Source: a virus. Taken from it: a DNA stretch of 64,000 bases. The position numbers and the translations under genes were made by a program. The stretch lies in the IMG/VR virus record IMGVR_UViG_3300008448_008693, positions 1-64,000 of that record, one strand, 5' to 3'. Position 1 is the first letter of the stretch; the number at the start of each line of letters is the position of its first letter. The notes under the pieces are model-generated. The model worked only from the letters and a program-made list of their open reading frames with translations, made no database searches and was not told the DNA's origin. Below, one piece after another: positions 1 to 64,000 of this stretch.

Positions 1-218
1 AGAAGTACGGATTAATCCGATAGCTTCCATTTTGTTTAGCACATTGCCAGTTGTTTTTCTGAATCAGTTTTTAAGGAGATTAACTCAGTCCCCACGTGCC
101 CTTATTCTTCAGCCGATACCTGTCAAAACCAAAAAACACCCCCATATGTCAAATAACGATTTGTTCTACAAATATATAAATATTTATCTAATAAAGAAAC
201 ACCTTTATATTTATTATT
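1..218. other. Left-edge region without a convincing gene
   Basis: No convincing gene is visible here. The first 170 bases are richer in G and C than the rest of the window. An open frame on the plus strand runs through them but has low-complexity content and overlaps the next real start. A very short minus-strand frame starting at base 30 would leave the window after 10 codons, so it cannot be judged. Bases 175-199 hold an AT-rich promoter-like motif. Confidence 0.4.
181..199 (+). promoter_or_regulatory. TATTTAT-type promoter candidate
   Basis: TATTTAT lies at 181-187 and is followed by CTAATAAAG. It is 31 bases before the start codon at 219. A T4-late-like TATAAATA overlaps just upstream at 175-182. 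It belongs to the motif family seen before about twenty genes here. Confidence 0.45.
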
Positions 219-1313
219 ATGGATGAAAATGAATATTCTGATGATTACGCTGAGATAAAATCTATTATGGAGGGTAATGACCCTGGTAGGGGTTATGTAT
301 CAGATAATTTAAGAGTTAGATTTAATAAAAACAGTCCCGCAAAATCTTTGGCAAATATCACATTAGATGTGGGTGATTTTATTCATATGATTAAGGATTC
401 TCTTTATTATGCTGAGGATGATAAAAACATCATATTAAATTTATTTGGTGGTTATTATGGTCCTGATTATGAATTTATGAGTTGGGATTCGGCCTCAGAG
501 GATTGGGAAGGTGGGTATATACTTAGATATTTTGATAATGAAAGCATAGAACTTTTAAAAGAGATTTTAAAGTATTCCCCAACTCTAATTGATATTACCG
601 ATAATGAATCTATAATTCAATTCCTATCAAAAAAAGAATTTGAAAGAGAAATTGATTGGATTACAACTGAATATCAGGATTTATACAATCAATGTGGACT
701 TGAGAGTTTAAAGGAATACATTATGGGTGAACTATCCAACAAACTATTACCTTACAACATAATTGAGAAGTTTTTTATGAAGAACTACTATACCACCGTT
801 GGTAATTTATATAGGCTGTATAATGAATATAATGTTTCTCCTCACAATAGCGTTTTGGGTCTTTTTAAAATATTGTTAAAAAAAGAGATTGGTAGTAGTA
901 TTGGTGGTTATCATGAAGAAATATATGGTATGGGTTGTCGTAATTTTGATGATGAATCATTAAACATAGAAATTCATCGTCAATTAGAAAAGATTCTTGA
1001 GAAGATTGAGGAAGGGATGGAAGATGAAGATTTTGACCGAGAACAATATGAAAGAATTATTAAGTATATCCAAAAATTAAAGGGTGTGAATCATAATGGT
1101 AAGATGTGGTATCCGATACCAACAATGAAAGGTTACGCATTCACAATTAATAATGTTAACTATGCCAAGGGTATTGAGATTACAATACATAAGAATGATG
1201 ACGATGCGTATAGGGAAAAGAGATTAATTAAATTTGATGACTTCCCGACTTTTATTGAGAATTATAAATTATTTGAATCAAAACGTCAAAAAAAATTTTT
1301 TCTAATTAAATAA
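219..1313 (+). CDS. Hypothetical protein, 364 aa
   Basis: I do not recognise this protein. It is acidic, predicted soluble, and shows no signal peptide or membrane segment. It is rich in Asp, Glu, Tyr and Asn, with a probable helical, charged stretch around residues 250-290. The start at 219 is preceded by an AT-rich leader and a TATTTAT motif and has no Shine-Dalgarno sequence, like most genes here. The next gene follows after 17 bases on the same strand, so it is probably co-transcribed with the peptidase. No catalytic motif could be identified. Confidence 0.75.
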   Translation: MDENEYSDDYAEIKSIMEGNDPGRGYVSDNLRVRFNKNSPAKSLANITLDVGDFIHMIKDSLYYAEDDKNIILNLFGGYYGPDYEFMSWDSASEDWEGGYILRYFDNESIELLKEILKYSPTLIDITDNESIIQFLSKKEFEREIDWITTEYQDLYNQCGLESLKEYIMGELSNKLLPYNIIEKFFMKNYYTTVGNLYRLYNEYNVSPHNSVLGLFKILLKKEIGSSIGGYHEEIYGMGCRNFDDESLNIEIHRQLEKILEKIEEGMEDEDFDREQYERIIKYIQKLKGVNHNGKMWYPIPTMKGYAFTINNVNYAKGIEITIHKNDDDAYREKRLIKFDDFPTFIENYKLFESKRQKKFFLIK

Positions 1314-1330
1314 TTTCATACATTTGTCGT

Positions 1331-2143
1331 ATGGAAAGAGATTATCAATTATTGAAAGATGTTTTGTCAGTTCCGACAAAAACTTACAAAGAAGGTTTAA
1401 TGGTGGAATTTTTGGTTAAGTATTTAACCAGAAATGGGTACAAACATTACCTTGACGATATGGGGAACATCTATGTTACCAAACAAACTGATGATGTTGA
1501 GTTTTTTCCTTGTGTTGTTGCTCATACTGACACTGTTCATAACATAGACACAATCAATGTTAGAGAAGAGTCGTTACCTAATGAACAAGGTGTGTTAAAA
1601 CCAGCATTAAAGGCTTATAACGATAAGGGTAATCCAACAGGTATTGGTGGGGATGACAAGTGTGGTGTTTATGCTTGTTTGGAATTGTTAAAAGAATTGC
1701 CAAACCTTAAGGTTGCTTTCTTTGTGTCTGAAGAAACAGGTTGTCATGGTTCTCGTAATGCCGACCCCAACTTTTTTGATAATGTCGGATATGCGATTCA
1801 GTTTGACGCGCCTGGTAATCACATGGTCACTGAGTACTCTATGGGGGTTAGAATGTTTGATGATAAAGGTGAATTTAAAGAAATGTGTAACGAAGTGTTA
1901 ACTGAAACATTTGATGGTAGACATCAGTTCCAATCACACCCATACACTGATGTATACGCGCTTAAAGAATCATTTGATTTTTCTTGTATTAACTTTTCAA
2001 TCGGTTATTATAGATATCATACACCTAACGAATATGTGGTTGTTGAAGATGTGTATTCAGGAATTGAAACTGGAAAAAAGATGATTGAAAAATTGGGATA
2101 TTCCAAATACAAATTCAAAGAGAAATCAAAATATTATTTATAA
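1331..2143 (+). CDS. Di-zinc metallopeptidase, PepT/M20-M42-like
   Basis: The protein looks like a co-catalytic zinc aminopeptidase or carboxypeptidase of the M20/M28/M42 type. It has the expected ligand set in order: His65 and Asp67 in an AHTDT motif, Asp108 in GGDDKCG, the Glu134-Glu135 pair in SEETG, Asp159 in FDAPG and His230 in YHTPNE. At 270 aa it is short for M20 enzymes of the PepT type (about 400 aa), so the dimerisation or lid domain is probably missing or reduced. It has no signal peptide and is expected to act in the infected cell's cytoplasm. It converges on the ClpC-like gene, and the two share a hairpin terminator. A role in recycling peptides during infection is an inference. 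Confidence 0.85.
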   Translation: MERDYQLLKDVLSVPTKTYKEGLMVEFLVKYLTRNGYKHYLDDMGNIYVTKQTDDVEFFPCVVAHTDTVHNIDTINVREESLPNEQGVLKPALKAYNDKGNPTGIGGDDKCGVYACLELLKELPNLKVAFFVSEETGCHGSRNADPNFFDNVGYAIQFDAPGNHMVTEYSMGVRMFDDKGEFKEMCNEVLTETFDGRHQFQSHPYTDVYALKESFDFSCINFSIGYYRYHTPNEYVVVEDVYSGIETGKKMIEKLGYSKYKFKEKSKYYL

Positions 2144-2170
2144 AAAAAGGGGTTATTCAACCCCTTTTTT
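2143..2170. terminator. Bidirectional intrinsic terminator
   Basis: A perfect 12-bp stem (AAAAAAGGGGTT / AACCCCTTTTTT) with loop ATTC sits between two convergent genes. It provides a T-run on both strands and overlaps the stop codon of the minus-strand ClpC-like gene. Confidence 0.85.
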
Positions 2171-4198
2171 CTTTCTACCCTTTTTCGGTTTATTATCAAT
2201 AAGAACATTAATTTTAATTTCTTTATCAACTACAGTCATAGTGTAATCAACATCTTCTAAAACATTTCCGTTTAAAATTTCTTCAGATATATAATCCTCA
2301 ATTTTATCTTGAATCGCTCGTTTAAGAGGTCTTGCACCATATAGTTCATCAAATCCAACTTCGGATATTAGTTCTGTAACGGTATCATCAAACGTAAAGT
2401 TATATTTCATTTTTGAAAGTCGTTTTGATAAAACGTTAATTTCAAGTTTAACAATTTTCTTAACATCCTCTTTAACTAATTGATTGAATATAATAACCTC
2501 ATCAATACGGTTTAAGAATTCAGGTGCGAAGAATTTTTGTAGTTCTTTCTTTAACATATCTCTTTTATGTTCTTCTTGAACATAAGTTTTCGCTTGAGTT
2601 CCAAACCCGATTCCACCACCAAAATCTTGTAATTTTTTAACTCCTAAGTTAGATGTCATAATGATAACACAGTTTTTGAAGTTAATCTTTCTACCAAGAC
2701 CGTCAGTGATGTGACCATCATCCAATACTTGTAATAAAGTTGAGAATACATCTTTATTCGCTTTTTCAATCTCATCAAATAAAATAACTGAATATGGTTT
2801 GTTTTTAACTTGTTCTGTTAATTGACCACCTTCATCATAACCAACATATCCTGGAGGAGCACCAATCAATCTTGAGATTGTATGTTTCTCTTGGAATTCG
2901 GACATATCAATTCTAATTAAAGCATCCTCATTTCCGAAGATTTGTTTAGCCAATTGTTTCGCCAAATATGTTTTACCGACTCCCGTTGAACCTAAGAAGA
3001 TAAATGAACCGATTGGTTTATTTGGGTCCTTAATACCAATTCTATTTCTTCTAATAGATTTCGCAATCTTTTTAATTGCATCAGGTTGACCAATAACACT
3101 ATCATTTAAACTATTCTCCAAGTTACTTAATGATTTTGCTTCGTCAGAGTTTAATTTAGAAATTGGAATTTTTGTCATATTAGATACTACATCATAAACT
3201 AACTCAAGAGACACTTCTTTTTTATGTATACCTAACTCTTCCTCAAATTTTTTCTTTTCTTGTTCTAATTTATTTAGAACTCGTTTTTCTTTATCTCTAA
3301 GGTTAGCCGCTTCCTCATAGTCTTGACGTTTAACTACATCTAATTTTTGTAATTTAATTTCTTGTGCTTCGGCTTTTAGTTCGTCAATAATTGGTGGCAT
3401 TTTAACTTCCACTTGACTACGAGCACCAACTTCATCAATGATATCAAATGCTTTGTCAGGAAACTCTCTATCCGTGATATAACGCTCGGCTAAATCAACA
3501 CATAAAGTTAATACTTCATCATTATAAGTAACTTTATGATAAGCTTCATATTTATCTTTTGCATTTAGAAGAATTTGTAAAGTTTCTTCTTTGGATGCTG
3601 GGTCAACAATTACTTTTTGAAACCTTCTCTCTAAAGCTCCATCCTTTTCAAAGTTCTTACGGTATTCATCCAAAGTGGTTGCACCTACGCATTGAATTTC
3701 TCCTCTTGCAAGTGCTGGTTTAAATATGTTGGAAGCGTCCATAGAACCCGATGAATTGCCCGCACCAACCATTGTGTGAATTTCATCAATAAAGACTATG
3801 ATGTTAGGGTTAGCCTGAAGTTCCTCAAGGATTACCTTCATCCTTTCCTCAAATTGACCACGGTATTTTGTTCCTGCCACAATTGATGTCATATCCAAAG
3901 AAACAATCTTTTTATCCATTAAATTTCTCGGACATTCACCATTATAAATTTTAATTGCGAGACCCTCAACAATTGCGGTTTTACCACAACCTGGTTCACC
4001 AATAATGATTGGGTTATTTTTCTTACGTCTTGATAAGATTTGTGCTATCCTCGTTATTTCTTGGTCCCTACCAATAACAGGGTCTAATTTACCTTCTTCG
4101 GCTAACTTAATTAAATCACGACTAAAGTTATCCAATACAGGTGTGGATGAATCACCTTTCTTATTTCCTTTACCGCTATTCTCTGCAGATTCTATCAT
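2153..4198 (-). CDS. ClpC-like AAA+ unfoldase lacking the N domain
   Basis: This is a two-ring Hsp100 ATPase of 681 aa. The first AAA domain has Walker A GEPGCGKT (67-74), Walker B VFIDE (135-139) and an arginine pair at 191-192. A short UVR-like middle region (DYEEAANLRDKEK, about 293-305) marks ClpC rather than ClpB. The second AAA domain has GSTGVGKT (403-410) and ILFDE (472-476). An IGF tripeptide at 530-532 matches the loop that ClpA, ClpC and ClpX use to dock on ClpP, so it may feed host ClpP. The N-terminal Clp repeat domain that binds adaptors in cellular ClpC is absent; only about 20 polar residues precede the first AAA region. The C terminus is Lys-rich. A TATTTAT motif lies 22 bases upstream. 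Confidence 0.93.
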   Translation of the reverse strand: MIESAENSGKGNKKGDSSTPVLDNFSRDLIKLAEEGKLDPVIGRDQEITRIAQILSRRKKNNPIIIGEPGCGKTAIVEGLAIKIYNGECPRNLMDKKIVSLDMTSIVAGTKYRGQFEERMKVILEELQANPNIIVFIDEIHTMVGAGNSSGSMDASNIFKPALARGEIQCVGATTLDEYRKNFEKDGALERRFQKVIVDPASKEETLQILLNAKDKYEAYHKVTYNDEVLTLCVDLAERYITDREFPDKAFDIIDEVGARSQVEVKMPPIIDELKAEAQEIKLQKLDVVKRQDYEEAANLRDKEKRVLNKLEQEKKKFEEELGIHKKEVSLELVYDVVSNMTKIPISKLNSDEAKSLSNLENSLNDSVIGQPDAIKKIAKSIRRNRIGIKDPNKPIGSFIFLGSTGVGKTYLAKQLAKQIFGNEDALIRIDMSEFQEKHTISRLIGAPPGYVGYDEGGQLTEQVKNKPYSVILFDEIEKANKDVFSTLLQVLDDGHITDGLGRKINFKNCVIIMTSNLGVKKLQDFGGGIGFGTQAKTYVQEEHKRDMLKKELQKFFAPEFLNRIDEVIIFNQLVKEDVKKIVKLEINVLSKRLSKMKYNFTFDDTVTELISEVGFDELYGARPLKRAIQDKIEDYISEEILNGNVLEDVDYTMTVVDKEIKINVLIDNKPKKGRKKKGVE

Positions 4199-4220
4199 AT
4201 TGTTATGTTTTTAGTTAATT

Positions 4221-4227
4221 ATAAATA
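4221..4227 (-). promoter_or_regulatory. TATTTAT-type promoter candidate for the ClpC-like gene
   Basis: On the minus strand TATTTAT is followed by AATTAACTAAAAA. It lies 22 bases upstream of the start codon at 4198. Confidence 0.4.
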
Positions 4228-4278
4228 TTTTTTTAAAATTATCAAAGGTTAAAAATGTTCTTTTTTTTTTAAGAGATA

Positions 4279-4294
4279 TATTTATAAATAAAAA
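4279..4294 (+). promoter_or_regulatory. TATTTAT/TATAAATA promoter candidate
   Basis: TATTTATAAATAAAAA contains both the local TATTTAT motif and the T4 late-promoter consensus TATAAATA (4283-4290). The start codon is at 4300, so any leader would be very short. Confidence 0.5.
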
Positions 4295-4299
4295 TTATT

Positions 4300-4737
4300 A
4301 TGAAAAAAGTCATAAGATTAACAGAGTCTGATTTAATGAAAATTGTTAAACGAGTTATTAATGAATCTGAAAAACAAGTATTAAAAGAAGGGATTGAATA
4401 TGGTGGAGTACAAATAGCGCCAACTAATACGCAATACGGAGGACCTGTTATGCTAACTTATAACGGGGTAAAAACTAAGTATACTATAAATGTTGTCGTT
4501 ACTAAATTAGGTATTAATATATATAAAGGTAAGATTGGTGTTGTCGCTTTTTGGAAAAGTCCAAATGGATATTATGCTAAAGATAATACCGATAAAGTCT
4601 TTAAAATCCCAACTACAGAATTACAAAAAATGGTAAATGCTGCTAAAACTAACGCAAAACAAGTAAATATTTCAGGTACTGGTGAAGTTGCGGGTGTTGA
4701 GGGGAGTTTTAATGCAACGTTAACTAAAGTAGCTTAA
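4300..4737 (+). CDS. Putative capsid-cargo protein with N-terminal leader
   Basis: A 145-aa protein of unknown function. Residues 1-22 form a basic amphipathic leader (MKKVIRLTESDLMKI followed by VKRVINE) that ends in Ile-Asn-Glu, a site of the type cut by T4 gp21-like prohead proteases. A nearly identical leader heads the unrelated protein at 24514-25053. A second possible site, Leu-Lys-Glu, ends at residue 30. The rest is a small, probably beta-rich domain with no known motif, a high content of Thr, Val and Lys and no cysteines. I infer that the leader targets it into the prohead and is then removed. It could instead be a conserved non-cleaved interaction helix. Confidence 0.75.
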   Translation: MKKVIRLTESDLMKIVKRVINESEKQVLKEGIEYGGVQIAPTNTQYGGPVMLTYNGVKTKYTINVVVTKLGINIYKGKIGVVAFWKSPNGYYAKDNTDKVFKIPTTELQKMVNAAKTNAKQVNISGTGEVAGVEGSFNATLTKVA

Positions 4738-4783
4738 TACTACACTTTAATAAGATTCTATATTATTTTATAAAAAAATAATT

Positions 4784-5026
4784 ATGGCAATTTTAAAAGA
4801 AGAAATCGTTGGAACTAAGATTTTAAATGAAATTCAGTCAAGTAATATTACAAAGACTGAGTATGACACTGAAACTAAAAAATTGATTGTTGAATTTAAA
4901 AATGGGTTAAGGTATGAGTACGATGAGGTACCTCATCAACTATACACGCAATTTAGAATGTCTGAATCCCAAGGTAAATTTTTTAGCGGTAAAATATCCA
5001 AATCTTTTAAATACAAAAAATTATAA
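4784..5026 (+). CDS. KTSC domain protein, 80 aa
   Basis: The whole protein matches the KTSC domain pattern: a Ser-Ser-Asn-Ile start (about 19-22), YDTETKKLIVEF, NGLRYEYDEVP (residues 45-55), a SxSQGKFF segment and a final K-S-F-K-Y turn. KTSC domains are small beta-rich domains found as stand-alone phage and bacterial proteins or fused to larger ones; their biochemical role is not established. It lies between the cargo-type gene and the nucleotidyltransferase-like gene on the same strand. No TATTTAT box was found directly upstream, so it may be read through from 4300. Confidence 0.85.
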   Translation: MAILKEEIVGTKILNEIQSSNITKTEYDTETKKLIVEFKNGLRYEYDEVPHQLYTQFRMSESQGKFFSGKISKSFKYKKL

Positions 5027-5056
5027 TAAATTACTTTATTTAAGTATTTATTATTA

Positions 5057-5806
5057 ATGAATGAATTCAAAAAGATATTATCAAGTTTTAAATTAAAGGA
5101 TAGTTTGAATACTGACATTTGGGTTGAATCAGATGGTGAGTATCACATGAAACCAAGAGTTAGAGAACGTCTATTAAAAATCGCAAACGATTTTATTGAA
5201 TTTTTAGAAGTTGATTTAGTAATATCTGATATTATTATGTCAGGTTCATTGGCTAATTATAATTGGTCTGACTATTCAGATATTGATTTACATGTCACTG
5301 CGGACTTTACTCAATTTAATGATAGAGAAAAACCTTTATACGAAGAATTATTTAAAGTTAAAAAATCACTGTACAATAAAAAACACGACATAACTATATA
5401 CGGTTATGAAGTTGAATTATATGTTGAGGATATAACTCAACATTATGACGTTAAAAACATCGCAAAATTTTCAGTATTAAATAATGAGTGGATTGAAACC
5501 CCAATTAAAAATGACGTTAAGTTTAATAATGAAAGGGTTAAATTTAAAGCACAACAATGGATGAATATTATTGATGGTGTAATTGATAATGTTAAAGATG
5601 AAGACCTTGATGATGCAAAAGAATTAATTAATAAGTATAGGAGTAAGTTAAGAAAATACCGTACATGCGGACTCCAAAAAGGAGGAGAATATTCTGATGA
5701 AAATTTAGTATTTAAAGTCTTAAGACGAAACGGATATTTGGCAAAATTAAAGGGTTTAAAAAATAAAATAACGGATAAAGAATTATCGTTAAAAGAATCA
5801 AGATAA
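5057..5806 (+). CDS. Nucleotidyltransferase-fold protein, 249 aa
   Basis: Residues 60-80 carry the Pol-beta superfamily signature: Gly-Ser at 63-64 (SGSLANYNW), then Asp75-Ile-Asp77 in SDYSDIDLHV. A third acidic position is plausible in the strand EVELYVED. Enzymes of this fold transfer nucleotides to small molecules, RNA or protein, and include antibiotic adenylyltransferases and MNT-type antitoxins. The C-terminal 100 residues are helical and basic and do not resemble a known substrate-binding domain. The substrate cannot be inferred. It is the last gene before the head module and is separated from it by a gap with a promoter-like motif. Confidence 0.75.
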   Translation: MNEFKKILSSFKLKDSLNTDIWVESDGEYHMKPRVRERLLKIANDFIEFLEVDLVISDIIMSGSLANYNWSDYSDIDLHVTADFTQFNDREKPLYEELFKVKKSLYNKKHDITIYGYEVELYVEDITQHYDVKNIAKFSVLNNEWIETPIKNDVKFNNERVKFKAQQWMNIIDGVIDNVKDEDLDDAKELINKYRSKLRKYRTCGLQKGGEYSDENLVFKVLRRNGYLAKLKGLKNKITDKELSLKESR

Positions 5807-5849
5807 AACCATTACACATAGAAAATTTTGACATTTCTATTTGGTAATA

Positions 5850-5865
5850 TATTTATATATAAAAA
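5850..5865 (+). promoter_or_regulatory. TATTTAT-type promoter candidate upstream of the head module
   Basis: TATTTATATATAAAAA is 30 bases before the start codon at 5887. A similar string, TGATATTTATATATAAAA, precedes the minus-strand gene at 28431. Confidence 0.5.
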
Positions 5866-5886
5866 TAATTTTTAAAACAAAAAACA

Positions 5887-7137
5887 ATGGGAGGAATAAA
5901 ACCAATTGGTAGTGAAAAATTACAGGGAATGGATAAAATAAATCGCATTATGGAAATTGCGAGATATAATGAAAATATACCTAAATCTGTAAATGAAGAT
6001 ACATCTGTTGAATATAAAATAACATTAGCTGATGGTAATACTTATCGTATTGATAAAGAGAAAAATGGTTATGTTATTAAAAAGGGTTTGAATGAGTCTT
6101 ATGACTATATGGAACCAATGAAAAACAGAAAGTATTATTCTTCATATTCTCAAGCATTTAAAAGATTGAACTTAATTGCTAAAGAAGTTAATGTTAATGA
6201 AGGATATGATAAGAATGTTTCGTTGTTTAACGAAAGTGATGACACGAAATATTATTTAAAATTGAATAATGGTGGTGAAGTTGAGGAACAACCAGCATCA
6301 CCTGCGGCGGCTCCCGCACCCGCTCCTGCACCCGCTCCCGCACCCGCTCCTGCACCCGCTCCTGAAGGTGGAGAAATGCCTGACATGGGTGGTGAAGACA
6401 TGGGTATGGAAGAACCTGAAGGCGAAGAAGATTTTGATATGGAAGAGCCTGAAGATGAAGATGAAGATGTTGTTACATTTAAAACAATCCAAAAACTTAC
6501 AGGTAAATTAGGTCAAAAAATTAGAGCGTTCTTATCAGATGAAGAAAACGAAATGACATCAAAAGATATTAAGTATGTGATTAACTCGGTTTTATCGGCA
6601 TTAGAATTAGATAATTTAGATGAAGAAGATAAAGAAGATATCTTGGATAAATTAGAAGGTGTTGGTGAAGAAGAAGGTGAAGAAGATTTTGATATGGAAG
6701 AACCTGAAATGGATGATGAAGAAGGTGAAGAATTATCACCTGAAACACCTGAAGTTCCTGAACCTGAAATGGCCGAAAGTTTTGCTAGACGTAGAAGAAT
6801 ACATCACGATGATTTAACTGATGACGAATCATATCACGTTGAGGATATGTTTGAAGAAATTTTCTCTGAATCAAAAATTGATAAAGTATTAAATAAATAT
6901 TTTGGTGAAGAACCGACTAAGAAAGTTATTAAAGAAAGTGTTTCTAAAAAAGAAACTATGTTTACTAAAATACAAAAACTTTCTGAAAGTAAGTCTCAAG
7001 AAGCGGCTTCGGCTAAAGTTATGAGTAAATACCCAACCGCAAAACTTGTTGGTAAAACACCTAACAAAGATTTAGTTTTTGAAGTTGAGGATAAAAAATT
7101 AAAAATATCAACTAAAGGTGGTTATAAACTACTATGA
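5887..7137 (+). CDS. Acidic Pro-Ala-rich structural or core-type protein
   Basis: A 416-aa protein of unknown function. It has an N-terminal region (1-135), a Pro-Ala run (about 141-160), a long Glu/Asp/Gly/Met-rich stretch in two blocks (about 160-300) and a basic C-terminal domain (about 345-416). Several Val/Leu-Asn-Glu triplets (VNE, LNE) in the first 120 residues could be prohead-protease sites. Extreme acidity and internal protease sites are usual in T4-type core proteins, and the gene opens the head operon, so an assembly-core or internal-protein role is plausible but not proven. The stop overlaps the next start by 4 bases. Confidence 0.7.
   Translation: MGGIKPIGSEKLQGMDKINRIMEIARYNENIPKSVNEDTSVEYKITLADGNTYRIDKEKNGYVIKKGLNESYDYMEPMKNRKYYSSYSQAFKRLNLIAKEVNVNEGYDKNVSLFNESDDTKYYLKLNNGGEVEEQPASPAAAPAPAPAPAPAPAPAPAPEGGEMPDMGGEDMGMEEPEGEEDFDMEEPEDEDEDVVTFKTIQKLTGKLGQKIRAFLSDEENEMTSKDIKYVINSVLSALELDNLDEEDKEDILDKLEGVGEEEGEEDFDMEEPEMDDEEGEELSPETPEVPEPEMAESFARRRRIHHDDLTDDESYHVEDMFEEIFSESKIDKVLNKYFGEEPTKKVIKESVSKKETMFTKIQKLSESKSQEAASAKVMSKYPTAKLVGKTPNKDLVFEVEDKKLKISTKGGYKLL
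6310..6363 (+). repeat. Pro-Ala coding repeat
   Basis: Tandem CCCGCACCCGCTCCTG-like units encode alternating Pro and Ala. The run is locally GC-rich in an AT-rich genome and probably forms a stiff linker. Confidence 0.85.
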
Positions 7138-7544
7138 GTTATTTAATTTATGTAAATGAATTAGGTCCAAATTATAAGGGTGATAATATCTACGAATTTA
7201 TCTTCTCAGATACTTTGGATGAGATTTGGGGAGAATCTTGGGAATCCAAACCTTCAAATGGATACCCAAGTCCTCCCGATTTAGAATTTGTAAAGAAAGT
7301 CGGGGTTTTGAAAAATGATACCATACAATTGGAAGTTATTCAAAATTCTGACTATTTTTGTATGGAGGATTCTATGGACGGTGTTATCGCACTGGCTTGG
7401 GAGAAAGAAAATGAGTATGTTGACTTTACACGAGTTAAAAGATTAGTTTTTAATTTTGGTGATGACGAACAGAAAGTAAAAGATAAATTATATGAACGTG
7501 ATATCGTTTTAGAATTTGAAAAAAAAGTGGTCTATGAAAACTAA
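7134..7544 (+). CDS. Hypothetical protein, 136 aa
   Basis: A small acidic protein with many aromatic residues (WGESWESKP near residue 32) and no recognised domain. It overlaps the upstream acidic protein by 4 bases (ATGA) and the downstream basic protein by 11 bases, so it is translated within the same operon. No signal peptide or membrane segment is visible. Its location argues for a role in head assembly or packaging, but nothing in the sequence proves it. Confidence 0.75.
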   Translation: MSYLIYVNELGPNYKGDNIYEFIFSDTLDEIWGESWESKPSNGYPSPPDLEFVKKVGVLKNDTIQLEVIQNSDYFCMEDSMDGVIALAWEKENEYVDFTRVKRLVFNFGDDEQKVKDKLYERDIVLEFEKKVVYEN

Positions 7545-8505
7545 TGAAAAAATATTAGGACTAATCAGTTACGGATTAAAACCATCTTGGGTTATGTCCC
7601 TTAATGAATCACAAATTGATGGTTTACATAAAAGGATGAGTAAATCCAAAAAAGAAACTAAAGAAGCGGTAACTAAAACTTCAACAACTACAACTTTTGA
7701 TTTAAGTAATTCTGCTGATGTGAATTTGGCTAACAAACAATTACAGGGGGTGGCTACTATAGACCCTAATCAGAAAAAAATGATTGTCACTAAAGAGGGT
7801 GAAATGACTGAAAAGGCGGTATCAAAACAACAACAAAAAATTATGGGATTAGCTCTTTCTGTTAAAAGAGGTGATACACCTAAATCAAAAGTATCTAAAT
7901 CAGTTAAAGATATGGCTAAAAAAATGTCTGAAAAAGATTTAGAAGATTTTGCATCAACAAAACATAAAGGACTACCTAAAAAAGTTAAAAAAACTGAAGC
8001 TAAAGAAGGTGGTTATATGGACATGGTTGGTAAAGCATTTAACAAAAATATGGCTAATAAAATTGCGGATATTAGGCCAAGTTTAAAATGGGAAAGTATT
8101 TTAGAAGATGAATTTTCTCAAATAATTGAGAATACGGTTTTCCCAAAAATGACAAAAAAAGATTTTATAAAAACAATAATGGAATCTCCTGAAGTTGCTC
8201 CTGAAAAGGAAAGAACTAAAGAAAAGGAAAAAGAAAGAGAAACCGAAAAACGTCCTGACAAAAATGACCCTTTCAGACCTGGTAAAAGAAAACAACCAAA
8301 ACCAGCACCAAAGGCGAAACATCATAAAGAAATGAGTGAGGCACCTGAAGTTGCACCCGCACCTGTTAAAGTTCCCGAAAGAGAAAAACAAACAACACCC
8401 GATAAGAACGACCCTTTCAGACCTGGTAAAAGACAACAACCTAAACCAGCACCAAAGGCAAAATTACCTGATTGGTTATCATCAAAATCACTTGGAATTA
8501 AATAA
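7534..8505 (+). CDS. Lys-rich protein with leader and duplicated C-terminal motif
   Basis: I choose the start at 7534 (MKTNEKILG) because it keeps the overlap with the upstream gene short; an in-frame ATG at 7516 is possible. The first 25 residues end in Ser-Leu-Asn-Glu, a gp21-type cleavage motif. The body is Lys/Ser/Thr-rich. The C-terminal third has Lys/Glu-rich segments and two copies of a 21-residue motif, D-K-N-D-P-F-R-P-G-K-R followed by QPKPAPKAK, 48 residues apart. Strong basicity in a head operon suggests an internal DNA-associated or core protein. This is inference; no domain is recognised. Confidence 0.7.
   Translation: MKTNEKILGLISYGLKPSWVMSLNESQIDGLHKRMSKSKKETKEAVTKTSTTTTFDLSNSADVNLANKQLQGVATIDPNQKKMIVTKEGEMTEKAVSKQQQKIMGLALSVKRGDTPKSKVSKSVKDMAKKMSEKDLEDFASTKHKGLPKKVKKTEAKEGGYMDMVGKAFNKNMANKIADIRPSLKWESILEDEFSQIIENTVFPKMTKKDFIKTIMESPEVAPEKERTKEKEKERETEKRPDKNDPFRPGKRKQPKPAPKAKHHKEMSEAPEVAPAPVKVPEREKQTTPDKNDPFRPGKRQQPKPAPKAKLPDWLSSKSLGIK
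8257..8463 (+). repeat. Direct repeat, two 63-bp copies
   Basis: Copies at 8257-8319 and 8401-8463 both encode D-K-N-D-P-F-R-P-G-K-R plus QPKPAPKAK with only minor changes. The copies differ mostly at synonymous sites, which suggests selection on the peptide. Confidence 0.85.
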
Positions 8506-8512
8506 TAATAAG

Positions 8513-9949
8513 ATGAGTTTAAACGAAAATATGGAGAAATTTTTTAAAGTAAAAAAAACTTTAGAAAAAAAATTAGTTAATGAGGGGTTAACTAAAGATG
8601 AAAAAGTTCTTTTAGAAAGAGTTAAGAAAGAAATTGGTGAAGCTCCGATTGATTACTCAGAAGTTGGCGGTGCTAGAATGGAGCCTGAACGTCAACGTAA
8701 ATTTGAAAAGGGTGAAAATCCATATGCCAAATATGGTATGTCCCAAGAATTGATTGATATTTTAGGTAGTGAAGGTTTTAAAAAATCAGTTGAGAAAGTA
8801 AAAAGAGCACTTGGTGATAAGTCAGGTGTAGTGGAGGGTAATCCACAACAAGTATTTATGCAATTGATGATGGCGGCGATGAGAGATTTGCAAACCATTA
8901 TGTCAATACAGAGTAGAAAGAAAGAAGAGATTGAGGAGTTAGCCGAAAACTTGGTTGCGAGTCATTTTAATTTAGACAAACCACCATTTAATAAAAGAGT
9001 TAGACTTGAAGCAACATTAATTTCGGGACCAATGGGTGCTGCGGAAGGTATGAGAACTTCGGCTGAAGAACCTTCAGAAGAAGATGTTATTGAAGCGTTT
9101 AAAGATGCTGAGAAACACAAAGAGGAACTTGAAGACTTTGCTCGTGAAGTTGAGGAATTAGGTGGTAAATTTGATTCAAAACAAGCTGAGGAAGTTTTCG
9201 GTAAAAAAATGCAACAAGACGCATTAAAATCGTTTGAAGGTGAAAGAGGTAAAAGAAGAATGGTTAACACTATGATTCAAGGAGCGGCATTTAGTTTAGG
9301 TCATTTATATAAAACATTAAACGATGAGGTTGCAAGTATTGACCCAAGATTAATGAACCTATACAATGTTTCACAAGCAATTATGGAACATTTATATTGG
9401 TTATATCCTGATATGGAACAAATGGCTGGTAGTGGTGGTGGCCAATTAGGTCAGTCATCATTTGAAGAACCTGAAGATGAGGGTGGTCCATTTGTTATTA
9501 AAGCTAAAGCGCCAACATTACCATTATTGGTTCACGAATTGGTAAAAGGATTACTTGATTTCATGGCTTGGGATAGTTTGCCTGAAAATGAAAAACAGGC
9601 ACAAATGGTTTTAGGTGCTGAAGACACATTACCAGGTGAAATTTGGGATTCATTATTAGGACCTGTAATTTGGTCTAAATTCCAAAGCATGATTCCTTCA
9701 GATTTATTTGATGATGATAAAAGACACATTCAGTTATATTTGTTCAACAGGTTCAGTAGGTTATCCGCTGATGAAATGAAAAAATTGACTGACGCAATAT
9801 TAAGAGGTGATAATAGCTCCCAAAAAATGATTAATAAAATGATTGAGGAAATTAAAGAATACTTACAAAATGCTCCTCAATATGATGATGAAGAAAGTGA
9901 AGAAGATGATTGGGACAGTGATATGTCTTGGTTAGACGATGAGGATTAA
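8513..9949 (+). CDS. Hypothetical head-operon protein upstream of terminase, 478 aa
   Basis: The start at 8513 (MSLNENMEKFF) lies 8 bases after the upstream stop. Extending to 8336 would overlap that gene by 170 bases and add low-quality sequence. The protein is mostly helical and acidic, with a Gly-rich patch near residue 308 and a very acidic C-terminal tail ending WLDDED. Possible protease sites (LNE at 3-5, VNE near residue 24) are present. It ends 3 bases before the terminase gene. It is too long for a typical small terminase and shows no recognisable DNA-binding motif, so I leave the function open. Confidence 0.75.
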   Translation: MSLNENMEKFFKVKKTLEKKLVNEGLTKDEKVLLERVKKEIGEAPIDYSEVGGARMEPERQRKFEKGENPYAKYGMSQELIDILGSEGFKKSVEKVKRALGDKSGVVEGNPQQVFMQLMMAAMRDLQTIMSIQSRKKEEIEELAENLVASHFNLDKPPFNKRVRLEATLISGPMGAAEGMRTSAEEPSEEDVIEAFKDAEKHKEELEDFAREVEELGGKFDSKQAEEVFGKKMQQDALKSFEGERGKRRMVNTMIQGAAFSLGHLYKTLNDEVASIDPRLMNLYNVSQAIMEHLYWLYPDMEQMAGSGGGQLGQSSFEEPEDEGGPFVIKAKAPTLPLLVHELVKGLLDFMAWDSLPENEKQAQMVLGAEDTLPGEIWDSLLGPVIWSKFQSMIPSDLFDDDKRHIQLYLFNRFSRLSADEMKKLTDAILRGDNSSQKMINKMIEEIKEYLQNAPQYDDEESEEDDWDSDMSWLDDED

Positions 9950-9952
9950 TTT

Positions 9953-11722
9953 ATGTCTTTAAGTAAAGAACAGATATTATTAGAATATGTTAAATGTAAA
10001 AGAGATACTGTATACGCATTAAGAACATATTTGCAGACATACGACAATACAGTTTCTAAGTATGTCCCACTAGAGTTATTCCCTGACCAAATTACTTTGT
10101 TAGAGGATTACGAAAATTACAATGAAAACATTGCATTAAAATATAGACAGGCGGGGGTATCTACGGTTACCGCCGCTTGGTCTTCTAAAAAATTGGTCTT
10201 AGCGTCCAAAGAAAAACCTGAAAAAATTCTTATAATCGCCAATAAATTAGATACATCTTTAGAGATGGCTAATAAAATTCGTGCGTTTGTCGGTCAATGG
10301 CCATCTTGGGTTGGGGTTGGATTTGCACCTGAGAAAAATTCACAAAAACATTATAAATTAACAAATGGATGTGAGGTGAAAGCCGTTGCAACATCCAAAG
10401 ATGCCTTACGTGGGTTTACACCAACAATATTAATATTTGATGAGGCGGCCTTCATTGATGCTGATGGTGACTTCTGGTCAGCTTGTATGGCGTCCTTGTC
10501 TACGGGTGGTAAAGTAATTGTAGTCTCAACACCTAACGGTAATGACCCTATTTATTATGAAATTTACGACCAAGCATTACGTGGTATGAACGACTTCAAA
10601 ATTACCGAAATGTATTGGTATCGTGACCCACGTTATACTAGTGACCTATATTTTATTAAAACTGATGACGCAATTCATTACCTTTTAAACAAAGAGGAGT
10701 ATGGTCCTGAAAAAATAATTAGTTGGGCTGACAAACCATTTTCAGAAAGAAATTTTGATGACGTTAAAGAATTGATGAATAACGGATATAAACCGTGTTC
10801 TGATTGGTTTGAACGAATGGTTAAGAAACTTAAATACGATAAACGTAAAGTTTCTCAAGAGTTGGAATGTAACTTTCTTGGTTCAGGTGATAATGTATTT
10901 GACTCAAAATTAATGCAAAAAATTCGTGAGAATTACTTATTAGAACCTCAAAATAAAATGTTGGGTAATCAATTATGGATTTGGAAAGAACCTGTTGTGG
11001 GTCACAAATACATAATGGGGGTTGACGTTAGTCGTGGTGATAGTGAAGATTTTAGTTCCTTCCAAATAATTGACTTTGATAGTCGTGAGCAAGTTGCGGA
11101 ATTTGTTGGGAAATTACCCCCAGATACAATGGCTGAAATATGTTACAAATGGGGTAATATGTATTCAGCGTATATTGTGATAGATATTACAGGAGGTATG
11201 GGAGTATCAACCTCACGTAAATTACAAGAATTAGGTTATAAAAATTTATATACTGATGGTGTAGAATTGGGTAATACTTGGAAGTACAATCCTAAATCGG
11301 CCGAAAAAATACCAGGTATTAACTTTAACAATAAACGTGTCCAAATTATTGCTTCATACGAAGAAGCGATGAGACACGATTTTAAAATATATAGTCATCG
11401 TTTATATAATGAAATGGATACATTTATATATATTAACGGTAGACCTGACCACCAAAAAGGAAGACACGATGACTTACTTATGTCTATCGCAATGGCTACT
11501 TATGTAGGTGAGTCATCGTTTAGTAATTTAACAAAAGTAACCGAACATACCAAATCAATGTTAGAATCTTGGACGGTAAGTAATAATGATGAAGCGTCAA
11601 AAACATTAGATTTTAACCCTGTTATACCTCATTATCAAGATAGAATAAGACAAATGAATGGGGGTTCTCAAGTTTCTCGCGAAGACTATATGAGATATGG
11701 GTGGTTATTTGGTACTAGATAA
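9953..11722 (+). CDS. Terminase large subunit (gp17-like)
   Basis: This is the ATPase-nuclease motor that packages DNA into the prohead. The ATPase has a Walker A-like KYRQAGVST at 63-71, where the usual GKT/GKS lysine is missing, as in other phage terminases with an RQxGxST loop. Walker B is ILIFDEA (159-165), followed by the coupling motif VSTPNGND (191-198). The RNase H-like nuclease has Asp358 in GVDVSRGD, a second acidic strand (YIVIDITGG) and a Gly-Arg-His-Asp-Asp motif near residue 505. Its length of 589 aa fits the T4 gp17 class. The portal gene follows after a 56-base gap, whereas in T4 genes 18 and 19 lie between them. Confidence 0.95.
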   Translation: MSLSKEQILLEYVKCKRDTVYALRTYLQTYDNTVSKYVPLELFPDQITLLEDYENYNENIALKYRQAGVSTVTAAWSSKKLVLASKEKPEKILIIANKLDTSLEMANKIRAFVGQWPSWVGVGFAPEKNSQKHYKLTNGCEVKAVATSKDALRGFTPTILIFDEAAFIDADGDFWSACMASLSTGGKVIVVSTPNGNDPIYYEIYDQALRGMNDFKITEMYWYRDPRYTSDLYFIKTDDAIHYLLNKEEYGPEKIISWADKPFSERNFDDVKELMNNGYKPCSDWFERMVKKLKYDKRKVSQELECNFLGSGDNVFDSKLMQKIRENYLLEPQNKMLGNQLWIWKEPVVGHKYIMGVDVSRGDSEDFSSFQIIDFDSREQVAEFVGKLPPDTMAEICYKWGNMYSAYIVIDITGGMGVSTSRKLQELGYKNLYTDGVELGNTWKYNPKSAEKIPGINFNNKRVQIIASYEEAMRHDFKIYSHRLYNEMDTFIYINGRPDHQKGRHDDLLMSIAMATYVGESSFSNLTKVTEHTKSMLESWTVSNNDEASKTLDFNPVIPHYQDRIRQMNGGSQVSREDYMRYGWLFGTR

Positions 11723-11762
11723 TATTTATCAAAGAAACATACTATTTAGTTATTGATAAATA
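11723..11762 (+). promoter_or_regulatory. Promoter-like region before the portal gene
   Basis: TATTTATCAAAG starts at 11723, directly after the terminase stop, and GATAAATA lies at 11755-11762, one base off TATAAATA and 16 bases before the portal start codon at 11779. Confidence 0.35.
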
Positions 11763-11778
11763 GAATTAAAATTGCTAT

Positions 11779-13605
11779 ATGGAAAATAAACAAAATAATC
11801 TAACAGTTTGGCAACGATTGTCTCAAGCGTTTGGACCAAACTCGTTATTAAATCAAGATTATCCCACTTATAAGTTTGATAAGGAACAATTATTAAAAAC
11901 CACATCAAAACAAGACTATGATAGGGAAAAATTACAAGCACAACAAACTTATTATTTAGCTAATCAATGGACTAAAATTGAAAGTAACTTATATACTCAG
12001 GCAGTGTATTATGAACCAACACGTTTGGCTTCATTCTACGATTATGAATCAATGGAGTATACCCCTGAGATTTCTGCGGCGTTAGACATATACGGTGAAG
12101 AATCCACAACTGTGGACCAAAATGGGTTCATGTTACAAATATATTCAGAATCAAAACGTATTAAATCAATCTTAGCGGATTTATTTAATAATGTTTTAGA
12201 TGTTAACACCAATTTACCTATGTGGACAAGAAACACTTGTAAGTACGGTGATAACTTTGTTTATTTAAAACTAGATGCTGAAAAAGGTATTATTGGTTGT
12301 ATGCAATTACCAAACATTGAAATTGAACGTTTGGAAAGAGGTATGGCGGCAAAATCTGCAAATGTTGAAGAGCCTGTTGAAAACAAAGGTTTAAGATTTA
12401 AATGGAAAGCGAAAGATATGGAATTTAATTCTTGGGAAATTGCTCACTTCCGTTTATTAGGTGATGACCGTAAATTACCTTATGGTACGTCAATGTTAGA
12501 AAAAGCAAGACGTATTTGGAAACAATTATTGTTATCTGAAGATGCGATGTTAATATATCGTACATCAAGAGCCCCTGAAAGACGTGTATTCAAAGTATTT
12601 GTTGGTAATATGGACGATAAAGACGTTGAACCATATGTACAACGTGTTGCAAACAAATTCAAAAGAAGTCAGGTTGTAGATTCTCAAACAGGTAATGTTG
12701 ATATGAGATTTAACCAAATGGCGGTTGACCAAGATTACTTCATTCCTGTACGTGACCCAGCAGCGGCTAGCCCAATTGATACATTGCCTGGTGCCCAAAA
12801 CTTGGCTGAAATTGCCGATATTGAATATATCCAAAAGAAGTTATTAACAGCGTTACGTGTACCTAAAGCATTCTTAGGATTTGAGGAACCTGTTGGTGGA
12901 GGTAAAGATTTATCTTTAATGGATATCCGATTTGCAAGAACCATTAACAGAATTCAAAAATGTATGATTGCCGAATTAAATAAAATTGCAATTGTTCATT
13001 TATTCTTATTAGGGTTTGAAGATGAATTATCAAACTTCACATTAGGATTAACCAACCCTTCTTCACAAGCTGATTTATTGAAAGTTGATATTTGGAAAGA
13101 AAAAATATTATTATATAAAGATGCGGTTGCTGGTATTGAGGGTATTGCCCCTGTTTCAGTTTCTTGGGCTAAAAAACATATTTTAGGGTTTTCAGATGAA
13201 GAAATTAAACTTGATTTACAACAACAAAGAATTGAGAAAGCAGTTGGCGCTGAATTAACAAATACCGCAACAATAATAACTCACACAGGTGTGTTTGATA
13301 ATATTGATAAATTATATGGTAATAAATCAGGCGGAACTCAAAATGCTGCGGCAACACCTCCACCTCCTCCTGGTGGAGACATGGGTGGATTAGGTGGTGA
13401 AATAGGAGGTCCTCCACCACCTCCAGGACCACCACCAGGTGGTGAAGCGGGAGTAACACCTGAATCTTTTGAGAGGAGAGATAATTTAAAAATATTATTA
13501 GAAAGTGATAATTTAACCGAAGACGATTCTTTCATTGATTTATCTAAAGCTAAGAATTCTTTAGGGGATATAGAGTCTCAATTGGATAAACTTCTAAATA
13601 GTTAA
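11779..13605 (+). CDS. Portal protein (gp20-like)
   Basis: A 608-aa portal vertex protein expected to form a dodecameric ring through which DNA enters and on which the core and capsid assemble. The central region, including the segment around the SRAPERRVFKVFVGNMDD stretch (about 256-275), has the character of T4 gp20-type portals, and the position right after the terminase agrees. The C terminus has an unusual Pro-Gly-rich stretch (about 525-555, runs of PPPPP) and then an acidic helix with LLES and LTED triplets that might be protease sites. No signal peptide. The next gene starts 22 bases later after a TATTTAT motif. Confidence 0.88.
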   Translation: MENKQNNLTVWQRLSQAFGPNSLLNQDYPTYKFDKEQLLKTTSKQDYDREKLQAQQTYYLANQWTKIESNLYTQAVYYEPTRLASFYDYESMEYTPEISAALDIYGEESTTVDQNGFMLQIYSESKRIKSILADLFNNVLDVNTNLPMWTRNTCKYGDNFVYLKLDAEKGIIGCMQLPNIEIERLERGMAAKSANVEEPVENKGLRFKWKAKDMEFNSWEIAHFRLLGDDRKLPYGTSMLEKARRIWKQLLLSEDAMLIYRTSRAPERRVFKVFVGNMDDKDVEPYVQRVANKFKRSQVVDSQTGNVDMRFNQMAVDQDYFIPVRDPAAASPIDTLPGAQNLAEIADIEYIQKKLLTALRVPKAFLGFEEPVGGGKDLSLMDIRFARTINRIQKCMIAELNKIAIVHLFLLGFEDELSNFTLGLTNPSSQADLLKVDIWKEKILLYKDAVAGIEGIAPVSVSWAKKHILGFSDEEIKLDLQQQRIEKAVGAELTNTATIITHTGVFDNIDKLYGNKSGGTQNAAATPPPPPGGDMGGLGGEIGGPPPPPGPPPGGEAGVTPESFERRDNLKILLESDNLTEDDSFIDLSKAKNSLGDIESQLDKLLNS

Positions 13606-13620
13606 TATTTATATTAAAAA
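13606..13620 (+). promoter_or_regulatory. TATTTAT-type promoter candidate
   Basis: TATTTATATTAAAAA starts right after the portal stop and ends 7 bases before the start codon at 13628. Confidence 0.4.
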
Positions 13621-13627
13621 CGAAAAA

Positions 13628-14344
13628 ATGAAAATAGGGATATTAAAATCAAAAGTTGAGAAGTTATTAACTGAATCATATGGTAAAAACACTTTTAAAG
13701 ACGAGATAAAGAACTTTAAGACGTATGTGTTGGAGAACAAAGACATTAGTAAATTGTTTTATCTTTACGATGAGTTAACCTCAAATAAAGGATTAACTGA
13801 GTCAGTTGTTGATGAATTTATTACTGAATGTAAAAATTTATATTCTAAAACAACTTCAAAAATTAAACCAAGTAGTTTAAAACAATTAAATGAGTGGGTT
13901 AAAAATATAAAAACAGAAAATGTTTATTCTCACATTGATGAATTATTTTCAGATAATATATTAACCATTGAGTCAAGAATTAACAGTAAAAGGTTAATAT
14001 ATGAGTCACTAAAGAAAAAACCTACCGTTAAAAAGGAATCTCCAAAAGTACCTATTAGTTCTATGGTATCAATAGCTAATAAAACAATTACAAACTATAT
14101 TGAGACATTGAGTGAATCAGATAAAAAAGAATTATATAATTTATTATCTGAGGATGACGATAAATTAAGTAAAGACTTTCAGTCTCTAAAAGAATCGGTA
14201 ATCTCTAAATTATCTTCTTTAAAAAGAGAAAATACTGATTATGAAACTGGTAAAAGAATTAATGAAACTATAAGTAAAGTTGAATCTGAAAAATATGATA
14301 AACTTACATATTTTAAGATGAAAAGTTTAAATGAGAATCTTTAA
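13628..14344 (+). CDS. Prohead core/internal protein candidate at the gp67/gp68 position
   Basis: A 238-aa, Lys/Glu/Ser-rich, mainly helical protein between portal and protease genes. In T4 this place is held by the core proteins gp67 and gp68. The first 16 residues (MKIGILKSKVEKLLTE) look like a cleavable head-targeting leader, and further triplets (GLTE, FITE) suggest that the mature protein is cut several times, as core proteins are. There is no detectable motif of enzymatic function. I infer a core or internal-head role from position and cleavage sites only. Its stop overlaps the antisense bS21 stop by 4 bases. Confidence 0.65.
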   Translation: MKIGILKSKVEKLLTESYGKNTFKDEIKNFKTYVLENKDISKLFYLYDELTSNKGLTESVVDEFITECKNLYSKTTSKIKPSSLKQLNEWVKNIKTENVYSHIDELFSDNILTIESRINSKRLIYESLKKKPTVKKESPKVPISSMVSIANKTITNYIETLSESDKKELYNLLSEDDDKLSKDFQSLKESVISKLSSLKRENTDYETGKRINETISKVESEKYDKLTYFKMKSLNENL

Positions 14345-14535
14345 TTAGGATTGTTCTTATATTTTTTTTGAACGTACTTAGCTTTGTTGAGTACGTTTCT
14401 TTTTTTAACTGATTTTTTAACAAATTCTTTTCTCTCAGTTAATTTAGAACTTTGTCTTGTTTTAATAATTTTACCCTTATATTCTTTAAGTGCCCTTTCA
14501 ATATTTGAGTTCTTATCTACTTTAACTATTAACAT
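14341..14535 (-). CDS. rpsU: Ribosomal protein bS21 homologue
   Basis: The 64-aa protein matches bS21 along its whole length: MLIVKVDKNSNIERALK at the start, a Lys/Arg-rich middle (SSKLTERKEFVKKS) and a C-terminal KAKYVQKKYK helix. The opening and the AxYVQ segment are most like Bacteroidota bS21. In this phylum bS21 sits near the 3' end of 16S rRNA and helps hide the anti-Shine-Dalgarno sequence. Phage-encoded bS21 is known from other large phages and could replace host bS21 to favour phage mRNAs. The gene is antisense inside the head operon, without a TATTTAT box or Shine-Dalgarno sequence close upstream, so its expression may be separate from the late genes. Confidence 0.9.
   Translation of the reverse strand: MLIVKVDKNSNIERALKEYKGKIIKTRQSSKLTERKEFVKKSVKKRNVLNKAKYVQKKYKNNPN
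14371..14407 (+). terminator. Plus-strand terminator embedded in the bS21 gene
   Basis: An 8-bp perfect stem (AACGTACT / AGTACGTT, loop 11) is followed by TCTTTTTTT on the plus strand. It would end transcripts from the portal and core genes 27 bases past their last stop, while forming the antisense 3' coding end of bS21. Confidence 0.5.
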
Positions 14536-14610
14536 AATTTTTAGGTTTTTGACTATAATGGTAAATATACTTATATTTTAAAAAAATAAACGATTATAAT
14601 ATGAAAAATA

Positions 14611-15078
14611 ATGAAAAAGGGGAAAACCTCAAAAATACAAGGGTTTGGTACATCTAAAATTGTGTATGGAACTGTTGATTCAATTAATTTTAAATCATTG
14701 TATTTAAATTTACAAACGTGGGTAGAACCAATAAAAGAACCTGAAAATTGGACAAGGGTTGTTCTTAATTTAAGTAGGTCAATTAAACATTCGGTATTTG
14801 AAACATTAGACAGAGATTTATTTGATGAGAATTTCATTGTTGATTTAGACTTACGCTCAAGTGGATTAACATTAGGAAAAAAATCATTTATGAATTTAGA
14901 AATAAATTTTTATCTGTCATCAGAAGAACTTGATTTTAAATCAAAAGAAATAAAAGAGAATTTAAAAGATATTGTAACAAGAATTTATGACGAGAATTTT
15001 AATGGAAATTATTATTTTAATTTTTCATTAACCAAAACCAAAAAACAAGAAGAATTGCTCCAAACCGAAAGTGTTTAA
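14611..15078 (+). CDS. Hypothetical head-module protein, 155 aa
   Basis: A small protein between the bS21 insertion and the prohead protease. The start at 14611 (MKKGKTSK) is preferred because an ATG 10 bases upstream is in another frame. It looks beta-rich with alternating hydrophobic and charged residues (for example YFNFSLTKTK near the end). No domain recognised. Since it lies just before the protease, it may be a head or neck assembly protein, but there is no direct evidence. Confidence 0.7.
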   Translation: MKKGKTSKIQGFGTSKIVYGTVDSINFKSLYLNLQTWVEPIKEPENWTRVVLNLSRSIKHSVFETLDRDLFDENFIVDLDLRSSGLTLGKKSFMNLEINFYLSSEELDFKSKEIKENLKDIVTRIYDENFNGNYYFNFSLTKTKKQEELLQTESV

Positions 15079-15095
15079 TATTTATTAAATAAAAA
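15079..15095 (+). promoter_or_regulatory. TATTTAT-type promoter candidate for the protease gene
   Basis: TATTTATTAAATAAAAA ends 8 bases before the start codon at 15104. Confidence 0.45.
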
Positions 15096-15103
15096 CATTC
15101 AAA

Positions 15104-15829
15104 ATGGATTTAAAAATATTAAACCCTAACGAAATCGGGAAGGGTATTCTTATAGAATATGATGCGGGATATATATCTCCTAAAGAAAAACATAATTTAA
15201 ACTTTATAAAGGAATCTAAAAATTTTTTAGACCATTCTAAACCGTTTGAATTTTATGCGGTGTTACAGAAATATGACACCCCAAATAGAAATGGTAGAAT
15301 ATATCCTGAACGTATTTTAAAACGTGAAGCCGACAATTATAAAAAAATGATTGAGAAAGGAGTATCTCTATCTGAATTAAATCACCCAGAATCATCATTG
15401 ATTGATTTAGATAGAGTATCCCATATGATAACTGAAATATGGTGGGAAGGTAATATCCTTATGGGTAAATTATTATTACTAACAAGTCCAGGTTTTCATG
15501 AAAGAGGTATTGTATCAACTAAAGGTGATATGGCCGCTAACTATCTAAGACAAGGAGTTACTTTAGGTATTTCATCAAGAGGTGTTGGTTCATTAAAAAA
15601 AGTAGGTGAAAGAAACGAAGTTCAAGATGACTTTGAACTAATTTGTTTTGACTTAGTATCGTCACCATCAACACCTGGTGCTTATCTTTTCTCAAATCCT
15701 GATGATAGATTTAAGTATGAAGAGAATCTTGAGGAAGAAAAGAAGATGAGAGCGGGAACAGAAGTTAGTGATAATAATAACAAATCACTTGACTTAATGA
15801 AAAGATTGTCCGATTATTTGGGATATTAA
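15104..15829 (+). CDS. Prohead core protease (gp21-like)
   Basis: A 241-aa serine protease of the herpesvirus-assemblin/T4 gp21 fold. Visible signatures are the conserved PNRNGRIYP segment (residues 65-73), the His of SELNHPESS (near residue 92), and the SRGVGS motif (about 159-164) that supplies the catalytic serine region. The gene sits directly upstream of the scaffold and capsid genes, as in T4. Family members cut core, capsid and internal proteins after Leu/Ile-X-Glu. Matching sites occur in the capsid protein and in about ten other products in this window. Auto-processing might occur at its own LIE triplet near residue 18. Confidence 0.9.
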   Translation: MDLKILNPNEIGKGILIEYDAGYISPKEKHNLNFIKESKNFLDHSKPFEFYAVLQKYDTPNRNGRIYPERILKREADNYKKMIEKGVSLSELNHPESSLIDLDRVSHMITEIWWEGNILMGKLLLLTSPGFHERGIVSTKGDMAANYLRQGVTLGISSRGVGSLKKVGERNEVQDDFELICFDLVSSPSTPGAYLFSNPDDRFKYEENLEEEKKMRAGTEVSDNNNKSLDLMKRLSDYLGY

Positions 15830-15840
15830 ACAAATTAATT

Positions 15841-16050
15841 ATGGACGAAAAATATTTTGTAGCAAGAATTACGACTGACTTGGTAGATTCCGATTCAGGT
15901 AAAGTGAAAAAAGTTAAAGAAGAAAAATTGGTAAAAGGTTACAGTCCCACAGACGTAGAAGCAAAGGTTACCAAAATTTACGAAAACTACACAATGGATT
16001 GGAGAATCACCGCTATTGTTGAAAGTAAAATTGATGAGGTGATAGACTAA
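15841..16050 (+). CDS. Small DUF4494-like protein, 69 aa
   Basis: The sequence follows the pattern of Bacteroidota DUF4494 proteins: an N-terminal YFVARI strand, a KKVKEEKLVKG segment, a turn with PTDVEAKV in which Ala-Glu-Ala is often seen in the family, and a final I-x-x-I-V-E-S-K strand. The function of that family is unknown. It lies 11 bases after the prohead protease and is followed by a strong terminator, so it closes the protease transcript. The assignment is from memory of the pattern; a profile search would settle it. Confidence 0.7.
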   Translation: MDEKYFVARITTDLVDSDSGKVKKVKEEKLVKGYSPTDVEAKVTKIYENYTMDWRITAIVESKIDEVID

Positions 16051-16071
16051 AATTTTTTCAACGATAAATTT

Positions 16072-16100
16072 AAAAGGAGGGATAATACCCTCCTTTTTTT
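16072..16100 (+). terminator. Intrinsic terminator after the protease operon
   Basis: A 10-bp perfect stem (AAAAGGAGGG / CCCTCCTTTT) with a 6-base loop is followed by a T-run. It separates the protease transcript from the scaffold gene. Confidence 0.9.
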
Positions 16101-16120
16101 GTTTTTAACATTTTTCAGAA

Positions 16121-16138
16121 TATTTATTTAAATAAAAA
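16121..16138 (+). promoter_or_regulatory. TATTTAT-type promoter candidate (distal, scaffold gene)
   Basis: TATTTATTTAAATAAAAA follows the terminator and lies 87 bases before the start codon at 16215. A transcript from here would include the hairpin at 16134-16173. Confidence 0.4.
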
Positions 16139-16173
16139 AGTTACGAGGAATAATCCTCAATAATAACTTTTTT
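16134..16173 (+). promoter_or_regulatory. Leader hairpin or second terminator upstream of scaffold gene
   Basis: Outer arms AAAAAAGTTA and TAACTTTTTT (10 bp) enclose an inner stem GAGGA/TCCTC with loop ATAA. It could act as a weak terminator, or as an mRNA leader structure for the scaffold gene when transcription begins at 16121. Confidence 0.5.
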
Positions 16174-16185
16174 AAAAATTAAAAC

Positions 16186-16200
16186 TATTTATATAGAAAA
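16186..16200 (+). promoter_or_regulatory. TATTTAT-type promoter candidate (proximal, scaffold gene)
   Basis: TATTTATATAGAAAA starts 29 bases before the scaffold start codon. Confidence 0.45.
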
Positions 16201-16214
16201 AAACCAAACTGTAA

Positions 16215-17741
16215 ATGGAAAATAAAAAAAATTTGGTAGAAGAAGCGGTAATTCAAATTAAGAATTTGGAAGAAGCTATTGCCGAGAATGCAAAAGGAAT
16301 ACTTCAGTCAACTATGGCAGGAGAAATCAAAGAATTAGTAAAAGAATCTCTTACGGAACAAGGTGATGAGATTGAAGAACCAGAGACTGACGTTGAAGAC
16401 GTTGAGGATGAAGTTGATTCCGATGAGGAAATGGCTGACGACGAAATGGACGACGCTGATGTTGATAATTTTGAAATGGATGACTTAGAGGATTCTGATG
16501 ACGAAGAACCTGTTATTGATTTAACAACATTAGGTGACAGTGAAGAGGATACTCAAGAGATGTTGAGAGTATTCCAACTAATGGGACCTGAAGATGAGGT
16601 AATCGTTAAGAAAGATGAAACAGGTAACATCAATTTAAAAGACAACCAAACAAACAAAGAATATATGATTGTACAAGAATCAGAAGAAGAGTTTGATTTT
16701 TCAGAAATGGACGAAGAGGATGATTTCTCATTTGAGTCTGAAATGTATGAAGATGATGACGAATCTGAATCTGAAGTTAAGGATATCATTAATAAAGTTT
16801 TCGCAACTGAAGAGTTTGAAGAAGAAGAGGATGAAGAAATCGTTTACGAAATTGAAATGGAGGACGAGGAAGAAGATGAATCTTACGAATTAGACGAAGA
16901 GTTTGAAGACGAAGAAGAGGAAGAAATCGTTTACGAAATTGAGATGGAAGATGAAGAAGAAGATGAGTCTTACGAATTGGACGAAGAGTTTGAAGAGGAA
17001 GAAGATGAGTCTTATGATTTGGATTCAGTAATGGAATCTAAATCGTTTAAAGCTAAAGGTGTAGGAATGGGTAAACCAAATAAGAAAAAAATCTATTCAG
17101 CTAAACCTAACCAAGAAGGTGGTTTTAAAACTGTTAAGAAAACAGCTAACAAAACTATGGGTACAGGAAGTGCTAAAAAAGGTTTCTCTTATAAAGATGG
17201 TGAAAACTTAGACGGTAAAATGAAATTAGTTAAAGGTAAAAAATCTGAAACTAAAGAAGCCGCTCGTACTTACGGAAATGGTTCTAAATCAGGACGTGGT
17301 TTGAGAAAAGGTATTACACCTAATAGAAATCTTAATCTAGAAAACGTTAACAACAACGAAATCAAAGTTTTAAGAGAAAAGAACGAAGAATACAGAAAAG
17401 CATTGAATGTATTTAGAGATAAGTTGAATGAAGTTGCAGTGTTCAATTCAAACTTGGCTTACGCTACACGTTTGTTTACTGAGCATACTACAACTAAACA
17501 AGAAAAAATCAACATCCTAAAAAGATTTGATTCTGTAGAAACTATTAAAGAATCTAAAAACTTATATCATTCTATTAAGGATGAATTAACAAACACAAAA
17601 TCACAACCAATGAATGAGTCAATTGATAGAGCTATTAATAACTCACCATCAACAGGTTCAGCGGTTAATTTAATTGAGTCAAAAACTTACGAAAATCCTC
17701 AATTCTTGAGAATGAAAGATTTAATGGCAAAATTAAAATAA
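16215..17741 (+). CDS. Prohead core/scaffold protein (gp22-like position)
   Basis: A 508-aa protein immediately before the capsid gene, as T4 gp22 is. The N-terminal helix is followed by a very acidic middle (about 55-270) with a duplicated IVYEIEMEDEEEDESYE block, a basic Gly/Lys segment (about 275-370) and a helical C terminus (about 378-508). Many Leu/Ile-X-Glu triplets (LVE, LTE, LNE, LIE) are spread through it, as expected for a core protein destroyed by the prohead protease during maturation. Similarity to gp22 itself is not visible, so the call rests on position, acidity, helix content and cleavage sites. Confidence 0.75.
   Translation: MENKKNLVEEAVIQIKNLEEAIAENAKGILQSTMAGEIKELVKESLTEQGDEIEEPETDVEDVEDEVDSDEEMADDEMDDADVDNFEMDDLEDSDDEEPVIDLTTLGDSEEDTQEMLRVFQLMGPEDEVIVKKDETGNINLKDNQTNKEYMIVQESEEEFDFSEMDEEDDFSFESEMYEDDDESESEVKDIINKVFATEEFEEEEDEEIVYEIEMEDEEEDESYELDEEFEDEEEEEIVYEIEMEDEEEDESYELDEEFEEEEDESYDLDSVMESKSFKAKGVGMGKPNKKKIYSAKPNQEGGFKTVKKTANKTMGTGSAKKGFSYKDGENLDGKMKLVKGKKSETKEAARTYGNGSKSGRGLRKGITPNRNLNLENVNNNEIKVLREKNEEYRKALNVFRDKLNEVAVFNSNLAYATRLFTEHTTTKQEKINILKRFDSVETIKESKNLYHSIKDELTNTKSQPMNESIDRAINNSPSTGSAVNLIESKTYENPQFLRMKDLMAKLK
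16834..16995 (+). repeat. Duplicated acidic block in the scaffold gene
   Basis: Two copies, near 16834-16908 and 16921-16995 (87-bp offset), encode EEIVYEIEMEDEEEDES and a following YELDEEFE. Differences are nearly all synonymous. Confidence 0.8.
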
Positions 17742-17778
17742 AAATAAAATAAACAAATAAAATAAAAACAAAAACAAA

Positions 17779-19662
17779 ATGGGAGCATTATTAGAATCAG
17801 GTCTTGTTGGTAACATCGGTCTTAAGCACCTTAAAGTTATCAAAGAAGATACTATTAACAAATGGGATAAATTAGGATTCCTAGATGGTCTTAAAGGACA
17901 TCTTAAAGAGAACGTAGCTCAGTTATATGAGAACCAAGCGTCTCACCTAATCAACGAAGCAACTTCTGACGGTTCATCAGGTTCTTTTGAAACTGTGGTT
18001 TTCCCAATCGTTAGACGTGTATTCTCTAAATTGTTGGCAAACGATATCGTTTCTGTACAAGCAATGAACTTACCTATTGGTAAATTGTTCTACTTCGTAC
18101 CTAAAATCCAAGGTTATAATGGTGGTACTTATAATGGATTAGACGCTGGTCAATCAGGAGCACACTACGCACCAATTGGTTCACCAAGTAATCCTGATAC
18201 AGACGGAGCGGCAGTTGCGGCAGGTTATGACCCAGCTTATTCTTCAGGTTCTTACAACCCTACTTACAAGAAAAATCTTTATGATTTGTTCTACGAAGGA
18301 ACTGAGCCAGGTTTAGACCCAGCAGGTTTATTTGACTACTCTAAAGGTCGTTGGTCAGCAATTACATCTTCTACTGTTGTTCAAAAATGGGATAATGGTA
18401 GTTTAGTTGACGCTGGTGCGGCATTTGACGGTAAAAATGTAAGAAAACTTATCATCAAAATGTGTGGTTTTGCTGATACAGGTGCTGGTAAATTAATTGG
18501 ACCTGATGGAAACGAAATGGATACTGAAGCATTCTTAGCTGATTTACACGTTATTGCTAACGTTGCTGACTTCACAGTTTCTGCAACATCGGCTTGTAAT
18601 ACAGTAGTTGATGCTGATGGTAATCCTGTTTCATTATTGTTCAGAGTTGTTACTCAACAATATGGTCAAGGAATTGTTAGTGGTTTAAACCCTGTTAAAC
18701 AAACAACTTGGGCTACTGATGGTAATGGTGGTTCATTCAGAAACGTATGTGACGCTAACGGATGTATCTATTTAGAAATTGACCTTTCTTGTCCTGTATG
18801 TGCTACTTGTGAAGCAGAATCAATTGACGGATACAATGGTACATTGATTGACACTCTTGTTGATGACGCGGCTTTCACAGCTATCTTCAGACGTTACGAA
18901 GAGTTAGAATTTGAAGACAAAATTGGTGAGGTTTCTTTTGACCTTGAGTCAGTTACAGTTTCTGTGACAGAAAGAAAACTAAGAGCACAATGGTCTCCAG
19001 AATTAGCTCAGGACGTTGCAGCGTTCCATAACATTGATGCTGAAGCTGAATTGACAGCGTTGTTGTCAGAACAAGTTGCAGCTGAAATTGACCGTGAAAT
19101 TTTACGTGACCTACGTAAAGGAGCGGCTTGGAACCTACGTTGGGATTACAACGGATGGAGAAGACTTTCTCAAACAACTTCTTACACTCAGAAAGATTGG
19201 AACCAAACTTTGATTACAGCAATCAACCAATTGTCAGCACAAATCCACAAATCTACATTGAGAGGTGGAGCTAACTGGATTGTTGTTTCTTCTGAAGTTT
19301 CAGCTATCTTTGATGACTTAGAATACTTCCACGTATCTAATGCGTCTCCTGAGCAAGACCAATACAACATGGGTATTGAAAGAGTTGGTACATTAGCAGG
19401 TCGTTACCAAGTTTACCGTGACCCTTACTTCCCAGCTAACCAAGTGTTAATTGGACACAAAGGAACGTCATTGTTAGACACAGGTTACATCTACGCACCG
19501 TATGTACCTCTACAATTAACTCCTACAATGTACAACCCATTCAACTTCACACCAATCAAAGGTATCATGACGAGATACGCGAAGAAGATGGTCAACAATA
19601 GATTTTACGGTAGAATTACTGTAGATGGAGTTCGTACATTTGATTTAAGAGAATTGAGATAA
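17779..19662 (+). CDS. Major capsid protein (gp23-like)
   Basis: A 627-aa HK97-fold capsid protein. The N-terminal 60 residues form a helical propeptide ending HLINE/ATSDG, which parallels the processing site of T4 gp23; mature size would be about 567 aa. The segment VVFPIVRRVFSKLLANDIVSVQAMNLP (split here at residue 74-100) and the late RYQVYRDPYF motif resemble the gp23 family. An insertion between about 225 and 350 holds seven cysteines (229, 273, 324, 329, 338, 341, 344), four of them in a compact C-x(8)-C-x2-C-x2-C pattern, which T4 gp23 lacks. Codon use differs from its neighbours, with more C-ending codons, as expected of a highly expressed gene. The leader is A-rich and has no Shine-Dalgarno sequence. 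Confidence 0.93.
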   Translation: MGALLESGLVGNIGLKHLKVIKEDTINKWDKLGFLDGLKGHLKENVAQLYENQASHLINEATSDGSSGSFETVVFPIVRRVFSKLLANDIVSVQAMNLPIGKLFYFVPKIQGYNGGTYNGLDAGQSGAHYAPIGSPSNPDTDGAAVAAGYDPAYSSGSYNPTYKKNLYDLFYEGTEPGLDPAGLFDYSKGRWSAITSSTVVQKWDNGSLVDAGAAFDGKNVRKLIIKMCGFADTGAGKLIGPDGNEMDTEAFLADLHVIANVADFTVSATSACNTVVDADGNPVSLLFRVVTQQYGQGIVSGLNPVKQTTWATDGNGGSFRNVCDANGCIYLEIDLSCPVCATCEAESIDGYNGTLIDTLVDDAAFTAIFRRYEELEFEDKIGEVSFDLESVTVSVTERKLRAQWSPELAQDVAAFHNIDAEAELTALLSEQVAAEIDREILRDLRKGAAWNLRWDYNGWRRLSQTTSYTQKDWNQTLITAINQLSAQIHKSTLRGGANWIVVSSEVSAIFDDLEYFHVSNASPEQDQYNMGIERVGTLAGRYQVYRDPYFPANQVLIGHKGTSLLDTGYIYAPYVPLQLTPTMYNPFNFTPIKGIMTRYAKKMVNNRFYGRITVDGVRTFDLRELR

Positions 19663-19684
19663 TCAAAATCTTAAATAAAATATG

Positions 19685-19718
19685 AAAAAGGTCAGAGTTA
19701 ATCTGACCTTTTTTTTTA
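19685..19718 (+). terminator. Strong intrinsic terminator after the capsid gene
   Basis: A 12-bp perfect stem (AAAAAGGTCAGA / TCTGACCTTTTT) with loop GTTAA is followed by further T residues. Confidence 0.92.
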
Positions 19719-19761
19719 CTTGATATTGATATAATCGTTAATATGTTTATATATATAATAT

Positions 19762-20448
19762 ATGAAAAAAATAATTATTGATGGAATTATAGAAAAAGAA
19801 ATTTTAAGACTTTACAACGAAGAATATTTAGGTAGTCCATCTATTTCTGAAAAATTAAATATTAAAAAACACATAGTTTTAAGAGTACTTAAAGAAAATA
19901 AAGTTAATATTGGTCCATCTGGAAGAAAATATAAAGGTGGTAAAAGTGCTTCAGATAAAAGACATTATAATAAAAATAAAGAAAAAAGATTATCATATCA
20001 TAAACAATGGTATGAAGATAACAAAGATAAATGGAACGAATATATAAAAGAATACCGTGAAAAAAATAAAGAAAAAATTCGTGAAATAAAACGTAATTAC
20101 GAAAAAACCCGTAAAGCGAACGACCCCATTTATAAACTAATCAACAATTTCAGAACCGCAATTTATCAGGTTTTAAAGGAAAACAATGTTAAAAAAAACG
20201 GTCATTATTTTGATATTCTAAAATACTCACCCGAAGATTTAATTGTACATTTGGAAAAACAATTTGATGAAAGAATGTCTTGGGACAATTATGGTGAATG
20301 GCATGTTGACCATATAAAACCGATTTCATCATTCAACATCCAAGAGATTGGTGACAATGAGTTTATAGAATGTTGGTCATTAAACAATTTGCAACCATTG
20401 TGGGGTGATGAAAATATTCGCAAGTCAAATAAATTAGACTATTTATAA
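19762..20448 (+). CDS. HNH homing endonuclease with N-terminal HTH
   Basis: A free-standing endonuclease of 228 aa. Residues 1-50 look like a helix-turn-helix region (a short SPSISEKLN helix pair). A highly charged Lys/Glu/Tyr linker follows, and the C terminus has the HNH core: WHVDHIKPIS (about 188-197), a central Asn in WSLNNLQPLW, and a final ENIRKSNK. Such genes are selfish elements that cut and convert related phage genomes, often beside conserved genes. Here it follows the capsid gene and its terminator, and has its own AT-rich upstream sequence (TGTTTATATATATAA). It is probably a later insertion. Confidence 0.9.
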   Translation: MKKIIIDGIIEKEILRLYNEEYLGSPSISEKLNIKKHIVLRVLKENKVNIGPSGRKYKGGKSASDKRHYNKNKEKRLSYHKQWYEDNKDKWNEYIKEYREKNKEKIREIKRNYEKTRKANDPIYKLINNFRTAIYQVLKENNVKKNGHYFDILKYSPEDLIVHLEKQFDERMSWDNYGEWHVDHIKPISSFNIQEIGDNEFIECWSLNNLQPLWGDENIRKSNKLDYL

Positions 20449-20455
20449 ATAAAAT
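20440..20455 (+). promoter_or_regulatory. TATTTAT/TATAAATA promoter candidate
   Basis: TATTTATAAATAAAAT overlaps the end of the HNH gene and contains TATAAATA at 20444-20451. It ends 7 bases before the start codon at 20463. Confidence 0.5.
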
Positions 20456-20462
20456 CCTCTTT

Positions 20463-20939
20463 ATGAATTACACCCAACACATACTAAAAATTATAGTTAT
20501 ATTAATATCATTACTATATCCTTTTGTGTTATTGTCAGTTGAGGGTGAACTTTTATCATTATCACAATATTGGAATACTTCATTACAACCATTATTTATT
20601 GTTGCGAATGTAATGACAGCATATTTCTTTTTTGGAATAGACAATTGGAGGTTTTCATCTTTTTTATTAGTGATGGTAACCGCTTTCTCAGTTAAATTAT
20701 ATCCAATGATACATAACGTTGTTGCCGTTATGTTTTTTTTATCTTGTCTTTATCCTTTATTTAAAAGTAAACGATTTAAATTTTATGCTTATTTATACCT
20801 TTTATCACCATTAGTTGGTTTTTTATTAGGGTTATTATACCTTGAAATTTATGGTATTATTATTTTATGTTCATATCATCTCCATAGTATTATACACGTT
20901 ATGTCAGTTATGTATCAAAAACATAAATTGGAGGGGTGA
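20463..20939 (+). CDS. Small integral membrane protein, 158 aa
   Basis: About four to five hydrophobic segments fill the protein (near residues 8-27, 45-62, 64-84, 86-96 and 105-130), with short charged loops. The N terminus MNYTQHILKI followed by a long hydrophobic stretch could be an uncleaved signal anchor. No family is recognised. Holins are small phage membrane proteins, but this one has more segments than usual and no endolysin gene lies beside it, so I do not call it a holin. It has its own promoter-like motif, which overlaps the end of the HNH gene. Confidence 0.75.
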   Translation: MNYTQHILKIIVILISLLYPFVLLSVEGELLSLSQYWNTSLQPLFIVANVMTAYFFFGIDNWRFSSFLLVMVTAFSVKLYPMIHNVVAVMFFLSCLYPLFKSKRFKFYAYLYLLSPLVGFLLGLLYLEIYGIIILCSYHLHSIIHVMSVMYQKHKLEG

Positions 20940-20956
20940 TTTTTCTTATTTTCAGA

Positions 20957-20970
20957 TATTTATAAATAAA
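20957..20970 (+). promoter_or_regulatory. TATTTAT/TATAAATA promoter candidate
   Basis: TATTTATAAATAAA contains TATAAATA at 20961-20968 and ends 8 bases before the start codon at 20979. It is one of the cleanest examples. Confidence 0.55.
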
Positions 20971-20978
20971 CATTTTTT

Positions 20979-21740
20979 ATGAAAAAAAAATTATTTGATA
21001 TAGAATCTGACGAAGTAAAAAGGATTTTATCATTACATGAGGAAAGAACTAAAAATCAGTATTTAAATATTATTAATGAGGAAGGTGGAAACGTATCTGA
21101 CCCTAATTATGGTAAATCAAACGCACAACCAAAACAAAAAATAACTCCTCTACAATCATGGACTGTAAGTTCTGCAAGTTATTCTTTAGAAAATGCTAAA
21201 GGAGGTACATCTAACAATGAATTAAAATTTTTTAAAGGAACCAAATTTGTTCAAAAAATTAATAAACAAGGTAAACCTTATTTAATTACTCAAGCAACTA
21301 CAGTCCAATTACCACAAACTTTAACAGGAAAAATAAATGGTCAGGCGACCGCAAGTGTTATGTATAATTGTGCAACAGGTAAATTTAGTTTAACTAACGT
21401 TAAGAATATAAAAACACCATCAGTACAATTCCAAGACAAAAGTCAACGATGGTATGATGAGGAAAGATATTTAACGGCTCAACTAACTAAAGTTTGTCAA
21501 TATAAAGCACCAAAACAAGAACCCCCTGTAAAAGACGCCAATGCGGGTTCAGGAGGAGGTTCAGGCTCAGGAGGAGGTTCAGGCTCAGGAGGAGGTTCAG
21601 GCTCAGGAGGAGGTTCATCACAATTCACTCAAGATGTTGCAAATTTAAATACACAAATACAAACATCTTTAGGGGTTCAAACTCCAACAGGACAATTAAC
21701 CGATGCGGATATTGACGCAATATTAGCTAAATTAGGATAA
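20979..21740 (+). CDS. Leader-bearing cargo candidate with Gly-Ser linker
   Basis: The first 34 residues form a charged leader (MKKKLFDIESDEVKRI and onwards) ending LNIINE, a gp21-type site. A domain of about 150 residues follows, with two cysteines and no recognised motif. A Gly-Gly-Gly-Ser-Gly-Ser linker (about residues 190-213) then joins it to a short C-terminal helix resembling that of a small binding module (TGQLTDADIDAILAKLG). The arrangement of leader, domain, flexible linker and terminal helix suggests a secreted or virion-delivered protein. It pairs with the next gene, which has a related leader. Confidence 0.75.
   Translation: MKKKLFDIESDEVKRILSLHEERTKNQYLNIINEEGGNVSDPNYGKSNAQPKQKITPLQSWTVSSASYSLENAKGGTSNNELKFFKGTKFVQKINKQGKPYLITQATTVQLPQTLTGKINGQATASVMYNCATGKFSLTNVKNIKTPSVQFQDKSQRWYDEERYLTAQLTKVCQYKAPKQEPPVKDANAGSGGGSGSGGGSGSGGGSGSGGGSSQFTQDVANLNTQIQTSLGVQTPTGQLTDADIDAILAKLG
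21551..21616 (+). repeat. 18-bp tandem repeat encoding a Gly-Ser linker
   Basis: About 3.7 copies of AGGAGGAGGTTCAGGCTC are nearly identical in DNA sequence. This suggests recent slippage, unlike the diverged Thr/Pro repeats elsewhere in this window. Confidence 0.88.
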
Positions 21741-21751
21741 GAAATTATATT

Positions 21752-22201
21752 ATGAAACAAAGATTAATTATAACTGAAGAAGAGAAAAATCAAATTATAA
21801 ATCTTCATAGAAAATTTATAAATGAGGCGGGACCTGGTGGTATTGACCCATCTTTACAACAAGGTACCACAACATCAGGAGTGACATCAGGTGCGACATC
21901 AGGTGCGACATCAGGTGCGACAGTACAACCCACGGTAATCCAAAAAGGCGTTAAAAACCCAAAAGTTGAGGCATTACAAACTAAATTAAATGAAAAATTT
22001 AATTCAGGATTAGTTGTTGATGGTAAATGGGGACCAAAAACAGCGGCGGCAGTTCAAACAGCGTTGACTTCATTACAAGGTGCTCAACAACCTAATGCAA
22101 GTACTCAACCATTACAAAAACCAACAACCGATTATGCAAAACAATTCCAACAAAACGCACAGAATATTATAAATCAAAACCCGTTTAGAAGAACGAATTA
22201 A
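21752..22201 (+). CDS. Leader-bearing protein with peptidoglycan-binding domain
   Basis: A 149-aa protein. Residues 1-25 form a leader (MKQRLIITEEEKNQI and onwards) ending KFINE/AGPGG, a gp21-type site related to the leader of the preceding gene. After a TSGAT repeat comes a PG_binding_1-like helix bundle (about 70-110) with NPKVEALQTKLNE, VDGKWGPKTAAAVQ. This fold binds the peptidoglycan peptide stem region and usually accompanies a hydrolase, but no catalytic domain is present here. It may be packaged and released at infection, or may cooperate with a separate enzyme. Confidence 0.85.
   Translation: MKQRLIITEEEKNQIINLHRKFINEAGPGGIDPSLQQGTTTSGVTSGATSGATSGATVQPTVIQKGVKNPKVEALQTKLNEKFNSGLVVDGKWGPKTAAAVQTALTSLQGAQQPNASTQPLQKPTTDYAKQFQQNAQNIINQNPFRRTN
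21872..21921 (+). repeat. 12-bp tandem repeat encoding TSGA
   Basis: Three perfect copies and one imperfect copy of GACATCAGGTGC encode Thr-Ser-Gly-Ala units between leader and peptidoglycan-binding domain. Confidence 0.85.
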
Positions 22202-22207
22202 AATAAG

Positions 22208-22237
22208 AAAGACGGACTTACTCTCCGTCTTTTTTTT
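22208..22237. terminator. Bidirectional intrinsic terminator
   Basis: A 9-bp stem (AAAGACGGA / TCCGTCTTT) with a 7-base loop lies between convergent genes, followed by a T-run on the plus strand. It overlaps the stop codon of the minus-strand gene. Confidence 0.8.
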
Positions 22238-22478
22238 GCTCTTCAGTTTCTTCAGTAATTTCAGGTCTATTTAACACCCTAATTGATTTTGATATCACCT
22301 CACATTCACCGAGAGAAAAGACATTTTGATGGTAAGCCATTTTAACCGCTTGTATTAATAATGTCGTCGCGTTGTCTTTATCAAGGGAATCTAATATGGC
22401 ATCCAAATGGCTTTCGTTATATAGTGGTATCGTGTTAAATAATTTTCCGTATAAATCTTGTTGTTCCATAAATTCCAA
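22218..22478 (-). CDS. Hypothetical protein, 86 aa
   Basis: A small, mainly helical acidic protein (LDAILDSLDKDNATTLLIQAV core) with a Glu/Lys tail. No domain recognised. It lies alone on the minus strand, convergent with the peptidoglycan-binding gene and divergent from the gene at 22506. Its size, frame and clean flanking signals support a real gene; an in-frame second ATG three codons later is an alternative start. Confidence 0.65.
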   Translation of the reverse strand: MEFMEQQDLYGKLFNTIPLYNESHLDAILDSLDKDNATTLLIQAVKMAYHQNVFSLGECEVISKSIRVLNRPEITEETEEQKKDGE

Positions 22479-22488
22479 AATGTGTTGA

Positions 22489-22502
22489 TATTTATAATTA
22501 TA
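22489..22502 (+). promoter_or_regulatory. TATTTAT-type promoter candidate
   Basis: TATTTATAATTATA ends 3 bases before the start codon at 22506. Its position decides the start of the downstream gene, because an in-frame ATG at 22458 lies upstream of it. Confidence 0.45.
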
Positions 22503-22505
22503 AGA

Positions 22506-23471
22506 ATGAAAAATAATAAAATCTATATTAACGAAGCAACTTCAACTAATACTGGTGGTAGGGGTTCATATATCGCGCCTTTACAACCTGGATTACGACC
22601 CTTTAAAAAAGACACGTTAACACCGTTTACAGATTCAGTTTCTGATTATGATAGTCCACTATTACAATATGATAGTTATGATGGAAAAATGGATGAAAGG
22701 TTAGACCAAATAAAAAAACTTGAGAAGACCGCAAAAAAAATTACAGACTATATTAAACACCACCCATATTCCACATTTAGTGATGATGAAGGTAATATTG
22801 TTAATGAATACCCTAAAGGTAAAAATAAATTAGGTATTGTTCCTATTAAGGAGTGGGTTGATGTTGACGATATAATCATTGAGGTAACATCAACAAGTTC
22901 AGGTGAATATAACGGACCCCAAGAATTAGGGTTAAAAAAATGGAAAGAAAATATTTTATCTCCCTTCACTGAATTTGTTGATAGTGATATCAATCACAAA
23001 AAGAAACAAAAAACAATGAAGAATAATATTAAAAAAGAAGTTGGTTTTTGGGAAAAAAGTTCTGATGGGACCTACAATAATCCAACTCATGATGTACATA
23101 CTATTAATGAAGATTTGGCGGTTTGGTTTGGTACAAAGAAAAAACCAAAAGGTAGTTCACAACCAAAAGGACCTTGGGTGAATATTTGTCGTAAAAAAGA
23201 AGGTGGGGGACATCCCCCTTGTGGTAGACCTGAAGCATCTGACAAGGGTTACCCAAAATGTAGAGCGGCGGGTGTTGCATCCAAAATGACAGATGCTCAG
23301 AAAAGGTCGGCTTGTCAACAAAAAAGAAAAGCTGAAAAAACTCATTCTAAGAGTGGGACAGGTAACAAACCTAAGATGGTATCGTACAAACCAAAAAAAA
23401 CCTCTAAGAACGAATCTTTTGAGGTTAGAATTAAAAACTATCTATTAGAGTTTATTAAAAATAAAGGTTAA
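22506..23471 (+). CDS. Leader-bearing Cys-rich protein, 321 aa
   Basis: With the start at 22506 the protein begins MKNNKIYINE/ATSTN. The INE/ATS site is the same as in the major capsid protein (LINE/ATSD), so cleavage after residue 10 is likely if it enters the prohead. Two related segments (ending in KDTLTPFTDSVSD and KENILSPFTEFVD) suggest an internal duplication. Residues about 225-290 contain a compact Cys-rich basic motif: WVNICRKK, HPPCGRPEAS, YPKCRAAG and SACQQKRK, possibly a zinc site or nucleic-acid-binding module. The C terminus is Lys-rich. The function is unknown, and the 3' end overlaps the convergent gene by 4 bases. Confidence 0.75.
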   Translation: MKNNKIYINEATSTNTGGRGSYIAPLQPGLRPFKKDTLTPFTDSVSDYDSPLLQYDSYDGKMDERLDQIKKLEKTAKKITDYIKHHPYSTFSDDEGNIVNEYPKGKNKLGIVPIKEWVDVDDIIIEVTSTSSGEYNGPQELGLKKWKENILSPFTEFVDSDINHKKKQKTMKNNIKKEVGFWEKSSDGTYNNPTHDVHTINEDLAVWFGTKKKPKGSSQPKGPWVNICRKKEGGGHPPCGRPEASDKGYPKCRAAGVASKMTDAQKRSACQQKRKAEKTHSKSGTGNKPKMVSYKPKKTSKNESFEVRIKNYLLEFIKNKG

Positions 23472-23902
23472 TATTTTTTACTAACTTTTTCTAAAATACT
23501 ACTTAGTGAACTTTTAATTTGTGAAATCATCTCGTCTTCAAACTCCTGTCTAATTTTTTCGGTCTTATTATCATACATACCTGTAATTCTATCCCAATCT
23601 CTTTCGTTTAGAACTACATCATAATGGTATACGTGATTTGTGATACTAATCCTTCTTTCATCAAGAATAATAAATAAACCTAATCTTGTATTTTTTATAT
23701 AACGTTTACCTGAGATAGGTGCAATCAAAAATTTAGAGTCATCTTGATTAATCAATTTATGACAAATTGATTTACAAATTCGTTCATTATAATTTAGTTT
23801 TTGGACTTCTTTACCAAATGCGCTGTTAAAATGTCTATATCTTGCCCATATAAGATATTTAACATATTGTCTTTTAATCAAAGTTCGTAATCGTTCTAAC
23901 AT
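23468..23902 (-). CDS. Hypothetical protein, 144 aa
   Basis: A basic N terminus (LRTLIKRQYVKYLIWARYRH) is followed by a mixed region and a helical C terminus. No known motif. Upstream on the minus strand is TATATTTG, which fits the Bacteroidota -7 element TAnnTTTG, so this gene may be read by host RNA polymerase early in infection rather than by the phage late system. That is a suggestion from one short match. Confidence 0.65.
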   Translation of the reverse strand: MLERLRTLIKRQYVKYLIWARYRHFNSAFGKEVQKLNYNERICKSICHKLINQDDSKFLIAPISGKRYIKNTRLGLFIILDERRISITNHVYHYDVVLNERDWDRITGMYDNKTEKIRQEFEDEMISQIKSSLSSILEKVSKKY

Positions 23903-23958
23903 ATTAATCTATTTAAAACAAATATATGAATGTTTTTTTAAATAGGGTATAAATTAAA

Positions 23959-24444
23959 CTATTTTTTTTGAAATAAAACGTTTAGGAATTCAGACCATGT
24001 TTCCACATCATTCTCATTTCTACCAATATTGGCAGCATAGCAAGTTAAAACAACATTATCTTTAGTATACCCTTTATTTCTATCTAACCTATCAAGGGAA
24101 GGTTGTTGAGGGTGTTTTTTACCAGTAGAAGGTGTTAAAGGTATTTTAAACCAATAACATAAACCATTCTGTTTTTCATATAATTCATTTATAAAATCAA
24201 CATCAATTTCACGTATGACATTTCTTTTATTAGAATCATTAAGTAAAGTATTTTGCCATAACCTTACTCTACGTTCTTTTTGTTTTTTACTTTCATTTTT
24301 CCTAAATTCAGGAACCATACGTTTGTTTTTTTTATATTCTCTTCCGATTTGTAAAGTACATTCTCTACATTTAGTTCCTCTTTGTGATTTGTAAAAATCA
24401 TTAATATTTTTTATAACACCACATTTACTACATTGTTTATCCAT
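23959..24444 (-). CDS. HNH endonuclease with zinc ribbon
   Basis: The start at 24444 (MDKQCSKCG) is preferred over an ATG 24 bases upstream because a TATTTAT motif lies between the two. The N terminus has a zinc ribbon (CSKCG and CRECT, about residues 5-32) and the C terminus a phage-type HNH core with PSLDRLDRNKGY, NVVLTCYAAN and a final Asn. It is 161 aa long and probably a mobile homing endonuclease. It sits in the accessory region between leader-bearing genes. It differs from the HNH gene at 19762, so the two were acquired separately. Confidence 0.85.
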   Translation of the reverse strand: MDKQCSKCGVIKNINDFYKSQRGTKCRECTLQIGREYKKNKRMVPEFRKNESKKQKERRVRLWQNTLLNDSNKRNVIREIDVDFINELYEKQNGLCYWFKIPLTPSTGKKHPQQPSLDRLDRNKGYTKDNVVLTCYAANIGRNENDVETWSEFLNVLFQKK

Positions 24445-24448
24445 AACA

Positions 24449-24455
24449 ATAAATA
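24449..24455 (-). promoter_or_regulatory. TATTTAT-type promoter candidate for the HNH gene
   Basis: Minus-strand TATTTAT ends 4 bases before the start codon at 24444, so the transcript could be almost leaderless. Confidence 0.35.
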
Positions 24456-24479
24456 TATGGATAAACATAAAAGAATAAA

Positions 24480-24504
24480 AAAAAGGAGAATTAATCTCCT
24501 TTTT
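24480..24504 (-). terminator. Intrinsic terminator downstream of the 24514 gene
   Basis: A 10-bp stem (AAAAAGGAGA / TCTCCTTTTT) with loop ATTAA lies just past the stop of the minus-strand gene, with T residues on either strand. Confidence 0.8.
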
Positions 24505-24513
24505 AAAAATTTG

Positions 24514-25053
24514 TTAAACTCTTTTCCATTTACCCCCCTTGGACTTATATCGTTTGGCGGCGGCCCCATTACAATAAGCACTTGGGCAAACTTTATATCG
24601 TGCCCTTGCCCAAGATAAACATTGTTGCCATAGTTTAGGGTTTGTAGGTTTGTTTTTTTTAGTTTTCTCAGTTATTTCATCCATTTCATTAACTGACATT
24701 GCTAAACCTAAATCAGGATTAGTCATACTAATCGCCAATGCCTCGTCTTCTTGAGTATTGTCGTCTTCATACATCTCCATTTCAGAGTTGTCTCTTTTTG
24801 TTTCATTCATTAAAAAATCAAACACTTGGTCCATATTGTTTTTGGCTTCAGCAATATGGTCTTGAGCCCAATCGTGACCATTCTCTAAAATAGAACTAAT
24901 TTCTTCTTCGTCCATGTCTAAAAGAATTTCACATTGTCTTTTAATTTGTTCTAAATTAGAAAAGAACATATATCTACTATTCTCTTGTTCTTTAATTACT
25001 CTTTTAATTAAAAAACTTAATTCATTTTCGTTTAATCTAACAACTTTTTTCAT
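24514..25053 (-). CDS. Leader-bearing cargo candidate with Cys/Lys C-terminal motif
   Basis: The first 22 residues (MKKVVRLNENELSFL then IKRVIKE) are closely similar to the leader of the protein at 4300 and end in Ile-Lys-Glu. The middle is acidic and helical (about 30-130). The C terminus has a compact basic motif, CLSWARARYKVCPSAYC followed by NGAAAKRYKSKGG, with three cysteines. A comparable Cys/basic tail occurs in the protein at 22506. The two proteins sharing this leader are otherwise unrelated, which is what a targeting sequence would produce. The gene lies 2 bases downstream of the repeat protein and ends before a terminator. Confidence 0.75.
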   Translation of the reverse strand: MKKVVRLNENELSFLIKRVIKEQENSRYMFFSNLEQIKRQCEILLDMDEEEISSILENGHDWAQDHIAEAKNNMDQVFDFLMNETKRDNSEMEMYEDDNTQEDEALAISMTNPDLGLAMSVNEMDEITEKTKKNKPTNPKLWQQCLSWARARYKVCPSAYCNGAAAKRYKSKGGKWKRV

Positions 25054-25055
25054 AA

Positions 25056-25205
25056 TTAATTATATAATCCATTTGGACCGCCTAAAGCGACCGTGTTTAA
25101 TTGTATTACATCTCTACCACTCCCATCACTATATATTGCATGAGGGACTGAAATAGAACTTGTTTCACCTGAACATACCAAACACATAAAATATTCGGTA
25201 TTGGC
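25056..25205 (-). repeat. Shared C-terminal module, copy 1
   Basis: Encodes SANTEYFMCLVCSGETSS and a tail ending LGGPNG. Copy 2 is at 26374-26525, in the adjacent gene. Confidence 0.85.
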
Positions 25206-26369
25206 GCTTATAGGGACTAACGCTTCATTTATTAATTTACCAAAATGATTAAATGGTGGGTAATTACTATCACCACCTAAAAATAAAAACCCATCGTTAG
25301 GTGTTAACGCGAAAGCTAAAAATACATCATCATAATTAGGGTTTAAATAAAAAGAATTGTCTAATGAAGTATTACTTAAAAACTTAATTAATTTATTTGC
25401 CGTAATAAAATCAACTAAGGACGTATAGTATTTTGTGAATGAACCACCTACAATAATTTTATCATCTGATTGGATTATTAAAGAACTTACTTGTGAGTCT
25501 AACCCAAATGAAAATGAATTTGAAAAAGACCCGTCACTATTTATTCTTACTAACTTACCAAATGATAAATCATTACCATTGTAATCGGTAAAATTACCGC
25601 CAAGAATTATTTTACCCGTTGATTGTAAACCCACTGTGGTTACTAATGCGTTTGTACCAGTACCAACATTAAAAGAAGAATCAAAGCCGCCACCTGTTAA
25701 AATTCTAACAACATTTGGTGATGAGTTCCCATCATATGTATCAAAAAGACCTACTGCGATTAATTTACCATCAGGTTGTTTTAAAACATCTAACACGTAA
25801 ACCGCAGGTCCACCATCCTCTATTCCATTACCTATCACAAATGTGGGGTCAATAGTACCATCAGAATATAACCTTATTATTCTATTATATGATTGACCAT
25901 CGTATTGAGTAAATTTACCCCCAACAACTATTTTTCCATCATCTTGGACTTCTATTTTATAGACCTCATCATTAAATCCTGTACCACCACTAAAAGTATT
26001 ATCAACCGTACCATCAGAATTAAATCTAATAATACGACCAACATTATAGGTTATACTATCTCTTGTTAATTGAGTAAAAAATCCACCGACTAATATTTTA
26101 CCATCAGTCTGAATATGAATAGTTCTTACGCTCTCATTAAAACCTGAACTACCAACTGTAATATCAAAAGTAGGGTCAAAAGTCCCATCCGAATTTAATC
26201 TTAAAAGATATGGGGACACATATAATGTTCCTTCATAATCATAATGCTCAAAATCACCAGAAACAAGTATTTTACTATCACTTTGAATTTTAATGTCATG
26301 TACGTCTTTATCAAAACCGTAATTAACCCCTTGGGGGAATGTATTATCTAATAATCCAGCAGTTGACAT
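25056..26369 (-). CDS. Delta-60 repeat (beta-propeller-like) virion protein
   Basis: A 437-aa protein built from about seven copies of a 45- to 60-residue repeat of the delta-60 type: DGKIxVGGxFTxYxG, then RIIRLNSDGTxDxTF. Such repeats form a propeller-like structure and occur in extracellular proteins and phage tails. The last 48 residues are a separate module with a CLVC pair, PHAIYSD and LGGPNG, which is shared with the neighbouring protein at 26374. In a block of tail genes it is probably an adsorption or tail-tip protein; the shared module could be an attachment tag. No signal peptide is seen. Confidence 0.85.
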   Translation of the reverse strand: MSTAGLLDNTFPQGVNYGFDKDVHDIKIQSDSKILVSGDFEHYDYEGTLYVSPYLLRLNSDGTFDPTFDITVGSSGFNESVRTIHIQTDGKILVGGFFTQLTRDSITYNVGRIIRFNSDGTVDNTFSGGTGFNDEVYKIEVQDDGKIVVGGKFTQYDGQSYNRIIRLYSDGTIDPTFVIGNGIEDGGPAVYVLDVLKQPDGKLIAVGLFDTYDGNSSPNVVRILTGGGFDSSFNVGTGTNALVTTVGLQSTGKIILGGNFTDYNGNDLSFGKLVRINSDGSFSNSFSFGLDSQVSSLIIQSDDKIIVGGSFTKYYTSLVDFITANKLIKFLSNTSLDNSFYLNPNYDDVFLAFALTPNDGFLFLGGDSNYPPFNHFGKLINEALVPISANTEYFMCLVCSGETSSISVPHAIYSDGSGRDVIQLNTVALGGPNGLYN

Positions 26370-26373
26370 AATA

Positions 26374-26525
26374 TTAACTATTTAAACCATCGGGTCCTCC
26401 TAAAACGACCGTATTCATTTGGGTAACCGCAATACCTTGAGCATCGGTATAAACCGCATGTGGGGGAGTTACAGTACTTGTTTCTCCGCTACATATAACA
26501 CATATTACCGTTTCAGTATTTGCGC
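26374..26525 (-). repeat. Shared C-terminal module, copy 2
   Basis: Encodes SANTETVICVICSGETST and a tail ending LGGPDG. It is homologous to 25056-25205, with clear divergence, so the duplication is not recent. Confidence 0.85.
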
Positions 26526-26961
26526 TTCTTGGGGTTCTATCTTGACAACCACAATCATCATAATAACCACTCACAATAAATGTCGCTTCAAACAAGGTAT
26601 CCAACACCCCTAAAATTTCAAAACATAAAGAACCTTCCCAAAACGGACCTTCAATAGTTGAGAATCTACCTATAGGGTTTTGTGAAAAATAAATCGCGTT
26701 TACTGGTCCTTCTAATTCAGGATTGGTACAAGCTCTCACTAAAAATGATTTATCATTTTCTTGGTAACAATTTAAACAGTCAGTATGACTAACGTTATAC
26801 AAACTCAATGGTGTAATAGGGTCTGAAGTCACCCCTAATACAGTACCACATAACGAAGTTTCACCAATAAAAAATGAAACAACTTCACCTACCGATAATG
26901 ATGTTGCACTAACTACGTAAGTATCACCTGAAGCACAATTTTCTATATTATAATTTGGCAT
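26374..26961 (-). CDS. Tail-associated protein sharing a C-terminal module with its neighbour
   Basis: A 195-aa Cys-containing protein, predicted beta-rich. The N-terminal part (1-145) has no recognised domain but repeats CASG and CGT type short motifs. The last 50 residues (SANTETVICVICSGE to LGGPDGLNS) match the C terminus of the downstream delta-60 protein, including the CxxC pair and PHAVYTD. Only 4 bases separate the two genes. The shared end suggests that both proteins bind the same virion partner or are matured in the same way. Confidence 0.75.
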   Translation of the reverse strand: MPNYNIENCASGDTYVVSATSLSVGEVVSFFIGETSLCGTVLGVTSDPITPLSLYNVSHTDCLNCYQENDKSFLVRACTNPELEGPVNAIYFSQNPIGRFSTIEGPFWEGSLCFEILGVLDTLFEATFIVSGYYDDCGCQDRTPRSANTETVICVICSGETSTVTPPHAVYTDAQGIAVTQMNTVVLGGPDGLNS

Positions 26962-26970
26962 TTTATTTTC

Positions 26971-28431
26971 TTATTTATAGTTTATTATTTGAAATTTTAT
27001 TTGTTGTTTATAAGTATTAACTTCACCACTACTAATCACTTTTATATCAATATAATATTCGTTAGGTATTTTATCTCTTGTGTCAAAAATGAAATAATAT
27101 TCATTTGGCGCTCTATTAATTGAGGTCCAACCCTGAACTTGAACTTCGGTTTGACCTTCCCTAACATAAACCCTATAACTAGCATCAATATGTTGTAATA
27201 ATTTTTTAGTTGAGTACGCCTGTTTAATAATTACACCAACTTTTCTAACATCAGTGTTAAATATTTTTTCATCTTGTTTAATACCATAAAAATCAAACCC
27301 ATATAATTTAGGGTCAACTGAGGAGGTACCAATTTGGATTGAACTTTTTAATGGTAATAGTGTAAATTCATTAAAGATAGTCGGTAAAGTAAAACCATTA
27401 AGTTTTAAATTGTACCACTTATCGGTAAATGTACATGGTGTTTTATAACCTATAAGTGGAGGTATTATAACCTCATAAACACCTTTGGTTTTTTGACAAG
27501 TTGTTAATCCCGTTAACCCATCAATTGGGTTACCAGAAGAGTCATGAATATCAACATTTGGAGTAAAATCCAAGTTAATTGGATTTCCATTATCAAATAA
27601 ATAAAGATAAAGTTTATTTGTTTTACCAAGAGAAAATAAATTCCTATCATCTTCAATTAAATCATTATAAGAAGTTTCTAAATATGGCTCATAAAATGTT
27701 TGAGTATGGCGAGTAAAAAATTGAACCTCATAATTTTCTGTTAAACCCGTTAAATTTTCAACTTGAGGTTTAAAGGCGACCCCCCATCCTGAAATATTAT
27801 TTAATGAACCATTTAATATTGAGTTTATCTCATCAGTCATATCAAAACTGATGTTCTCATTACCAAATTCAAAATGTTGTATATCAACAATAGTTAAACC
27901 TGAATAATTCACATTACCATTATTTTTGTTATTGTAAATACCTGGTTCAGTCCAAACCCCAATAGTTGTTGTTTGATACCAATTGGATGGTCTGTCTGAA
28001 AAATTTTTATCATTTTTAATTTCGTAAATTAGGTCCGCATAATCGTAACCCACACCTTCATCCCATAATTGTGGTAAATTAGGGTCATCATTTATAAATG
28101 GGATTCTAAACAAAATCAAATCAAAAGATGTTGCTCTCATTCTACTTTGAGATGTTGTTGTATTTAATAGGTCGTTGAATGTTGAGGTATTAACCATTCT
28201 TAAAGTATGTTTGATATCGTCAGTACAAGTTGTTGATATCGTACCATCAGCAATTTTTTCTTTTAAAAGAGTCAAATCCAAATCAAATATAAAACGACTA
28301 TAATTGTTAGGATACTGAGTTGAGATTACTGAACCATAAAAAAGTTCTGTTACAGGGTTTCTACCTGTATTAACAAAACTGTTGTAAATTATAGTATTGT
28401 TTCTACTGAAGAATGAATTGTTGATTGACAT
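26971..28431 (-). CDS. Tail or baseplate-associated protein candidate, 486 aa
   Basis: A large, probably beta-rich protein with low Lys and high Asn, Thr, Tyr and Phe, typical of phage tail parts. The C-terminal third (about 390-486) contains a run of strands ending QQIKFQIINYK. No named family was recognised. It sits between the baseplate hub and the proteins with shared C-terminal modules and has its own clear TATTTAT motif. Baseplate wedge, neck appendage or short fibre are all possible. Confidence 0.7.
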   Translation of the reverse strand: MSINNSFFSRNNTIIYNSFVNTGRNPVTELFYGSVISTQYPNNYSRFIFDLDLTLLKEKIADGTISTTCTDDIKHTLRMVNTSTFNDLLNTTTSQSRMRATSFDLILFRIPFINDDPNLPQLWDEGVGYDYADLIYEIKNDKNFSDRPSNWYQTTTIGVWTEPGIYNNKNNGNVNYSGLTIVDIQHFEFGNENISFDMTDEINSILNGSLNNISGWGVAFKPQVENLTGLTENYEVQFFTRHTQTFYEPYLETSYNDLIEDDRNLFSLGKTNKLYLYLFDNGNPINLDFTPNVDIHDSSGNPIDGLTGLTTCQKTKGVYEVIIPPLIGYKTPCTFTDKWYNLKLNGFTLPTIFNEFTLLPLKSSIQIGTSSVDPKLYGFDFYGIKQDEKIFNTDVRKVGVIIKQAYSTKKLLQHIDASYRVYVREGQTEVQVQGWTSINRAPNEYYFIFDTRDKIPNEYYIDIKVISSGEVNTYKQQIKFQIINYK

Positions 28432-28437
28432 TTATAC

Positions 28438-28453
28438 GTTTTATATATAAATA
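28438..28453 (-). promoter_or_regulatory. TATTTAT-type promoter candidate
   Basis: On the minus strand TATTTATATATAAAAC starts at 28453 and ends 6 bases before the start codon at 28431. It matches the plus-strand box at 5850 over at least 14 bases. Confidence 0.5.
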
Positions 28454-30088
28454 TCAATTAATTCTAATATTTTGATTTAAGATAGTATTTTGTGAATCCG
28501 CCAATATTGCAAGTATCTCCGCAGTTGTTTGGCCATTACCTGATGAAACAGGAACTGGTGGCATTGTTGCAATAGGATGTACGTGACCTGTGACAAAATC
28601 AAAAATTTTCATTAATAATTTCATTAACTCATCACCCCTTACTGTTGGGTACGTTTTTTGGAAGATACTATTCTCAGTACCACTAGAACCCGTACCCCCA
28701 ATAAAATTGTCTTGAGGTATACCATAAAGAGTATTTTGTAAGTCAATAGTACCTTTAGGTCCTGTTGAATCGTGAGATAGTAAGTATAATTTTTGACCCC
28801 CTAAGACCCCATAAGTAACATCCCTATTCAAAGTCTCAAATGGTGTCACCTTACCAATTTTTAATTCCTGTTGTACACCAATAACAGGTTGACCTTGTTT
28901 GTTATCCCAAACTAAGAAAAAACCTTTTTTTGTGTCATCAGTTATTGGCTTTATTTTTTGTATAAAATTAGTGTAATTCTTTATTTCATTTATATCTTGA
29001 TTAGTACTTATGACAGTAAATCTTTGACCCCATCCCGTTTCGTAAGTTAGTTTAGAAGGTGTTACTATAAATGGGAAAGATTCTTTAGGGTCAACATTTG
29101 TTTGAGAGTTTGTGGTATATCCTGAAATGTTTAAATTACCAATAACAACTCCTTGTATCACGTTATTTATTATTGTCGTTATTTCATCAATCCCTTTAGC
29201 GTTAAATTCAAATTTTTCTATAGGACCAACATAATTAGTTCCAATAGATATTTTAGTAATAGTATCGTATTTAAAATTTTGGGTGTTAACTTCTTTACTT
29301 GGTAGTACGTTATAGATACTAACAGAACCATTAAATGCGTTTTGAGTATTCTCTAAATTAGATATGTCCCATACAACCATTTTTTTCACAACTTTCGGAA
29401 CCTCAATAAATGATGCAACTTTTTCTTCTGGTTGAGCCACTTTTTCTTGACCAAATGTTGACAATTGTAAAAACGCTCTTTTAGTGTTGGCAACAGGTAA
29501 TTCAGTTTTACTTAATTTTTTTGTTTTACCCGCTCTAATTAAAACATCATTTTCTTTAACAATAATATCCGCAGTCCCACGACCTAATAAAGAGTTATCA
29601 CCTGGCTCAGGAAATACGCCTTTACTAAAATCTTGTTTATATGTACCATCTTGATTTTTAATGGATATACTGTCTTGTATTCTATCACCAGTACCCAAAA
29701 ACTTTTTAGCGCCCTGAAAATTCTCAAACGGTGATGTCATTGGTGACGAAAATGGTCCTTGAATATAGAATTGGTTGGTATAAGGGAACTCCTTATTATA
29801 GTACATTATGTGTACGTATTCATTTTTTTTAGGGGTTTGACTAATAAAAAATGGTAATAATGGTAAAAATAAAACTGGGTCTTTTGATGTCCATTTATCT
29901 TTTTCTTCATCCCAATCAGCAATAGAGTCAATAATATCTCTATATGCCTTTGTTTCAGGAACAACTCGTAACCTACCTAACATCATTGGGTCTTGGTCAT
30001 CGTAAACAATACCAGGAAAAATAATTTGACTTAAATTAAGTTTTCTCAAATAATTTGAGACTATTTTTTCTATTTGACTAGTATCCAT
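28454..30088 (-). CDS. Baseplate hub protein, gp5-like OB-fold
   Basis: Residues about 20-130 look like the OB-fold of T4 gp5 and VgrG-type spike proteins: [19 protein letters not shown] (19 residues from about 25), then a QFYIQGPF segment near 105. This part would sit in the centre of the baseplate. No lysozyme domain follows, unlike T4 gp5. The middle is unassigned, and the C terminus ends in a helical segment with [13 protein letters not shown]. The gene lies between other minus-strand virion genes. The assignment to a hub protein is moderately secure; similarity to gp5 beyond the OB-fold is not visible. Confidence 0.72.
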
Positions 30089-30094
30089 TTTTTA

Positions 30095-30307
30095 TTAAGT
30101 ATTGGTTCTTTTTTGATATTCCTTTAATACAACATTATAGGTTTCTTCTAACTTATCTAAATGATATGTTAATTTTATTAACGTATCTTTAGTATGTGTA
30201 AAATCTTTGTTTAGTAAATCCATAGCAAAAATTAAATCCTTATTTGAATGATTATTAAGGTCTTTAATGATTTCTAATAATTTTTCAGTATCTTTAGTTG
30301 TTACCAT
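30095..30307 (-). CDS. Small helical protein, 70 aa
   Basis: A charged, probably all-helical protein (about residues 8-60) with a coiled-coil-like pattern of Leu residues. It is tightly placed, with 6 bases to the downstream hub gene and 2 bases to the upstream large protein. It may be a small baseplate or chaperone component. No family recognised. Confidence 0.65.
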   Translation of the reverse strand: MVTTKDTEKLLEIIKDLNNHSNKDLIFAMDLLNKDFTHTKDTLIKLTYHLDKLEETYNVVLKEYQKRTNT

Positions 30308-30309
30308 AA

Positions 30310-32226
30310 TTATATTTTTTTTCCAAATGCACTTGCTGGTACAGTAAATCCTGCGGGTGTTATAGTTAACGGACCTAAAGCAACTTGTACCTTACCATTT
30401 TCATTTTCTTCATTTGATGATGCTTTTAATTGTGAGAACATTGATAATACAGTTAAATTAGGACTACCATCTGGCATATCGCCTGTCGGTATTCCAATCT
30501 TTTGTAATTCACTAATTGTCCCAATAAATGCTCTTGTTTCCGAATAACCATCCAAAAGCCTTGCCGTGTATAAAATTGGGAATGGTATTAATTGAACTCC
30601 CGTAGTCCACGTTTGAATAATACTTAGAAGTTCATCAACCACACTTTTACATTTCCTCCAATCAGAAATAAGTTTTACTAAATCAGCAACGGTTAAAAGT
30701 ATTTTAACTAATCTTAGAATCATTTTAGTTCTTTTATCTAGTTTTTCTTTTGTAATGTCTTTAATTACACTTAAAATTAAATTTTTAATATCTCTTTTAA
30801 TAATATTAAAAAGCTCCTCAACAAATACCGCCCCTATTTTGGTGATTAAATTAATAGAGAAATTCTTAAAAAATTTACAAAATTTCTCAAAACTGTCTAT
30901 AGTATCGTCAATTGTTTTACCAATAGCTTTAATCATAGTATATATTGGTAGTAAAATTTTTGGGGATAACAATGCTCCCACTAAACCAGCTAATAGTTGT
31001 TTTATGAAATCTTTATCAATTATATCATACCCTGGTTTATTATCACTTGTTGGTGAAACTACCATATCACTCAAACTATCGGCAGTGTTAATAAAATCCT
31101 CATCTTGGACATAGGTTAACTTATCTAATTCATCTAATAACCCTTCAGTGTTAACTGGTACCTTAACATTATCACAATCCTCAAACTCAATCACTCCATT
31201 TTTTACATTAGAAATTTTTTGAGCGATTTCCCTTAACTCTATATCATCCAACTCAAAAAAAGAATTATCAATACCGTCAGATTGTGAAATCTTAGCATTA
31301 CCACTAACATCAATTTCAGTCCTATTATCAAAACATAAACCTAACATTCGTTGGACTTTTAAACTAAGCCAAGATTTGTCTCCTATTTGAGAGTCACTAT
31401 CTTTTTTCTTTATTGAAATTGCACCTGTTAAAAAATCTATTAACCAAGCATAAACATTGTGACCGTCAAATAGTTTGATTGTGTTTAAATAATCCTGAAC
31501 AAACTGACCAACTAAATTTTGATTAACATCAACTGCGTTAATATTCGCAATTCTAGCTTTTGGGGTTACTTTAAACCATCCACCACCAATCCCTGTTATA
31601 GGGTTAATTTCTAAAAATTCAATGTCAAACAAATTTTGTTTTGAATCTCCTTTATAAAATTGAGAATGAACAACCGAATACGGGTTTGTGTTTTGAGTCA
31701 CGTTATACAGTTCTTTATTCATCGCAAATGGTTTGTTTTGAATAACAACACTATTTTTTTCGTAAATTAATTTACCAACTTTACTATTAGGGTCAATTTT
31801 TAAAATGCCCCCTAAATCTATTGAGGCAACACTGATTAATATTGGACTTTCCGCAACGTAAGTTTGTTGTTGGTCACAACCCACCGCAGTTAAAATTTCT
31901 TCAAATAAAATTTCTAAAATTTTAGGTTCAATAGTTTTAACTGTTTGTATTAATTTTTTTTTAACGTATTGTAATGAATTAGACCCCGTTACTTCATTTA
32001 TATCTAATAAATGGTCAAATTGAGATTTGACTTTTCTCTGAAAAGATTTAGTCTTGGCGGAAAATGAGTCTAAAGGACCTGTAATAGAGTCCTTTCTTTT
32101 TTCAAAAGAAGACCCATATTTTTTAGATGCATCATCATACCTTTTTTTTAGGTTTTTGTACGCTTTAGTGGACTCAACCTCAGTTTGTAATTTTTCGTAA
32201 TCAGCACTAATGTCAATAGACGCCAT
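30310..32226 (-). CDS. Large baseplate or tail protein candidate, 638 aa
   Basis: An N-terminal helical region (1-110), a mixed middle (110-380) with many strands, and a long helical region (about 415-575) with hydrophobic stretches (LLAGLVGALLSPKILLP and others) before a short C-terminal tail ending VPASAFGKKI. The hydrophobic helices could insert in a membrane or pack in a tail structure. No known family. It lies between the gp5-like hub gene and a small gene, so a baseplate or tape-measure-related role is possible. At 638 aa it is short for a tape measure protein of a long myovirus tail. Confidence 0.7.
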   Translation of the reverse strand: MASIDISADYEKLQTEVESTKAYKNLKKRYDDASKKYGSSFEKRKDSITGPLDSFSAKTKSFQRKVKSQFDHLLDINEVTGSNSLQYVKKKLIQTVKTIEPKILEILFEEILTAVGCDQQQTYVAESPILISVASIDLGGILKIDPNSKVGKLIYEKNSVVIQNKPFAMNKELYNVTQNTNPYSVVHSQFYKGDSKQNLFDIEFLEINPITGIGGGWFKVTPKARIANINAVDVNQNLVGQFVQDYLNTIKLFDGHNVYAWLIDFLTGAISIKKKDSDSQIGDKSWLSLKVQRMLGLCFDNRTEIDVSGNAKISQSDGIDNSFFELDDIELREIAQKISNVKNGVIEFEDCDNVKVPVNTEGLLDELDKLTYVQDEDFINTADSLSDMVVSPTSDNKPGYDIIDKDFIKQLLAGLVGALLSPKILLPIYTMIKAIGKTIDDTIDSFEKFCKFFKNFSINLITKIGAVFVEELFNIIKRDIKNLILSVIKDITKEKLDKRTKMILRLVKILLTVADLVKLISDWRKCKSVVDELLSIIQTWTTGVQLIPFPILYTARLLDGYSETRAFIGTISELQKIGIPTGDMPDGSPNLTVLSMFSQLKASSNEENENGKVQVALGPLTITPAGFTVPASAFGKKI

Positions 32227-32234
32227 AATTTAAA

Positions 32235-32606
32235 TTATTTCATTTTATATGACCCTCCACCAGTATTAACATCCTTGTCAATTAAACTTTTAATCATCTC
32301 ATCATCCATATCAATATCTGACAATGAAAAACTTTCACTAGTGTTATTTGATTTCTCCCAAATACTTGCTTGTAACTTAGATAAGGATAATTTTTTTTCC
32401 ACACAGTCATTGATAATTTTTTGTTGTTTTTCAATAACAGGACCTATTAAAGTCATATCTTCAGGGTCCTTCATCATTGTTAACATTTTATTTTGAATTC
32501 TGATGGCAGTATTTCTCTGTTCTACAAGTTCATTGTAAATTTCTTGCATCAATGACAAAATTGATTCTTTGGTTAAATTAATTTCTTTTTTTGGTGGTCT
32601 TCCCAT
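32235..32606 (-). CDS. Small helical protein, 123 aa
   Basis: A mainly helical protein with a basic N terminus (GRPPKKEINLTKE) that resembles an AT-hook-like GRP motif, and an acidic C-terminal half. No family recognised. It ends 8 bases before the large tail protein gene and probably belongs to its operon. Its start codon is only 5 bases after a TATTTAT motif, so the mRNA may be nearly leaderless or the motif is incidental. Confidence 0.65.
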   Translation of the reverse strand: MGRPPKKEINLTKESILSLMQEIYNELVEQRNTAIRIQNKMLTMMKDPEDMTLIGPVIEKQQKIINDCVEKKLSLSKLQASIWEKSNNTSESFSLSDIDMDDEMIKSLIDKDVNTGGGSYKMK

Positions 32607-32611
32607 AGTAT

Positions 32612-32618
32612 ATAAATA
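32612..32618 (-). promoter_or_regulatory. TATTTAT-type promoter candidate
   Basis: Minus-strand AGATAAATATTTATATACTATG places the motif 5 bases before the start codon at 32606. Confidence 0.3.
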
Positions 32619-32632
32619 TTTATCTAAAAATT

Positions 32633-33379
32633 TTATTTAACCATATTTTGGATTAGGTTTAAATAAATAACCTTGAATTTTTTCATTGAACTTCTTATTT
32701 CTTTTGTTGATAAATTTGTCATTTCTCTAAGAGATAATAAAACAATGTTTTTATTAAATTTATTATTATCATTCCCAATAAAAATACTTTCATAATTATC
32801 AAACAAATCATATAGGGCCATTCCTAATTTATGCTCGTTCTCCGACAATTTTTCATTTTTAATGAATAAATCCAATTCAATTAAAAATTTATTAATAACA
32901 CTGCTATAATCTATAGTATCCTTATCAAGGGAATAAGAAAACTGTTCACTATTTTCTAAGTCACTTGAAATGTCTTCATATGAAATTTTTCTATTTGTTT
33001 CCTTTTGGTCCTTTATGATTTGACCCATTAAATAGTTTTTACATATGGTACCAAAATAAGAATAGGCCTTTTTTTCTTTAGAAGGTTTAAATTTCTCAAT
33101 TTTAGTCATTAAAAATGAATGGGTATCTATATGTATTTCATAGAAATCCATATCTTTTCTGTATAACTTATACCGTCTAATAATTGACGATATCATTTTA
33201 TCTAAAGGTTTTCTCAAAAAATCATTATAAATTTTGTTTTTTTCTTCGTAAGTTTTGGCGGTTAAAAAATCTATAACCGCCATTTCTTCCTGTACATCAA
33301 AATAATTTGATTGTTTTGGTTTTCTACCTTTCTTTTTTACCTCATTTGATTGTTCTGACAGTTCATTTTTTTCGCTCAT
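32633..33379 (-). CDS. Late sigma factor (gp55-like)
   Basis: A 248-aa sigma70-family protein with region-2-like features: a helix with SSIIRRYKLYRKDMDF (about 72-87), FKPSKEKKAYSYFGTICKN (about 114-132), and then MGQIIKDQKETNRKIS. The FKPSK...AYSYF segment aligns with the core of T4 gp55, which with gp33 and the sliding clamp directs host RNA polymerase to late promoters. There is no typical sigma region 4, as in gp55. The Lys-rich N terminus (KKKGRKPKQ) may contact DNA. It provides a reader for the TATTTAT/TATAAATA motifs in this genome. Confidence 0.75.
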   Translation of the reverse strand: MSEKNELSEQSNEVKKKGRKPKQSNYFDVQEEMAVIDFLTAKTYEEKNKIYNDFLRKPLDKMISSIIRRYKLYRKDMDFYEIHIDTHSFLMTKIEKFKPSKEKKAYSYFGTICKNYLMGQIIKDQKETNRKISYEDISSDLENSEQFSYSLDKDTIDYSSVINKFLIELDLFIKNEKLSENEHKLGMALYDLFDNYESIFIGNDNNKFNKNIVLLSLREMTNLSTKEIRSSMKKFKVIYLNLIQNMVK

Positions 33380-34203
33380 TAAACAATTTGAGATTCATAC
33401 TTTATGTTTCTATCGGCATCAAATAAGTATTCTTTTTTTGCTGACTCAACCCAAAACCTAATCTCATCATTAGTTAATGGTTCATTACCATTTTTGTAAT
33501 TCCAAAAGATTGAGCCGTTTCTTAAATTAACGTGTTTGTAACCAATTCTTGGAATTGACATAATTTTAACTGATTTTTGAGTAAGTCTTAAAAACATTTC
33601 ATAACCAAAAGTTAGTTTAAATGAAGGTTTAATTAAGTCGTAATCACTGAAAGAACTTTTTCTAATGACCATTCCCGACATTTGGAAATTTTGGTAGTCT
33701 TGTAAAGTTTCATTAGTTAATATACCCATTTCAGATGAGAAGTTAGCGGCAAATGTCGCTTCATTTGTAAATCCCGCAAATAATCCCTTTTCATCGGTAT
33801 CAACAACTATTGGTAAAAACGCATCAACATCTGGATATGATTCAGAATATTTTTTAACATTCTTAAACCAAATTGTGGAGTATTCATCATCAAACTCAAA
33901 AAGAGAAACCCATTTTGATTCTGAAGATTTAATACCGTAATTAATTTGTGAGGCATAATTAGGTTCTTCAGTCCACTCAAGTTTTTTAACATTTAACAAA
34001 CCAAAATCAAATCCGTTTAAATATTCGGTAAGAGAAGTTTCATTACAGTAAACAATTACAAGTTCGTTTATTTGAGTATTTTGAATTTTCAACGACTCAA
34101 CACATTTTTTAAAGTAATCTTCAAAACCAAGTACCTTACTGGTTTTAATCGGTAAAATAACCGATACATCAAATTTTTCTACATTTTCCATATTATTCAT
34201 CAA
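33379..34203 (-). CDS. Family 2-like glycosyltransferase
   Basis: A 274-aa GT-A type transferase. Visible elements are an N-terminal VSVILPIKT strand (about 13-21), a helix with SLKIQNTQINELVIVY, and a FEFDDEYS segment (about 98-105) in place of the DxD metal site. It overlaps the next upstream gene (34193) by 11 bases. It has no membrane segment and is probably cytoplasmic. Substrate unknown. It is the first of the sugar-cluster genes, directly next to the sigma factor. Confidence 0.75.
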   Translation of the reverse strand: MMNNMENVEKFDVSVILPIKTSKVLGFEDYFKKCVESLKIQNTQINELVIVYCNETSLTEYLNGFDFGLLNVKKLEWTEEPNYASQINYGIKSSESKWVSLFEFDDEYSTIWFKNVKKYSESYPDVDAFLPIVVDTDEKGLFAGFTNEATFAANFSSEMGILTNETLQDYQNFQMSGMVIRKSSFSDYDLIKPSFKLTFGYEMFLRLTQKSVKIMSIPRIGYKHVNLRNGSIFWNYKNGNEPLTNDEIRFWVESAKKEYLFDADRNIKYESQIV

Positions 34204-35257
34204 TTGTTTCTGTTTTTATTAATTGACCTTCAAATGACTCTAATCTCACCGAGATGTATGATTCAAATAAAGATAAAACGGTACTTTCAAACTGCTCTTG
34301 AGTTGATAATTCAGAAACAGTTTTATCCATTTCAGAAAAAATATTTTCATCAATATTATCCTCAAGCCAACTTTGGATATAGTCCGCAATAAAATCAACC
34401 ATCTGTATTTTATTATTAGCCCACAAACCATTTTTTTCATTCAACCACTTAGGTAATAAGTTAGGAACTAATCCCATAACAGGAACACCCGTTTTCATTG
34501 ATTCTAATGGGAATGTACCGTAAGAACTTGTCTCATCAATCCATACTGATAAACAAGTATCTTTCAGTCCATCCGCAAACTGTTTCTCAGTTAATCCTCT
34601 CATATCACGAAAAGTAATCCATCTATATTGGGGGTATTTAATATAGAAGTTTTTAACTAAGTTAATAGAATCTCTTTGCTCTCTTGTGTTAATTGCGATT
34701 ATTGGTTTTGATGGTAAACTTGGTTTAGAAAATTTTTCAGGAATATAAGGTTCTAAAACATCAACTGAAACATTCTTCATCAATGATGAAATGTATTCTT
34801 TTTGTTCTTCTGATGTTGTAATACATTTATGGAACCCTAATTGACCCCAAGTTTGACCTGGCTGTAATGTCTCAAGAATATGGTCATAAGCTTGGCATAA
34901 AACAATTTTACCACAAGGTAATTTTGTGATTTGGCTCATTACAAACCCATAAAGTTCAGGTACTACAATAAAATCTTCGGGTGAAACTTCTAAGTTTTGA
35001 CCCTCAATTGATTGATGAGGTATTTTTTCCATGTACTCATTACCCAACCACTCACCAACACCTGTATAATCGGGTTTTTCGTGTAACATAATTACATTAT
35101 AACCAGAATTAATTAACGTTAATCCTAACCTATAAATGTATGAAATAGATGCTTTGGCGTTACCTTTAGTATCTTGAGCCAAAAGATAAATTTTAGATTT
35201 TTTATCCTTCATATTTTGGATAGACCTCTCTAATTTTGAAATTTGTTCTTGATTCAT
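34193..35257 (-). CDS. GT-B-type glycosyltransferase
   Basis: A 354-aa protein with two Rossmann-like halves typical of the GT4/GT1 group. The C-terminal half has a donor-site region (YGTFPLESMKTGVPVMGLV, about residues 246-264), in which Glu-Ser-Met-Lys resembles the E-x7-E motif region. The N-terminal half begins with SKIYLLAQDTKGNAKASISYI. The donor sugar cannot be deduced; a GDP- or UDP-sugar is likely. It overlaps the adjacent glycosyltransferase gene. Confidence 0.8.
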   Translation of the reverse strand: MNQEQISKLERSIQNMKDKKSKIYLLAQDTKGNAKASISYIYRLGLTLINSGYNVIMLHEKPDYTGVGEWLGNEYMEKIPHQSIEGQNLEVSPEDFIVVPELYGFVMSQITKLPCGKIVLCQAYDHILETLQPGQTWGQLGFHKCITTSEEQKEYISSLMKNVSVDVLEPYIPEKFSKPSLPSKPIIAINTREQRDSINLVKNFYIKYPQYRWITFRDMRGLTEKQFADGLKDTCLSVWIDETSSYGTFPLESMKTGVPVMGLVPNLLPKWLNEKNGLWANNKIQMVDFIADYIQSWLEDNIDENIFSEMDKTVSELSTQEQFESTVLSLFESYISVRLESFEGQLIKTETIDE

Positions 35258-35261
35258 ATGT

Positions 35262-35528
35262 TTAATATTTATTTATTATTTTTTTGTTTATTAGTGTATT
35301 AAATGCTAATTTAAAAGGTATTGATATTTCAGAACTTTTTGGTCCTAATGTTTCGTCAACATCTTCACTTTCACTTAATAGAACATCAACCATAATTTTT
35401 AACATATCATATTTTACCACACTGATATGTTGTTCTGTACTTCCAGACTCTGAGTAGTTTGGTAGATTAACCAATTCCTCCATTTTATCTAAATCAAGAT
35501 AATAATGTTCATTTAAAATTTTTAACAT
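35262..35528 (-). CDS. Hypothetical protein, 88 aa
   Basis: A short helical and acidic protein. It fits tightly between the two neighbours (4 bases and 2 bases away), which supports translation as part of the operon. No motif recognised. Confidence 0.6.
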   Translation of the reverse strand: MLKILNEHYYLDLDKMEELVNLPNYSESGSTEQHISVVKYDMLKIMVDVLLSESEDVDETLGPKSSEISIPFKLAFNTLINKKIINKY

Positions 35529-35530
35529 AG

Positions 35531-36124
35531 TTACAATTCTTTAATTTTATTTTCCAACTCTTTTATTGAGCTAATTGTATGAATGCAAGGAATATCTTTG
35601 TTATACTCCGTCTCATATTTTATTATAATTTTACCATCAGGATAATCTAATAATAAGGCGGGATTTGATGTAAGTAAAATATCCACCTCATCCCACATTG
35701 AATTAATTGTTAAATTACTATAGAATTTAACTTTTTCTAATTGACACCCAAATTTTGAAAGGAAGAATAATGATGCGGGTTTTGACCTACCAATTTCATC
35801 TGAAACAATTAAGAAATCAAAGTAATCTCTGTAATTGACATATATATCATTTAAATCATTGAATGTAGTATATTCAGTTGATTGAGAATGCCCAAATATT
35901 TCCATTGGGAATTCCTCATATAAAAATGAATACACCTCTTCGTCACTTTGGAATTCAAAATGATTTTTAAGTTCTAACGAATTTATTGGTGTGGTTATTT
36001 TGTATTCAAACGAATCCTCATCCTCAATACCTTCGGTCTTATCAATATAGAATTTTTGATAGGTTTGTTCTATCTTACCTAATGTATTTCTTAACACACC
36101 ATTTATCTCAATCCCAAATCTCAT
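35531..36124 (-). CDS. HAD-fold protein with lost catalytic aspartates
   Basis: The layout resembles a haloacid dehalogenase-like phosphatase: a first strand FGIEINGVL (about residues 3-11), where the usual DxDGxL becomes Glu-x-Asn-Gly-Val-Leu; an insertion (about 20-110); a lysine-containing GRSKPASLF segment (about 118-126) like HAD motif III; and a late segment (SMWDEVDILLTSNP) where motif IV would lie. The Asp nucleophile is replaced by Glu or Asn, so catalysis is doubtful. It overlaps the PhoH gene by 4 bases. It may be a regulatory or structural relative. Confidence 0.6.
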   Translation of the reverse strand: MRFGIEINGVLRNTLGKIEQTYQKFYIDKTEGIEDEDSFEYKITTPINSLELKNHFEFQSDEEVYSFLYEEFPMEIFGHSQSTEYTTFNDLNDIYVNYRDYFDFLIVSDEIGRSKPASLFFLSKFGCQLEKVKFYSNLTINSMWDEVDILLTSNPALLLDYPDGKIIIKYETEYNKDIPCIHTISSIKELENKIKEL

Positions 36125-36861
36125 TCCTCGTATCTGTTTAAGATTTTAGTGATTAACGGGTTACGAACAACATCTTCCATACCAAATTCAAAAACTCCTA
36201 TCTCACTAACATTCTTAAGTTTTTGAATTGCATCCCAAAGACCCGTTTGTTTCTTATCTTTGTATCGGTCAGTCTGCTCCAAGTCACCCGATATGAAAAA
36301 TTTACTATTATAACCAATCCTTGTTAATAGTAATTTCATTTGATTAGGTGTTGAGTTTTGAGCTTCCTCAAATATTAAAATTGAATTGTCAATGTTCATA
36401 CCTCTCATATAGGCCAAGGCAAACACCTCAACAAACTCAAGTTCTTTTAATTTTTCTCTAGCATCCTTACCAATAATTTTATTCATCAGATAGTAAGATG
36501 GGAAAATGTAAGGGTCTAATTTTTCCTCAACGTTACCAGGTAATGCTCCCAACTTTTCTTCTGCCTCAACCGCAGGTCTAACAATAATAATTTTTTCATA
36601 CTGATTATCAGGGTCGTATAATAAATTAAGAGCTGCGCTCATAGCCACAAAACTCTTACCAACACCTGCAGGACCCGTACAAATAGTTATTTGGTTATGT
36701 TTTAATGTCTCAAAATATTTTCTTTGATTTTCTGTTAAAAACTTCTCTTTGGGCTTCTTTTTTAAGATTTTACCAATGATGTCTTTTTTATTTAGAGGTC
36801 TTGAAGGTTCCTCACTCACCGAAGGCGTTGCTTGCGGAGATGGTTTTTTTCTTTGTGACAT
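36121..36861 (-). CDS. phoH: PhoH-like ATPase
   Basis: A 246-aa P-loop protein with Walker A GPAGVGKS (63-70), a conserved RPAVEAEEKLGALPG segment (about 95-109) and a Walker B variant LIFEEAQN (about 159-166), in which Glu replaces the usual Asp. These mark the PhoH family, which is frequent in phage genomes and linked to RNA metabolism, although its role there is not settled. The first 40 residues are Pro/Lys/Ser-rich and absent from bacterial PhoH. The gene stands between the HAD-like gene and the Gmd gene. Confidence 0.9.
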   Translation of the reverse strand: MSQRKKPSPQATPSVSEEPSRPLNKKDIIGKILKKKPKEKFLTENQRKYFETLKHNQITICTGPAGVGKSFVAMSAALNLLYDPDNQYEKIIIVRPAVEAEEKLGALPGNVEEKLDPYIFPSYYLMNKIIGKDAREKLKELEFVEVFALAYMRGMNIDNSILIFEEAQNSTPNQMKLLLTRIGYNSKFFISGDLEQTDRYKDKKQTGLWDAIQKLKNVSEIGVFEFGMEDVVRNPLITKILNRYEE

Positions 36862-36899
36862 ATTATTTTAATTAAATTTTATAACTAAATAATACTCCA

Positions 36900-37883
36900 T
36901 TATTTATAATATTCAAGCCAATATTCAATCATCTCATCTAACATAGATTCAAAAGTATAATTTGGTCTCCAACCTGTCATTGATTTTAGTTTTGTACTAT
37001 CACCCTTCAAATCGTAAAGTTCTTCAGGACGATAAAATTTTTCATCAATTGTAACATATTCTCTAAAATCTAATTCTAACTTATTAAAGACATATTCACA
37101 TAAATCTTTAACAGAATGTGATATACCCGTTGAACAAACAAAATCATCGGGTTTATCTTGTTGTAAAATCATCCACATCGCCTCAACATAATCTTTAGCG
37201 TGGCCCCAATCTCTAGTGGCGTCAAGATTACCAAGTTTTAATTGATTAGATAAACCTAATTTAATTTTAACAGCTTCTTTACATACTTTATTCGTAACAA
37301 AATTAGTACCTCTTCTTGGTGATTCGTGATTAAACAATATCCCATTAGAAACAAACATGTCATATGAGTTTCTATAATTTCTACAAATGTTATATGAGAA
37401 TACTTTTGCACATCCGTATGGTGATACAGGATTCATTGGAGTTGTTTCTCTTTGATACCCATCTTGGTCAATACAATTACCAAACATCTCTGAAGATGAT
37501 GCTTGATAAATTTTTATAGATGGGTCAATTAATTTAACCGCCTCTAAAAGATTTAATGTCCCAACACCAGTAACATTTGCCGTGTATAATGGTTGGTCAA
37601 ATGAAATTCTAACATGTGATTGAGCCGCTAAATTGTAAATTTCAACGGGTCTAACTTCTTGAATGACACGAATTAATGATGACAAATCTGTCATATCGGC
37701 ATAGTGTAGTTTAATTTTTTCGTATACCGAGTCTAATCTTGAAGTTTGATTTTCAGAAACTGAGTTTCGTTTTAAAGTCCCGTGTACCTCATAACCCTTG
37801 TCAAGTAAAAATTCTGTTAGGTATGAACCGTCTTGTCCGTTTATACCTGTAATTAATGCGATTTTATTTTCTAACGTTCTCAT
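36900..37883 (-). CDS. gmd: GDP-mannose 4,6-dehydratase
   Basis: A 327-aa extended SDR enzyme that converts GDP-mannose to GDP-4-keto-6-deoxymannose, the precursor of GDP-fucose, GDP-rhamnose and related sugars. It has the NAD(P) motif GINGQDGSYL (13-22), the catalytic SSSEMFG (about 129-135), YGCAK (about 155-159) and the RDWGHAKDYV motif (about 216-225) typical of Gmd. The next gene in the operon encodes a GDP-fucose synthase-like enzyme and overlaps its start, so the two probably act in sequence. The length agrees with cellular Gmd (about 340-370 aa). Confidence 0.95.
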   Translation of the reverse strand: MRTLENKIALITGINGQDGSYLTEFLLDKGYEVHGTLKRNSVSENQTSRLDSVYEKIKLHYADMTDLSSLIRVIQEVRPVEIYNLAAQSHVRISFDQPLYTANVTGVGTLNLLEAVKLIDPSIKIYQASSSEMFGNCIDQDGYQRETTPMNPVSPYGCAKVFSYNICRNYRNSYDMFVSNGILFNHESPRRGTNFVTNKVCKEAVKIKLGLSNQLKLGNLDATRDWGHAKDYVEAMWMILQQDKPDDFVCSTGISHSVKDLCEYVFNKLELDFREYVTIDEKFYRPEELYDLKGDSTKLKSMTGWRPNYTFESMLDEMIEYWLEYYK

Positions 37884-38778
37884 AATTTTTAATAAAGTAC
37901 TTTATAGTTTTTTTTAATCCATCATATAGTGGGGTAAAATTAAAATCGGGTAAATAATTTTTTAATTTTGAATTATCTGATGGTTTTCTATATTGACCAT
38001 CTGGTTTATTGACGTTGAAATATACCTTACCCTCAAATTCCATAATTTCAGTTATGATACTGACAACTTCTTTAATTGATATTTCTTGTGAAGTTGATAA
38101 AATAATTGGTTCGGATTCAGTGTAGTTATATAAAACCCATTCAGTTAATTTTGCAACATCTTCACTAAAAATGAACTCCCTTAATGAATTTCCTGACCCC
38201 CAAATTTCAAACGGAGTGTTATTTTTTTTGGCTAAATAACATTTATGAATTAATGAAGGTATGACATGACCATTTTCAATATTGTAGTTGTCATTTGGAC
38301 CATAGATATTAGTGGGTATAACCGATTTATAATTTAATCCGTATTGTTCTCTATATGCTCGTATCTGAATATCTGTCATTCTTTTGGCATATGCATATGC
38401 GTCGTTTGAAAAATGAGGTGGTCCTAAATGTATTTTATTCTCAGTTAAAGGATATTCTATATTGTCGGGGAATACACATGTGGATAAAAAAGCAACAAGA
38501 TTTTTAATACCGTGAACCCTTGCTGATTCAATAACATTCGTATTCATCATTATATTATCGTGAAAAAATTCACCTTTATAGTTCATATTTCCACCAACAC
38601 CCCCAACTCTACCAGCACAATGAATTATGGAGTCAAATTTTATCTTATTTAACACCTCGTCAATTTCGGTTCTATTTCTTAAATCACATTTACTTGACGA
38701 TAATGGGGTATAATTATCCCCATTAAATTCAGAACCAACAAGACCATAACCCCCTGTTACTAAAATATTTCCCATCAC
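37864..38778 (-). CDS. fcl: GDP-L-fucose synthase-like epimerase/reductase
   Basis: A 304-aa SDR of the GDP-fucose synthase (GMER) type: GGYGLVGS (9-16), AGRVGGVGGNM (about 55-65), STCVFPD (about 99-105), YAYAKRM (about 128-134) and PTNIYGPNDN (about 155-164). Family members make GDP-L-fucose from the Gmd product with NADPH. Upstream lies gmd and downstream a C-methyltransferase gene whose stop overlaps by 4 bases, so the final sugar could be a methylated deoxyhexose instead of plain fucose. Confidence 0.93.
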   Translation of the reverse strand: MMGNILVTGGYGLVGSEFNGDNYTPLSSSKCDLRNRTEIDEVLNKIKFDSIIHCAGRVGGVGGNMNYKGEFFHDNIMMNTNVIESARVHGIKNLVAFLSTCVFPDNIEYPLTENKIHLGPPHFSNDAYAYAKRMTDIQIRAYREQYGLNYKSVIPTNIYGPNDNYNIENGHVIPSLIHKCYLAKKNNTPFEIWGSGNSLREFIFSEDVAKLTEWVLYNYTESEPIILSTSQEISIKEVVSIITEIMEFEGKVYFNVNKPDGQYRKPSDNSKLKNYLPDFNFTPLYDGLKKTIKYFIKNYENVRK

Positions 38779-39995
38779 ATCCCAATAATTTCAAAAGTGG
38801 GGCAAGGAACAATAAATTTACCCCCACTTTTTAAAAATTCTGACTCTCTTTCAACAAACTCATTTATAAAATGCCAAGGTAGTACTAACAAATAATCAGG
38901 TTTAGCCTTTCTCATTTCATCTTCAGAATAAATAGGAATGTTAGTACCGACTGTTTTAAGTCCGAACTTGTATATACTTCTTTCAGCAATACCGTCAATC
39001 AAAGTATGGTCTAATCCAAAATATTGTAAAAGAGTATTACCTTTAGTTGATGCCCCATAGCCCCAAATTGTTTTTCCTTTGGATTTTTCTTCCTTAATAA
39101 AGGAGATTGTTTTTTCTTTTAAATCGTTAATCCTATCAAAAAATTTTAACCAAACCTCTTCTTTATCTAAACCTAATGTTCTTTCATATTCTAACGTAGA
39201 TTTTAATCTGAAATTACAAATATCACGATAAGGCTGAGTTCCGAATTTAGTTTTATCGGAATTTTCTTTCATACAATAAATTCTAAAAGACCCTCCGTTA
39301 GTGTCATTAAGTTGTATATCAACTATATCAATACCACATTCTTTAAATATTTTTTGGATATTAAACAATGAATAGTAATATACATGTTCATGGCAAATGT
39401 TATCAAAGGCTAATTGCTCAATCATCAATGGTGTGTATGATAATTGTAATACCCATACTCCATTATCGTCCAAAATTTCAACGATATCATTTACAAAACT
39501 TTTAGGGTCTTCTAAATCATAAAACATTGCAATGGTAGTTATAACCTTTGCCTTTAATTTTCCAAATTTACTTTCTTTAAAAACCTTTGACGTGAAATAA
39601 TCCTGAATAATTAAATTGGCATGTTTTTCGGATTCTCTTTTAAATGAATCATCAACTGGGTCTATACCGACTTTAATTAAGTTATCGGGTACATTACTCA
39701 ATAATGTACCATCATTACATGCGATATCCACCCATAAATCATTTTCGTTTAATTTAACAATGTCAGTTATTGAATTAACAATTGATTTTAATTCTTTTTT
39801 CATGGTATTATTAATTCCTGACCTATACCAATATTTTCCATACATAGTATCTAAAGGTGCTATTTTTTCTAATCTAACCGCACCCGTTTCAGGTTCTAAC
39901 ATCATTTTCATCTCTACTGAACCACCTCTTGGGGATTCACCATCTTTTAAAAAGTCAGAAACATATAAATCTCCTAGTGTAAATAATTCTTTCAT
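38775..39995 (-). CDS. Sugar C-methyltransferase, class I SAM
   Basis: A 406-aa protein resembling NDP-hexose C-methyltransferases. It has a SAM motif DIACNDGTLL (about 98-107), the family signature HEHVYYYS (about 200-207), and a C-terminal Rossmann domain with WGYGASTKGNTLLQYF (about 308-323). The N-terminal zinc-binding cysteines of many relatives are absent. In the family the substrate is a 4-keto-6-deoxy sugar nucleotide, which matches the product of the adjacent Gmd. It would therefore make a branched-chain deoxysugar. Substrate identity is inferred from context. Confidence 0.9.
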   Translation of the reverse strand: MKELFTLGDLYVSDFLKDGESPRGGSVEMKMMLEPETGAVRLEKIAPLDTMYGKYWYRSGINNTMKKELKSIVNSITDIVKLNENDLWVDIACNDGTLLSNVPDNLIKVGIDPVDDSFKRESEKHANLIIQDYFTSKVFKESKFGKLKAKVITTIAMFYDLEDPKSFVNDIVEILDDNGVWVLQLSYTPLMIEQLAFDNICHEHVYYYSLFNIQKIFKECGIDIVDIQLNDTNGGSFRIYCMKENSDKTKFGTQPYRDICNFRLKSTLEYERTLGLDKEEVWLKFFDRINDLKEKTISFIKEEKSKGKTIWGYGASTKGNTLLQYFGLDHTLIDGIAERSIYKFGLKTVGTNIPIYSEDEMRKAKPDYLLVLPWHFINEFVERESEFLKSGGKFIVPCPTFEIIGM

Positions 39996-40003
39996 AAGTT
40001 TTA

Positions 40004-40612
40004 TTATTTTAATAATTTATTATTAACATACCAATCTTCATATGGTTTGTTATACCATTCAGGATTTGGGTCTAAACACGGAGCGTTATCAACAACTCTA
40101 GAAAACCCGTTTTTAGTTAAAAGTTCAAAAATTTGATTTTTACGAGTATCACCATCACAATAAAGATTATGTTCTACAGTAATCAGACCAATCTCATATT
40201 TGATAAAATCAAACTCTTTTAATGCGATATATTCGTAACCTTCAATATCTATAGATAAATAATCAATAACGTTTGGTGCATTATTTTCGTCTAATATATT
40301 TAAAAGAGTGTCACAATCAATACTGATACCTTCATTAGTTATTTTATATTCATTAGCATTAAAATTACAAGTACCTTTATAATCAGTTACCGCCTTGTTG
40401 ACGTTTACCGATTTCCTGTTTTTAATCAATGAATTAAAAACTGACGGATTAGCTTCAATACATATTCCTGACCAATTAAAATTTTTCTCAAAAAAATAAG
40501 TATTACTTGTTTGAATTCCATCATAAGCACCAACCTCAATAAAGTACCCATTTTTTTTGAATTCTAAAAATTCTGCGACCCATTTGTCTTGATTAGATTG
40601 TGAATAATACAT
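40004..40612 (-). CDS. FkbM-type methyltransferase (copy 1)
   Basis: A 202-aa SAM-dependent methyltransferase of the FkbM family: IEVGAYDGIQTSNT (about 25-38), ICIEANPSVF (about 50-59), a SIDIEGYE motif (about 122-129) and LITVEHN. Members often O-methylate sugars. It is next to the second FkbM gene, which it resembles only moderately, so duplication is not recent. It probably modifies a sugar made by the cluster. Confidence 0.88.
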   Translation of the reverse strand: MYYSQSNQDKWVAEFLEFKKNGYFIEVGAYDGIQTSNTYFFEKNFNWSGICIEANPSVFNSLIKNRKSVNVNKAVTDYKGTCNFNANEYKITNEGISIDCDTLLNILDENNAPNVIDYLSIDIEGYEYIALKEFDFIKYEIGLITVEHNLYCDGDTRKNQIFELLTKNGFSRVVDNAPCLDPNPEWYNKPYEDWYVNNKLLK

Positions 40613-40614
40613 TT

Positions 40615-41250
40615 TTACTTTTTTATATATATTTGATTATAATCAACGATGTCGGATAGATAATACCCAATACTTTCAAAATAATTCTTATATGAATCAT
40701 CATTTAAAAAATTTTCAACGACAATTAATTTACAATCAATATTTTTAGTATTTAGACCTCTCATAACCTCAATTTCCCAACCTTCAACATCAATTGATAA
40801 GATATCAACCTTATTAATATTGAGTTCACCTAATATCGTGTCTAGTTTTTTTATTTTGACTTTTATTTTTTCACTATTTTTATCTGTTAAAATAAAATTA
40901 GTGTTATTTAGATAACTTTCTTTAACGTCAATAGAAGAAAATGAGTGGTCGGTTACAACTCCCCCATACGCGTTTACCTCTTGATGAACTATAGTAAATT
41001 CACCATCTCTATCTTCATAAGAACATGCAAATTCATACACTTCGTTACCAACCTCTTTATGTTGTTCTACAAAAGTAGGGTTAGGTTCAATTATAATTGA
41101 CCTCCAACCGTTATCTTTAAAGTGTTTTGACATTGATAAAAACTCAGGAGTCGCACCCCCAACCTCAACGATTAATCCTTTATATTCGTAATCTGAAAAA
41201 TATTTTTCTCTAATTATTTTATCAGTATCATATTCAGCGTAAAACTCCAT
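40615..41250 (-). CDS. FkbM-type methyltransferase (copy 2)
   Basis: A 211-aa FkbM protein with IVEVGGATPEF, IIIEPNPTFV and ILSIDVEGWEIEVM. The paired FkbM genes (2 bases apart) suggest two methylation positions, or two acceptor sugars. The gene is preceded by a 58-base gap with AT-rich sequence. Confidence 0.88.
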   Translation of the reverse strand: MEFYAEYDTDKIIREKYFSDYEYKGLIVEVGGATPEFLSMSKHFKDNGWRSIIIEPNPTFVEQHKEVGNEVYEFACSYEDRDGEFTIVHQEVNAYGGVVTDHSFSSIDVKESYLNNTNFILTDKNSEKIKVKIKKLDTILGELNINKVDILSIDVEGWEIEVMRGLNTKNIDCKLIVVENFLNDDSYKNYFESIGYYLSDIVDYNQIYIKK

Positions 41251-41308
41251 ATTCCATTTTTTTATTATTTAAATTATTGTTAGGGTAATATTATTATTAA
41301 TTAATAAA

Positions 41309-42223
41309 TCACAGTTCCATTATTTTGTCAAAATTATTTATAAAATTTTCATTTGACCATTTTAGTTTATGTTCTAGTAAAGGAGAACAACCACCACTGA
41401 TTATATCAGTAATTTTATTTTTCTCAATAGAAATTTCATCACAAAATATATGTCTCATCATATTACAATTAGTGACCGCAATTGGTACATCAACTGATAA
41501 TGCGTAATCAATAACAGATGAGATACCTTTAGATGGTTTTTTATCATAATAGAAACAATTCACACTACTTTCATTTAACCACTCCAATAACTCATAATTA
41601 CTCATGTAATGGTCTGTAATAATAAATTCATTTTTATTATTTAACATATTCTCACATAATTTTAAAGTTTCGGTTTTCAAATGGTTATTTATGTCAACAT
41701 TTGCATTTGGAATATGGAATCTAATTAAAGAATCGGTATATTCTTCATTAATTTTATTAATTAAATTGTGAAATCCTTTATCCGGAAACCCAAACCCAAA
41801 TGAAGAAATAATTGGTCTTTCGTTATTTTGTTTATTTTTACTTGGTTTAAAATCAAATAAACACCGGTTAATATTATGTTCAGTAACATTATCAACAATT
41901 TTTGTTGGGTCATTGTATAGTATTCCTTTTATACTAGAAAACTTTAAATCACCATCGTGATAAATAAAATAACAATTATATTGTGACGATAATTGATTAA
42001 CTATCTCATCTGTTATCCATCCCATAACCCATATAATGTAATTAAAAACAATAATATCTATTTTATTATTATTTAAAAAATTATTTAAAGTTGTAACGTC
42101 ATTAGTTTCTAAGTAATAGTAATTGTTGTTTTTACTTTTTTTAAGACTTTCATATATGTTTAACCCATATTGATGAACACCACAATTAGTTGTTTGTCTA
42201 TTAACAATTAAAATATCTTTCAT
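41309..42223 (-). CDS. Glycosyltransferase, paralogue A
   Basis: A 304-aa GT-B-like protein. The start ILIVNRQTTNCGVHQYG matches the opening of the next gene's product (LYINHSKSQCGVYEIG), so the two are paralogues. A central segment, PIISSFGFGFPDKGFHNL (about 137-154), is the beginning of the C-terminal donor domain. The GISSVIDYALSVDVPIAVT segment near residue 235 looks like the donor-site helix. Its start overlaps the neighbour's stop by 4 bases. Substrate unknown. Confidence 0.8.
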   Translation of the reverse strand: MKDILIVNRQTTNCGVHQYGLNIYESLKKSKNNNYYYLETNDVTTLNNFLNNNKIDIIVFNYIIWVMGWITDEIVNQLSSQYNCYFIYHDGDLKFSSIKGILYNDPTKIVDNVTEHNINRCLFDFKPSKNKQNNERPIISSFGFGFPDKGFHNLINKINEEYTDSLIRFHIPNANVDINNHLKTETLKLCENMLNNKNEFIITDHYMSNYELLEWLNESSVNCFYYDKKPSKGISSVIDYALSVDVPIAVTNCNMMRHIFCDEISIEKNKITDIISGGCSPLLEHKLKWSNENFINNFDKIMEL

Positions 42224-43152
42224 AACGATTCTATCATTCTTTTATAATCATTTGTCATTCTTTCAGGTGACCACAAGTCGTACAACTCTTTTACTTTTGT
42301 ATTGTTTTTTAAAAACGACTTTAAATTATTTTTTTGTTCAAAAAAACCTATGTGATTATGAAAATGTCGGTACATATAGGTATTATTAACCACTAAACTA
42401 GATTGCGAACTTACCGCCAAATCAGCACTTCCACCAACCCCGATAAACGGGTGAGGGGGATTATAAAAGTACATATTTAAATCATTTTTAGATAAGAAAT
42501 TAATAACCTCATCCTCAGATTCAAAATAAGTGTTAGTAATATTTAAATTAACGTTTTTCTTATTAATAATATTTTTCCATAAATTAAATTTATATGTATC
42601 ATCACCACCACCAAAAGTAGCTTGAGTTATATTCATATTAATATTTACCTCATCAAATTCGTCGTGTATTAGTTCAATCATCCTGTCAAACATTTTCCAA
42701 GGGGAAACACTAAAACCATGAGAACCTATATTTAAAATATTGTTTTCATTTTTTTGTTTTGTAAACCTTCTTATTGGTCTAATAGTCGTAAATTTATTAT
42801 CACTTATAGTTTGATTAGTATCGTCATGAATCACCCAACAATCAAAAGTTGTGTTGTAAAAACTAACCATTTCAGGAGTTAGTGGGTCATGGATTATACC
42901 GATATGTTTAGCATTGGGATACTCATTAAAAAGACCTTTATGTATATATGGTAATGTACTTAGGTAATAATTATACAATACATAATTAGGTTTTTCATTT
43001 TCCATAATTGACCTATATTCCGATTCCCCATTTACAGGGGTTTCAAAATACTTAACAGGTAAAATGTTTTTATCTAAAAGGTCATAAATCCTCTTACCAA
43101 TTTCATATACACCACACTGTGATTTTGAATGATTGATATATAATATACTCAT
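42220..43152 (-). CDS. Glycosyltransferase, paralogue B
   Basis: A 310-aa GT-B-like protein, paralogous to the 41309 product, with N-terminal LYINHSKSQCGVYEIG and a central ILNIGSHGFSVSPWK segment that corresponds to SSFGFGFPDKG in paralogue A. The C terminus has GVGGSADLAVSSQSSLVV. Two adjacent paralogues with separate divergence imply two distinct linkages being made. Confidence 0.8.
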   Translation of the reverse strand: MSILYINHSKSQCGVYEIGKRIYDLLDKNILPVKYFETPVNGESEYRSIMENEKPNYVLYNYYLSTLPYIHKGLFNEYPNAKHIGIIHDPLTPEMVSFYNTTFDCWVIHDDTNQTISDNKFTTIRPIRRFTKQKNENNILNIGSHGFSVSPWKMFDRMIELIHDEFDEVNINMNITQATFGGGDDTYKFNLWKNIINKKNVNLNITNTYFESEDEVINFLSKNDLNMYFYNPPHPFIGVGGSADLAVSSQSSLVVNNTYMYRHFHNHIGFFEQKNNLKSFLKNNTKVKELYDLWSPERMTNDYKRMIESL

Positions 43153-43154
43153 TT

Positions 43155-44096
43155 TTATTTTTTTAATTCTTTTTTTATCATGTCAATTATTAACTCATCA
43201 ACATTATATTTTGGTTCCCACCCAATTGATTTAAGTTTAAAATTATTACCAATTATATTATAATCAATAGATAAATTTTTTGATTCTTCATAATCAATAT
43301 AGTCATAAAAATTTAAATTATGTAGGGTAAAAAATTTTTTAGCAAACTCAAACATATTAGTTGATACACCACTACTAAAAACAAAATCGTCATTGATTTT
43401 ATTGTCAATAATTAATTTAACTCCACTCATAAAATCTTTAGCATGGCTAATATCTCTATTAAAATTTAAACCGTATAATTTTATTTTTTTGTTTTCTCCC
43501 TTAATTATTTGACCAACTAATGATGATATTTTTTTACTAACAAATTTATCACTTCTATAATAGGATTCATGATTAAAAAATATACCTGAAGAACATTTAA
43601 TACCGTATTTAATTCTATATTCGGACATTAAATTATGGACCGCTAATTTTGAAATCCCATAAGGGTACATTGGAGATGTTTTACTTTCTTCGGTAATTAT
43701 TTTTTCATTTGACCTTCCATACATTAATGATGAAGATGCCTGAAAGAAAAAAATATCTTTATTTTGTTTAACAATTGAATTTAATATATTTGAGGGAATA
43801 ATGTAATTATGTTCAAATGTTCTGTAAGTGTCTTCCCATGGATTTATAACATCAGTTTCTCCTGCAAAATTAACAACCACATCTGGTTTAATTGTTTTTA
43901 TTAATTGATTTACATAATTAAAATCTGACAATTCTGATAAACATAAATTAATATTGAATTTTTTATTATGTTCTTTTAACCTCTCAATCGGGGTCATCAT
44001 TCTACAAACCCCGTGCAATTCATAATCTTCTTGAATTATTTCGGTTAACAATATACCATCCTGACCTAAAGGGCCTGTTATTAGTATTTTAATCAT
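43155..44096 (-). CDS. Divergent Gmd-like SDR (second copy)
   Basis: A 313-aa extended SDR with LITGPLGQDGILL (GxxGxxG), SSSLMYG, YGISK and RDISHAKDF, all matching Gmd landmarks, but clearly diverged from the gmd at 36900. Gmd relatives include GDP-6-deoxy-lyxo-hexulose reductases (Rmd), so it may reduce or epimerise the Gmd product to give a second GDP-deoxyhexose. The Gly-Pro substitution in the first Gly-rich loop is unusual. Overlaps 44093 by 4 bases. Confidence 0.85.
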   Translation of the reverse strand: MIKILITGPLGQDGILLTEIIQEDYELHGVCRMMTPIERLKEHNKKFNINLCLSELSDFNYVNQLIKTIKPDVVVNFAGETDVINPWEDTYRTFEHNYIIPSNILNSIVKQNKDIFFFQASSSLMYGRSNEKIITEESKTSPMYPYGISKLAVHNLMSEYRIKYGIKCSSGIFFNHESYYRSDKFVSKKISSLVGQIIKGENKKIKLYGLNFNRDISHAKDFMSGVKLIIDNKINDDFVFSSGVSTNMFEFAKKFFTLHNLNFYDYIDYEESKNLSIDYNIIGNNFKLKSIGWEPKYNVDELIIDMIKKELKK

Positions 44097-44866
44097 ATAT
44101 TAATGAACTTTTCAATACCATTTAAATGTTTATAACCCCCATAGGTTATATAATAATAATCATTAATATATTTCTCATCCCCAATATAATGAGTTTCATC
44201 GGGTATGATTAGTTCACCCAAATGAGGTTTCCCCAAACAGTGGGCAATTGCTAATGGGGTTGACATATTACCTATAAAAAATTTACACGAATTAATTGAT
44301 TGTACAAGTTCATTAAATGAATTACAGTGAATCAATTCAACCTTATCTTTATATGGGAATGACTCATATTCATGTAGCGTGTTAATATTAGTAATAAATT
44401 TACATTTATTTTCGTTTACTAATTTTTCCCAAGGAAAAAGGACTGTATGTCTGTGTAAACTTCTGTGGATTAGAATAGAATCCTCAAGACCCTCAATTTT
44501 ATCAGATTGAACCCAGGGTGTTTTAGGAGGTTCTAAATTATAGTTATCACAAAGCATATCAATCCAGTTAGATTTGAAGAACAATTTGGACCACCTCCAT
44601 TGATTTAAGTTTATATAATCCTCAACAACATCCCCTTCTCTTAGTAAGTGGAATGAATTAATATAAATTTGAGACATTATAAATGGTTCTAAATCATAAT
44701 ATGTACTGTGCATATCAAAATGAAACCCATCCCCACCATATTCGGATAAGTTTGTTATATATAAAACACCTTTTTTGTTATTTTTTTCGCATATTAATTT
44801 TATAACCATTAGGTTATGTAATAAGTCACCCGTTTTTCCCCCACATATAAAATTAATTTTTTCCAT
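44093..44866 (-). CDS. GT9-like glycosyltransferase
   Basis: A 257-aa protein. Its N-terminal FICGGKTGDLLHNL (about 5-18) and C-terminal FIGNMSTPLAIAHCLGKPHL (split near residues 200-219) resemble the GT9 (heptosyltransferase-like) pattern of a first-strand GDL(L/I) loop and a late donor-binding site. The donor is unknown. It lies in the operon between the second SDR and the small helical protein gene and overlaps both. Confidence 0.7.
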   Translation of the reverse strand: MEKINFICGGKTGDLLHNLMVIKLICEKNNKKGVLYITNLSEYGGDGFHFDMHSTYYDLEPFIMSQIYINSFHLLREGDVVEDYINLNQWRWSKLFFKSNWIDMLCDNYNLEPPKTPWVQSDKIEGLEDSILIHRSLHRHTVLFPWEKLVNENKCKFITNINTLHEYESFPYKDKVELIHCNSFNELVQSINSCKFFIGNMSTPLAIAHCLGKPHLGELIIPDETHYIGDEKYINDYYYITYGGYKHLNGIEKFINI

Positions 44867-45107
44867 ACATTTTGTTACTGCCTTGTTTATATAATTTTTG
44901 AGGTTTTTGATTTATTACAATATCGTTAATCATTTCATCAATTTCTTGTATTAAATCATTTCTTTGTTGGTTAGCAATATTAGTTATTTTGGTTGCGTTA
45001 GATATTTCAGAATCAGTAGCGTTAACATTTCGTTTAATATCCTCAGCCATCCAAATTCTAATATTGGTCACAGTTAATTTATCTATTAAGTTTCCTATTG
45101 TTTCCAT
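44853..45107 (-). CDS. Small helical protein of the sugar cluster (DUF4254-like), 84 aa
   Basis: The opening IGNLIDKLTVTNIRIW followed by a helix, and the NQQRNDLIQEIDEMI segment, resemble DUF4254-type proteins that accompany glycosyltransferase clusters. It is helical throughout with no enzymatic motif. It overlaps the GT9-like gene by 14 bases. The resemblance is from a short pattern and a profile search would be needed. Confidence 0.65.
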   Translation of the reverse strand: METIGNLIDKLTVTNIRIWMAEDIKRNVNATDSEISNATKITNIANQQRNDLIQEIDEMINDIVINQKPQKLYKQGSNKMYGKN

Positions 45108-45108
45108 T

Positions 45109-46617
45109 TTAATTCATATTTAAAAAACATTCTTTAATTTTGTCGAAATTATCTAACATAAACGGTAATAAATTGTTATGGTAATCTTGTTGTAATTTTT
45201 TTAAATTATCACTATCCTCGTTCCTTGTTTGACTTTCATAATGATATGCAACAATGTTTCCATCACAATAATTTGTCAACCCCAATGTCACACATTTTAA
45301 ATTTAACTCAACATCTTCTAAACAACTAATATAGTTTTCATTAAAATACCCACATTTTTCAAAAATGTCTTTCTTAATCATCAATAACCCACCTGTATTA
45401 CCCGTTTCCTTAGTTAGGGTTGTAGAATAATTATAATAATTTGTTAAATTTTTATGACTCAATCGGATATTACCACTTTTATCAACAAAAAGTATAATTC
45501 CATCATGCTGAATGGTTTTATTTTCAAAATGAAGTCTACCCCCAACAGTTCCGACCTTAGTTTTTTCTTTAAAAACTTTCAACATACCATAAATCGCATT
45601 GTTCAACAACTTAATGTCATTGTTACAGAATAGGATAAATTCATATTCATTTCCAATATGATGTTTTACTACTTCATTATTTATCTTAGCAAAATTATAA
45701 TAATCAAATTCTATTAATTTAACATTTGTATTTTCATACCTTATTTTAATTAATTCCTTTTCTTCAACTGACGAACCTGTATCGGCAATAAAAATATCAT
45801 ATAACAATGTATTACAGTGTTCGTGAAATGAATCAACACAATCAAATAATAAATTTAATTTACTTTTTGTTGGGATGATGACCGCAACTTTACCAACATT
45901 TTTAATTTGTTTTTCTTTAATTTCAGGAACATATATTGATTCAGGTTTTAAATCTAACGGTAAAATTGACCTGAATTTATTAATAAATTTTTCTTTGGTT
46001 TCATAAAATTCTTGATTCGGTTTCCCAACCGATTGGTGGGTTATTTCAAATGATGAGGTAACACCTATCTTAACACCATCAACATAATTAGGTAAACAAA
46101 AACTATGGTCATAAAAATGGAAACGTCCCATGGTCTCATCAAATTTATGTATTATCTTTGTTTTGTCAAATGCCATAAATAAACCATCAATACTTACGAC
46201 AGGAACTAAGAATGGTAATTTTGGTGAGTATTTACTTAAAAACTTTTTATGACCGTCAGGATGATGATAAACTTGACCAACCATAGTTTGTTTTAATCTT
46301 TCCCAATACACACCCGACTCAGGAAAATAACAACTACCAGCCTTACCAATTATACCGAATTCAGGGTTGTTAGAAAAATCCTCTAACAATTTTTTACCCC
46401 AATTTTTTTCAAGTTTAATATCGTTATGACAACATACAACAATATCATACTTGGCATCTTTTATTCCTTTATTGTAAAGTTCGGATAATGAGTATTCGTT
46501 ATGGTTTACGTAAGGTAAAACCTGTACCCATTGAAGTCCTGATGTTAACACAAGATGGTCATTAAACTTATCGTTGTATTCTTTATCTTTATGTGTTGAG
46601 TAAATTATTGTTATCAT
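45109..46617 (-). CDS. Two-domain glycosyltransferase (tandem GT2-like)
   Basis: A 502-aa protein with two GT-A domains. Domain 1 (about 1-230) begins ITIIYSTHKD and has CCHNDIKL (about 62-69) as metal-binding region. Domain 2 (about 245-490) begins VAVIIPTKS and has FCNNDIKLL (about 335-343), then HYESQTR near the end. Such two-domain enzymes often add alternating or sequential sugars. The N-terminal domain resembles the StrF-type GT2-like family. It overlaps the 56-aa gene upstream. Confidence 0.85.
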   Translation of the reverse strand: MITIIYSTHKDKEYNDKFNDHLVLTSGLQWVQVLPYVNHNEYSLSELYNKGIKDAKYDIVVCCHNDIKLEKNWGKKLLEDFSNNPEFGIIGKAGSCYFPESGVYWERLKQTMVGQVYHHPDGHKKFLSKYSPKLPFLVPVVSIDGLFMAFDKTKIIHKFDETMGRFHFYDHSFCLPNYVDGVKIGVTSSFEITHQSVGKPNQEFYETKEKFINKFRSILPLDLKPESIYVPEIKEKQIKNVGKVAVIIPTKSKLNLLFDCVDSFHEHCNTLLYDIFIADTGSSVEEKELIKIRYENTNVKLIEFDYYNFAKINNEVVKHHIGNEYEFILFCNNDIKLLNNAIYGMLKVFKEKTKVGTVGGRLHFENKTIQHDGIILFVDKSGNIRLSHKNLTNYYNYSTTLTKETGNTGGLLMIKKDIFEKCGYFNENYISCLEDVELNLKCVTLGLTNYCDGNIVAYHYESQTRNEDSDNLKKLQQDYHNNLLPFMLDNFDKIKECFLNMN

Positions 46618-46759
46618 CTTCGTTTTCTTCTAATAATTTCTTTAACTTATCTAATTTTTCTGTCATATACCCATTCCACCACCCATCATTCATATTTGAC
46701 ATGGCAATTTCAGACTTCACCTTTTCAATCTCACACTCTATTTCTTTTTTACTTTTCAT
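46589..46759 (-). CDS. Small coiled-coil protein, 56 aa
   Basis: An ORF of 57 codons too short for most gene finders. It starts with ATGA overlap to the dUTPase stop and ends 29 bases inside the next gene, which is typical of translational coupling. The sequence MKSKKEIECEIEKVK and the LDKLKKLLEENED segment give a Lys/Glu-rich coiled coil around a central NMNDGWWNGYM patch. It may be a small regulator or adaptor. The function is unknown. Confidence 0.65.
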   Translation of the reverse strand: MKSKKEIECEIEKVKSEIAMSNMNDGWWNGYMTEKLDKLKKLLEENEDDNNNLLNT

Positions 46760-47361
46760 ATCCCTGTACTTCCAAATCCGTTATCACCTCTTTCTTTTTC
46801 GTTTATTTTTTCTTTTTCAACCAAATTAACCCACTTTCCATTAACAACAGGGCAAAGAACTGCTTGAGCAACCTTCATACCTTTAGTTATCGTTACAGGG
46901 TGATTATTTGTGTTAAATACAATTACTTGAACTTCACCTGTATATCCATTGTCAACAGTTCCTGGTGAGTTAAGAACCATTAGTCCTTGTTTAATCGCTA
47001 AGCCGCTTTTAGACCTAACTTGAATTTCGTACCCATCTTTAATATCAAATGAAAGACCTGTCGGAACTAAAACTCTACCAAAAGAAGGTATTTCTATTTC
47101 CTCAGTTGAATATAAATCAAATCCAGAATCACTTGAATAATTATAGAACGGGTCAATTGCATTTTCATTTAACTTAGTATACCCTAAATCAAGTGTTGGT
47201 TCATATTCATTAAATGCCTTTTCAATTTCACTAAAATCAACACCAAATTCGTCCATTATTGAGTCAAAATCTCCAACGTCATCATCTTTAGTTAATTTCA
47301 TAATCTCATCAATTTCTTTCATTTTTTCGTTGTAGAAATTGTAATTTTCAGGATTTGTCAT
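46756..47361 (-). CDS. dut: dUTPase (trimeric family)
   Basis: A 201-aa dUTP pyrophosphatase that hydrolyses dUTP to dUMP and so limits uracil in DNA and supplies dTMP synthesis. All five motifs are present: SGFDLYS (79-85), RSKSGLA (about 117-123), GTVDNGYTGEV (about 134-144), KGMKVAQAVL (about 159-168) and RGDNGFGSTG (near the end). An acidic N-terminal extension of about 65 residues, absent in typical 150-aa dUTPases, precedes the core. The exonuclease gene overlaps by 4 bases. Confidence 0.95.
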   Translation of the reverse strand: MTNPENYNFYNEKMKEIDEIMKLTKDDDVGDFDSIMDEFGVDFSEIEKAFNEYEPTLDLGYTKLNENAIDPFYNYSSDSGFDLYSTEEIEIPSFGRVLVPTGLSFDIKDGYEIQVRSKSGLAIKQGLMVLNSPGTVDNGYTGEVQVIVFNTNNHPVTITKGMKVAQAVLCPVVNGKWVNLVEKEKINEKERGDNGFGSTGI

Positions 47362-48059
47362 TTTAGTTCTTTTAATTTTTTTATAGCTTCTATTAATACC
47401 TCCACATCCTTCTCACAATATTCGGCAATTTCTTTTATCATATTCTTATTCCAATAAGAATCGTGGACATTTGCCCCAGACACCTCACCACCTTTTGGTG
47501 ATTCAATCCCCAAACAAGAGCAAAGTAAATCAAGGGACCCAATTGCGGTATAAGCCCCGTATTGCCATATTTCTTTAGTGTCAATCGCTTTAACTTCCCA
47601 TGGCTTTGTATCATATGATGGAAGAATCTTGGATGGCATAATCCCATTAATAATCATACGCTTAGCCAACATAGGAATATCAAAATTCTTTAAATTGTGA
47701 CCACATAGATAAAAATCAAGTTTATGACATCTATCTAAAAGATTTCTAACTTGGATTAAAAGTTCCTTTTCATCTTCACCTGAAAATGTTTGTTTTTTAA
47801 CATCACCATTATCCATAACAAATGCCATTGACACACAAACAATTTTTGCAAATTCGGGGACCAATGCCCCCCGTTTTATAAAAACATCATCAGGAACAAG
47901 TCCTACGTCTTCTGGAAATCTTTTTTGAAACCAATCAAAGTACTTACTGAATTGGTCCGCAAGTTCGGGACTAAATTTTTGACAAGATTCGTAATCAGGA
48001 CAACCCCCAACAGTCTCAATGTCTAAGAATAAAATTTTAGTAATTGGAATATTAATCAT
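47358..48059 (-). CDS. DEDDy 3'-5' exonuclease (PolB-like exo domain)
   Basis: A 233-aa free-standing 3'-5' exonuclease. ExoI LFLDIET (about 10-16, Asp13 and Glu15), ExoII GHNLKNFDIPML (about 119-130) and ExoIII YCEKDVEVL (about 216-224) give the DEDDy set. It resembles the predicted PolB-related 3'-5' exonucleases. It might proofread, process ends, or degrade host DNA. No polymerase domain is attached. Confidence 0.92.
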   Translation of the reverse strand: MINIPITKILFLDIETVGGCPDYESCQKFSPELADQFSKYFDWFQKRFPEDVGLVPDDVFIKRGALVPEFAKIVCVSMAFVMDNGDVKKQTFSGEDEKELLIQVRNLLDRCHKLDFYLCGHNLKNFDIPMLAKRMIINGIMPSKILPSYDTKPWEVKAIDTKEIWQYGAYTAIGSLDLLCSCLGIESPKGGEVSGANVHDSYWNKNMIKEIAEYCEKDVEVLIEAIKKLKELK

Positions 48060-48062
48060 ATC

Positions 48063-49280
48063 TTATTTTATAATTGATTCGTAAAATTCTTTTCGCAAAA
48101 TGGTTACATTTTGTAAATTGTATTTGTCTTTAACAGTTTCATACAATCTTTCACCCATATCGGTAATCATATTAGGGTTCTCAACAAGTTTTTTAATAAA
48201 CTTTGACCAATCACTATGATTTTTAGTTTCGTCAACTAACAAAGCATTACCATCAACAAAATTACCATTTTTAAGTGAATGTTTCAAGTCAATTGTATAA
48301 GGACCAACGTTAGATGCGATTAACGCTTTTTTGTAAAACCCCGCCTCAATAACTTTAAGTTGAGATTTAACCCTGTTAAAAATATGGTTTTTAATTGGTG
48401 CTAAAGAAATATCAAATTTAGAGTAATTCATAGCGTAAGATGTTACAGGTTTTGTCCAAACTCTTTGGTATGGTAATATAATATCACTTTTGTATTCATC
48501 TTCTTTAAATTCAAATAAGTAATCTTTGTATTTACCGTCAATAATTTTATAGTTATTTGTAAAAATCTCTTCATACTTAACCCAAACGGTTTCGCTAGGT
48601 TTAATTGGTCTTTGTTTTTGTTCACCTGTCTGTTGATTAACTTCAGTTACGGTCCCACGAATATCAAATCCACATAACACATATTGGATTTTATCATTAA
48701 TACTTGAGTTTTTTTGAACAAATCCATCCAATAATTTTAAATCATGTAAATGAGATGACCCCCCTAACCAACCAACTCTAATTCTTTCAGATTCTAATGT
48801 TGGTTGTTTGAACTGAGGTTCATCTGGATTTATTGCATTTGGAAAAACAACCACATTTTTATTGTATTTTCTAATTTCATCGGCAAAAATTTCTGTAGTT
48901 GTTGTTACATAATCCGCTAATTTTAGATTAGCAACAATTTTTTCATGTATTTTGTTTTGAACAATTAATGAGTGGATTGGGTGTTCTTTTGTTGGTAACC
49001 AATAATCATCTAAATCAACAATAACTTTAATTCCTTGGGATTTTAAGTAGTTAATCAACTGTTGAGTCCCCTCATAAGATGAACCAACATTTCTATGGAT
49101 ATGAACAATTTGATATTTTTTCCAATAATTAGGGTCATTTACTTTAGGTTCAAAATCAATATCCACATAAAAATCATTAGGATACATATTTTGTAACATT
49201 ACATGGGGGTCAACTGAGCGAAACTTTCCGACACCAGTTTTATCGCTTGGTAAGACTAACACATTAATTTTTTCTTTCAT
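48063..49280 (-). CDS. Glycosyltransferase, GT4-like
   Basis: A 405-aa GT-B protein. The N-terminal domain has VLVLPSDKTGVGKFR (about 6-20) and VIVDLDDYWLP (about 87-97). The C-terminal domain begins RIRVGWLGGSSHLHDL (about 168-183), and an E-A-G-F-Y-K segment near residue 315 is the expected donor site. It ends the sugar-related run on this strand. Confidence 0.85.
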   Translation of the reverse strand: MKEKINVLVLPSDKTGVGKFRSVDPHVMLQNMYPNDFYVDIDFEPKVNDPNYWKKYQIVHIHRNVGSSYEGTQQLINYLKSQGIKVIVDLDDYWLPTKEHPIHSLIVQNKIHEKIVANLKLADYVTTTTEIFADEIRKYNKNVVVFPNAINPDEPQFKQPTLESERIRVGWLGGSSHLHDLKLLDGFVQKNSSINDKIQYVLCGFDIRGTVTEVNQQTGEQKQRPIKPSETVWVKYEEIFTNNYKIIDGKYKDYLFEFKEDEYKSDIILPYQRVWTKPVTSYAMNYSKFDISLAPIKNHIFNRVKSQLKVIEAGFYKKALIASNVGPYTIDLKHSLKNGNFVDGNALLVDETKNHSDWSKFIKKLVENPNMITDMGERLYETVKDKYNLQNVTILRKEFYESIIK

Positions 49281-49344
49281 ATTTTTTAATTATATAAACT
49301 AAAATATAATAGACCATTTTCATTATATCAATATAGAAAACAAA

Positions 49345-49369
49345 AAACCCCCACGATTAATGGAGGTTT
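49345..49369 (-). terminator. Minus-strand intrinsic terminator
   Basis: On the minus strand, arms AAACCTCCA and TGGGGGTTT (one mismatch) enclose a 7-base loop and are followed by a T-run (ending near 49342). It lies downstream of the 49402-50016 gene and between it and the glycosyltransferase. Confidence 0.65.
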
Positions 49370-49401
49370 GACCAATGTAATAAAATACAAAGGGGTGCGT
49401 G

Positions 49402-50016
49402 TTATTCCGAAATTTTTCTAACCTTAGTAACTTTACCCTCAAACATATGTTGACCCACTCTAAATTTAAAAACATCGTTAGATTTTTTTGTGGACTCAAC
49501 CATAAGACCATTTTCTTTTAGTACCTCTTCAACAGTCTCCCTTACAATACTTCTAATATCATCAGCGGAAATACCATTTGAAATGCTCTCATTAACAATC
49601 GGTCTACGTTGTTGTGTGTTTGGTAATGGTTCTCCTTTTGCGTTAACGTTCATTAATCTTGCAGCTTTTTCAGCTAACTCAGATGAAATACTACTACCAC
49701 CAGTTAACGGGTTATTTGGTTGAACAATTGGATGTTCCATCATTAATTGTTTTATTTCATCAGGTAATTTTGATGACATAATTCTATCTTTAGTTACTGG
49801 TTGTTGAGGTTTACTAACAGTACTAGTTGTATGAAATTCACTTTCATTTAAAATATCATTAGGTAAATTGTAAGTTGCTTGAGGCGCTTCGTAATTTTCT
49901 ACCTGTGGTGTGGAAAAATTATTTATTCCATTATTACCTCTACCCATAGTATCGTGTCGTTCCATAATTTTTTTAGACACCATAAGTTTTTGTATTAAAT
50001 CATTTTCGTTTGTCAT
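49402..50016 (-). CDS. Hypothetical structural-type protein, 204 aa
   Basis: A Ser/Asn/Pro-rich middle region is followed by a helical C-terminal domain (about 150-204; IRSIVRETVEEVLKENG). Two possible prohead-protease sites, DILNE/SEF (near residue 59) and PIVNE/SIS (near 145), would divide it. The order of the next genes (all minus, spacing small) suggests a virion-protein operon. No domain is recognised. Confidence 0.7.
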   Translation of the reverse strand: MTNENDLIQKLMVSKKIMERHDTMGRGNNGINNFSTPQVENYEAPQATYNLPNDILNESEFHTTSTVSKPQQPVTKDRIMSSKLPDEIKQLMMEHPIVQPNNPLTGGSSISSELAEKAARLMNVNAKGEPLPNTQQRRPIVNESISNGISADDIRSIVRETVEEVLKENGLMVESTKKSNDVFKFRVGQHMFEGKVTKVRKISE

Positions 50017-50069
50017 AATAATATGTTTTATAAAAAATATGTGATAAAATATAACAGTAAAGTTAACTG

Positions 50070-50474
50070 TTAAGCAATGTTCTCTTCTGTATTATCAAAT
50101 GTGACTAAGCTAATAACTCTCACCATTCCTTTATCACCATTAGGATTAAATCCTGGTTTTGGTTCATTAAATGTCTCACCTGTTGGTTTAAATGATAGGA
50201 TTTTATCAACTCTAAATAATCTCCACCCAGGTAATGGTTGTTCACCTTTATATCCTGTATGAGACGCTCCCGAATTATCCCAAGCCCTTAATACTGGGTT
50301 ATCTGCTTTACTATACCCAAAACAAATAGGCTCAATTTCACGTAAACCTTTACCTCCTGGCTCATCACCATCATAATAAATAATAACTTTGCGTCGTTTA
50401 TTAATTGCATCACTTAATGATTCTATTGATGCGACTTCTAATAATACCGACTTAAATGTATCTATTAATTTCAT
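50070..50474 (-). CDS. Stand-alone WYL domain with leader
   Basis: The protein is 134 aa. Residues about 25-110 match the WYL fold: RRKVIIYYDGDEPGG, GLREIEPICFGY, PVLRAW and GWRLFRVDKILSF. WYL domains usually bind nucleic acids or ligands within transcription factors that include an HTH, but no HTH is present here. The first 13 residues (MKLIDTFKSVLLE) look like a short T4-type head-targeting leader ending Leu-Leu-Glu, so the domain may be packaged and injected. Both inferences are open to test. It overlaps the downstream gene's stop by 1 base. Confidence 0.75.
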   Translation of the reverse strand: MKLIDTFKSVLLEVASIESLSDAINKRRKVIIYYDGDEPGGKGLREIEPICFGYSKADNPVLRAWDNSGASHTGYKGEQPLPGWRLFRVDKILSFKPTGETFNEPKPGFNPNGDKGMVRVISLVTFDNTEENIA

Positions 50475-50767
50475 TATGCACTTGGAGTTGTGTAAGGGTT
50501 TTGTATTTTATATTTATTTATTACCAATTCTGCTTTCCTTTCAATTATGTCTTGAATACCTCCCGCATTTTGGTTTCCTGTATCTAAAAACTGACCAGTT
50601 CCTTTACCTTGAGCATCTCCATCCGCTAACGCATCTGGATTAACTGCCGAGTATTGGTTTTCTGTTTTGTAATCATTTTTAGGGAACAATTTTTTTCTTT
50701 CCGATTCTGCGATTTCAGATAATGAGTTTTTAGGTTGACTGAAATCTAATGGTTCGTTAACTGCCAT
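50474..50767 (-). CDS. Hypothetical protein, 97 aa
   Basis: A small soluble polar protein with a central Gly/Ala/Asp-rich segment (ALADGDAQGKGTGQ). No motif is recognised. It starts with AVNEPLDFS and lies 2 bases from the next gene in a tight operon with the WYL-domain gene. Confidence 0.65.
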   Translation of the reverse strand: MAVNEPLDFSQPKNSLSEIAESERKKLFPKNDYKTENQYSAVNPDALADGDAQGKGTGQFLDTGNQNAGGIQDIIERKAELVINKYKIQNPYTTPSA

Positions 50768-50769
50768 AA

Positions 50770-51240
50770 TTATATTATTTTATTGATTAAATCGTTTATT
50801 CTTTTTAAGTTTTCGGTTATTGCCGTATCATATCTTTCTGTTGCCGATTTATGTGATTTAGTCGGTCTATTCATATTATTCACGTTATTTTTTTCGTGAG
50901 GTTGAATAAATTGATTTGGGAGTACAGTTGATTTAACTTCCTTTGGTAAACGAGAATTTTCTCTCATTGAGTTCAGAGTATTGTCAACCCACTCTTTTAC
51001 GTAATGACCTCCATTTAATATAAATGATAAATCGTTTTCATGACCATTAAAATTGTCAAACCAATTTTTCATTCTTTTTAATTGTTGATACGTAATTTCT
51101 TTTTTATCTCTTAGGTCTTTATTTCGTTTATAACCTTCAGTTGTTTCATCAGCACCATTGGCAGAATTAAAGCATTGGTCTAAATAACCAACAACGTCTT
51201 CAGGTAATGGAACTGTATGTCCGTATAAATCTTTATTCAT
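50770..51240 (-). CDS. Hypothetical protein, 156 aa
   Basis: A small Asn-rich protein with a helical N-terminal half (YQQLKRMKNWFDNF near residue 51) and a low-complexity tail. It overlaps the upstream gene by 8 bases and has no known domain. The operon position beside virion-type genes suggests an auxiliary structural role. Confidence 0.65.
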   Translation of the reverse strand: MNKDLYGHTVPLPEDVVGYLDQCFNSANGADETTEGYKRNKDLRDKKEITYQQLKRMKNWFDNFNGHENDLSFILNGGHYVKEWVDNTLNSMRENSRLPKEVKSTVLPNQFIQPHEKNNVNNMNRPTKSHKSATERYDTAITENLKRINDLINKII

Positions 51241-52087
51241 CGTATTTTAAAGTTTTAATCAATTGGTCTAAACTAATCCCCTCTTTTTCGGCTAGTTTCT
51301 TTATTGATTTTAAATTCCTCTTTAAAAATTTACTTATTGTTTGGTTTGAGTTGGAGTCTGTTTTAACTACATCACCATCTTTTTTTGATTTTTTAGTTAA
51401 AATGTCTTCAACCATCTTAACCATTTTTTGTCTTTGTATTTCTTCAATCGGTTCTTTTTCAACTAAACGCTGTCTAATGAAGGCTCCTTTAACTTTTTTC
51501 TTTTCTAACTTAGGGTCTTTACCCATTTCCTCAGCTCTTTCCTCGCCATTATCAACACCCATATCTTCAAGAGTCTCTACAGTATCTTCAAAATCCATAT
51601 CTTTAGTTTCCTCATACCCAAAAGCATCAGAATAATCAACCTCAGATACAACATTATCTTGTTCATCTTCACTCTCACCCCAATACACACGGTAACCTCT
51701 TGTAACAGGGTCATTAGTTACTCTGGACATTGCAACAGTTTGGTCCATAGTTTTTTTAGGTGTTAACTTTTGATTAAGAATTGGTGAATTAGAACCTAAC
51801 ATAGTACCATCAGCATCAACCAATTCCTCAATTTCTCCTTCAGAATCTAAGTCTTTGAATTTTTTTTCAATCTGTTTTGGGTTTAATTTCTTCTTTGTTT
51901 TTAAAAACTTACCAACCAAATCTTTAATACTTTTTTCATTCTTTTTACTTAAAACTATTTTTTTGTCTTTTTTTCTTGATTCAGTTAAAGTTTCGGCCAC
52001 AGAATAGAATAACGATATTTTATCATAACCTTCTTTTAAAAGGAAATAATAATTATTACTGAAATATTCTTTATTATATTCTATCAT
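51233..52087 (-). CDS. Leader-bearing acidic/basic virion protein candidate, 284 aa
   Basis: The first 19 residues (MIEYNKEYFSNNYYFLLKE) end in Leu-Leu-Lys-Glu and a second site, ETLTE/SRK, lies near residue 36. The rest is alternately Lys-rich and Glu/Asp-rich, with an acidic middle (about 150-190) and a helical basic C terminus (about 250-284). The composition resembles internal head or core proteins. It is the first gene of its operon, with a strong TATTTAT motif 16 bases upstream and a mirrored motif for the opposite gene. Confidence 0.7.
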   Translation of the reverse strand: MIEYNKEYFSNNYYFLLKEGYDKISLFYSVAETLTESRKKDKKIVLSKKNEKSIKDLVGKFLKTKKKLNPKQIEKKFKDLDSEGEIEELVDADGTMLGSNSPILNQKLTPKKTMDQTVAMSRVTNDPVTRGYRVYWGESEDEQDNVVSEVDYSDAFGYEETKDMDFEDTVETLEDMGVDNGEERAEEMGKDPKLEKKKVKGAFIRQRLVEKEPIEEIQRQKMVKMVEDILTKKSKKDGDVVKTDSNSNQTISKFLKRNLKSIKKLAEKEGISLDQLIKTLKYDE

Positions 52088-52103
52088 ATCACTTTTTTTT
52101 ATA

Positions 52104-52110
52104 ATAAATA
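52104..52110 (-). promoter_or_regulatory. TATTTAT-type promoter, minus half of divergent pair
   Basis: Minus-strand GTATTTATTATAAAAAAAAG lies 16 bases before the start codon at 52087. Its sequence is similar to the plus-strand motif at 52124. Confidence 0.6.
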
Positions 52111-52123
52111 CTTCGTTTTAGAG

Positions 52124-52137
52124 TATTTATCTTAAAA
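52124..52137 (+). promoter_or_regulatory. TATTTAT-type promoter, plus half of divergent pair
   Basis: Plus-strand GTATTTATCTTAAAAAAG lies 10 bases before the start codon at 52141. The pair is only 13 bases apart and faces outward. Confidence 0.6.
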
Positions 52138-52140
52138 AAG

Positions 52141-54981
52141 ATGGCGGGTCAAAATATAAATCAATATGTTTATCCAAATTGGGGCGTAAAACTCGTTAAT
52201 GAGTCATATGATATGTCGTTAACGTCTGACGAACAAGGGTACAATCAAGAGGTTGTTTTCTCACCATATTTGATTGCTCAAACATATGGTAATAAATTAC
52301 CCGTTTATTTTGATATTGATAATCCTCTAACATCTCAAGGTTTAAACTTAACATATAAAAATTATAATCTTAATAATATATTTGTTTCTCAAAACTATTA
52401 TGAAACTAATGATTTAGATTTAAATTGTTTTACAGGTCATTCTTCTTGTGATATTGGTTTAACAGGTATTGATAATGGTTTAGTATCTGAAATGACGGGA
52501 CAAACCATAAATTTTACTAATGGGTTAATTAATGACTCATTAAAGTTTACACGACTTAATTTTGATAGGAGACTTAAACTATTTCAAACCACAGGATACA
52601 CTAGTTCACCTAACATTAGATTTTCAGGTTTTGATAAAACTATATTATATGAAGTTGTAAGTAAAAACGACCCTTTTGTCGGTAAATACCACGAACTATA
52701 TGGAGGGTTTTATCAAGGGTTCTATAAATTATTTGGGTATGATTATGATATTTTACCTGAAAGAATGAATAAAGGTTGGTCAGTTGAGATGATTCTAAAA
52801 CCTAGATTAATTGATGAATATTTTCCTGGCCCCAATGAAACAACTTTAAACGAAATTTACCCTAATAATAAAAATACATTCTTTTATTTTGGGACTAGAG
52901 CGGAAAATAAATTTTATCATCACGCTGATGGTACCCCAAATTGTTTTACAGGGTACACAAGAGTAACAACACCTTTAACGGGATTAACTACCTGTGCTTG
53001 CTGTAATAAAACAATAACGGATAGTCGTTGTATATATGTTTACCCTCCTAGGTCGGTAAATAATATTCACGACCCACACGTTAATTATGGTTGTAATTTA
53101 TGTAATGGTAACCGAGAGAAAAAAATAACTTGTGGATGTGACTGTAAAGATTATACTTGTGAAACGTGTGGATGGGAATGTTTTGAACATAAGTGTGACA
53201 CTATAATAACACCTACCCCAACTCCATCGCCCACACCTACACCCACACCTGACAATTGTGTTATAATACCAACTTGCACACCAACATGTACTAAATGTGA
53301 TACTTGCGATGATTGTAAATGCTCAACAACAGGATTTACATCAGTTGAGAATACTTGCGAGGTGGACCCATTGTTTGATTCATTATCCAACGCAATATCG
53401 TTCAGATTATGCGGTGACCCTAAAAACCCTCAAATAGGGGTTAGAATGTTATCAATTACAGGTGATTGTCAAACAACGGGCTCTTGTGAAAACACTGGTG
53501 TTACATTCACGACAGGGTATACGATAGTTGATTATTGTACCCCACCTATATACCCAAGATGTGAACAAGAAAATCCTGCTTGGTTAGAGGAAGAACATTG
53601 GTTCCAAGTTAATATTGTGTGGGAAAGATACAATTGGTTAGATGAATGTGATTTATTATTTAGAGGTGGTTTAGATACAATAACTGAAAAACTTTATTTA
53701 GAATCATTGGCTAATAACACGGTTTCTTTGGTTAATGTACCTTATACTAAAGTTGACGGAAAAACTGCTGAACAAATTGAAATTGTTAAGTTAAATGATA
53801 GATGGATAAGTGAAAAAAATTACCGAGAAGGTAGGTTAAAAATATATATTAATGGTAAAATATTTTATACAATTGAGAATTTTGAGGAATTAATTCCCAG
53901 AGCTTTAGATACTGATAAAGAAAAACAAGTTGGGGTTCCATTTAACATCTCGTGGGGTGGGGGTACTCAAGGATTACGAGAAAACTTAACATTTTCATCA
54001 ACAACGTTACCATTTGGGCCTTATATACAAGACCCTGAATGTTTTCCAATTAACGATTTAACAGGAACAACATTTAATGGTCTAAAAACTAATATATTAA
54101 TAGAGCAAAATTTTGCTGGAACATTTGAAGGTGCTATATCTCAATTTAGAATGTACACGTCTCCGTTATCCGCCCCTGAAATTAAACACAACTTCAAAAT
54201 TCTAAATCAGAAATTTGAAATGTTTAATCCTGATTGCCCTGATTGCTCAACAAAGGTATGTGAAATTAATGATTTTACTTACGTTATTACTGATACAAAT
54301 GATATACTTGAAGAATCAATTGAAATACCTCATCCATTAGGAAGAGTATATATTCCTGACGAAAGAGACAAAAATTATTTAATTGAGGATAAGTTAAAAC
54401 TTAAAAACACAATATTAACAACTAAGTATTGGGACGCCGATGAATGGTGGGGCAATCAAGAAAACACCCCTCAATGTGTTGGATATGCTTGGGCTCATTG
54501 GATTGAGGACGGACCAGTTAAACATGAGGGTATATCCCCAATCATCAATCCAACCTTAATTTATAAAGAAGCTCAAAAATTAGATGAGTGGGTTGGTGAA
54601 AATTATAATGGTACATCAGTTAGAGGTGGCGCTAAGTACTTGAAAAATACAAATAAGATTTCGTCATATTTATGGACTTATAATATTAACGTATTAATAG
54701 ATACTGTTTTAACTAAAGGCCCTGTAGTTGTGGGAACTAATTGGTATAGGTCAATGTTTTTCCCTGATAAGAATGGTTTAATGAGGGTCACTGGTAAATT
54801 AACTGGCGGACATGCTTATGTAATTAATGGGGTGGATAAAAATAAAAAATTATTTAGAATTAAAAATAGTTGGGGGAAAAATTGGGGAAAATCAGGTCAC
54901 GCATTCATATCATTTAGTGATATGGAAAAGTTAATTAAACAAAATGGTGAAGTTTGTTTAGCGATAGAGAATAAATTTTAA
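52141..54981 (+). CDS. Surface protein with C-terminal papain-like protease
   Basis: A 946-aa multi-domain protein. The N-terminal and central parts look like virion surface material: a beta-rich region (about 1-270), a Cys-rich segment (about 280-400) with many CxxC pairs and a Pro-Thr linker, and a LamG/ConA-like part ending near 690. Residues about 740-946 form a family C1 (papain) peptidase: Gln773 for the oxyanion hole, Cys779 (PQCVGYAW) as nucleophile, His891 in GGHAYVINGV and Asn909 in IKNSWGKNWG. The spacing from Gln773 to Cys779 equals that of papain Gln19 to Cys25. The enzyme could digest host surface proteins or process phage tail proteins. Confidence 0.9.
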   Translation: MAGQNINQYVYPNWGVKLVNESYDMSLTSDEQGYNQEVVFSPYLIAQTYGNKLPVYFDIDNPLTSQGLNLTYKNYNLNNIFVSQNYYETNDLDLNCFTGHSSCDIGLTGIDNGLVSEMTGQTINFTNGLINDSLKFTRLNFDRRLKLFQTTGYTSSPNIRFSGFDKTILYEVVSKNDPFVGKYHELYGGFYQGFYKLFGYDYDILPERMNKGWSVEMILKPRLIDEYFPGPNETTLNEIYPNNKNTFFYFGTRAENKFYHHADGTPNCFTGYTRVTTPLTGLTTCACCNKTITDSRCIYVYPPRSVNNIHDPHVNYGCNLCNGNREKKITCGCDCKDYTCETCGWECFEHKCDTIITPTPTPSPTPTPTPDNCVIIPTCTPTCTKCDTCDDCKCSTTGFTSVENTCEVDPLFDSLSNAISFRLCGDPKNPQIGVRMLSITGDCQTTGSCENTGVTFTTGYTIVDYCTPPIYPRCEQENPAWLEEEHWFQVNIVWERYNWLDECDLLFRGGLDTITEKLYLESLANNTVSLVNVPYTKVDGKTAEQIEIVKLNDRWISEKNYREGRLKIYINGKIFYTIENFEELIPRALDTDKEKQVGVPFNISWGGGTQGLRENLTFSSTTLPFGPYIQDPECFPINDLTGTTFNGLKTNILIEQNFAGTFEGAISQFRMYTSPLSAPEIKHNFKILNQKFEMFNPDCPDCSTKVCEINDFTYVITDTNDILEESIEIPHPLGRVYIPDERDKNYLIEDKLKLKNTILTTKYWDADEWWGNQENTPQCVGYAWAHWIEDGPVKHEGISPIINPTLIYKEAQKLDEWVGENYNGTSVRGGAKYLKNTNKISSYLWTYNINVLIDTVLTKGPVVVGTNWYRSMFFPDKNGLMRVTGKLTGGHAYVINGVDKNKKLFRIKNSWGKNWGKSGHAFISFSDMEKLIKQNGEVCLAIENKF

Positions 54982-54996
54982 TTTTAAAAATGGATA

Positions 54997-56775
54997 ATGT
55001 CATTAAAAATAACTATAAGTAGTATAAATTATGATGGTGAATTAGCAACCATATTATTTAAACCTGATAATGATATAGTTACAATTAATTTAGGTGAGGT
55101 AACATTACCCTTTGATTTTGAACCTTCTTTGTTAATTCCCCCAAGAGAGGTGTACGGTACATATACCATCTTAGTTGAAGATGCGGATTGTCCTAATATA
55201 TTGAATGTGTATAGACCAACACCTACCGTTACTCCTACACCCACAAATACTAAAACTCCTACACCTACAAATACTAAAACCCAAACATCAACACCTACAT
55301 TTAATCCTTGTTTAGTAACTAAAACCCCGACAGTAACACCAACAAATACTAAAACCCCAACACCGACTAAAACCCCAACTAAAACAATTGACCCATGTTT
55401 ATTAACTAAAACCCCAACACCTAGTATTACATCAACTAAAACCCCAACACCTAGTATTACATCAACTAAAACCCCAACACCGACTAAAACCCCAGCTAAT
55501 ACCTCAACCCCGACTAATACTCAAACTCAAACTAATACCAATACTCAAACCCCAACTAATACACCTACTAATACACCAACCAACACAGAAACCCCAACTG
55601 AAACTCCGACTAATACGCCAACTAATACTCAAACGCCAACCAACACAGAAACCCCAACTCAAACACCAACTCAAACACCAACGAATACAACAACACCAAC
55701 AATAACATCAACTCCAACACAAACTTCAGCACCTGAGTGCGACATTCTTTTAACTATAATACCAATAACACCGACACCTACTGTCACACAAACCCCAACT
55801 AAAACACCATCACCCCAATGTGATTTTACTTTACAGATTAACTTTCCAGTAGAAACACCAACACCGACAGTTACTAACACACCAACAAACACTCCAACAA
55901 CTCCGTCACCATTTTTATTAGATAATTACCCTAATTCAGTTGCGGCTTTTTCGGCTAGAAAATTATCATCAACATATTCAGGTCCTTGCATGAGAGTGAG
56001 AAGAAATTTTGATAATACCGAATTAGACATTGGTTTTACCACAATAAATGGTAAAGTGGTTTTAGATTCACCAGCATTAATGGATTTTGTAACAGGTCCT
56101 TATGGTTCTTGGTCTTTTACAGGTGGTTTATATCAAGGAGTTAATGGTACTGGTTATGTTGTTGTTTGGTATGACCAATCAGGTAATGACAACCATGCTT
56201 ATCAATATACCCCAAATCAACAACAAGGTGTTGTTATAAATGGGACTAGAACGGCACTATTAGATAAAGATGGTAATTATCAAATAACCCCTTACTTACA
56301 CTCTTTTTTTGAATCAATGGCAAAAGCCCCATTAAGTTTAACAACAAATATACAAATAACCGCAGCATTTACTTTAGGTCAAGTATTTTCTCAAAATAAT
56401 ATTAACTACATATTCTTCGGGTCTAGCGGGTCAATCGGTGGAGCTTGGTATAACGGTTCTTTCGTTGATGCTCAAGGACTTGGATTCTTTGACGGAGTAT
56501 TGGCATTTAGTTTAACGGGCGAAGATTTATTATCTCACTTAGGTTATTTTGACTTCTCAACGGGTAGAATGTTAATTTCTAAAGATGGTGCACCTTCACA
56601 AGATTTGGGGGCGTCGTTGACACCAATTAATCTTACTCATATCGCGGGTAGAACTGGGTCAAGTGCATTATATTTTAGAGGTGGGGTTAATGAATTTGTG
56701 TTCTATAATACAGACCAATCGGTAAATAAAGTAGGTATTGAGACCAACATAAACAATTTTTATAACACATATTAA
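54997..56775 (+). CDS. Fibre with Thr/Pro stalk and arabinofuranosidase-like tip
   Basis: A 592-aa three-part protein. An N-terminal anchor domain of about 65 residues (SLKITISSINYDGEL onwards) is shared with the next fibre genes. A Thr/Pro-rich stalk follows (about 72-300, TPTxTPT type), and a C-terminal domain (about 305-592) resembles the ArabFuran-catal (ABF-B) fold: SVAAFSARKLSSTYSGPC, VVVWYDQSGNDNHAYQY and a final GGVNEFVFYN. In characterised relatives this fold cleaves arabinose side chains or binds glycans, so it may act on or bind host polysaccharide. Whether it is catalytic is unknown. Confidence 0.85.
   Translation: MSLKITISSINYDGELATILFKPDNDIVTINLGEVTLPFDFEPSLLIPPREVYGTYTILVEDADCPNILNVYRPTPTVTPTPTNTKTPTPTNTKTQTSTPTFNPCLVTKTPTVTPTNTKTPTPTKTPTKTIDPCLLTKTPTPSITSTKTPTPSITSTKTPTPTKTPANTSTPTNTQTQTNTNTQTPTNTPTNTPTNTETPTETPTNTPTNTQTPTNTETPTQTPTQTPTNTTTPTITSTPTQTSAPECDILLTIIPITPTPTVTQTPTKTPSPQCDFTLQINFPVETPTPTVTNTPTNTPTTPSPFLLDNYPNSVAAFSARKLSSTYSGPCMRVRRNFDNTELDIGFTTINGKVVLDSPALMDFVTGPYGSWSFTGGLYQGVNGTGYVVVWYDQSGNDNHAYQYTPNQQQGVVINGTRTALLDKDGNYQITPYLHSFFESMAKAPLSLTTNIQITAAFTLGQVFSQNNINYIFFGSSGSIGGAWYNGSFVDAQGLGFFDGVLAFSLTGEDLLSHLGYFDFSTGRMLISKDGAPSQDLGASLTPINLTHIAGRTGSSALYFRGGVNEFVFYNTDQSVNKVGIETNINNFYNTY
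55216..55724 (+). repeat. Thr/Pro stalk repeat, gene 54997
   Basis: Irregular TPTxT units (ACTAAAACCCCAACA-type) form the stalk, with short breaks. The codons for the same residues vary. Confidence 0.9.
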
Positions 56776-56776
56776 T

Positions 56777-57004
56777 ATGATAGTATTAGGTTATAAATAT
56801 ACAACTGAAAATGAGGCTAAAGAAGCCACTAAATTATGTGACCAATTTTATGGATACCCTAAAGAAGGTTGTTTATCTAAAAGTTGGTGTGAATACGAGT
56901 ATTATGAGACGGATGATTTTTATTACATAGTTTATGGTGATACATTAAAAAATGTATTAGGTGAACCTTCAGAATTAAATATTAAAATAACTAACCCTTT
57001 ATAA
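56777..57004 (+). CDS. Small acidic protein, 75 aa
   Basis: A compact acidic protein with Tyr-rich C-terminal half (YYETDDFYYIVYG) and two Cys. It sits between two fibre genes and overlaps the next start by one base (TAATG), so it is coupled. It might be a fibre chaperone or a small virion decoration. No family recognised. Confidence 0.65.
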   Translation: MIVLGYKYTTENEAKEATKLCDQFYGYPKEGCLSKSWCEYEYYETDDFYYIVYGDTLKNVLGEPSELNIKITNPL

Positions 57005-58824
57005 TGTCATTATCAATAACCATAGCAAGTATTAATTACAACGGACAAGTTGGGGATATCACTTTTTACCCACTTACTGGTGGTACGATAAACATCGGAC
57101 CACAAACAATACCGTATGTTTATTTCACAGATTACCCATATGGGGTGTATGATATTTATGTTTCATCATATGATATAACTTGTTCAGTTTCAATAGCACC
57201 TCCAACACCAACCCCAACTAATACACCAACTGAAACTCCTACAAATACTCCTACAGAAACTCCTACAAATACTCCTACAGAAACACCAACCAACACACCT
57301 ACTGAAACTCCAACTCCTACTTCTACCCCAACAAATACTCAAACACCAACTAACTCTATAGTATCATCAGGATTGATAATGAATTGGGATATTCAAAACA
57401 CAAGTTCTTATAGTGGTAGTGGGTCAATAATAACTGACTTACAAGGTAATATAAATGGGACAATGACAGGTGTTATTTCATACACAAACGATTCTCCGAA
57501 ATATCTAACTATTGATGGTGGAGTATCTGAGTATATATACACATCAAATATTAACCCATACTTATCACCTGTAAATACAGGAACGGCTCAATCTACTTTC
57601 CTTTGGATTTACCCAACATCTAATGGTATAATTTATTCTGAACAAGGCTCTCTTTCACCTGACTTTGGTTGGTTCGATGTTCAAATTCAAAGGGATTCTA
57701 GTGATAGATTTTTATTCGGAGTTTGGCCATACACTATCAATGGTCCTGCACCAATAACATCATCCATTACTCACTCTCTGAATAATTGGTATTATGTTGG
57801 TTGGACATATAATGGGACCACACTTACTGCGTATGTAAACGGAACAATGGTTGGAATATCAACCTATTCGAGAGACACACCATACAATTTAGGGCCTAGT
57901 TTACCGATGTATTTCAATTTCGGATACCCATCCACTACGGATTTGACAACAACAACTTCCGCTTGTTCTTATAGATTAGGTGCGGTTCAAATTTACAACA
58001 TTGGTTTATCGGGGGCTCAAGTGTTACAAAACTATAATTATGATAGTGCTAAATATATATTACCCACACCAACACCAACAGTTACCCCAACTAACACACC
58101 AACTACAACAAAAACCTCAACACCATCGGCAACACCTAGTATCGTAACATCAAACTTACAACTACAATTATCACCAAGTAGTTATATTGGCTCAGGAACT
58201 GTTTGGGATACAACTGTTGGGACTACAGATGCGATTTTATCGGGTAGTCCAACTTATAATATATTAAGTGGGTTTACATTTAATGGAACTACTCAATATG
58301 GTAGAATACCAAGTGTTGATGGTGTAACGAACTTTACAAATACCAGTGAGTATACTGTTGAAATTTGGTTTAACCCATCGTCGGGTCAAGCAAATACTGC
58401 TGAAGCCGAAATATTAGAGAAATGGAATCAGACTAATCAATTGAGGTATCCATATGTTTTTAGATACGCCGAAAATACTGGTACGGTAACCGCGGCAGTT
58501 TATGATGGTACTACTTTTAGAAATATAAACTTAACAGGATTCCCAACAAATACGTGGGCACAAGTCGTGGGGGTTTTCAACTTCACAACAGATGTCTTCA
58601 CACTTTATAGAAATGGTGTATCGGGAGGCACCGCCAGTTTAGTGGGTATAGGACAAGTAAGTAATACAAGTTCGGTTGGTATTTCGTGTAGACTTAAAAC
58701 CGATGGGACAGGTGAGATATTTTTCAAGGGAACAGTTTCAATAGTGAGAATATATAACACTGCTTTATCGTCCTCTCAAGTGTTACAAAACTTTAATGTA
58801 GATAAAACAAAATACGGTTTATAA
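57004..58824 (+). CDS. Fibre with Thr/Pro stalk and two LamG-like tips
   Basis: A 606-aa protein. Anchor domain (1-65) with the pattern [18 protein letters not shown] and a [13 protein letters not shown] segment, Thr/Pro stalk (about 66-118), first LamG/ConA-like domain (about 123-350), second stalk (about 355-378) and second LamG-like domain (about 382-606) ending [17 protein letters not shown]. The two LamG domains have different surface loops, which suggests two binding specificities. LamG domains in phage fibres usually bind carbohydrates; enzymatic activity is not expected. Confidence 0.85.
57200..57353 (+). repeat. Thr/Pro stalk repeat, gene 57004
   Basis: A short array of PTNTPTET-like units (24-bp period), similar to the long array at 59026-60066. 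Confidence 0.9.
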
Positions 58825-58828
58825 TAAT

Positions 58829-60160
58829 ATGTCATTTTCAATAATCATATCAAGTGTTAATTACAACGGACAGGTTGGGGATATTACTTTTTATCCTTTA
58901 ACTGGTGGGACTATAAATATAGGTCTTCAAACTATACCGTATACTTATTTTACTGACTATCCATATGGAACATATGATATCTATTTTTCTTTTTACAATA
59001 AAACTTGTTCGTCAACAATAATTCCACCAACACCCACACCTACCAATACTCCTACTGAAACCCCTACCAATACTCCTACTGAAACCCCAACTAATACTCC
59101 AACAGAAACTCCGACTAATACTCCTACCAATACACCAACTGAAACACCAACTAATACGCCCACCGAAACACCTACTAGTACACCTACTGAAACTCCGACT
59201 AGCACACCAACTGAAACGCCAACTAACACTCCTACTAACACCCCTACAGAAACGCCGACCAATACCCCTACAGAAACTCCAACCAATACTCCTACAGAAA
59301 CTCTAACACCCACTCCTACTGAAACACCAACTGAAACGCCAACTGAAACGCCAACTAATACTCCTACCGAAACCCCTACCAATACACCAACTAATACACC
59401 AACTGAAACGCCAACTAATACTCCTACTGAAACACCAACTGAAACGCCAACTGAAACGCCAACTAATACTCCTACCGAAACCCCTACCAATACTCCAACT
59501 AATACACCAACTGAAACGCCAACTAATACTCCTACCGAAACCCCTACCAATACTCCTACTGAAACACCAACTAATACCCCTACCAATACACCGACAGAAA
59601 CCCCTACTAATACACCTACTGAAACTCCTACTAGTACACCAACAGAAACTCCGACAAACACGCCAACCCCGACTGAAACACCAACTAATACTCCTACTAA
59701 CACTCCTACCGAAACCCCTACTAATACACCTAGCTCGTCAATAACACCTACACCAACTGAAACACCAACTGAAACCCCAACTAATACTCCTACCGAAACC
59801 CCTACTAATACACCTAGCTCGTCAATAACACCTACACCAACTGAAACACCAACTAATACTCCTACTAACACTCCTACCGAAACCCCTACTAATACACCTA
59901 GCTCGTCAATAACACCTACACCAACTGAAACACCAACTAATACTCCTACACCAACACCAACAGAAACACCTACTAATACACCTAGCTCGTCAATAACACC
60001 AACCCCGACTGAAACACCTACTAATACACCAACACCTAGTGTTACCCCAACAATGACAGTAACTCCAACACAAGTCGCTAGCTTATTATTATTACAAGAT
60101 GGTAGTCCTATAACACTACAAGACGGTTCGGGAGGAATTAAATTACAGTTTAGTTTATAA
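58829..60160 (+). CDS. Mucin-like fibre: anchor, long Thr/Pro stalk, short tip
   Basis: A 443-aa protein. The anchor (1-64) is close to that of gene 57004 (same [17 protein letters not shown] and TDYPYG stretches). The next 350 residues are almost pure PTNTPTET repeats (8-residue period), the last part with an SSSITPTPT-containing higher-order unit. The C terminus is short ([17 protein letters not shown]), a phage motif of the LLLxDGS type. It has hundreds of Thr and Pro and almost no charge except Glu, so it is likely an extended O-glycosylation substrate. No tip domain is present, so it may act as a stalk coat or spacer. Confidence 0.85.
59026..60066 (+). repeat. Long PTNTPTET-type repeat array
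   Basis: A roughly 1-kb array with a 24-bp (8-residue) period, encoding Pro-Thr-Asn-Thr-Pro-Thr-Glu-Thr and close variants. Third codon positions vary among A, C, G and T, so the DNA repeats are diverged while the peptide is kept. Confidence 0.93.
59728..60050 (+). repeat. 84-bp higher-order repeat with SSSITPTPT
   Basis: The TAGCTCGTCAATAACACC core occurs at 59731, 59815, 59899 and 59983, exactly 84 bases (28 residues) apart. Near identity of the copies shows that this part expanded recently. Confidence 0.9.
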
Positions 60161-60189
60161 TAGTCTATACCATAAAATTATGACTACTA

Positions 60190-60202
60190 TATTTATCTAA
60201 TA
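60190..60202 (+). promoter_or_regulatory. TATTTAT-type promoter candidate
   Basis: TATTTATCTAATA ends 5 bases before the start codon at 60208 and resembles the box before gene 219 (TATTTATCTAATA). Confidence 0.5.
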
Positions 60203-60207
60203 GGACT

Positions 60208-61635
60208 ATGCAAATTATTGAAATCACAAGTGTTACAGGAACTTCACCTTATGATATTATTATATGTGATATAACATATACGTATTGTTATACTGCAGAC
60301 ACTGGAGTAGTTTCAATCCCCCCAACATTGTATGTTAATTTACCAATAGAATTGTATGGTTCCCAAAGTGTAATTGTGAAAATAGTTGATTCGTTAGGAT
60401 GTGAAGAAATCCAATTTGTGGAATGTCCGCCGACACCAACTCCAACCCCAACACTGACTATAACACCAACAATAACACCAACAAATGCTAATTGTGTTTG
60501 TTTAACGTTTACAAACCCAACCTTGAGTACATTAGGGTTTAGTTATACTAATTGTGATAATGGAGTGGTTAGTTTTACAATTAACCCTTTAACTATCATA
60601 TATGTATGTGGTTCAAACCCTGTTTATGACTCAGGAGTTGAGGTAACTATTGGGTCTTATTGTGTTGGGAACGTATGTCCACAACCAACACCAACACCGA
60701 CCGCAACTCAAACACCAACACCGACTATACCAGGTATAATCGGTTCATTTGTTAGCTGTTGCGACTCAAATATAGAATTTAAAGTTAGTAATATACCATA
60801 TTATCATTATCCATTATCGGGAGTTTATTATATTGTTAGTTCAGGGTTTCAAGGATGCGCAACATATATACCAACAACGACATCAACAAATATATACGTA
60901 TGTTCATTAATAGGTTCCCAACCCGATTGTTATTTTTGTGATATATCTCACCCTGATGTTTTATGTCCTACATCTACACCAACACCTACTAACACCCCAA
61001 CTGTAACGTCAACACCAACACCTACACCAACTAATAGTGTTATTTTTGTTAAAAGAGTCGCATTAGATTGTTGTACTATGGAGGGTAAAGTCATCAGCGT
61101 ACCTTCATATTTAACGTCAGGTGATATTGTAAAAGCAACTAATGGTAATTGTTATACTTTATTAGTAACAACACCAGCAAGTGCTAATATAATTTGGGAT
61201 GGAACAAGCTACGGTGATTGTGAATCTTGTATTACTTGCCCAACACCAACACCAACACCAACCGAGACGCCAACTAATACCCCAACACCTACTAATACGC
61301 CGACTAACACTGTTACATCAACACCATTATTAGTGGTTTGTTTCCAGTATACTTACTCAACATTTTTAGGTGATTCTGACACAATTTATCAAACAGGATA
61401 CTATAACTCTAAACCTTACTACACTTTAACTTATGGTTTTGTTTGGTTTGATATTGGCACATCTTTATGGATTTGGTCAACTTTATTAGGTGGTGGTATT
61501 ACTTTAGATACATTAAATAATGGGGGATTATTCTACCCGTATTGTTGTTCATTCTCCCCGTCATATCCTAATTGGGATAACATTAATTCACCTTCTGATT
61601 TTATGTCAGTTTCAAGTGTAGGGGGATGTGCTTAA
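60208..61635 (+). CDS. Cys-rich modular surface protein with PT linkers
   Basis: A 475-aa protein made of several small Cys-containing modules separated by short PTPTPT linkers (near residues 75, 160, 255 and 350). The N-terminal module (EITSVTGTSPYDI onwards) is a possible fourth, diverged anchor domain. Modules are about 60-90 residues, each with two to six Cys (for example DSNIEFKVS after SCC, and FCDISHPD). They may be disulphide-bonded small domains for binding. It is the last protein of the fibre block and is followed by a gap with a promoter-like motif. Confidence 0.8.
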   Translation: MQIIEITSVTGTSPYDIIICDITYTYCYTADTGVVSIPPTLYVNLPIELYGSQSVIVKIVDSLGCEEIQFVECPPTPTPTPTLTITPTITPTNANCVCLTFTNPTLSTLGFSYTNCDNGVVSFTINPLTIIYVCGSNPVYDSGVEVTIGSYCVGNVCPQPTPTPTATQTPTPTIPGIIGSFVSCCDSNIEFKVSNIPYYHYPLSGVYYIVSSGFQGCATYIPTTTSTNIYVCSLIGSQPDCYFCDISHPDVLCPTSTPTPTNTPTVTSTPTPTPTNSVIFVKRVALDCCTMEGKVISVPSYLTSGDIVKATNGNCYTLLVTTPASANIIWDGTSYGDCESCITCPTPTPTPTETPTNTPTPTNTPTNTVTSTPLLVVCFQYTYSTFLGDSDTIYQTGYYNSKPYYTLTYGFVWFDIGTSLWIWSTLLGGGITLDTLNNGGLFYPYCCSFSPSYPNWDNINSPSDFMSVSSVGGCA

Positions 61636-61648
61636 ATAAGTGAAATTA

Positions 61649-61655
61649 TATTTAT
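61649..61655 (+). promoter_or_regulatory. TATTTAT-type promoter candidate for the glycosyltransferase genes
   Basis: TATTTAT followed by T-rich sequence, 41 bases before the start codon at 61697. A weaker example than most. Confidence 0.3.
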
Positions 61656-61696
61656 TTTTTAATTTGTAAGGTTATTTTTTTCATAAAAAGTTAACT

Positions 61697-62944
61697 ATGA
61701 AAATATTTGTTCAGATTGCCTCATATAGAGACCCCCAACTTATCCCTACAATTAAAAGTATGATTGAAAATGCTAAACGACCAAAAAACTTGGTTATTGG
61801 TATTTGTAGACAATATCACCCTGAAGATGGTTTTGATTCTTTGGAGGAATATTCAAAAGATAAACGATTTAGAGTTGTTGATGTTTTATATTCAGAATCT
61901 AAAGGTGTTTGTTGGGCGAGAAATCAAGTCCAACAATTATATGGTGGTGAAGAATACACTCTTCAGATAGATTCCCATATGAGATTTGAAAAGGATTGGG
62001 ACGACACTCTAATTAAGATGGTTAAACAACTTCAAAAGAAAGGGTTCGAAAAACCTTTACTAACGGGATATGTTTCATCATTTAATCCTGAGAATGACCC
62101 CGCGGAAAGAATAAGAGAACCTTGGCGAATGGTGTTTGATAGATTTATACCTGAAGGTGCGGTATTTTTCTTACCTGAGACAATACCTGGCTGGGATAAA
62201 TTAAAGGAACCAATCCCTGCAAGATTTTATTCCGCTCATTTTGCGTTTACATTAGGTAAGTTTAGTGAAGAGGTACAACACGACCCTGAGTTTTATTTTC
62301 ACGGAGAAGAGATTTCAATAGCGGCAAGAGCATATACTCACGGATATGATTTGTTTCACCCTCATAAAGTAGTTATTTGGCACGAGTATACAAGAAAAGG
62401 TCGTGTAAAACAATGGGATGATGATAAAGATTGGGGTACTAAAAATAATGTGTCTCACGCAAAAAACAGACAATTATTTGCTATGGATGGTGAAGAGGTA
62501 ACCATTGATTTCGGAAACTATGGTTTTGGAACCGAAAGAACTTTAAGAGATTATGAAATATATTCAGGACTTTTGTTTTCAAGAAGAGCAGTGCAACAAT
62601 ATACTTTAGATAAACAATATCCACCTAACCCACACATTTATGAAACTGAAGAAGAGTGGTTGAGTAGTTTTGCAACAATATTCAAACATTGTATTGATAT
62701 TGGTTATGATAGTGTACCTGAAGATGATTATGATTTTTGGGTGGTTGCCTTCCACGATGAAAATGATGAAACTATCTATAGACAAGATGCCGACCCAGGA
62801 GAAATCCAAAGAATGAAAAATGACCCTGATGGTTATTGTAAAGTGTGGAGGCAGTTTCAAACAACACATAAACCATCTTATTGGGTTGTTTGGCCGTATT
62901 CCAAGTCTAAAGGATGGTGTGACCGATTAACAGGAAATTTATAA
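61697..62944 (+). CDS. GT60-like GlcNAc/protein O-glycosyltransferase
   Basis: A 415-aa GT-A enzyme that resembles the PF11397 glycosyltransferase (GlcNAc) family (CAZy GT60), whose Dictyostelium and trypanosome members add GlcNAc to Thr, Ser or hydroxyproline. It has IASYRDPQLIPT (7-18), a CWARN box, a LQIDSHMRF metal-binding strand (about 92-100), FAFTLGKF, a FHGEEISIAARAYTHGYD segment (about 196-213) and a HEYTRKGR tail motif. Directly downstream of the Thr/Pro stalk genes, it is a strong candidate for glycosylating them. Residues after 310 form an extra domain not assigned. Confidence 0.88.
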   Translation: MKIFVQIASYRDPQLIPTIKSMIENAKRPKNLVIGICRQYHPEDGFDSLEEYSKDKRFRVVDVLYSESKGVCWARNQVQQLYGGEEYTLQIDSHMRFEKDWDDTLIKMVKQLQKKGFEKPLLTGYVSSFNPENDPAERIREPWRMVFDRFIPEGAVFFLPETIPGWDKLKEPIPARFYSAHFAFTLGKFSEEVQHDPEFYFHGEEISIAARAYTHGYDLFHPHKVVIWHEYTRKGRVKQWDDDKDWGTKNNVSHAKNRQLFAMDGEEVTIDFGNYGFGTERTLRDYEIYSGLLFSRRAVQQYTLDKQYPPNPHIYETEEEWLSSFATIFKHCIDIGYDSVPEDDYDFWVVAFHDENDETIYRQDADPGEIQRMKNDPDGYCKVWRQFQTTHKPSYWVVWPYSKSKGWCDRLTGNL

Positions 62945-62948
62945 TTTA

Positions 62949-63701
62949 ATGGAAGATATTAACTATTCAGTTTGTATAACTACCTTCTCAAGAAGGTATT
63001 CGTATGTGGAAAAATTAGTGACCCAAGTTAGGGAATTAACTAACTGCGATATATTAATTGCGGTCAATGGTGATTATAAACAAGATTTTAACAATGATTA
63101 CCGAAAACAAATTTTAGAATTATGTTTAAAATTTGATAACGTGTTCCCAATATTTTTTCCAGAACAAAGAGGTTTATCTAAGTTGTGGAATACTTTGGTG
63201 GTTCACAGTAAACAAGATTGGTGTTTAGTATTAAACGATGATGTTGAATTAGACAACGATGAGGTATTTAAACTTACAATACCTGGTTTAGGGGACAAAC
63301 CTGATTTACGAAGAATTAACGGTTCTTTCTCGCATTTTTTAATACATAAAGATTGTTTAGATGAAATAGGTTATTTTGATGAGAGGTTATTGGGTTTTGG
63401 TGAAGAAGATGGTGATATTTTTTATAGATATATTGAGACGTATAATCAATGGATACAAGAAGCTTGGGTTCACGGATTTAATAATTTGGTGATAGATATT
63501 AGAGATGAAAATATAAAACCTGGGGTAGGAAAATACTCTCAATTTAACCGACATTTTTGTTTTGTTGATGACCCTTGTAAATATGTTCCAGTATCTGAAG
63601 GTATTACAGGACTATTTGGTCAACATATGAAAAAAAATATTGAGGATTTAAAACAATATCCGTATGAAAAATTCTTTAAAGAAAATAAAGATAAACTTTA
63701 A
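62949..63701 (+). CDS. GT2-like glycosyltransferase
   Basis: A 250-aa GT-A enzyme: YSVCITTFSRR (about 6-16), a second strand CDILIAVNGDYKQ, WCLVLNDDVELDNDE (about 91-105, containing the DDV metal site), and GYFDERLLGFGEEDGD (about 141-156), a typical GT2 acceptor-side motif. It follows the GT60-like gene after 4 bases and is probably co-expressed, for example to extend the first sugar. Confidence 0.88.
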   Translation: MEDINYSVCITTFSRRYSYVEKLVTQVRELTNCDILIAVNGDYKQDFNNDYRKQILELCLKFDNVFPIFFPEQRGLSKLWNTLVVHSKQDWCLVLNDDVELDNDEVFKLTIPGLGDKPDLRRINGSFSHFLIHKDCLDEIGYFDERLLGFGEEDGDIFYRYIETYNQWIQEAWVHGFNNLVIDIRDENIKPGVGKYSQFNRHFCFVDDPCKYVPVSEGITGLFGQHMKKNIEDLKQYPYEKFFKENKDKL

Positions 63702-63704
63702 AGT

Positions 63705-64000
63705 ATGATTAAAATTAAACTAGAGTGTTGGTGGACAGATACTAATTCATTAAACAACCGATTTATTAAACAATTTGTATTTGACCAAGATGAATTTGAA
63801 TTTGTCACTAATAATCCTGATTATACGGTGGTGTTTGGTAGAACCGATTGGGAAAATATAGAAACTCCTAAAGAAAAAACTTTTTATTTCTCTCAAGAAC
63901 CATTATGGTCACCTAATGAACCCAAAGATGGTATACATGAATTTTGTTCTAAAATTTTTATTGCCGATAAACGAGAATACCCTAATAGAGGTGAGTACAT
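63705..64000 (+). CDS. Partial glycosyltransferase-like gene (runs off the window)
   Basis: An open frame starts at 63705 (MIKIKLECWWTD), 3 bases after the previous stop, and continues to the window end with no stop (98 codons). Features are an early WW pair, a YTVVFGRTDW strand and TFYFSQEPLW near residues 64-73, then KIFIADKREYPNRGEY. The layout is vaguely like family 10 fucosyltransferases, which would fit with the GDP-fucose genes, but the C-terminal donor site lies outside the window. I rate the fucosyltransferase idea low. Confidence 0.7.
   Translation, partial: MIKIKLECWWTDTNSLNNRFIKQFVFDQDEFEFVTNNPDYTVVFGRTDWENIETPKEKTFYFSQEPLWSPNEPKDGIHEFCSKIFIADKREYPNRGEY

What the first reader, a model, noticed from the sequence alone, without database searches (positions are those of the whole stretch)
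54997..63701. Mucin-like Thr/Pro fibres encoded next to a GT60-like O-glycosyltransferase
Three consecutive fibre genes have stalks of Thr/Pro repeats (up to about 350 residues), and the next-but-one gene encodes a protein of the GT60/PF11397 type, whose known members put GlcNAc on Thr/Ser or hydroxyproline of proteins. A GT2-like gene and a third glycosyltransferase-like frame follow. The same genome has Gmd, a GDP-fucose synthase and methyltransferases. I infer a self-glycosylated, mucin-like virion surface that could protect the stalks from proteases or mimic host glycans. I am not aware of a described phage system with this combination.
Basis: partly seen in the sequence, partly recalled or inferred. 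Interest (0 to 1): 0.9.

Follow-up and report, generated by a model that had tools for sequence, protein, structure and literature searches.

The report
Phage mucin-like stalks with sugar-adding enzymes
A large phage carries genes for long threonine- and proline-rich proteins directly beside a set of sugar-adding enzymes led by a relative of the enzymes that start mucin-type sugar chains, and related phages keep the outer enzymes but swap those in between, which suggests that these viruses build their own changeable sugar coat.

Summary
Four genes, not three, carry Thr/Pro stalks (145-387 residues). The PF11397 (GT60-type) gene follows the fourth directly; five more glycosyltransferase-like genes (including GT2, GT10 fucosyltransferase, GT7C-like and a tandem HtrL_YibB-GT2) and another Thr-rich protein follow. 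The GT60 model is closest, by a clear margin, to polypeptide GalNAc-transferases, which start mucin O-glycans.

In 45 related loci the gene before GT60 is Thr/Pro-rich in 32, some gene of the held locus in 43. In 38 loci with both end enzymes (GT60, HtrL-GT2), the genes between form 60 clusters and 29 sets, like an O-antigen locus.

Of 50,697 phage records the same three, of jumbo phages, hold both end enzymes; all three have many Thr/Pro stretches, 18 chosen GT60-lacking relatives none. One, XacN1, is published as having at least two glycoproteins.

Best explanation: soluble phage enzymes put a variable O-glycan on stalk threonines. Donor, acceptor and benefit are unproven. Against it: Thr/Pro proteins also occur in many contigs without GT60, and the upstream genes are mostly one family.

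The parts
52141..54981 (+). 946-aa protein with a 52-residue Thr/Pro stretch and a C-terminal papain-like (C1) domain; first gene of the block
   Evidence: PF00112 E 1.1e-6, phrog_16701 peptidase 1.4e-56; T/P residues 349-400
54997..56775 (+). stalk protein 1, 592 aa, Thr/Pro stretch residues 54-307, C-terminal domain with weak virion-structural match
   Evidence: phrog_10356 8.9e-7
57004..58824 (+). stalk protein 2, 606 aa, Thr/Pro stretches 49-134 and 338-396, two Laminin_G_3 (lectin-like) stretches
   Evidence: PF13385 5.6e-25; phrog_8510 virion structural 2.6e-24
58829..60160 (+). stalk protein 3, 443 aa, Thr/Pro stretch residues 45-431 (169 Thr, 83 PTxT)
   Evidence: tandem repeats of period 24 only 72% alike at DNA level
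60208..61635 (+). stalk protein 4, 475 aa, three Thr/Pro stretches; immediate neighbour of the PF11397 gene
61697..62944 (+). GT60-type polypeptide glycosyltransferase (PF11397), 415 aa; constant 5' end gene of the cassette; D92 and H94 invariant in 21 of 21 aligned sequences, H229 in 20 of 21
   Evidence: PF11397 3e-72; AF2 pLDDT 86.6; ppGalNAc-T fold; residues
62949..63701 (+). GT2-like glycosyltransferase, 250 aa; variable part of the cassette
   Evidence: PF00535 4.6e-8
63705..64000 (+). GT10 fucosyltransferase-like gene, 312 aa, runs past the window to record position 64643; followed in the record by an HtrL-like gene (64633-65526, weak match), a GT7C-like gene (65507-66229), the tandem HtrL_YibB-GT2 gene (about 66225-67907, start inferred; constant 3' end gene) and a Thr-rich gene (67948 to the contig end)
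   Evidence: L003 = record 60000-68514
36900..37883 (-). Gmd, GDP-mannose 4,6-dehydratase (first step to GDP-fucose)
   Evidence: PF16363 3.3e-121
37864..38778 (-). GDP-fucose-synthase-like epimerase/reductase
   Evidence: PF01370 1.1e-47; specific GFS activity inferred

Best explanation
The locus is a phage-encoded protein O-glycosylation system of mucin type. Stalk proteins with hundreds of Thr in PTxT repeats are made in the host cytoplasm. A soluble GT60-type transferase, using a host nucleotide sugar (most likely UDP-GlcNAc; inferred from GT60 precedent), places the first sugar on stalk threonines. The variable enzymes encoded next to it (here GT2-, GT10-, HtrL- and GT7C-like) and the constant tandem HtrL_YibB-GT2 enzyme lengthen and cap the chain; here fucose is likely, from the phage's own Gmd/GFS-like pair. 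The glycosylated proteins are then built into the virion as stiff, extended, sugar-coated stalks. Because the middle enzymes are swapped between related phages while the end enzymes stay, the sugar coat would differ from phage to phage, as O-antigens differ between bacterial strains. Shown: genes, predicted folds, linkage, cassette swapping, co-occurrence. Inferred: acceptor, donor, order of steps, place in the virion, benefit (protease resistance, escape from phage-binding agents, or adhesion).
For: (1) PF11397 E 3e-72. The model's nearest solved structures are polypeptide GalNAc-transferases: the first 29 of 50 listed entries, Z 18.6-21.8, next row Z 16.3 (best Foldseek E 1e-10). (2) Thr/Pro-rich gene directly upstream in 32 of 45 non-redundant loci, 0 of 45 at +1 and 0 of 45 at +2; some Thr/Pro gene in 43 of 45 held loci. 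(3) Constant ends, variable middle: 38 of 45 loci have both ends; 131 middle genes in 60 clusters and 29 sets; 59 of 89 pairs with GT60 >=85% identical share no middle cluster. Families matched by the 60 representatives include GT25, GT2, GT10, GT11, GT34, GT7C, FkbM methyltransferase and carbamoyltransferase (25 of 40 families listed). (4) Of 50,697 phage records only XacN1, CM1 and RAS14 match GT60, and the same three match the 3' end enzyme. They hold 51, 22 and 22 TPTxTPT matches; 18 GT60-lacking records chosen as relatives hold 0 (15, 3 more). [quoted passage not shown] ORF334 is the GT60 homologue (48% identity). (6) No membrane-like segment in the window's stalks or this cassette's enzymes, as expected for cytoplasmic modification of virion proteins. 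(7) PF11397 in 17 of 44 long contigs with the Thr/Pro pattern against 1 of 27 long control contigs (p 7e-4); counting only records where the pattern lies in a predicted frame, 15 of 40 against 1 of 27 (p 1e-3).
Against: Thr/Pro proteins occur without PF11397 in 27 of 44 long records, and 56 genes beside such stalks gave, among the 25 of 44 families listed, only GT2-type glycosyltransferase matches, so a stalk need not have this cassette. The contig comparison loses force above 100 kb (11 of 17 against 1 of 3, p 0.54), and one of the 17 is a near copy of the window's phage (without it and with verified frames p 2e-3). The upstream genes of 38 of 45 loci fall in one linked homology group, so 32 of 45 is not 32 independent events. 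13 of 45 loci lack a Thr/Pro gene at -1, and two (L068, L069) have none in the held piece; in 16 further stretches it is at -1 in only 3. In XacN1 and RAS14 the GT60 gene is not beside Thr/Pro genes. XacN1, CM1 and RAS14 are one clade, so 3 of 3 may be a single event. The XacN1 paper saw no tail fibres by electron microscopy (passage), and which proteins were the glycoproteins was not seen (supplementary figure). Two bacterial homologues have no Thr/Pro gene in the held pieces. A fold does not fix donor or acceptor.
Confidence: 0.7

Rival explanations
1. The cassette glycosylates virion proteins other than the stalks (head, sheath, tail tube), as reported for mycobacteriophages; the stalks are unmodified spacers that share a variable genome region with the cassette.
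For: Precedent: a passage of PMC12619734 cites glycans on the C-termini of capsid and tail tube of mycobacteriophages. Thr/Pro stalks without GT60 exist. In XacN1 and RAS14 the GT60 gene is not beside stalk genes.
Against: Immediate linkage in 32 of 45 loci. Three named GT60-lacking relatives by head protein (Flavobacterium phage Immuto, RM378, Mel-JY01) have no Thr/Pro pattern. The fold is that of enzymes whose usual acceptors are Thr/Ser in Pro-rich stretches (acceptor habit recalled).
Confidence: 0.13
2. No glycosylation link: Thr/Pro stretches are disordered linkers, and GT cassette and stalk genes are neighbours only because both belong to an exchangeable region of the genome.
For: 27 of 44 long pattern contigs have no PF11397, 25 of these 27 with the repeat in a predicted frame; genes beside such stalks show almost no glycosyltransferases; upstream genes belong mostly to one homology group.
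Against: Co-occurrence holds in XacN1-type phages, where the genes are not neighbours. The order is fixed (-1 stalk 32 of 45; +1 and +2 none). A homologue of the Thr-rich gene behind the cassette is in 38 of 45 loci.
Confidence: 0.1
3. The enzymes remodel the host's surface glycans (LPS or capsule) to block superinfection, as serotype-converting phages do.
For: GT25, GT2, GT10 and FkbM types also occur in LPS and capsule loci (one search names GT25 an LPS biosynthesis family; the rest recalled).
Against: No membrane segments in this cassette's six enzymes and no lipid-linked starter among their Pfam matches; the first enzyme's fold is polypeptide-directed; the cassette follows genes with virion-structural matches.
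Confidence: 0.04
4. The glycosyltransferases modify phage DNA bases.
For: Phage glycosyltransferases with DNA as acceptor are well known (stated in passages of PMC5852040 and PMC12619734). In XacN1 the cassette lies near a DNA polymerase gene.
Against: Fold nearest to polypeptide GalNAc-transferases; cassette beside stalks, and variable in sugar-tailoring genes. No search for base-modification genes was made.
Confidence: 0.03

Closest known systems
GT60 UDP-GlcNAc:polypeptide alpha-GlcNAc transferases of protists (Skp1 Gnt1; Trypanosoma cruzi mucin starter)
   Same: PF11397 match 3e-72; that PF11397 corresponds to CAZy GT60 is recalled. The T. cruzi enzyme uses a Thr/Pro peptide, KPPTTTTTTTTKPP, and Mn2+ (PMC3769586, passages). 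In the Skp1 pathway a GT2 domain and a fucosyltransferase domain act next (PMC6939170, passages), as types present in this cassette.
   Different: Virus of bacteria. Long PTxT stalks instead of mucin or Skp1. No P4H-type oxygenase (PF13640) in any of 15 records searched, so hydroxyproline is an unlikely acceptor. Activity untested.
Polypeptide GalNAc-transferases (GT27), starters of animal mucin O-glycans
   Same: Closest solved fold: 29 best entries, Z 18.6-21.8, rmsd 3.3-4.1 over 260-283 residues; D-x-H motif and a later His conserved (role in GT27 recalled).
   Different: Only 9-16% identity in those alignments; aligned part mostly residues 1-332; no sequence match in the PDB.
Glycoproteins of jumbo phage XacN1
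   Same: ORF334 (48%), ORF332 (29%) and ORF330 (42%) are homologues of this cassette; Thr/Pro proteins present; glycoproteins reported (PMC5852040, passages).
   Different: Cassette away from stalk genes; carbamoyltransferase, no GT10 or GT7C match in the ORFs scanned. The paper's main text does not contain 'GT60', 'PF11397', 'mucin', 'proline', 'threonine' or 'stalk'.
Virion glycosylation in mycobacteriophages (Freeman et al. 2023)
   Same: Glycans on virion proteins, acting as a shield (as cited in PMC12619734, passages; the paper itself is not held).
   Different: There on capsid and tail-tube C-termini; no mucin-like stalk or GT60 starter known to me (recalled).
Moraphages (large aquatic phages, predicted Bacteroidota hosts)
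   Same: Large aquatic phages with four putative glycosyltransferases among their core orthogroups (PMC12619734, abstract and passages); may include relatives of this phage.
   Different: Membership not tested; the main text does not contain 'GT60', 'PF11397', 'mucin', 'proline', 'threonine' or 'stalk'.
Bacterial O-antigen/capsule loci
   Same: Constant end genes around a swapped set of sugar enzymes (the bacterial pattern is recalled).
   Different: Here the product is expected on virion protein and the starter is polypeptide-directed (inference from fold).

Membership tests
GT60 / PF11397 | Match to the family profile above its cut-off | tested here: met
   244.5 bits against 21
GT60 / PF11397 | Conserved acidic-x-His (DXD-equivalent) motif | tested here: met
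   D92-S93-H94; D and H invariant in 21 of 21 sequences; that this is the metal site is recalled
GT60 / PF11397 | Transfer of alpha-GlcNAc to Thr/Ser or hydroxyproline of protein | not testable with these tools
   no biochemical data
GT27 ppGalNAc-T | GT-A catalytic fold of the family | tested here: met
   first 29 entries are GalNAc-Ts (predicted model, pLDDT 86.6)
GT27 ppGalNAc-T | Sequence membership | tested here: not met
   no PDB sequence match; the only Pfam match is PF11397. Not filed as GT27
GT27 ppGalNAc-T | C-terminal ricin-type lectin domain | tested here: inconclusive
   no such Pfam match; aligned region is mostly 1-332
Skp1-type hydroxyproline pathway | Prolyl hydroxylase supplying the acceptor | tested here: not met
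   PF13640 in 0 of 15 records; a host enzyme or another oxygenase family is not excluded
GT10 fucosyltransferase (63705-64643) | PF00852 match above cut-off | tested here: met
   53.7 bits against 23.9
Mucin-type protein | Long Thr/Ser/Pro-rich repeats | tested here: met
   254, 145, 387 and 165 residues with 353 Thr in all
Mucin-type protein | Dense O-glycans on the repeats | not testable with these tools
   needs mass spectrometry
Bacteroidota general O-glycosylation (motif D-S/T-A/I/L/V/M/T, recalled) | Acceptor motif in the stalks | tested here: not met
   0, 1, 0 and 0 motifs in the Thr/Pro stretches of the four stalks

The most novel reading that the evidence does not exclude
A virus of bacteria runs a complete mucin-type O-glycosylation pathway of its own. 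A fixed eukaryote-like starter enzyme and a fixed tandem transferase bracket a freely exchanged set of glycosyl-, methyl- and carbamoyltransferases, so that phage lineages display different 'glycan serotypes' on Thr/Pro stalks: a viral counterpart of the O-antigen locus, present in many environmental phages (339 matching stretches) and in cultured jumbo phages.
Probability: 0.5. Interest if true: 0.92.

Novelty: new variant of a known kind. Interest (0 to 1): 0.82.

Why it matters
Virion glycosylation is known for few phages and, to my knowledge, without an acceptor rule. Here a simple sequence sign (PTxT stalks) is paired with a starter enzyme whose predicted fold is that of mucin-type transferases, plus an exchangeable set of tailoring enzymes. 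If right, it would explain many unannotated Thr/Pro phage proteins and perhaps the core glycosyltransferases of aquatic large phages. It predicts that phage surfaces vary by glycan type, which bears on adsorption, decay in water and clearance. It would also give soluble enzymes for making mucin-like glycopeptides in bacteria. Cultured phages with the system exist, so the claim can be tested now.

Tried and rejected
Rejected or uninformative: sequence search of the PDB with the GT60 protein and with its 36-row profile (no relative). P4H search for a hydroxyproline route (0 of 15). Gmd as a general partner of the cassette: match in 4 of 45 rep records, 3 over the cut-off, many records being fragments, so a phage-made GDP-sugar is at most an accessory. 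L049 and L063, whose records have Gmd, carry DegT and HAD-nucleotidyltransferase genes in the cassette, which I read as other deoxy-sugars (inference). A first 16-base control pattern gave only 8 loci and was replaced by a looser one. Terminase relatives were too fragmentary: PF11397 in 3 of 24, Thr/Pro pattern in 14 of 24 including those three. Homologues of the cassette enzymes near GT60-lacking stalks: 0 of 27 loci, as in 0 of 120 control loci; of all 120 pattern loci 13 had them. The bacterial-genome scan gave two homologues only. VIA-align and Foldseek lists are capped, so a family absent from them is not excluded. Foldseek of the HtrL-GT2 model (pLDDT 87.2, pTM 0.53) gave tandem-GT proteins (LH3, chondroitin polymerase, LARGE1, COLGALT1) at query TM 0.2-0.3, read only as 'two GT-A domains'.

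Literature: 'phage' with 'PF11397', 0 papers; 'phage, mucin-like, glycosyltransferase, threonine, virion, repeats', 0 papers; phrase searches listed nothing on this system; others (15 of 357 papers listed; 10 of 1,151 listed) are capped listings, of which I opened only PMC12619734. The library is open-licence only, so 'not in print' is limited to these searches. Papers seen: PMC5852040 passages and section 12; PMC6939170 and PMC3769586 passages; PMC12619734 abstract, outline and passages; the others as listings only.

Dropped or chosen before counting: 80 GT60 loci were collapsed to 45 by <97% ungapped identity; 7 of 45 without a long 3' end match were left out of the cassette statistics, some being cut contigs; middle genes under 100 aa were not counted. 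For one search I gave 44 of 120 pattern loci (all records >=40 kb among the 80 rows listed). For one search I gave 50 of 120 control loci (the 20 records >=40 kb among the 80 rows listed, plus 30 unlisted loci; 27 of the 50 are >=40 kb). For one search I chose 15 GT60-lacking records from the 60 rows listed of 2,569, and for three more, one of them an uncultured phage, from 15 rows listed of 2,476. Two of the 17 positive and two of the 27 negative records have no predicted frame with the repeat in the held piece.

Full report
What is there. The window is the first 64,000 bases of a 68,514-base virus record with head genes like those of T4-type phages (portal phrog_213 and major head protein phrog_138; terminase). 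Its head protein's best listed matches include Flavobacterium phages (40.7%), so a Bacteroidota host is plausible but not shown. Five consecutive Thr/Pro-rich genes (52141 to 61635, a 75-aa ORF at 56777 apart) end 61 bases before the PF11397 gene. They are the only Thr/Pro-rich genes among 69 predicted in the window. The four main stalks hold 353 Thr; x in PTxT is mostly N, E or P. Codons of matching repeat positions agree little more than a synonymous shuffle predicts (0.41 against 0.38 at period 4; 0.51 against 0.42 at period 28), so the repeats are not fresh DNA duplications and are kept for their amino acids.

The cassette. After the PF11397 gene come GT2-like, GT10, HtrL-like (weak, E 0.012), GT7C-like and tandem HtrL_YibB-GT2 genes, then a Thr-rich protein cut by the contig end. 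None of these enzymes or stalks has a membrane-like segment (highest 19-residue hydropathy 1.37). On the other strand lies a second sugar cluster with Gmd, a GDP-fucose-synthase-like enzyme, a second Gmd-like enzyme, a C-methyltransferase, two FkbM methyltransferases and GT2-type genes. Gmd, the synthase-like enzyme and GT10 make a plausible route to a fucosylated glycan (inference from established pathways).

The starter enzyme. PF11397 matches at 3e-72. A model built on 36 viral sequences has pLDDT 86.6 and pTM 0.82. Foldseek's best PDB hits are polypeptide GalNAc-transferases. The second alignment puts 29 such entries first (Z 18.6-21.8), and the next entry, B4GALNT1, at 16.3. D92 and H94 are invariant in 21 of 21 sequences down to 29% identity, and H229 is present in 20 of 21 with one gap. 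I recall that GT27 enzymes bind manganese with a D-x-H pair and a later His. No solved structure is related by sequence. So the protein is a PF11397 member with the predicted fold of protein O-glycosylation starters; its donor and acceptor are untested.

Related loci. A scan of IMG/VR found 339 stretches encoding relatives; the best 80 loci were kept and 45 are non-redundant. The gene directly upstream is Thr/Pro-rich in 32 of 45, against 0 of 45 at +1 and 0 of 45 at +2; in the 80 loci such stretches cover up to 1,828 residues of one frame. A second peak lies 3-7 genes downstream (3 of 44, 4 of 42, 9 of 39, 9 of 34, 3 of 29). Some Thr/Pro gene is in 43 of 45. These are not independent events: upstream genes of 38 of 45 loci are linked by homology outside the repeats. 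In 16 wider stretches from the pattern and terminase records, the -1 gene is Thr/Pro-rich in only 3 (L307, L313, L321); 8 of the other 13 show a Thr/Pro gene elsewhere within -6 to +11, and 5 (L309, L315, L317, L318, L320) show none there.

Constant ends, variable middle. 38 of 45 loci carry both GT60 and a long HtrL-GT2 match. Between them lie 1 to 8 genes, 131 in all, in 60 clusters with 35 singletons and 29 different sets; of 89 locus pairs with GT60 at least 85% identical (ungapped), 59 share no middle cluster. Pfam matches of the 60 cluster representatives are rich in sugar enzymes and modifiers: FkbM methyltransferase 5, GT25 4, GT2 4, GT10 3, and GT11, GT34, GT7C, PLOD-type GT, carbamoyltransferase, DegT aminotransferase, GNAT 1 each (only 25 of 40 matched families were listed, so the share of the 60 with any match is not known). 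A homologue of the Thr-rich gene that follows the cassette is in 38 of 45. I read this as a phage counterpart of an O-antigen locus; that reading is an inference.

An independent lineage. Of 50,697 phage records only Xanthomonas phage XacN1 and Stenotrophomonas phages CM1 and RAS14 match GT60 (46-49%); the same three alone match the HtrL-GT2 enzyme (39-42%). In XacN1 the order is ORF334 (GT60), ORF333 (carbamoyltransferase), ORF332 (HtrL-like, 29%), ORF331, ORF330 (HtrL-GT2, 42%). The three genomes hold 51, 22 and 22 TPTxTPT matches and no match to the reversed pattern. Fifteen GT60-lacking records chosen from listed relatives by DNA polymerase and three more chosen by the window's head protein, one of them uncultured, hold none. 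In XacN1, 13 predicted frames with such stretches lie in the three stretches read (about 125 kb), several beside the tail sheath gene. The XacN1 paper (PMC5852040; [quoted passage not shown] its text does not say which proteins they are, its figure was not seen, and it reports no visible tail fibres.

Control for the contigs. PF11397 was found in 17 of 44 records of at least 40 kb picked by a Thr/Pro codon pattern, and in 1 of 27 such records picked by an unrelated pattern (1 of 50 of all lengths); Fisher p 7e-4. Split by length: 6 of 27 against 0 of 24 (40-100 kb, p 0.02) and 11 of 17 against 1 of 3 (>=100 kb, p 0.54). With verified frames only: 15 of 40 against 1 of 27, p 1e-3; leaving out the near copy of the window's phage as well, 14 of 39, p 2e-3. 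The single positive control record has 18 TPTxTPT matches itself. Against an exclusive link: 27 of the 44 lack PF11397, 25 of these 27 have the repeat in a predicted frame and 23 a stretch of at least 40 residues; their held stretches have no homologue of the cassette enzymes (0 of 27 loci); and 56 genes beside such stalks gave only GT2-type glycosyltransferase matches among the 25 of 44 families listed. So Thr/Pro stalks are commoner than this cassette.

Mechanism and rivals. The best reading is cytoplasmic O-glycosylation of stalk threonines, started by GT60 and finished by exchangeable enzymes, before virion assembly. The nearest biochemical precedents are the T. cruzi mucin starter, which uses KPPTTTTTTTTKPP and Mn2+ (PMC3769586, passages), and the Skp1 pathway, where a GT60, a GT2 and a fucosyltransferase act in turn (PMC6939170, passages). 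A hydroxyproline route is unlikely, as no P4H-type gene was found in 15 records. The host's general Bacteroidota system is unlikely, as its motif (recalled) occurs once in the four stalks' stretches. Glycosylation of other virion proteins, plain linkers without sugar, host-surface change and DNA modification remain as rivals with the weights given.

Novelty. Glycoproteins of a phage (XacN1) and virion glycosylation of mycobacteriophages (as cited in PMC12619734) are known, and GT60 mucin starters are known in protists. The joint system with stalk linkage and exchangeable cassette was not found in my searches of the open library (term look-ups in two papers). I therefore file it as a new variant of a known kind, of high interest because the acceptor sign, the starter and cultured carriers make it testable.

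Noticed in passing
window 33379-49280, minus strand: Second sugar cluster: GT2-like genes, Gmd and a second Gmd-like enzyme (43158-44096), GDP-fucose-synthase-like enzyme, C-methyltransferase (PF08484), two FkbM methyltransferases, a two-domain GT2 (45112-46617). Four of the ten frames scanned there have no Pfam match.
   Followed up: partly
window 52141-54981: Papain-like C1 domain at the C-terminus of a Thr/Pro-containing protein; XacN1 has a free-standing homologue (ORF382, 39.8%), and homologues lie beside the cassette in other loci (L022, L062). A virion protease or processing enzyme for the stalks?
   Followed up: no
L473:1-3714: In a Saprospiraceae MAG a GT60 gene (71%) is followed by an 810-aa frame with an HtrL-GT2 part (58%), next to frames that look like ordinary bacterial genes (a TatA-like one, by eye), so the end-enzyme pair may also sit in bacterial chromosomes, or this is a mis-binned phage piece.
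   Followed up: partly
L006:5660-8464 compared with L007:5308-8464: Contigs with identical GT60 differ in the stalk frames (350 and 351 aa against 606 and 443 aa), which suggests repeat-length or frame variation, or assembly error in repeats.
   Followed up: no
G070:C1:6137-8300: Two PF11397 matches in tandem frames in one 138-kb virus record.
   Followed up: no
L319:6590-8989: GT60 domain within a 799-aa frame in a 311-kb virus record.
   Followed up: no
L087, L093, L110, L141 and other pattern loci: Very long Thr/Pro proteins (up to 2,355 aa) in virus records without PF11397; genes beside such stalks include a CBM5/12 module and an FGE-sulfatase domain.
   Followed up: partly
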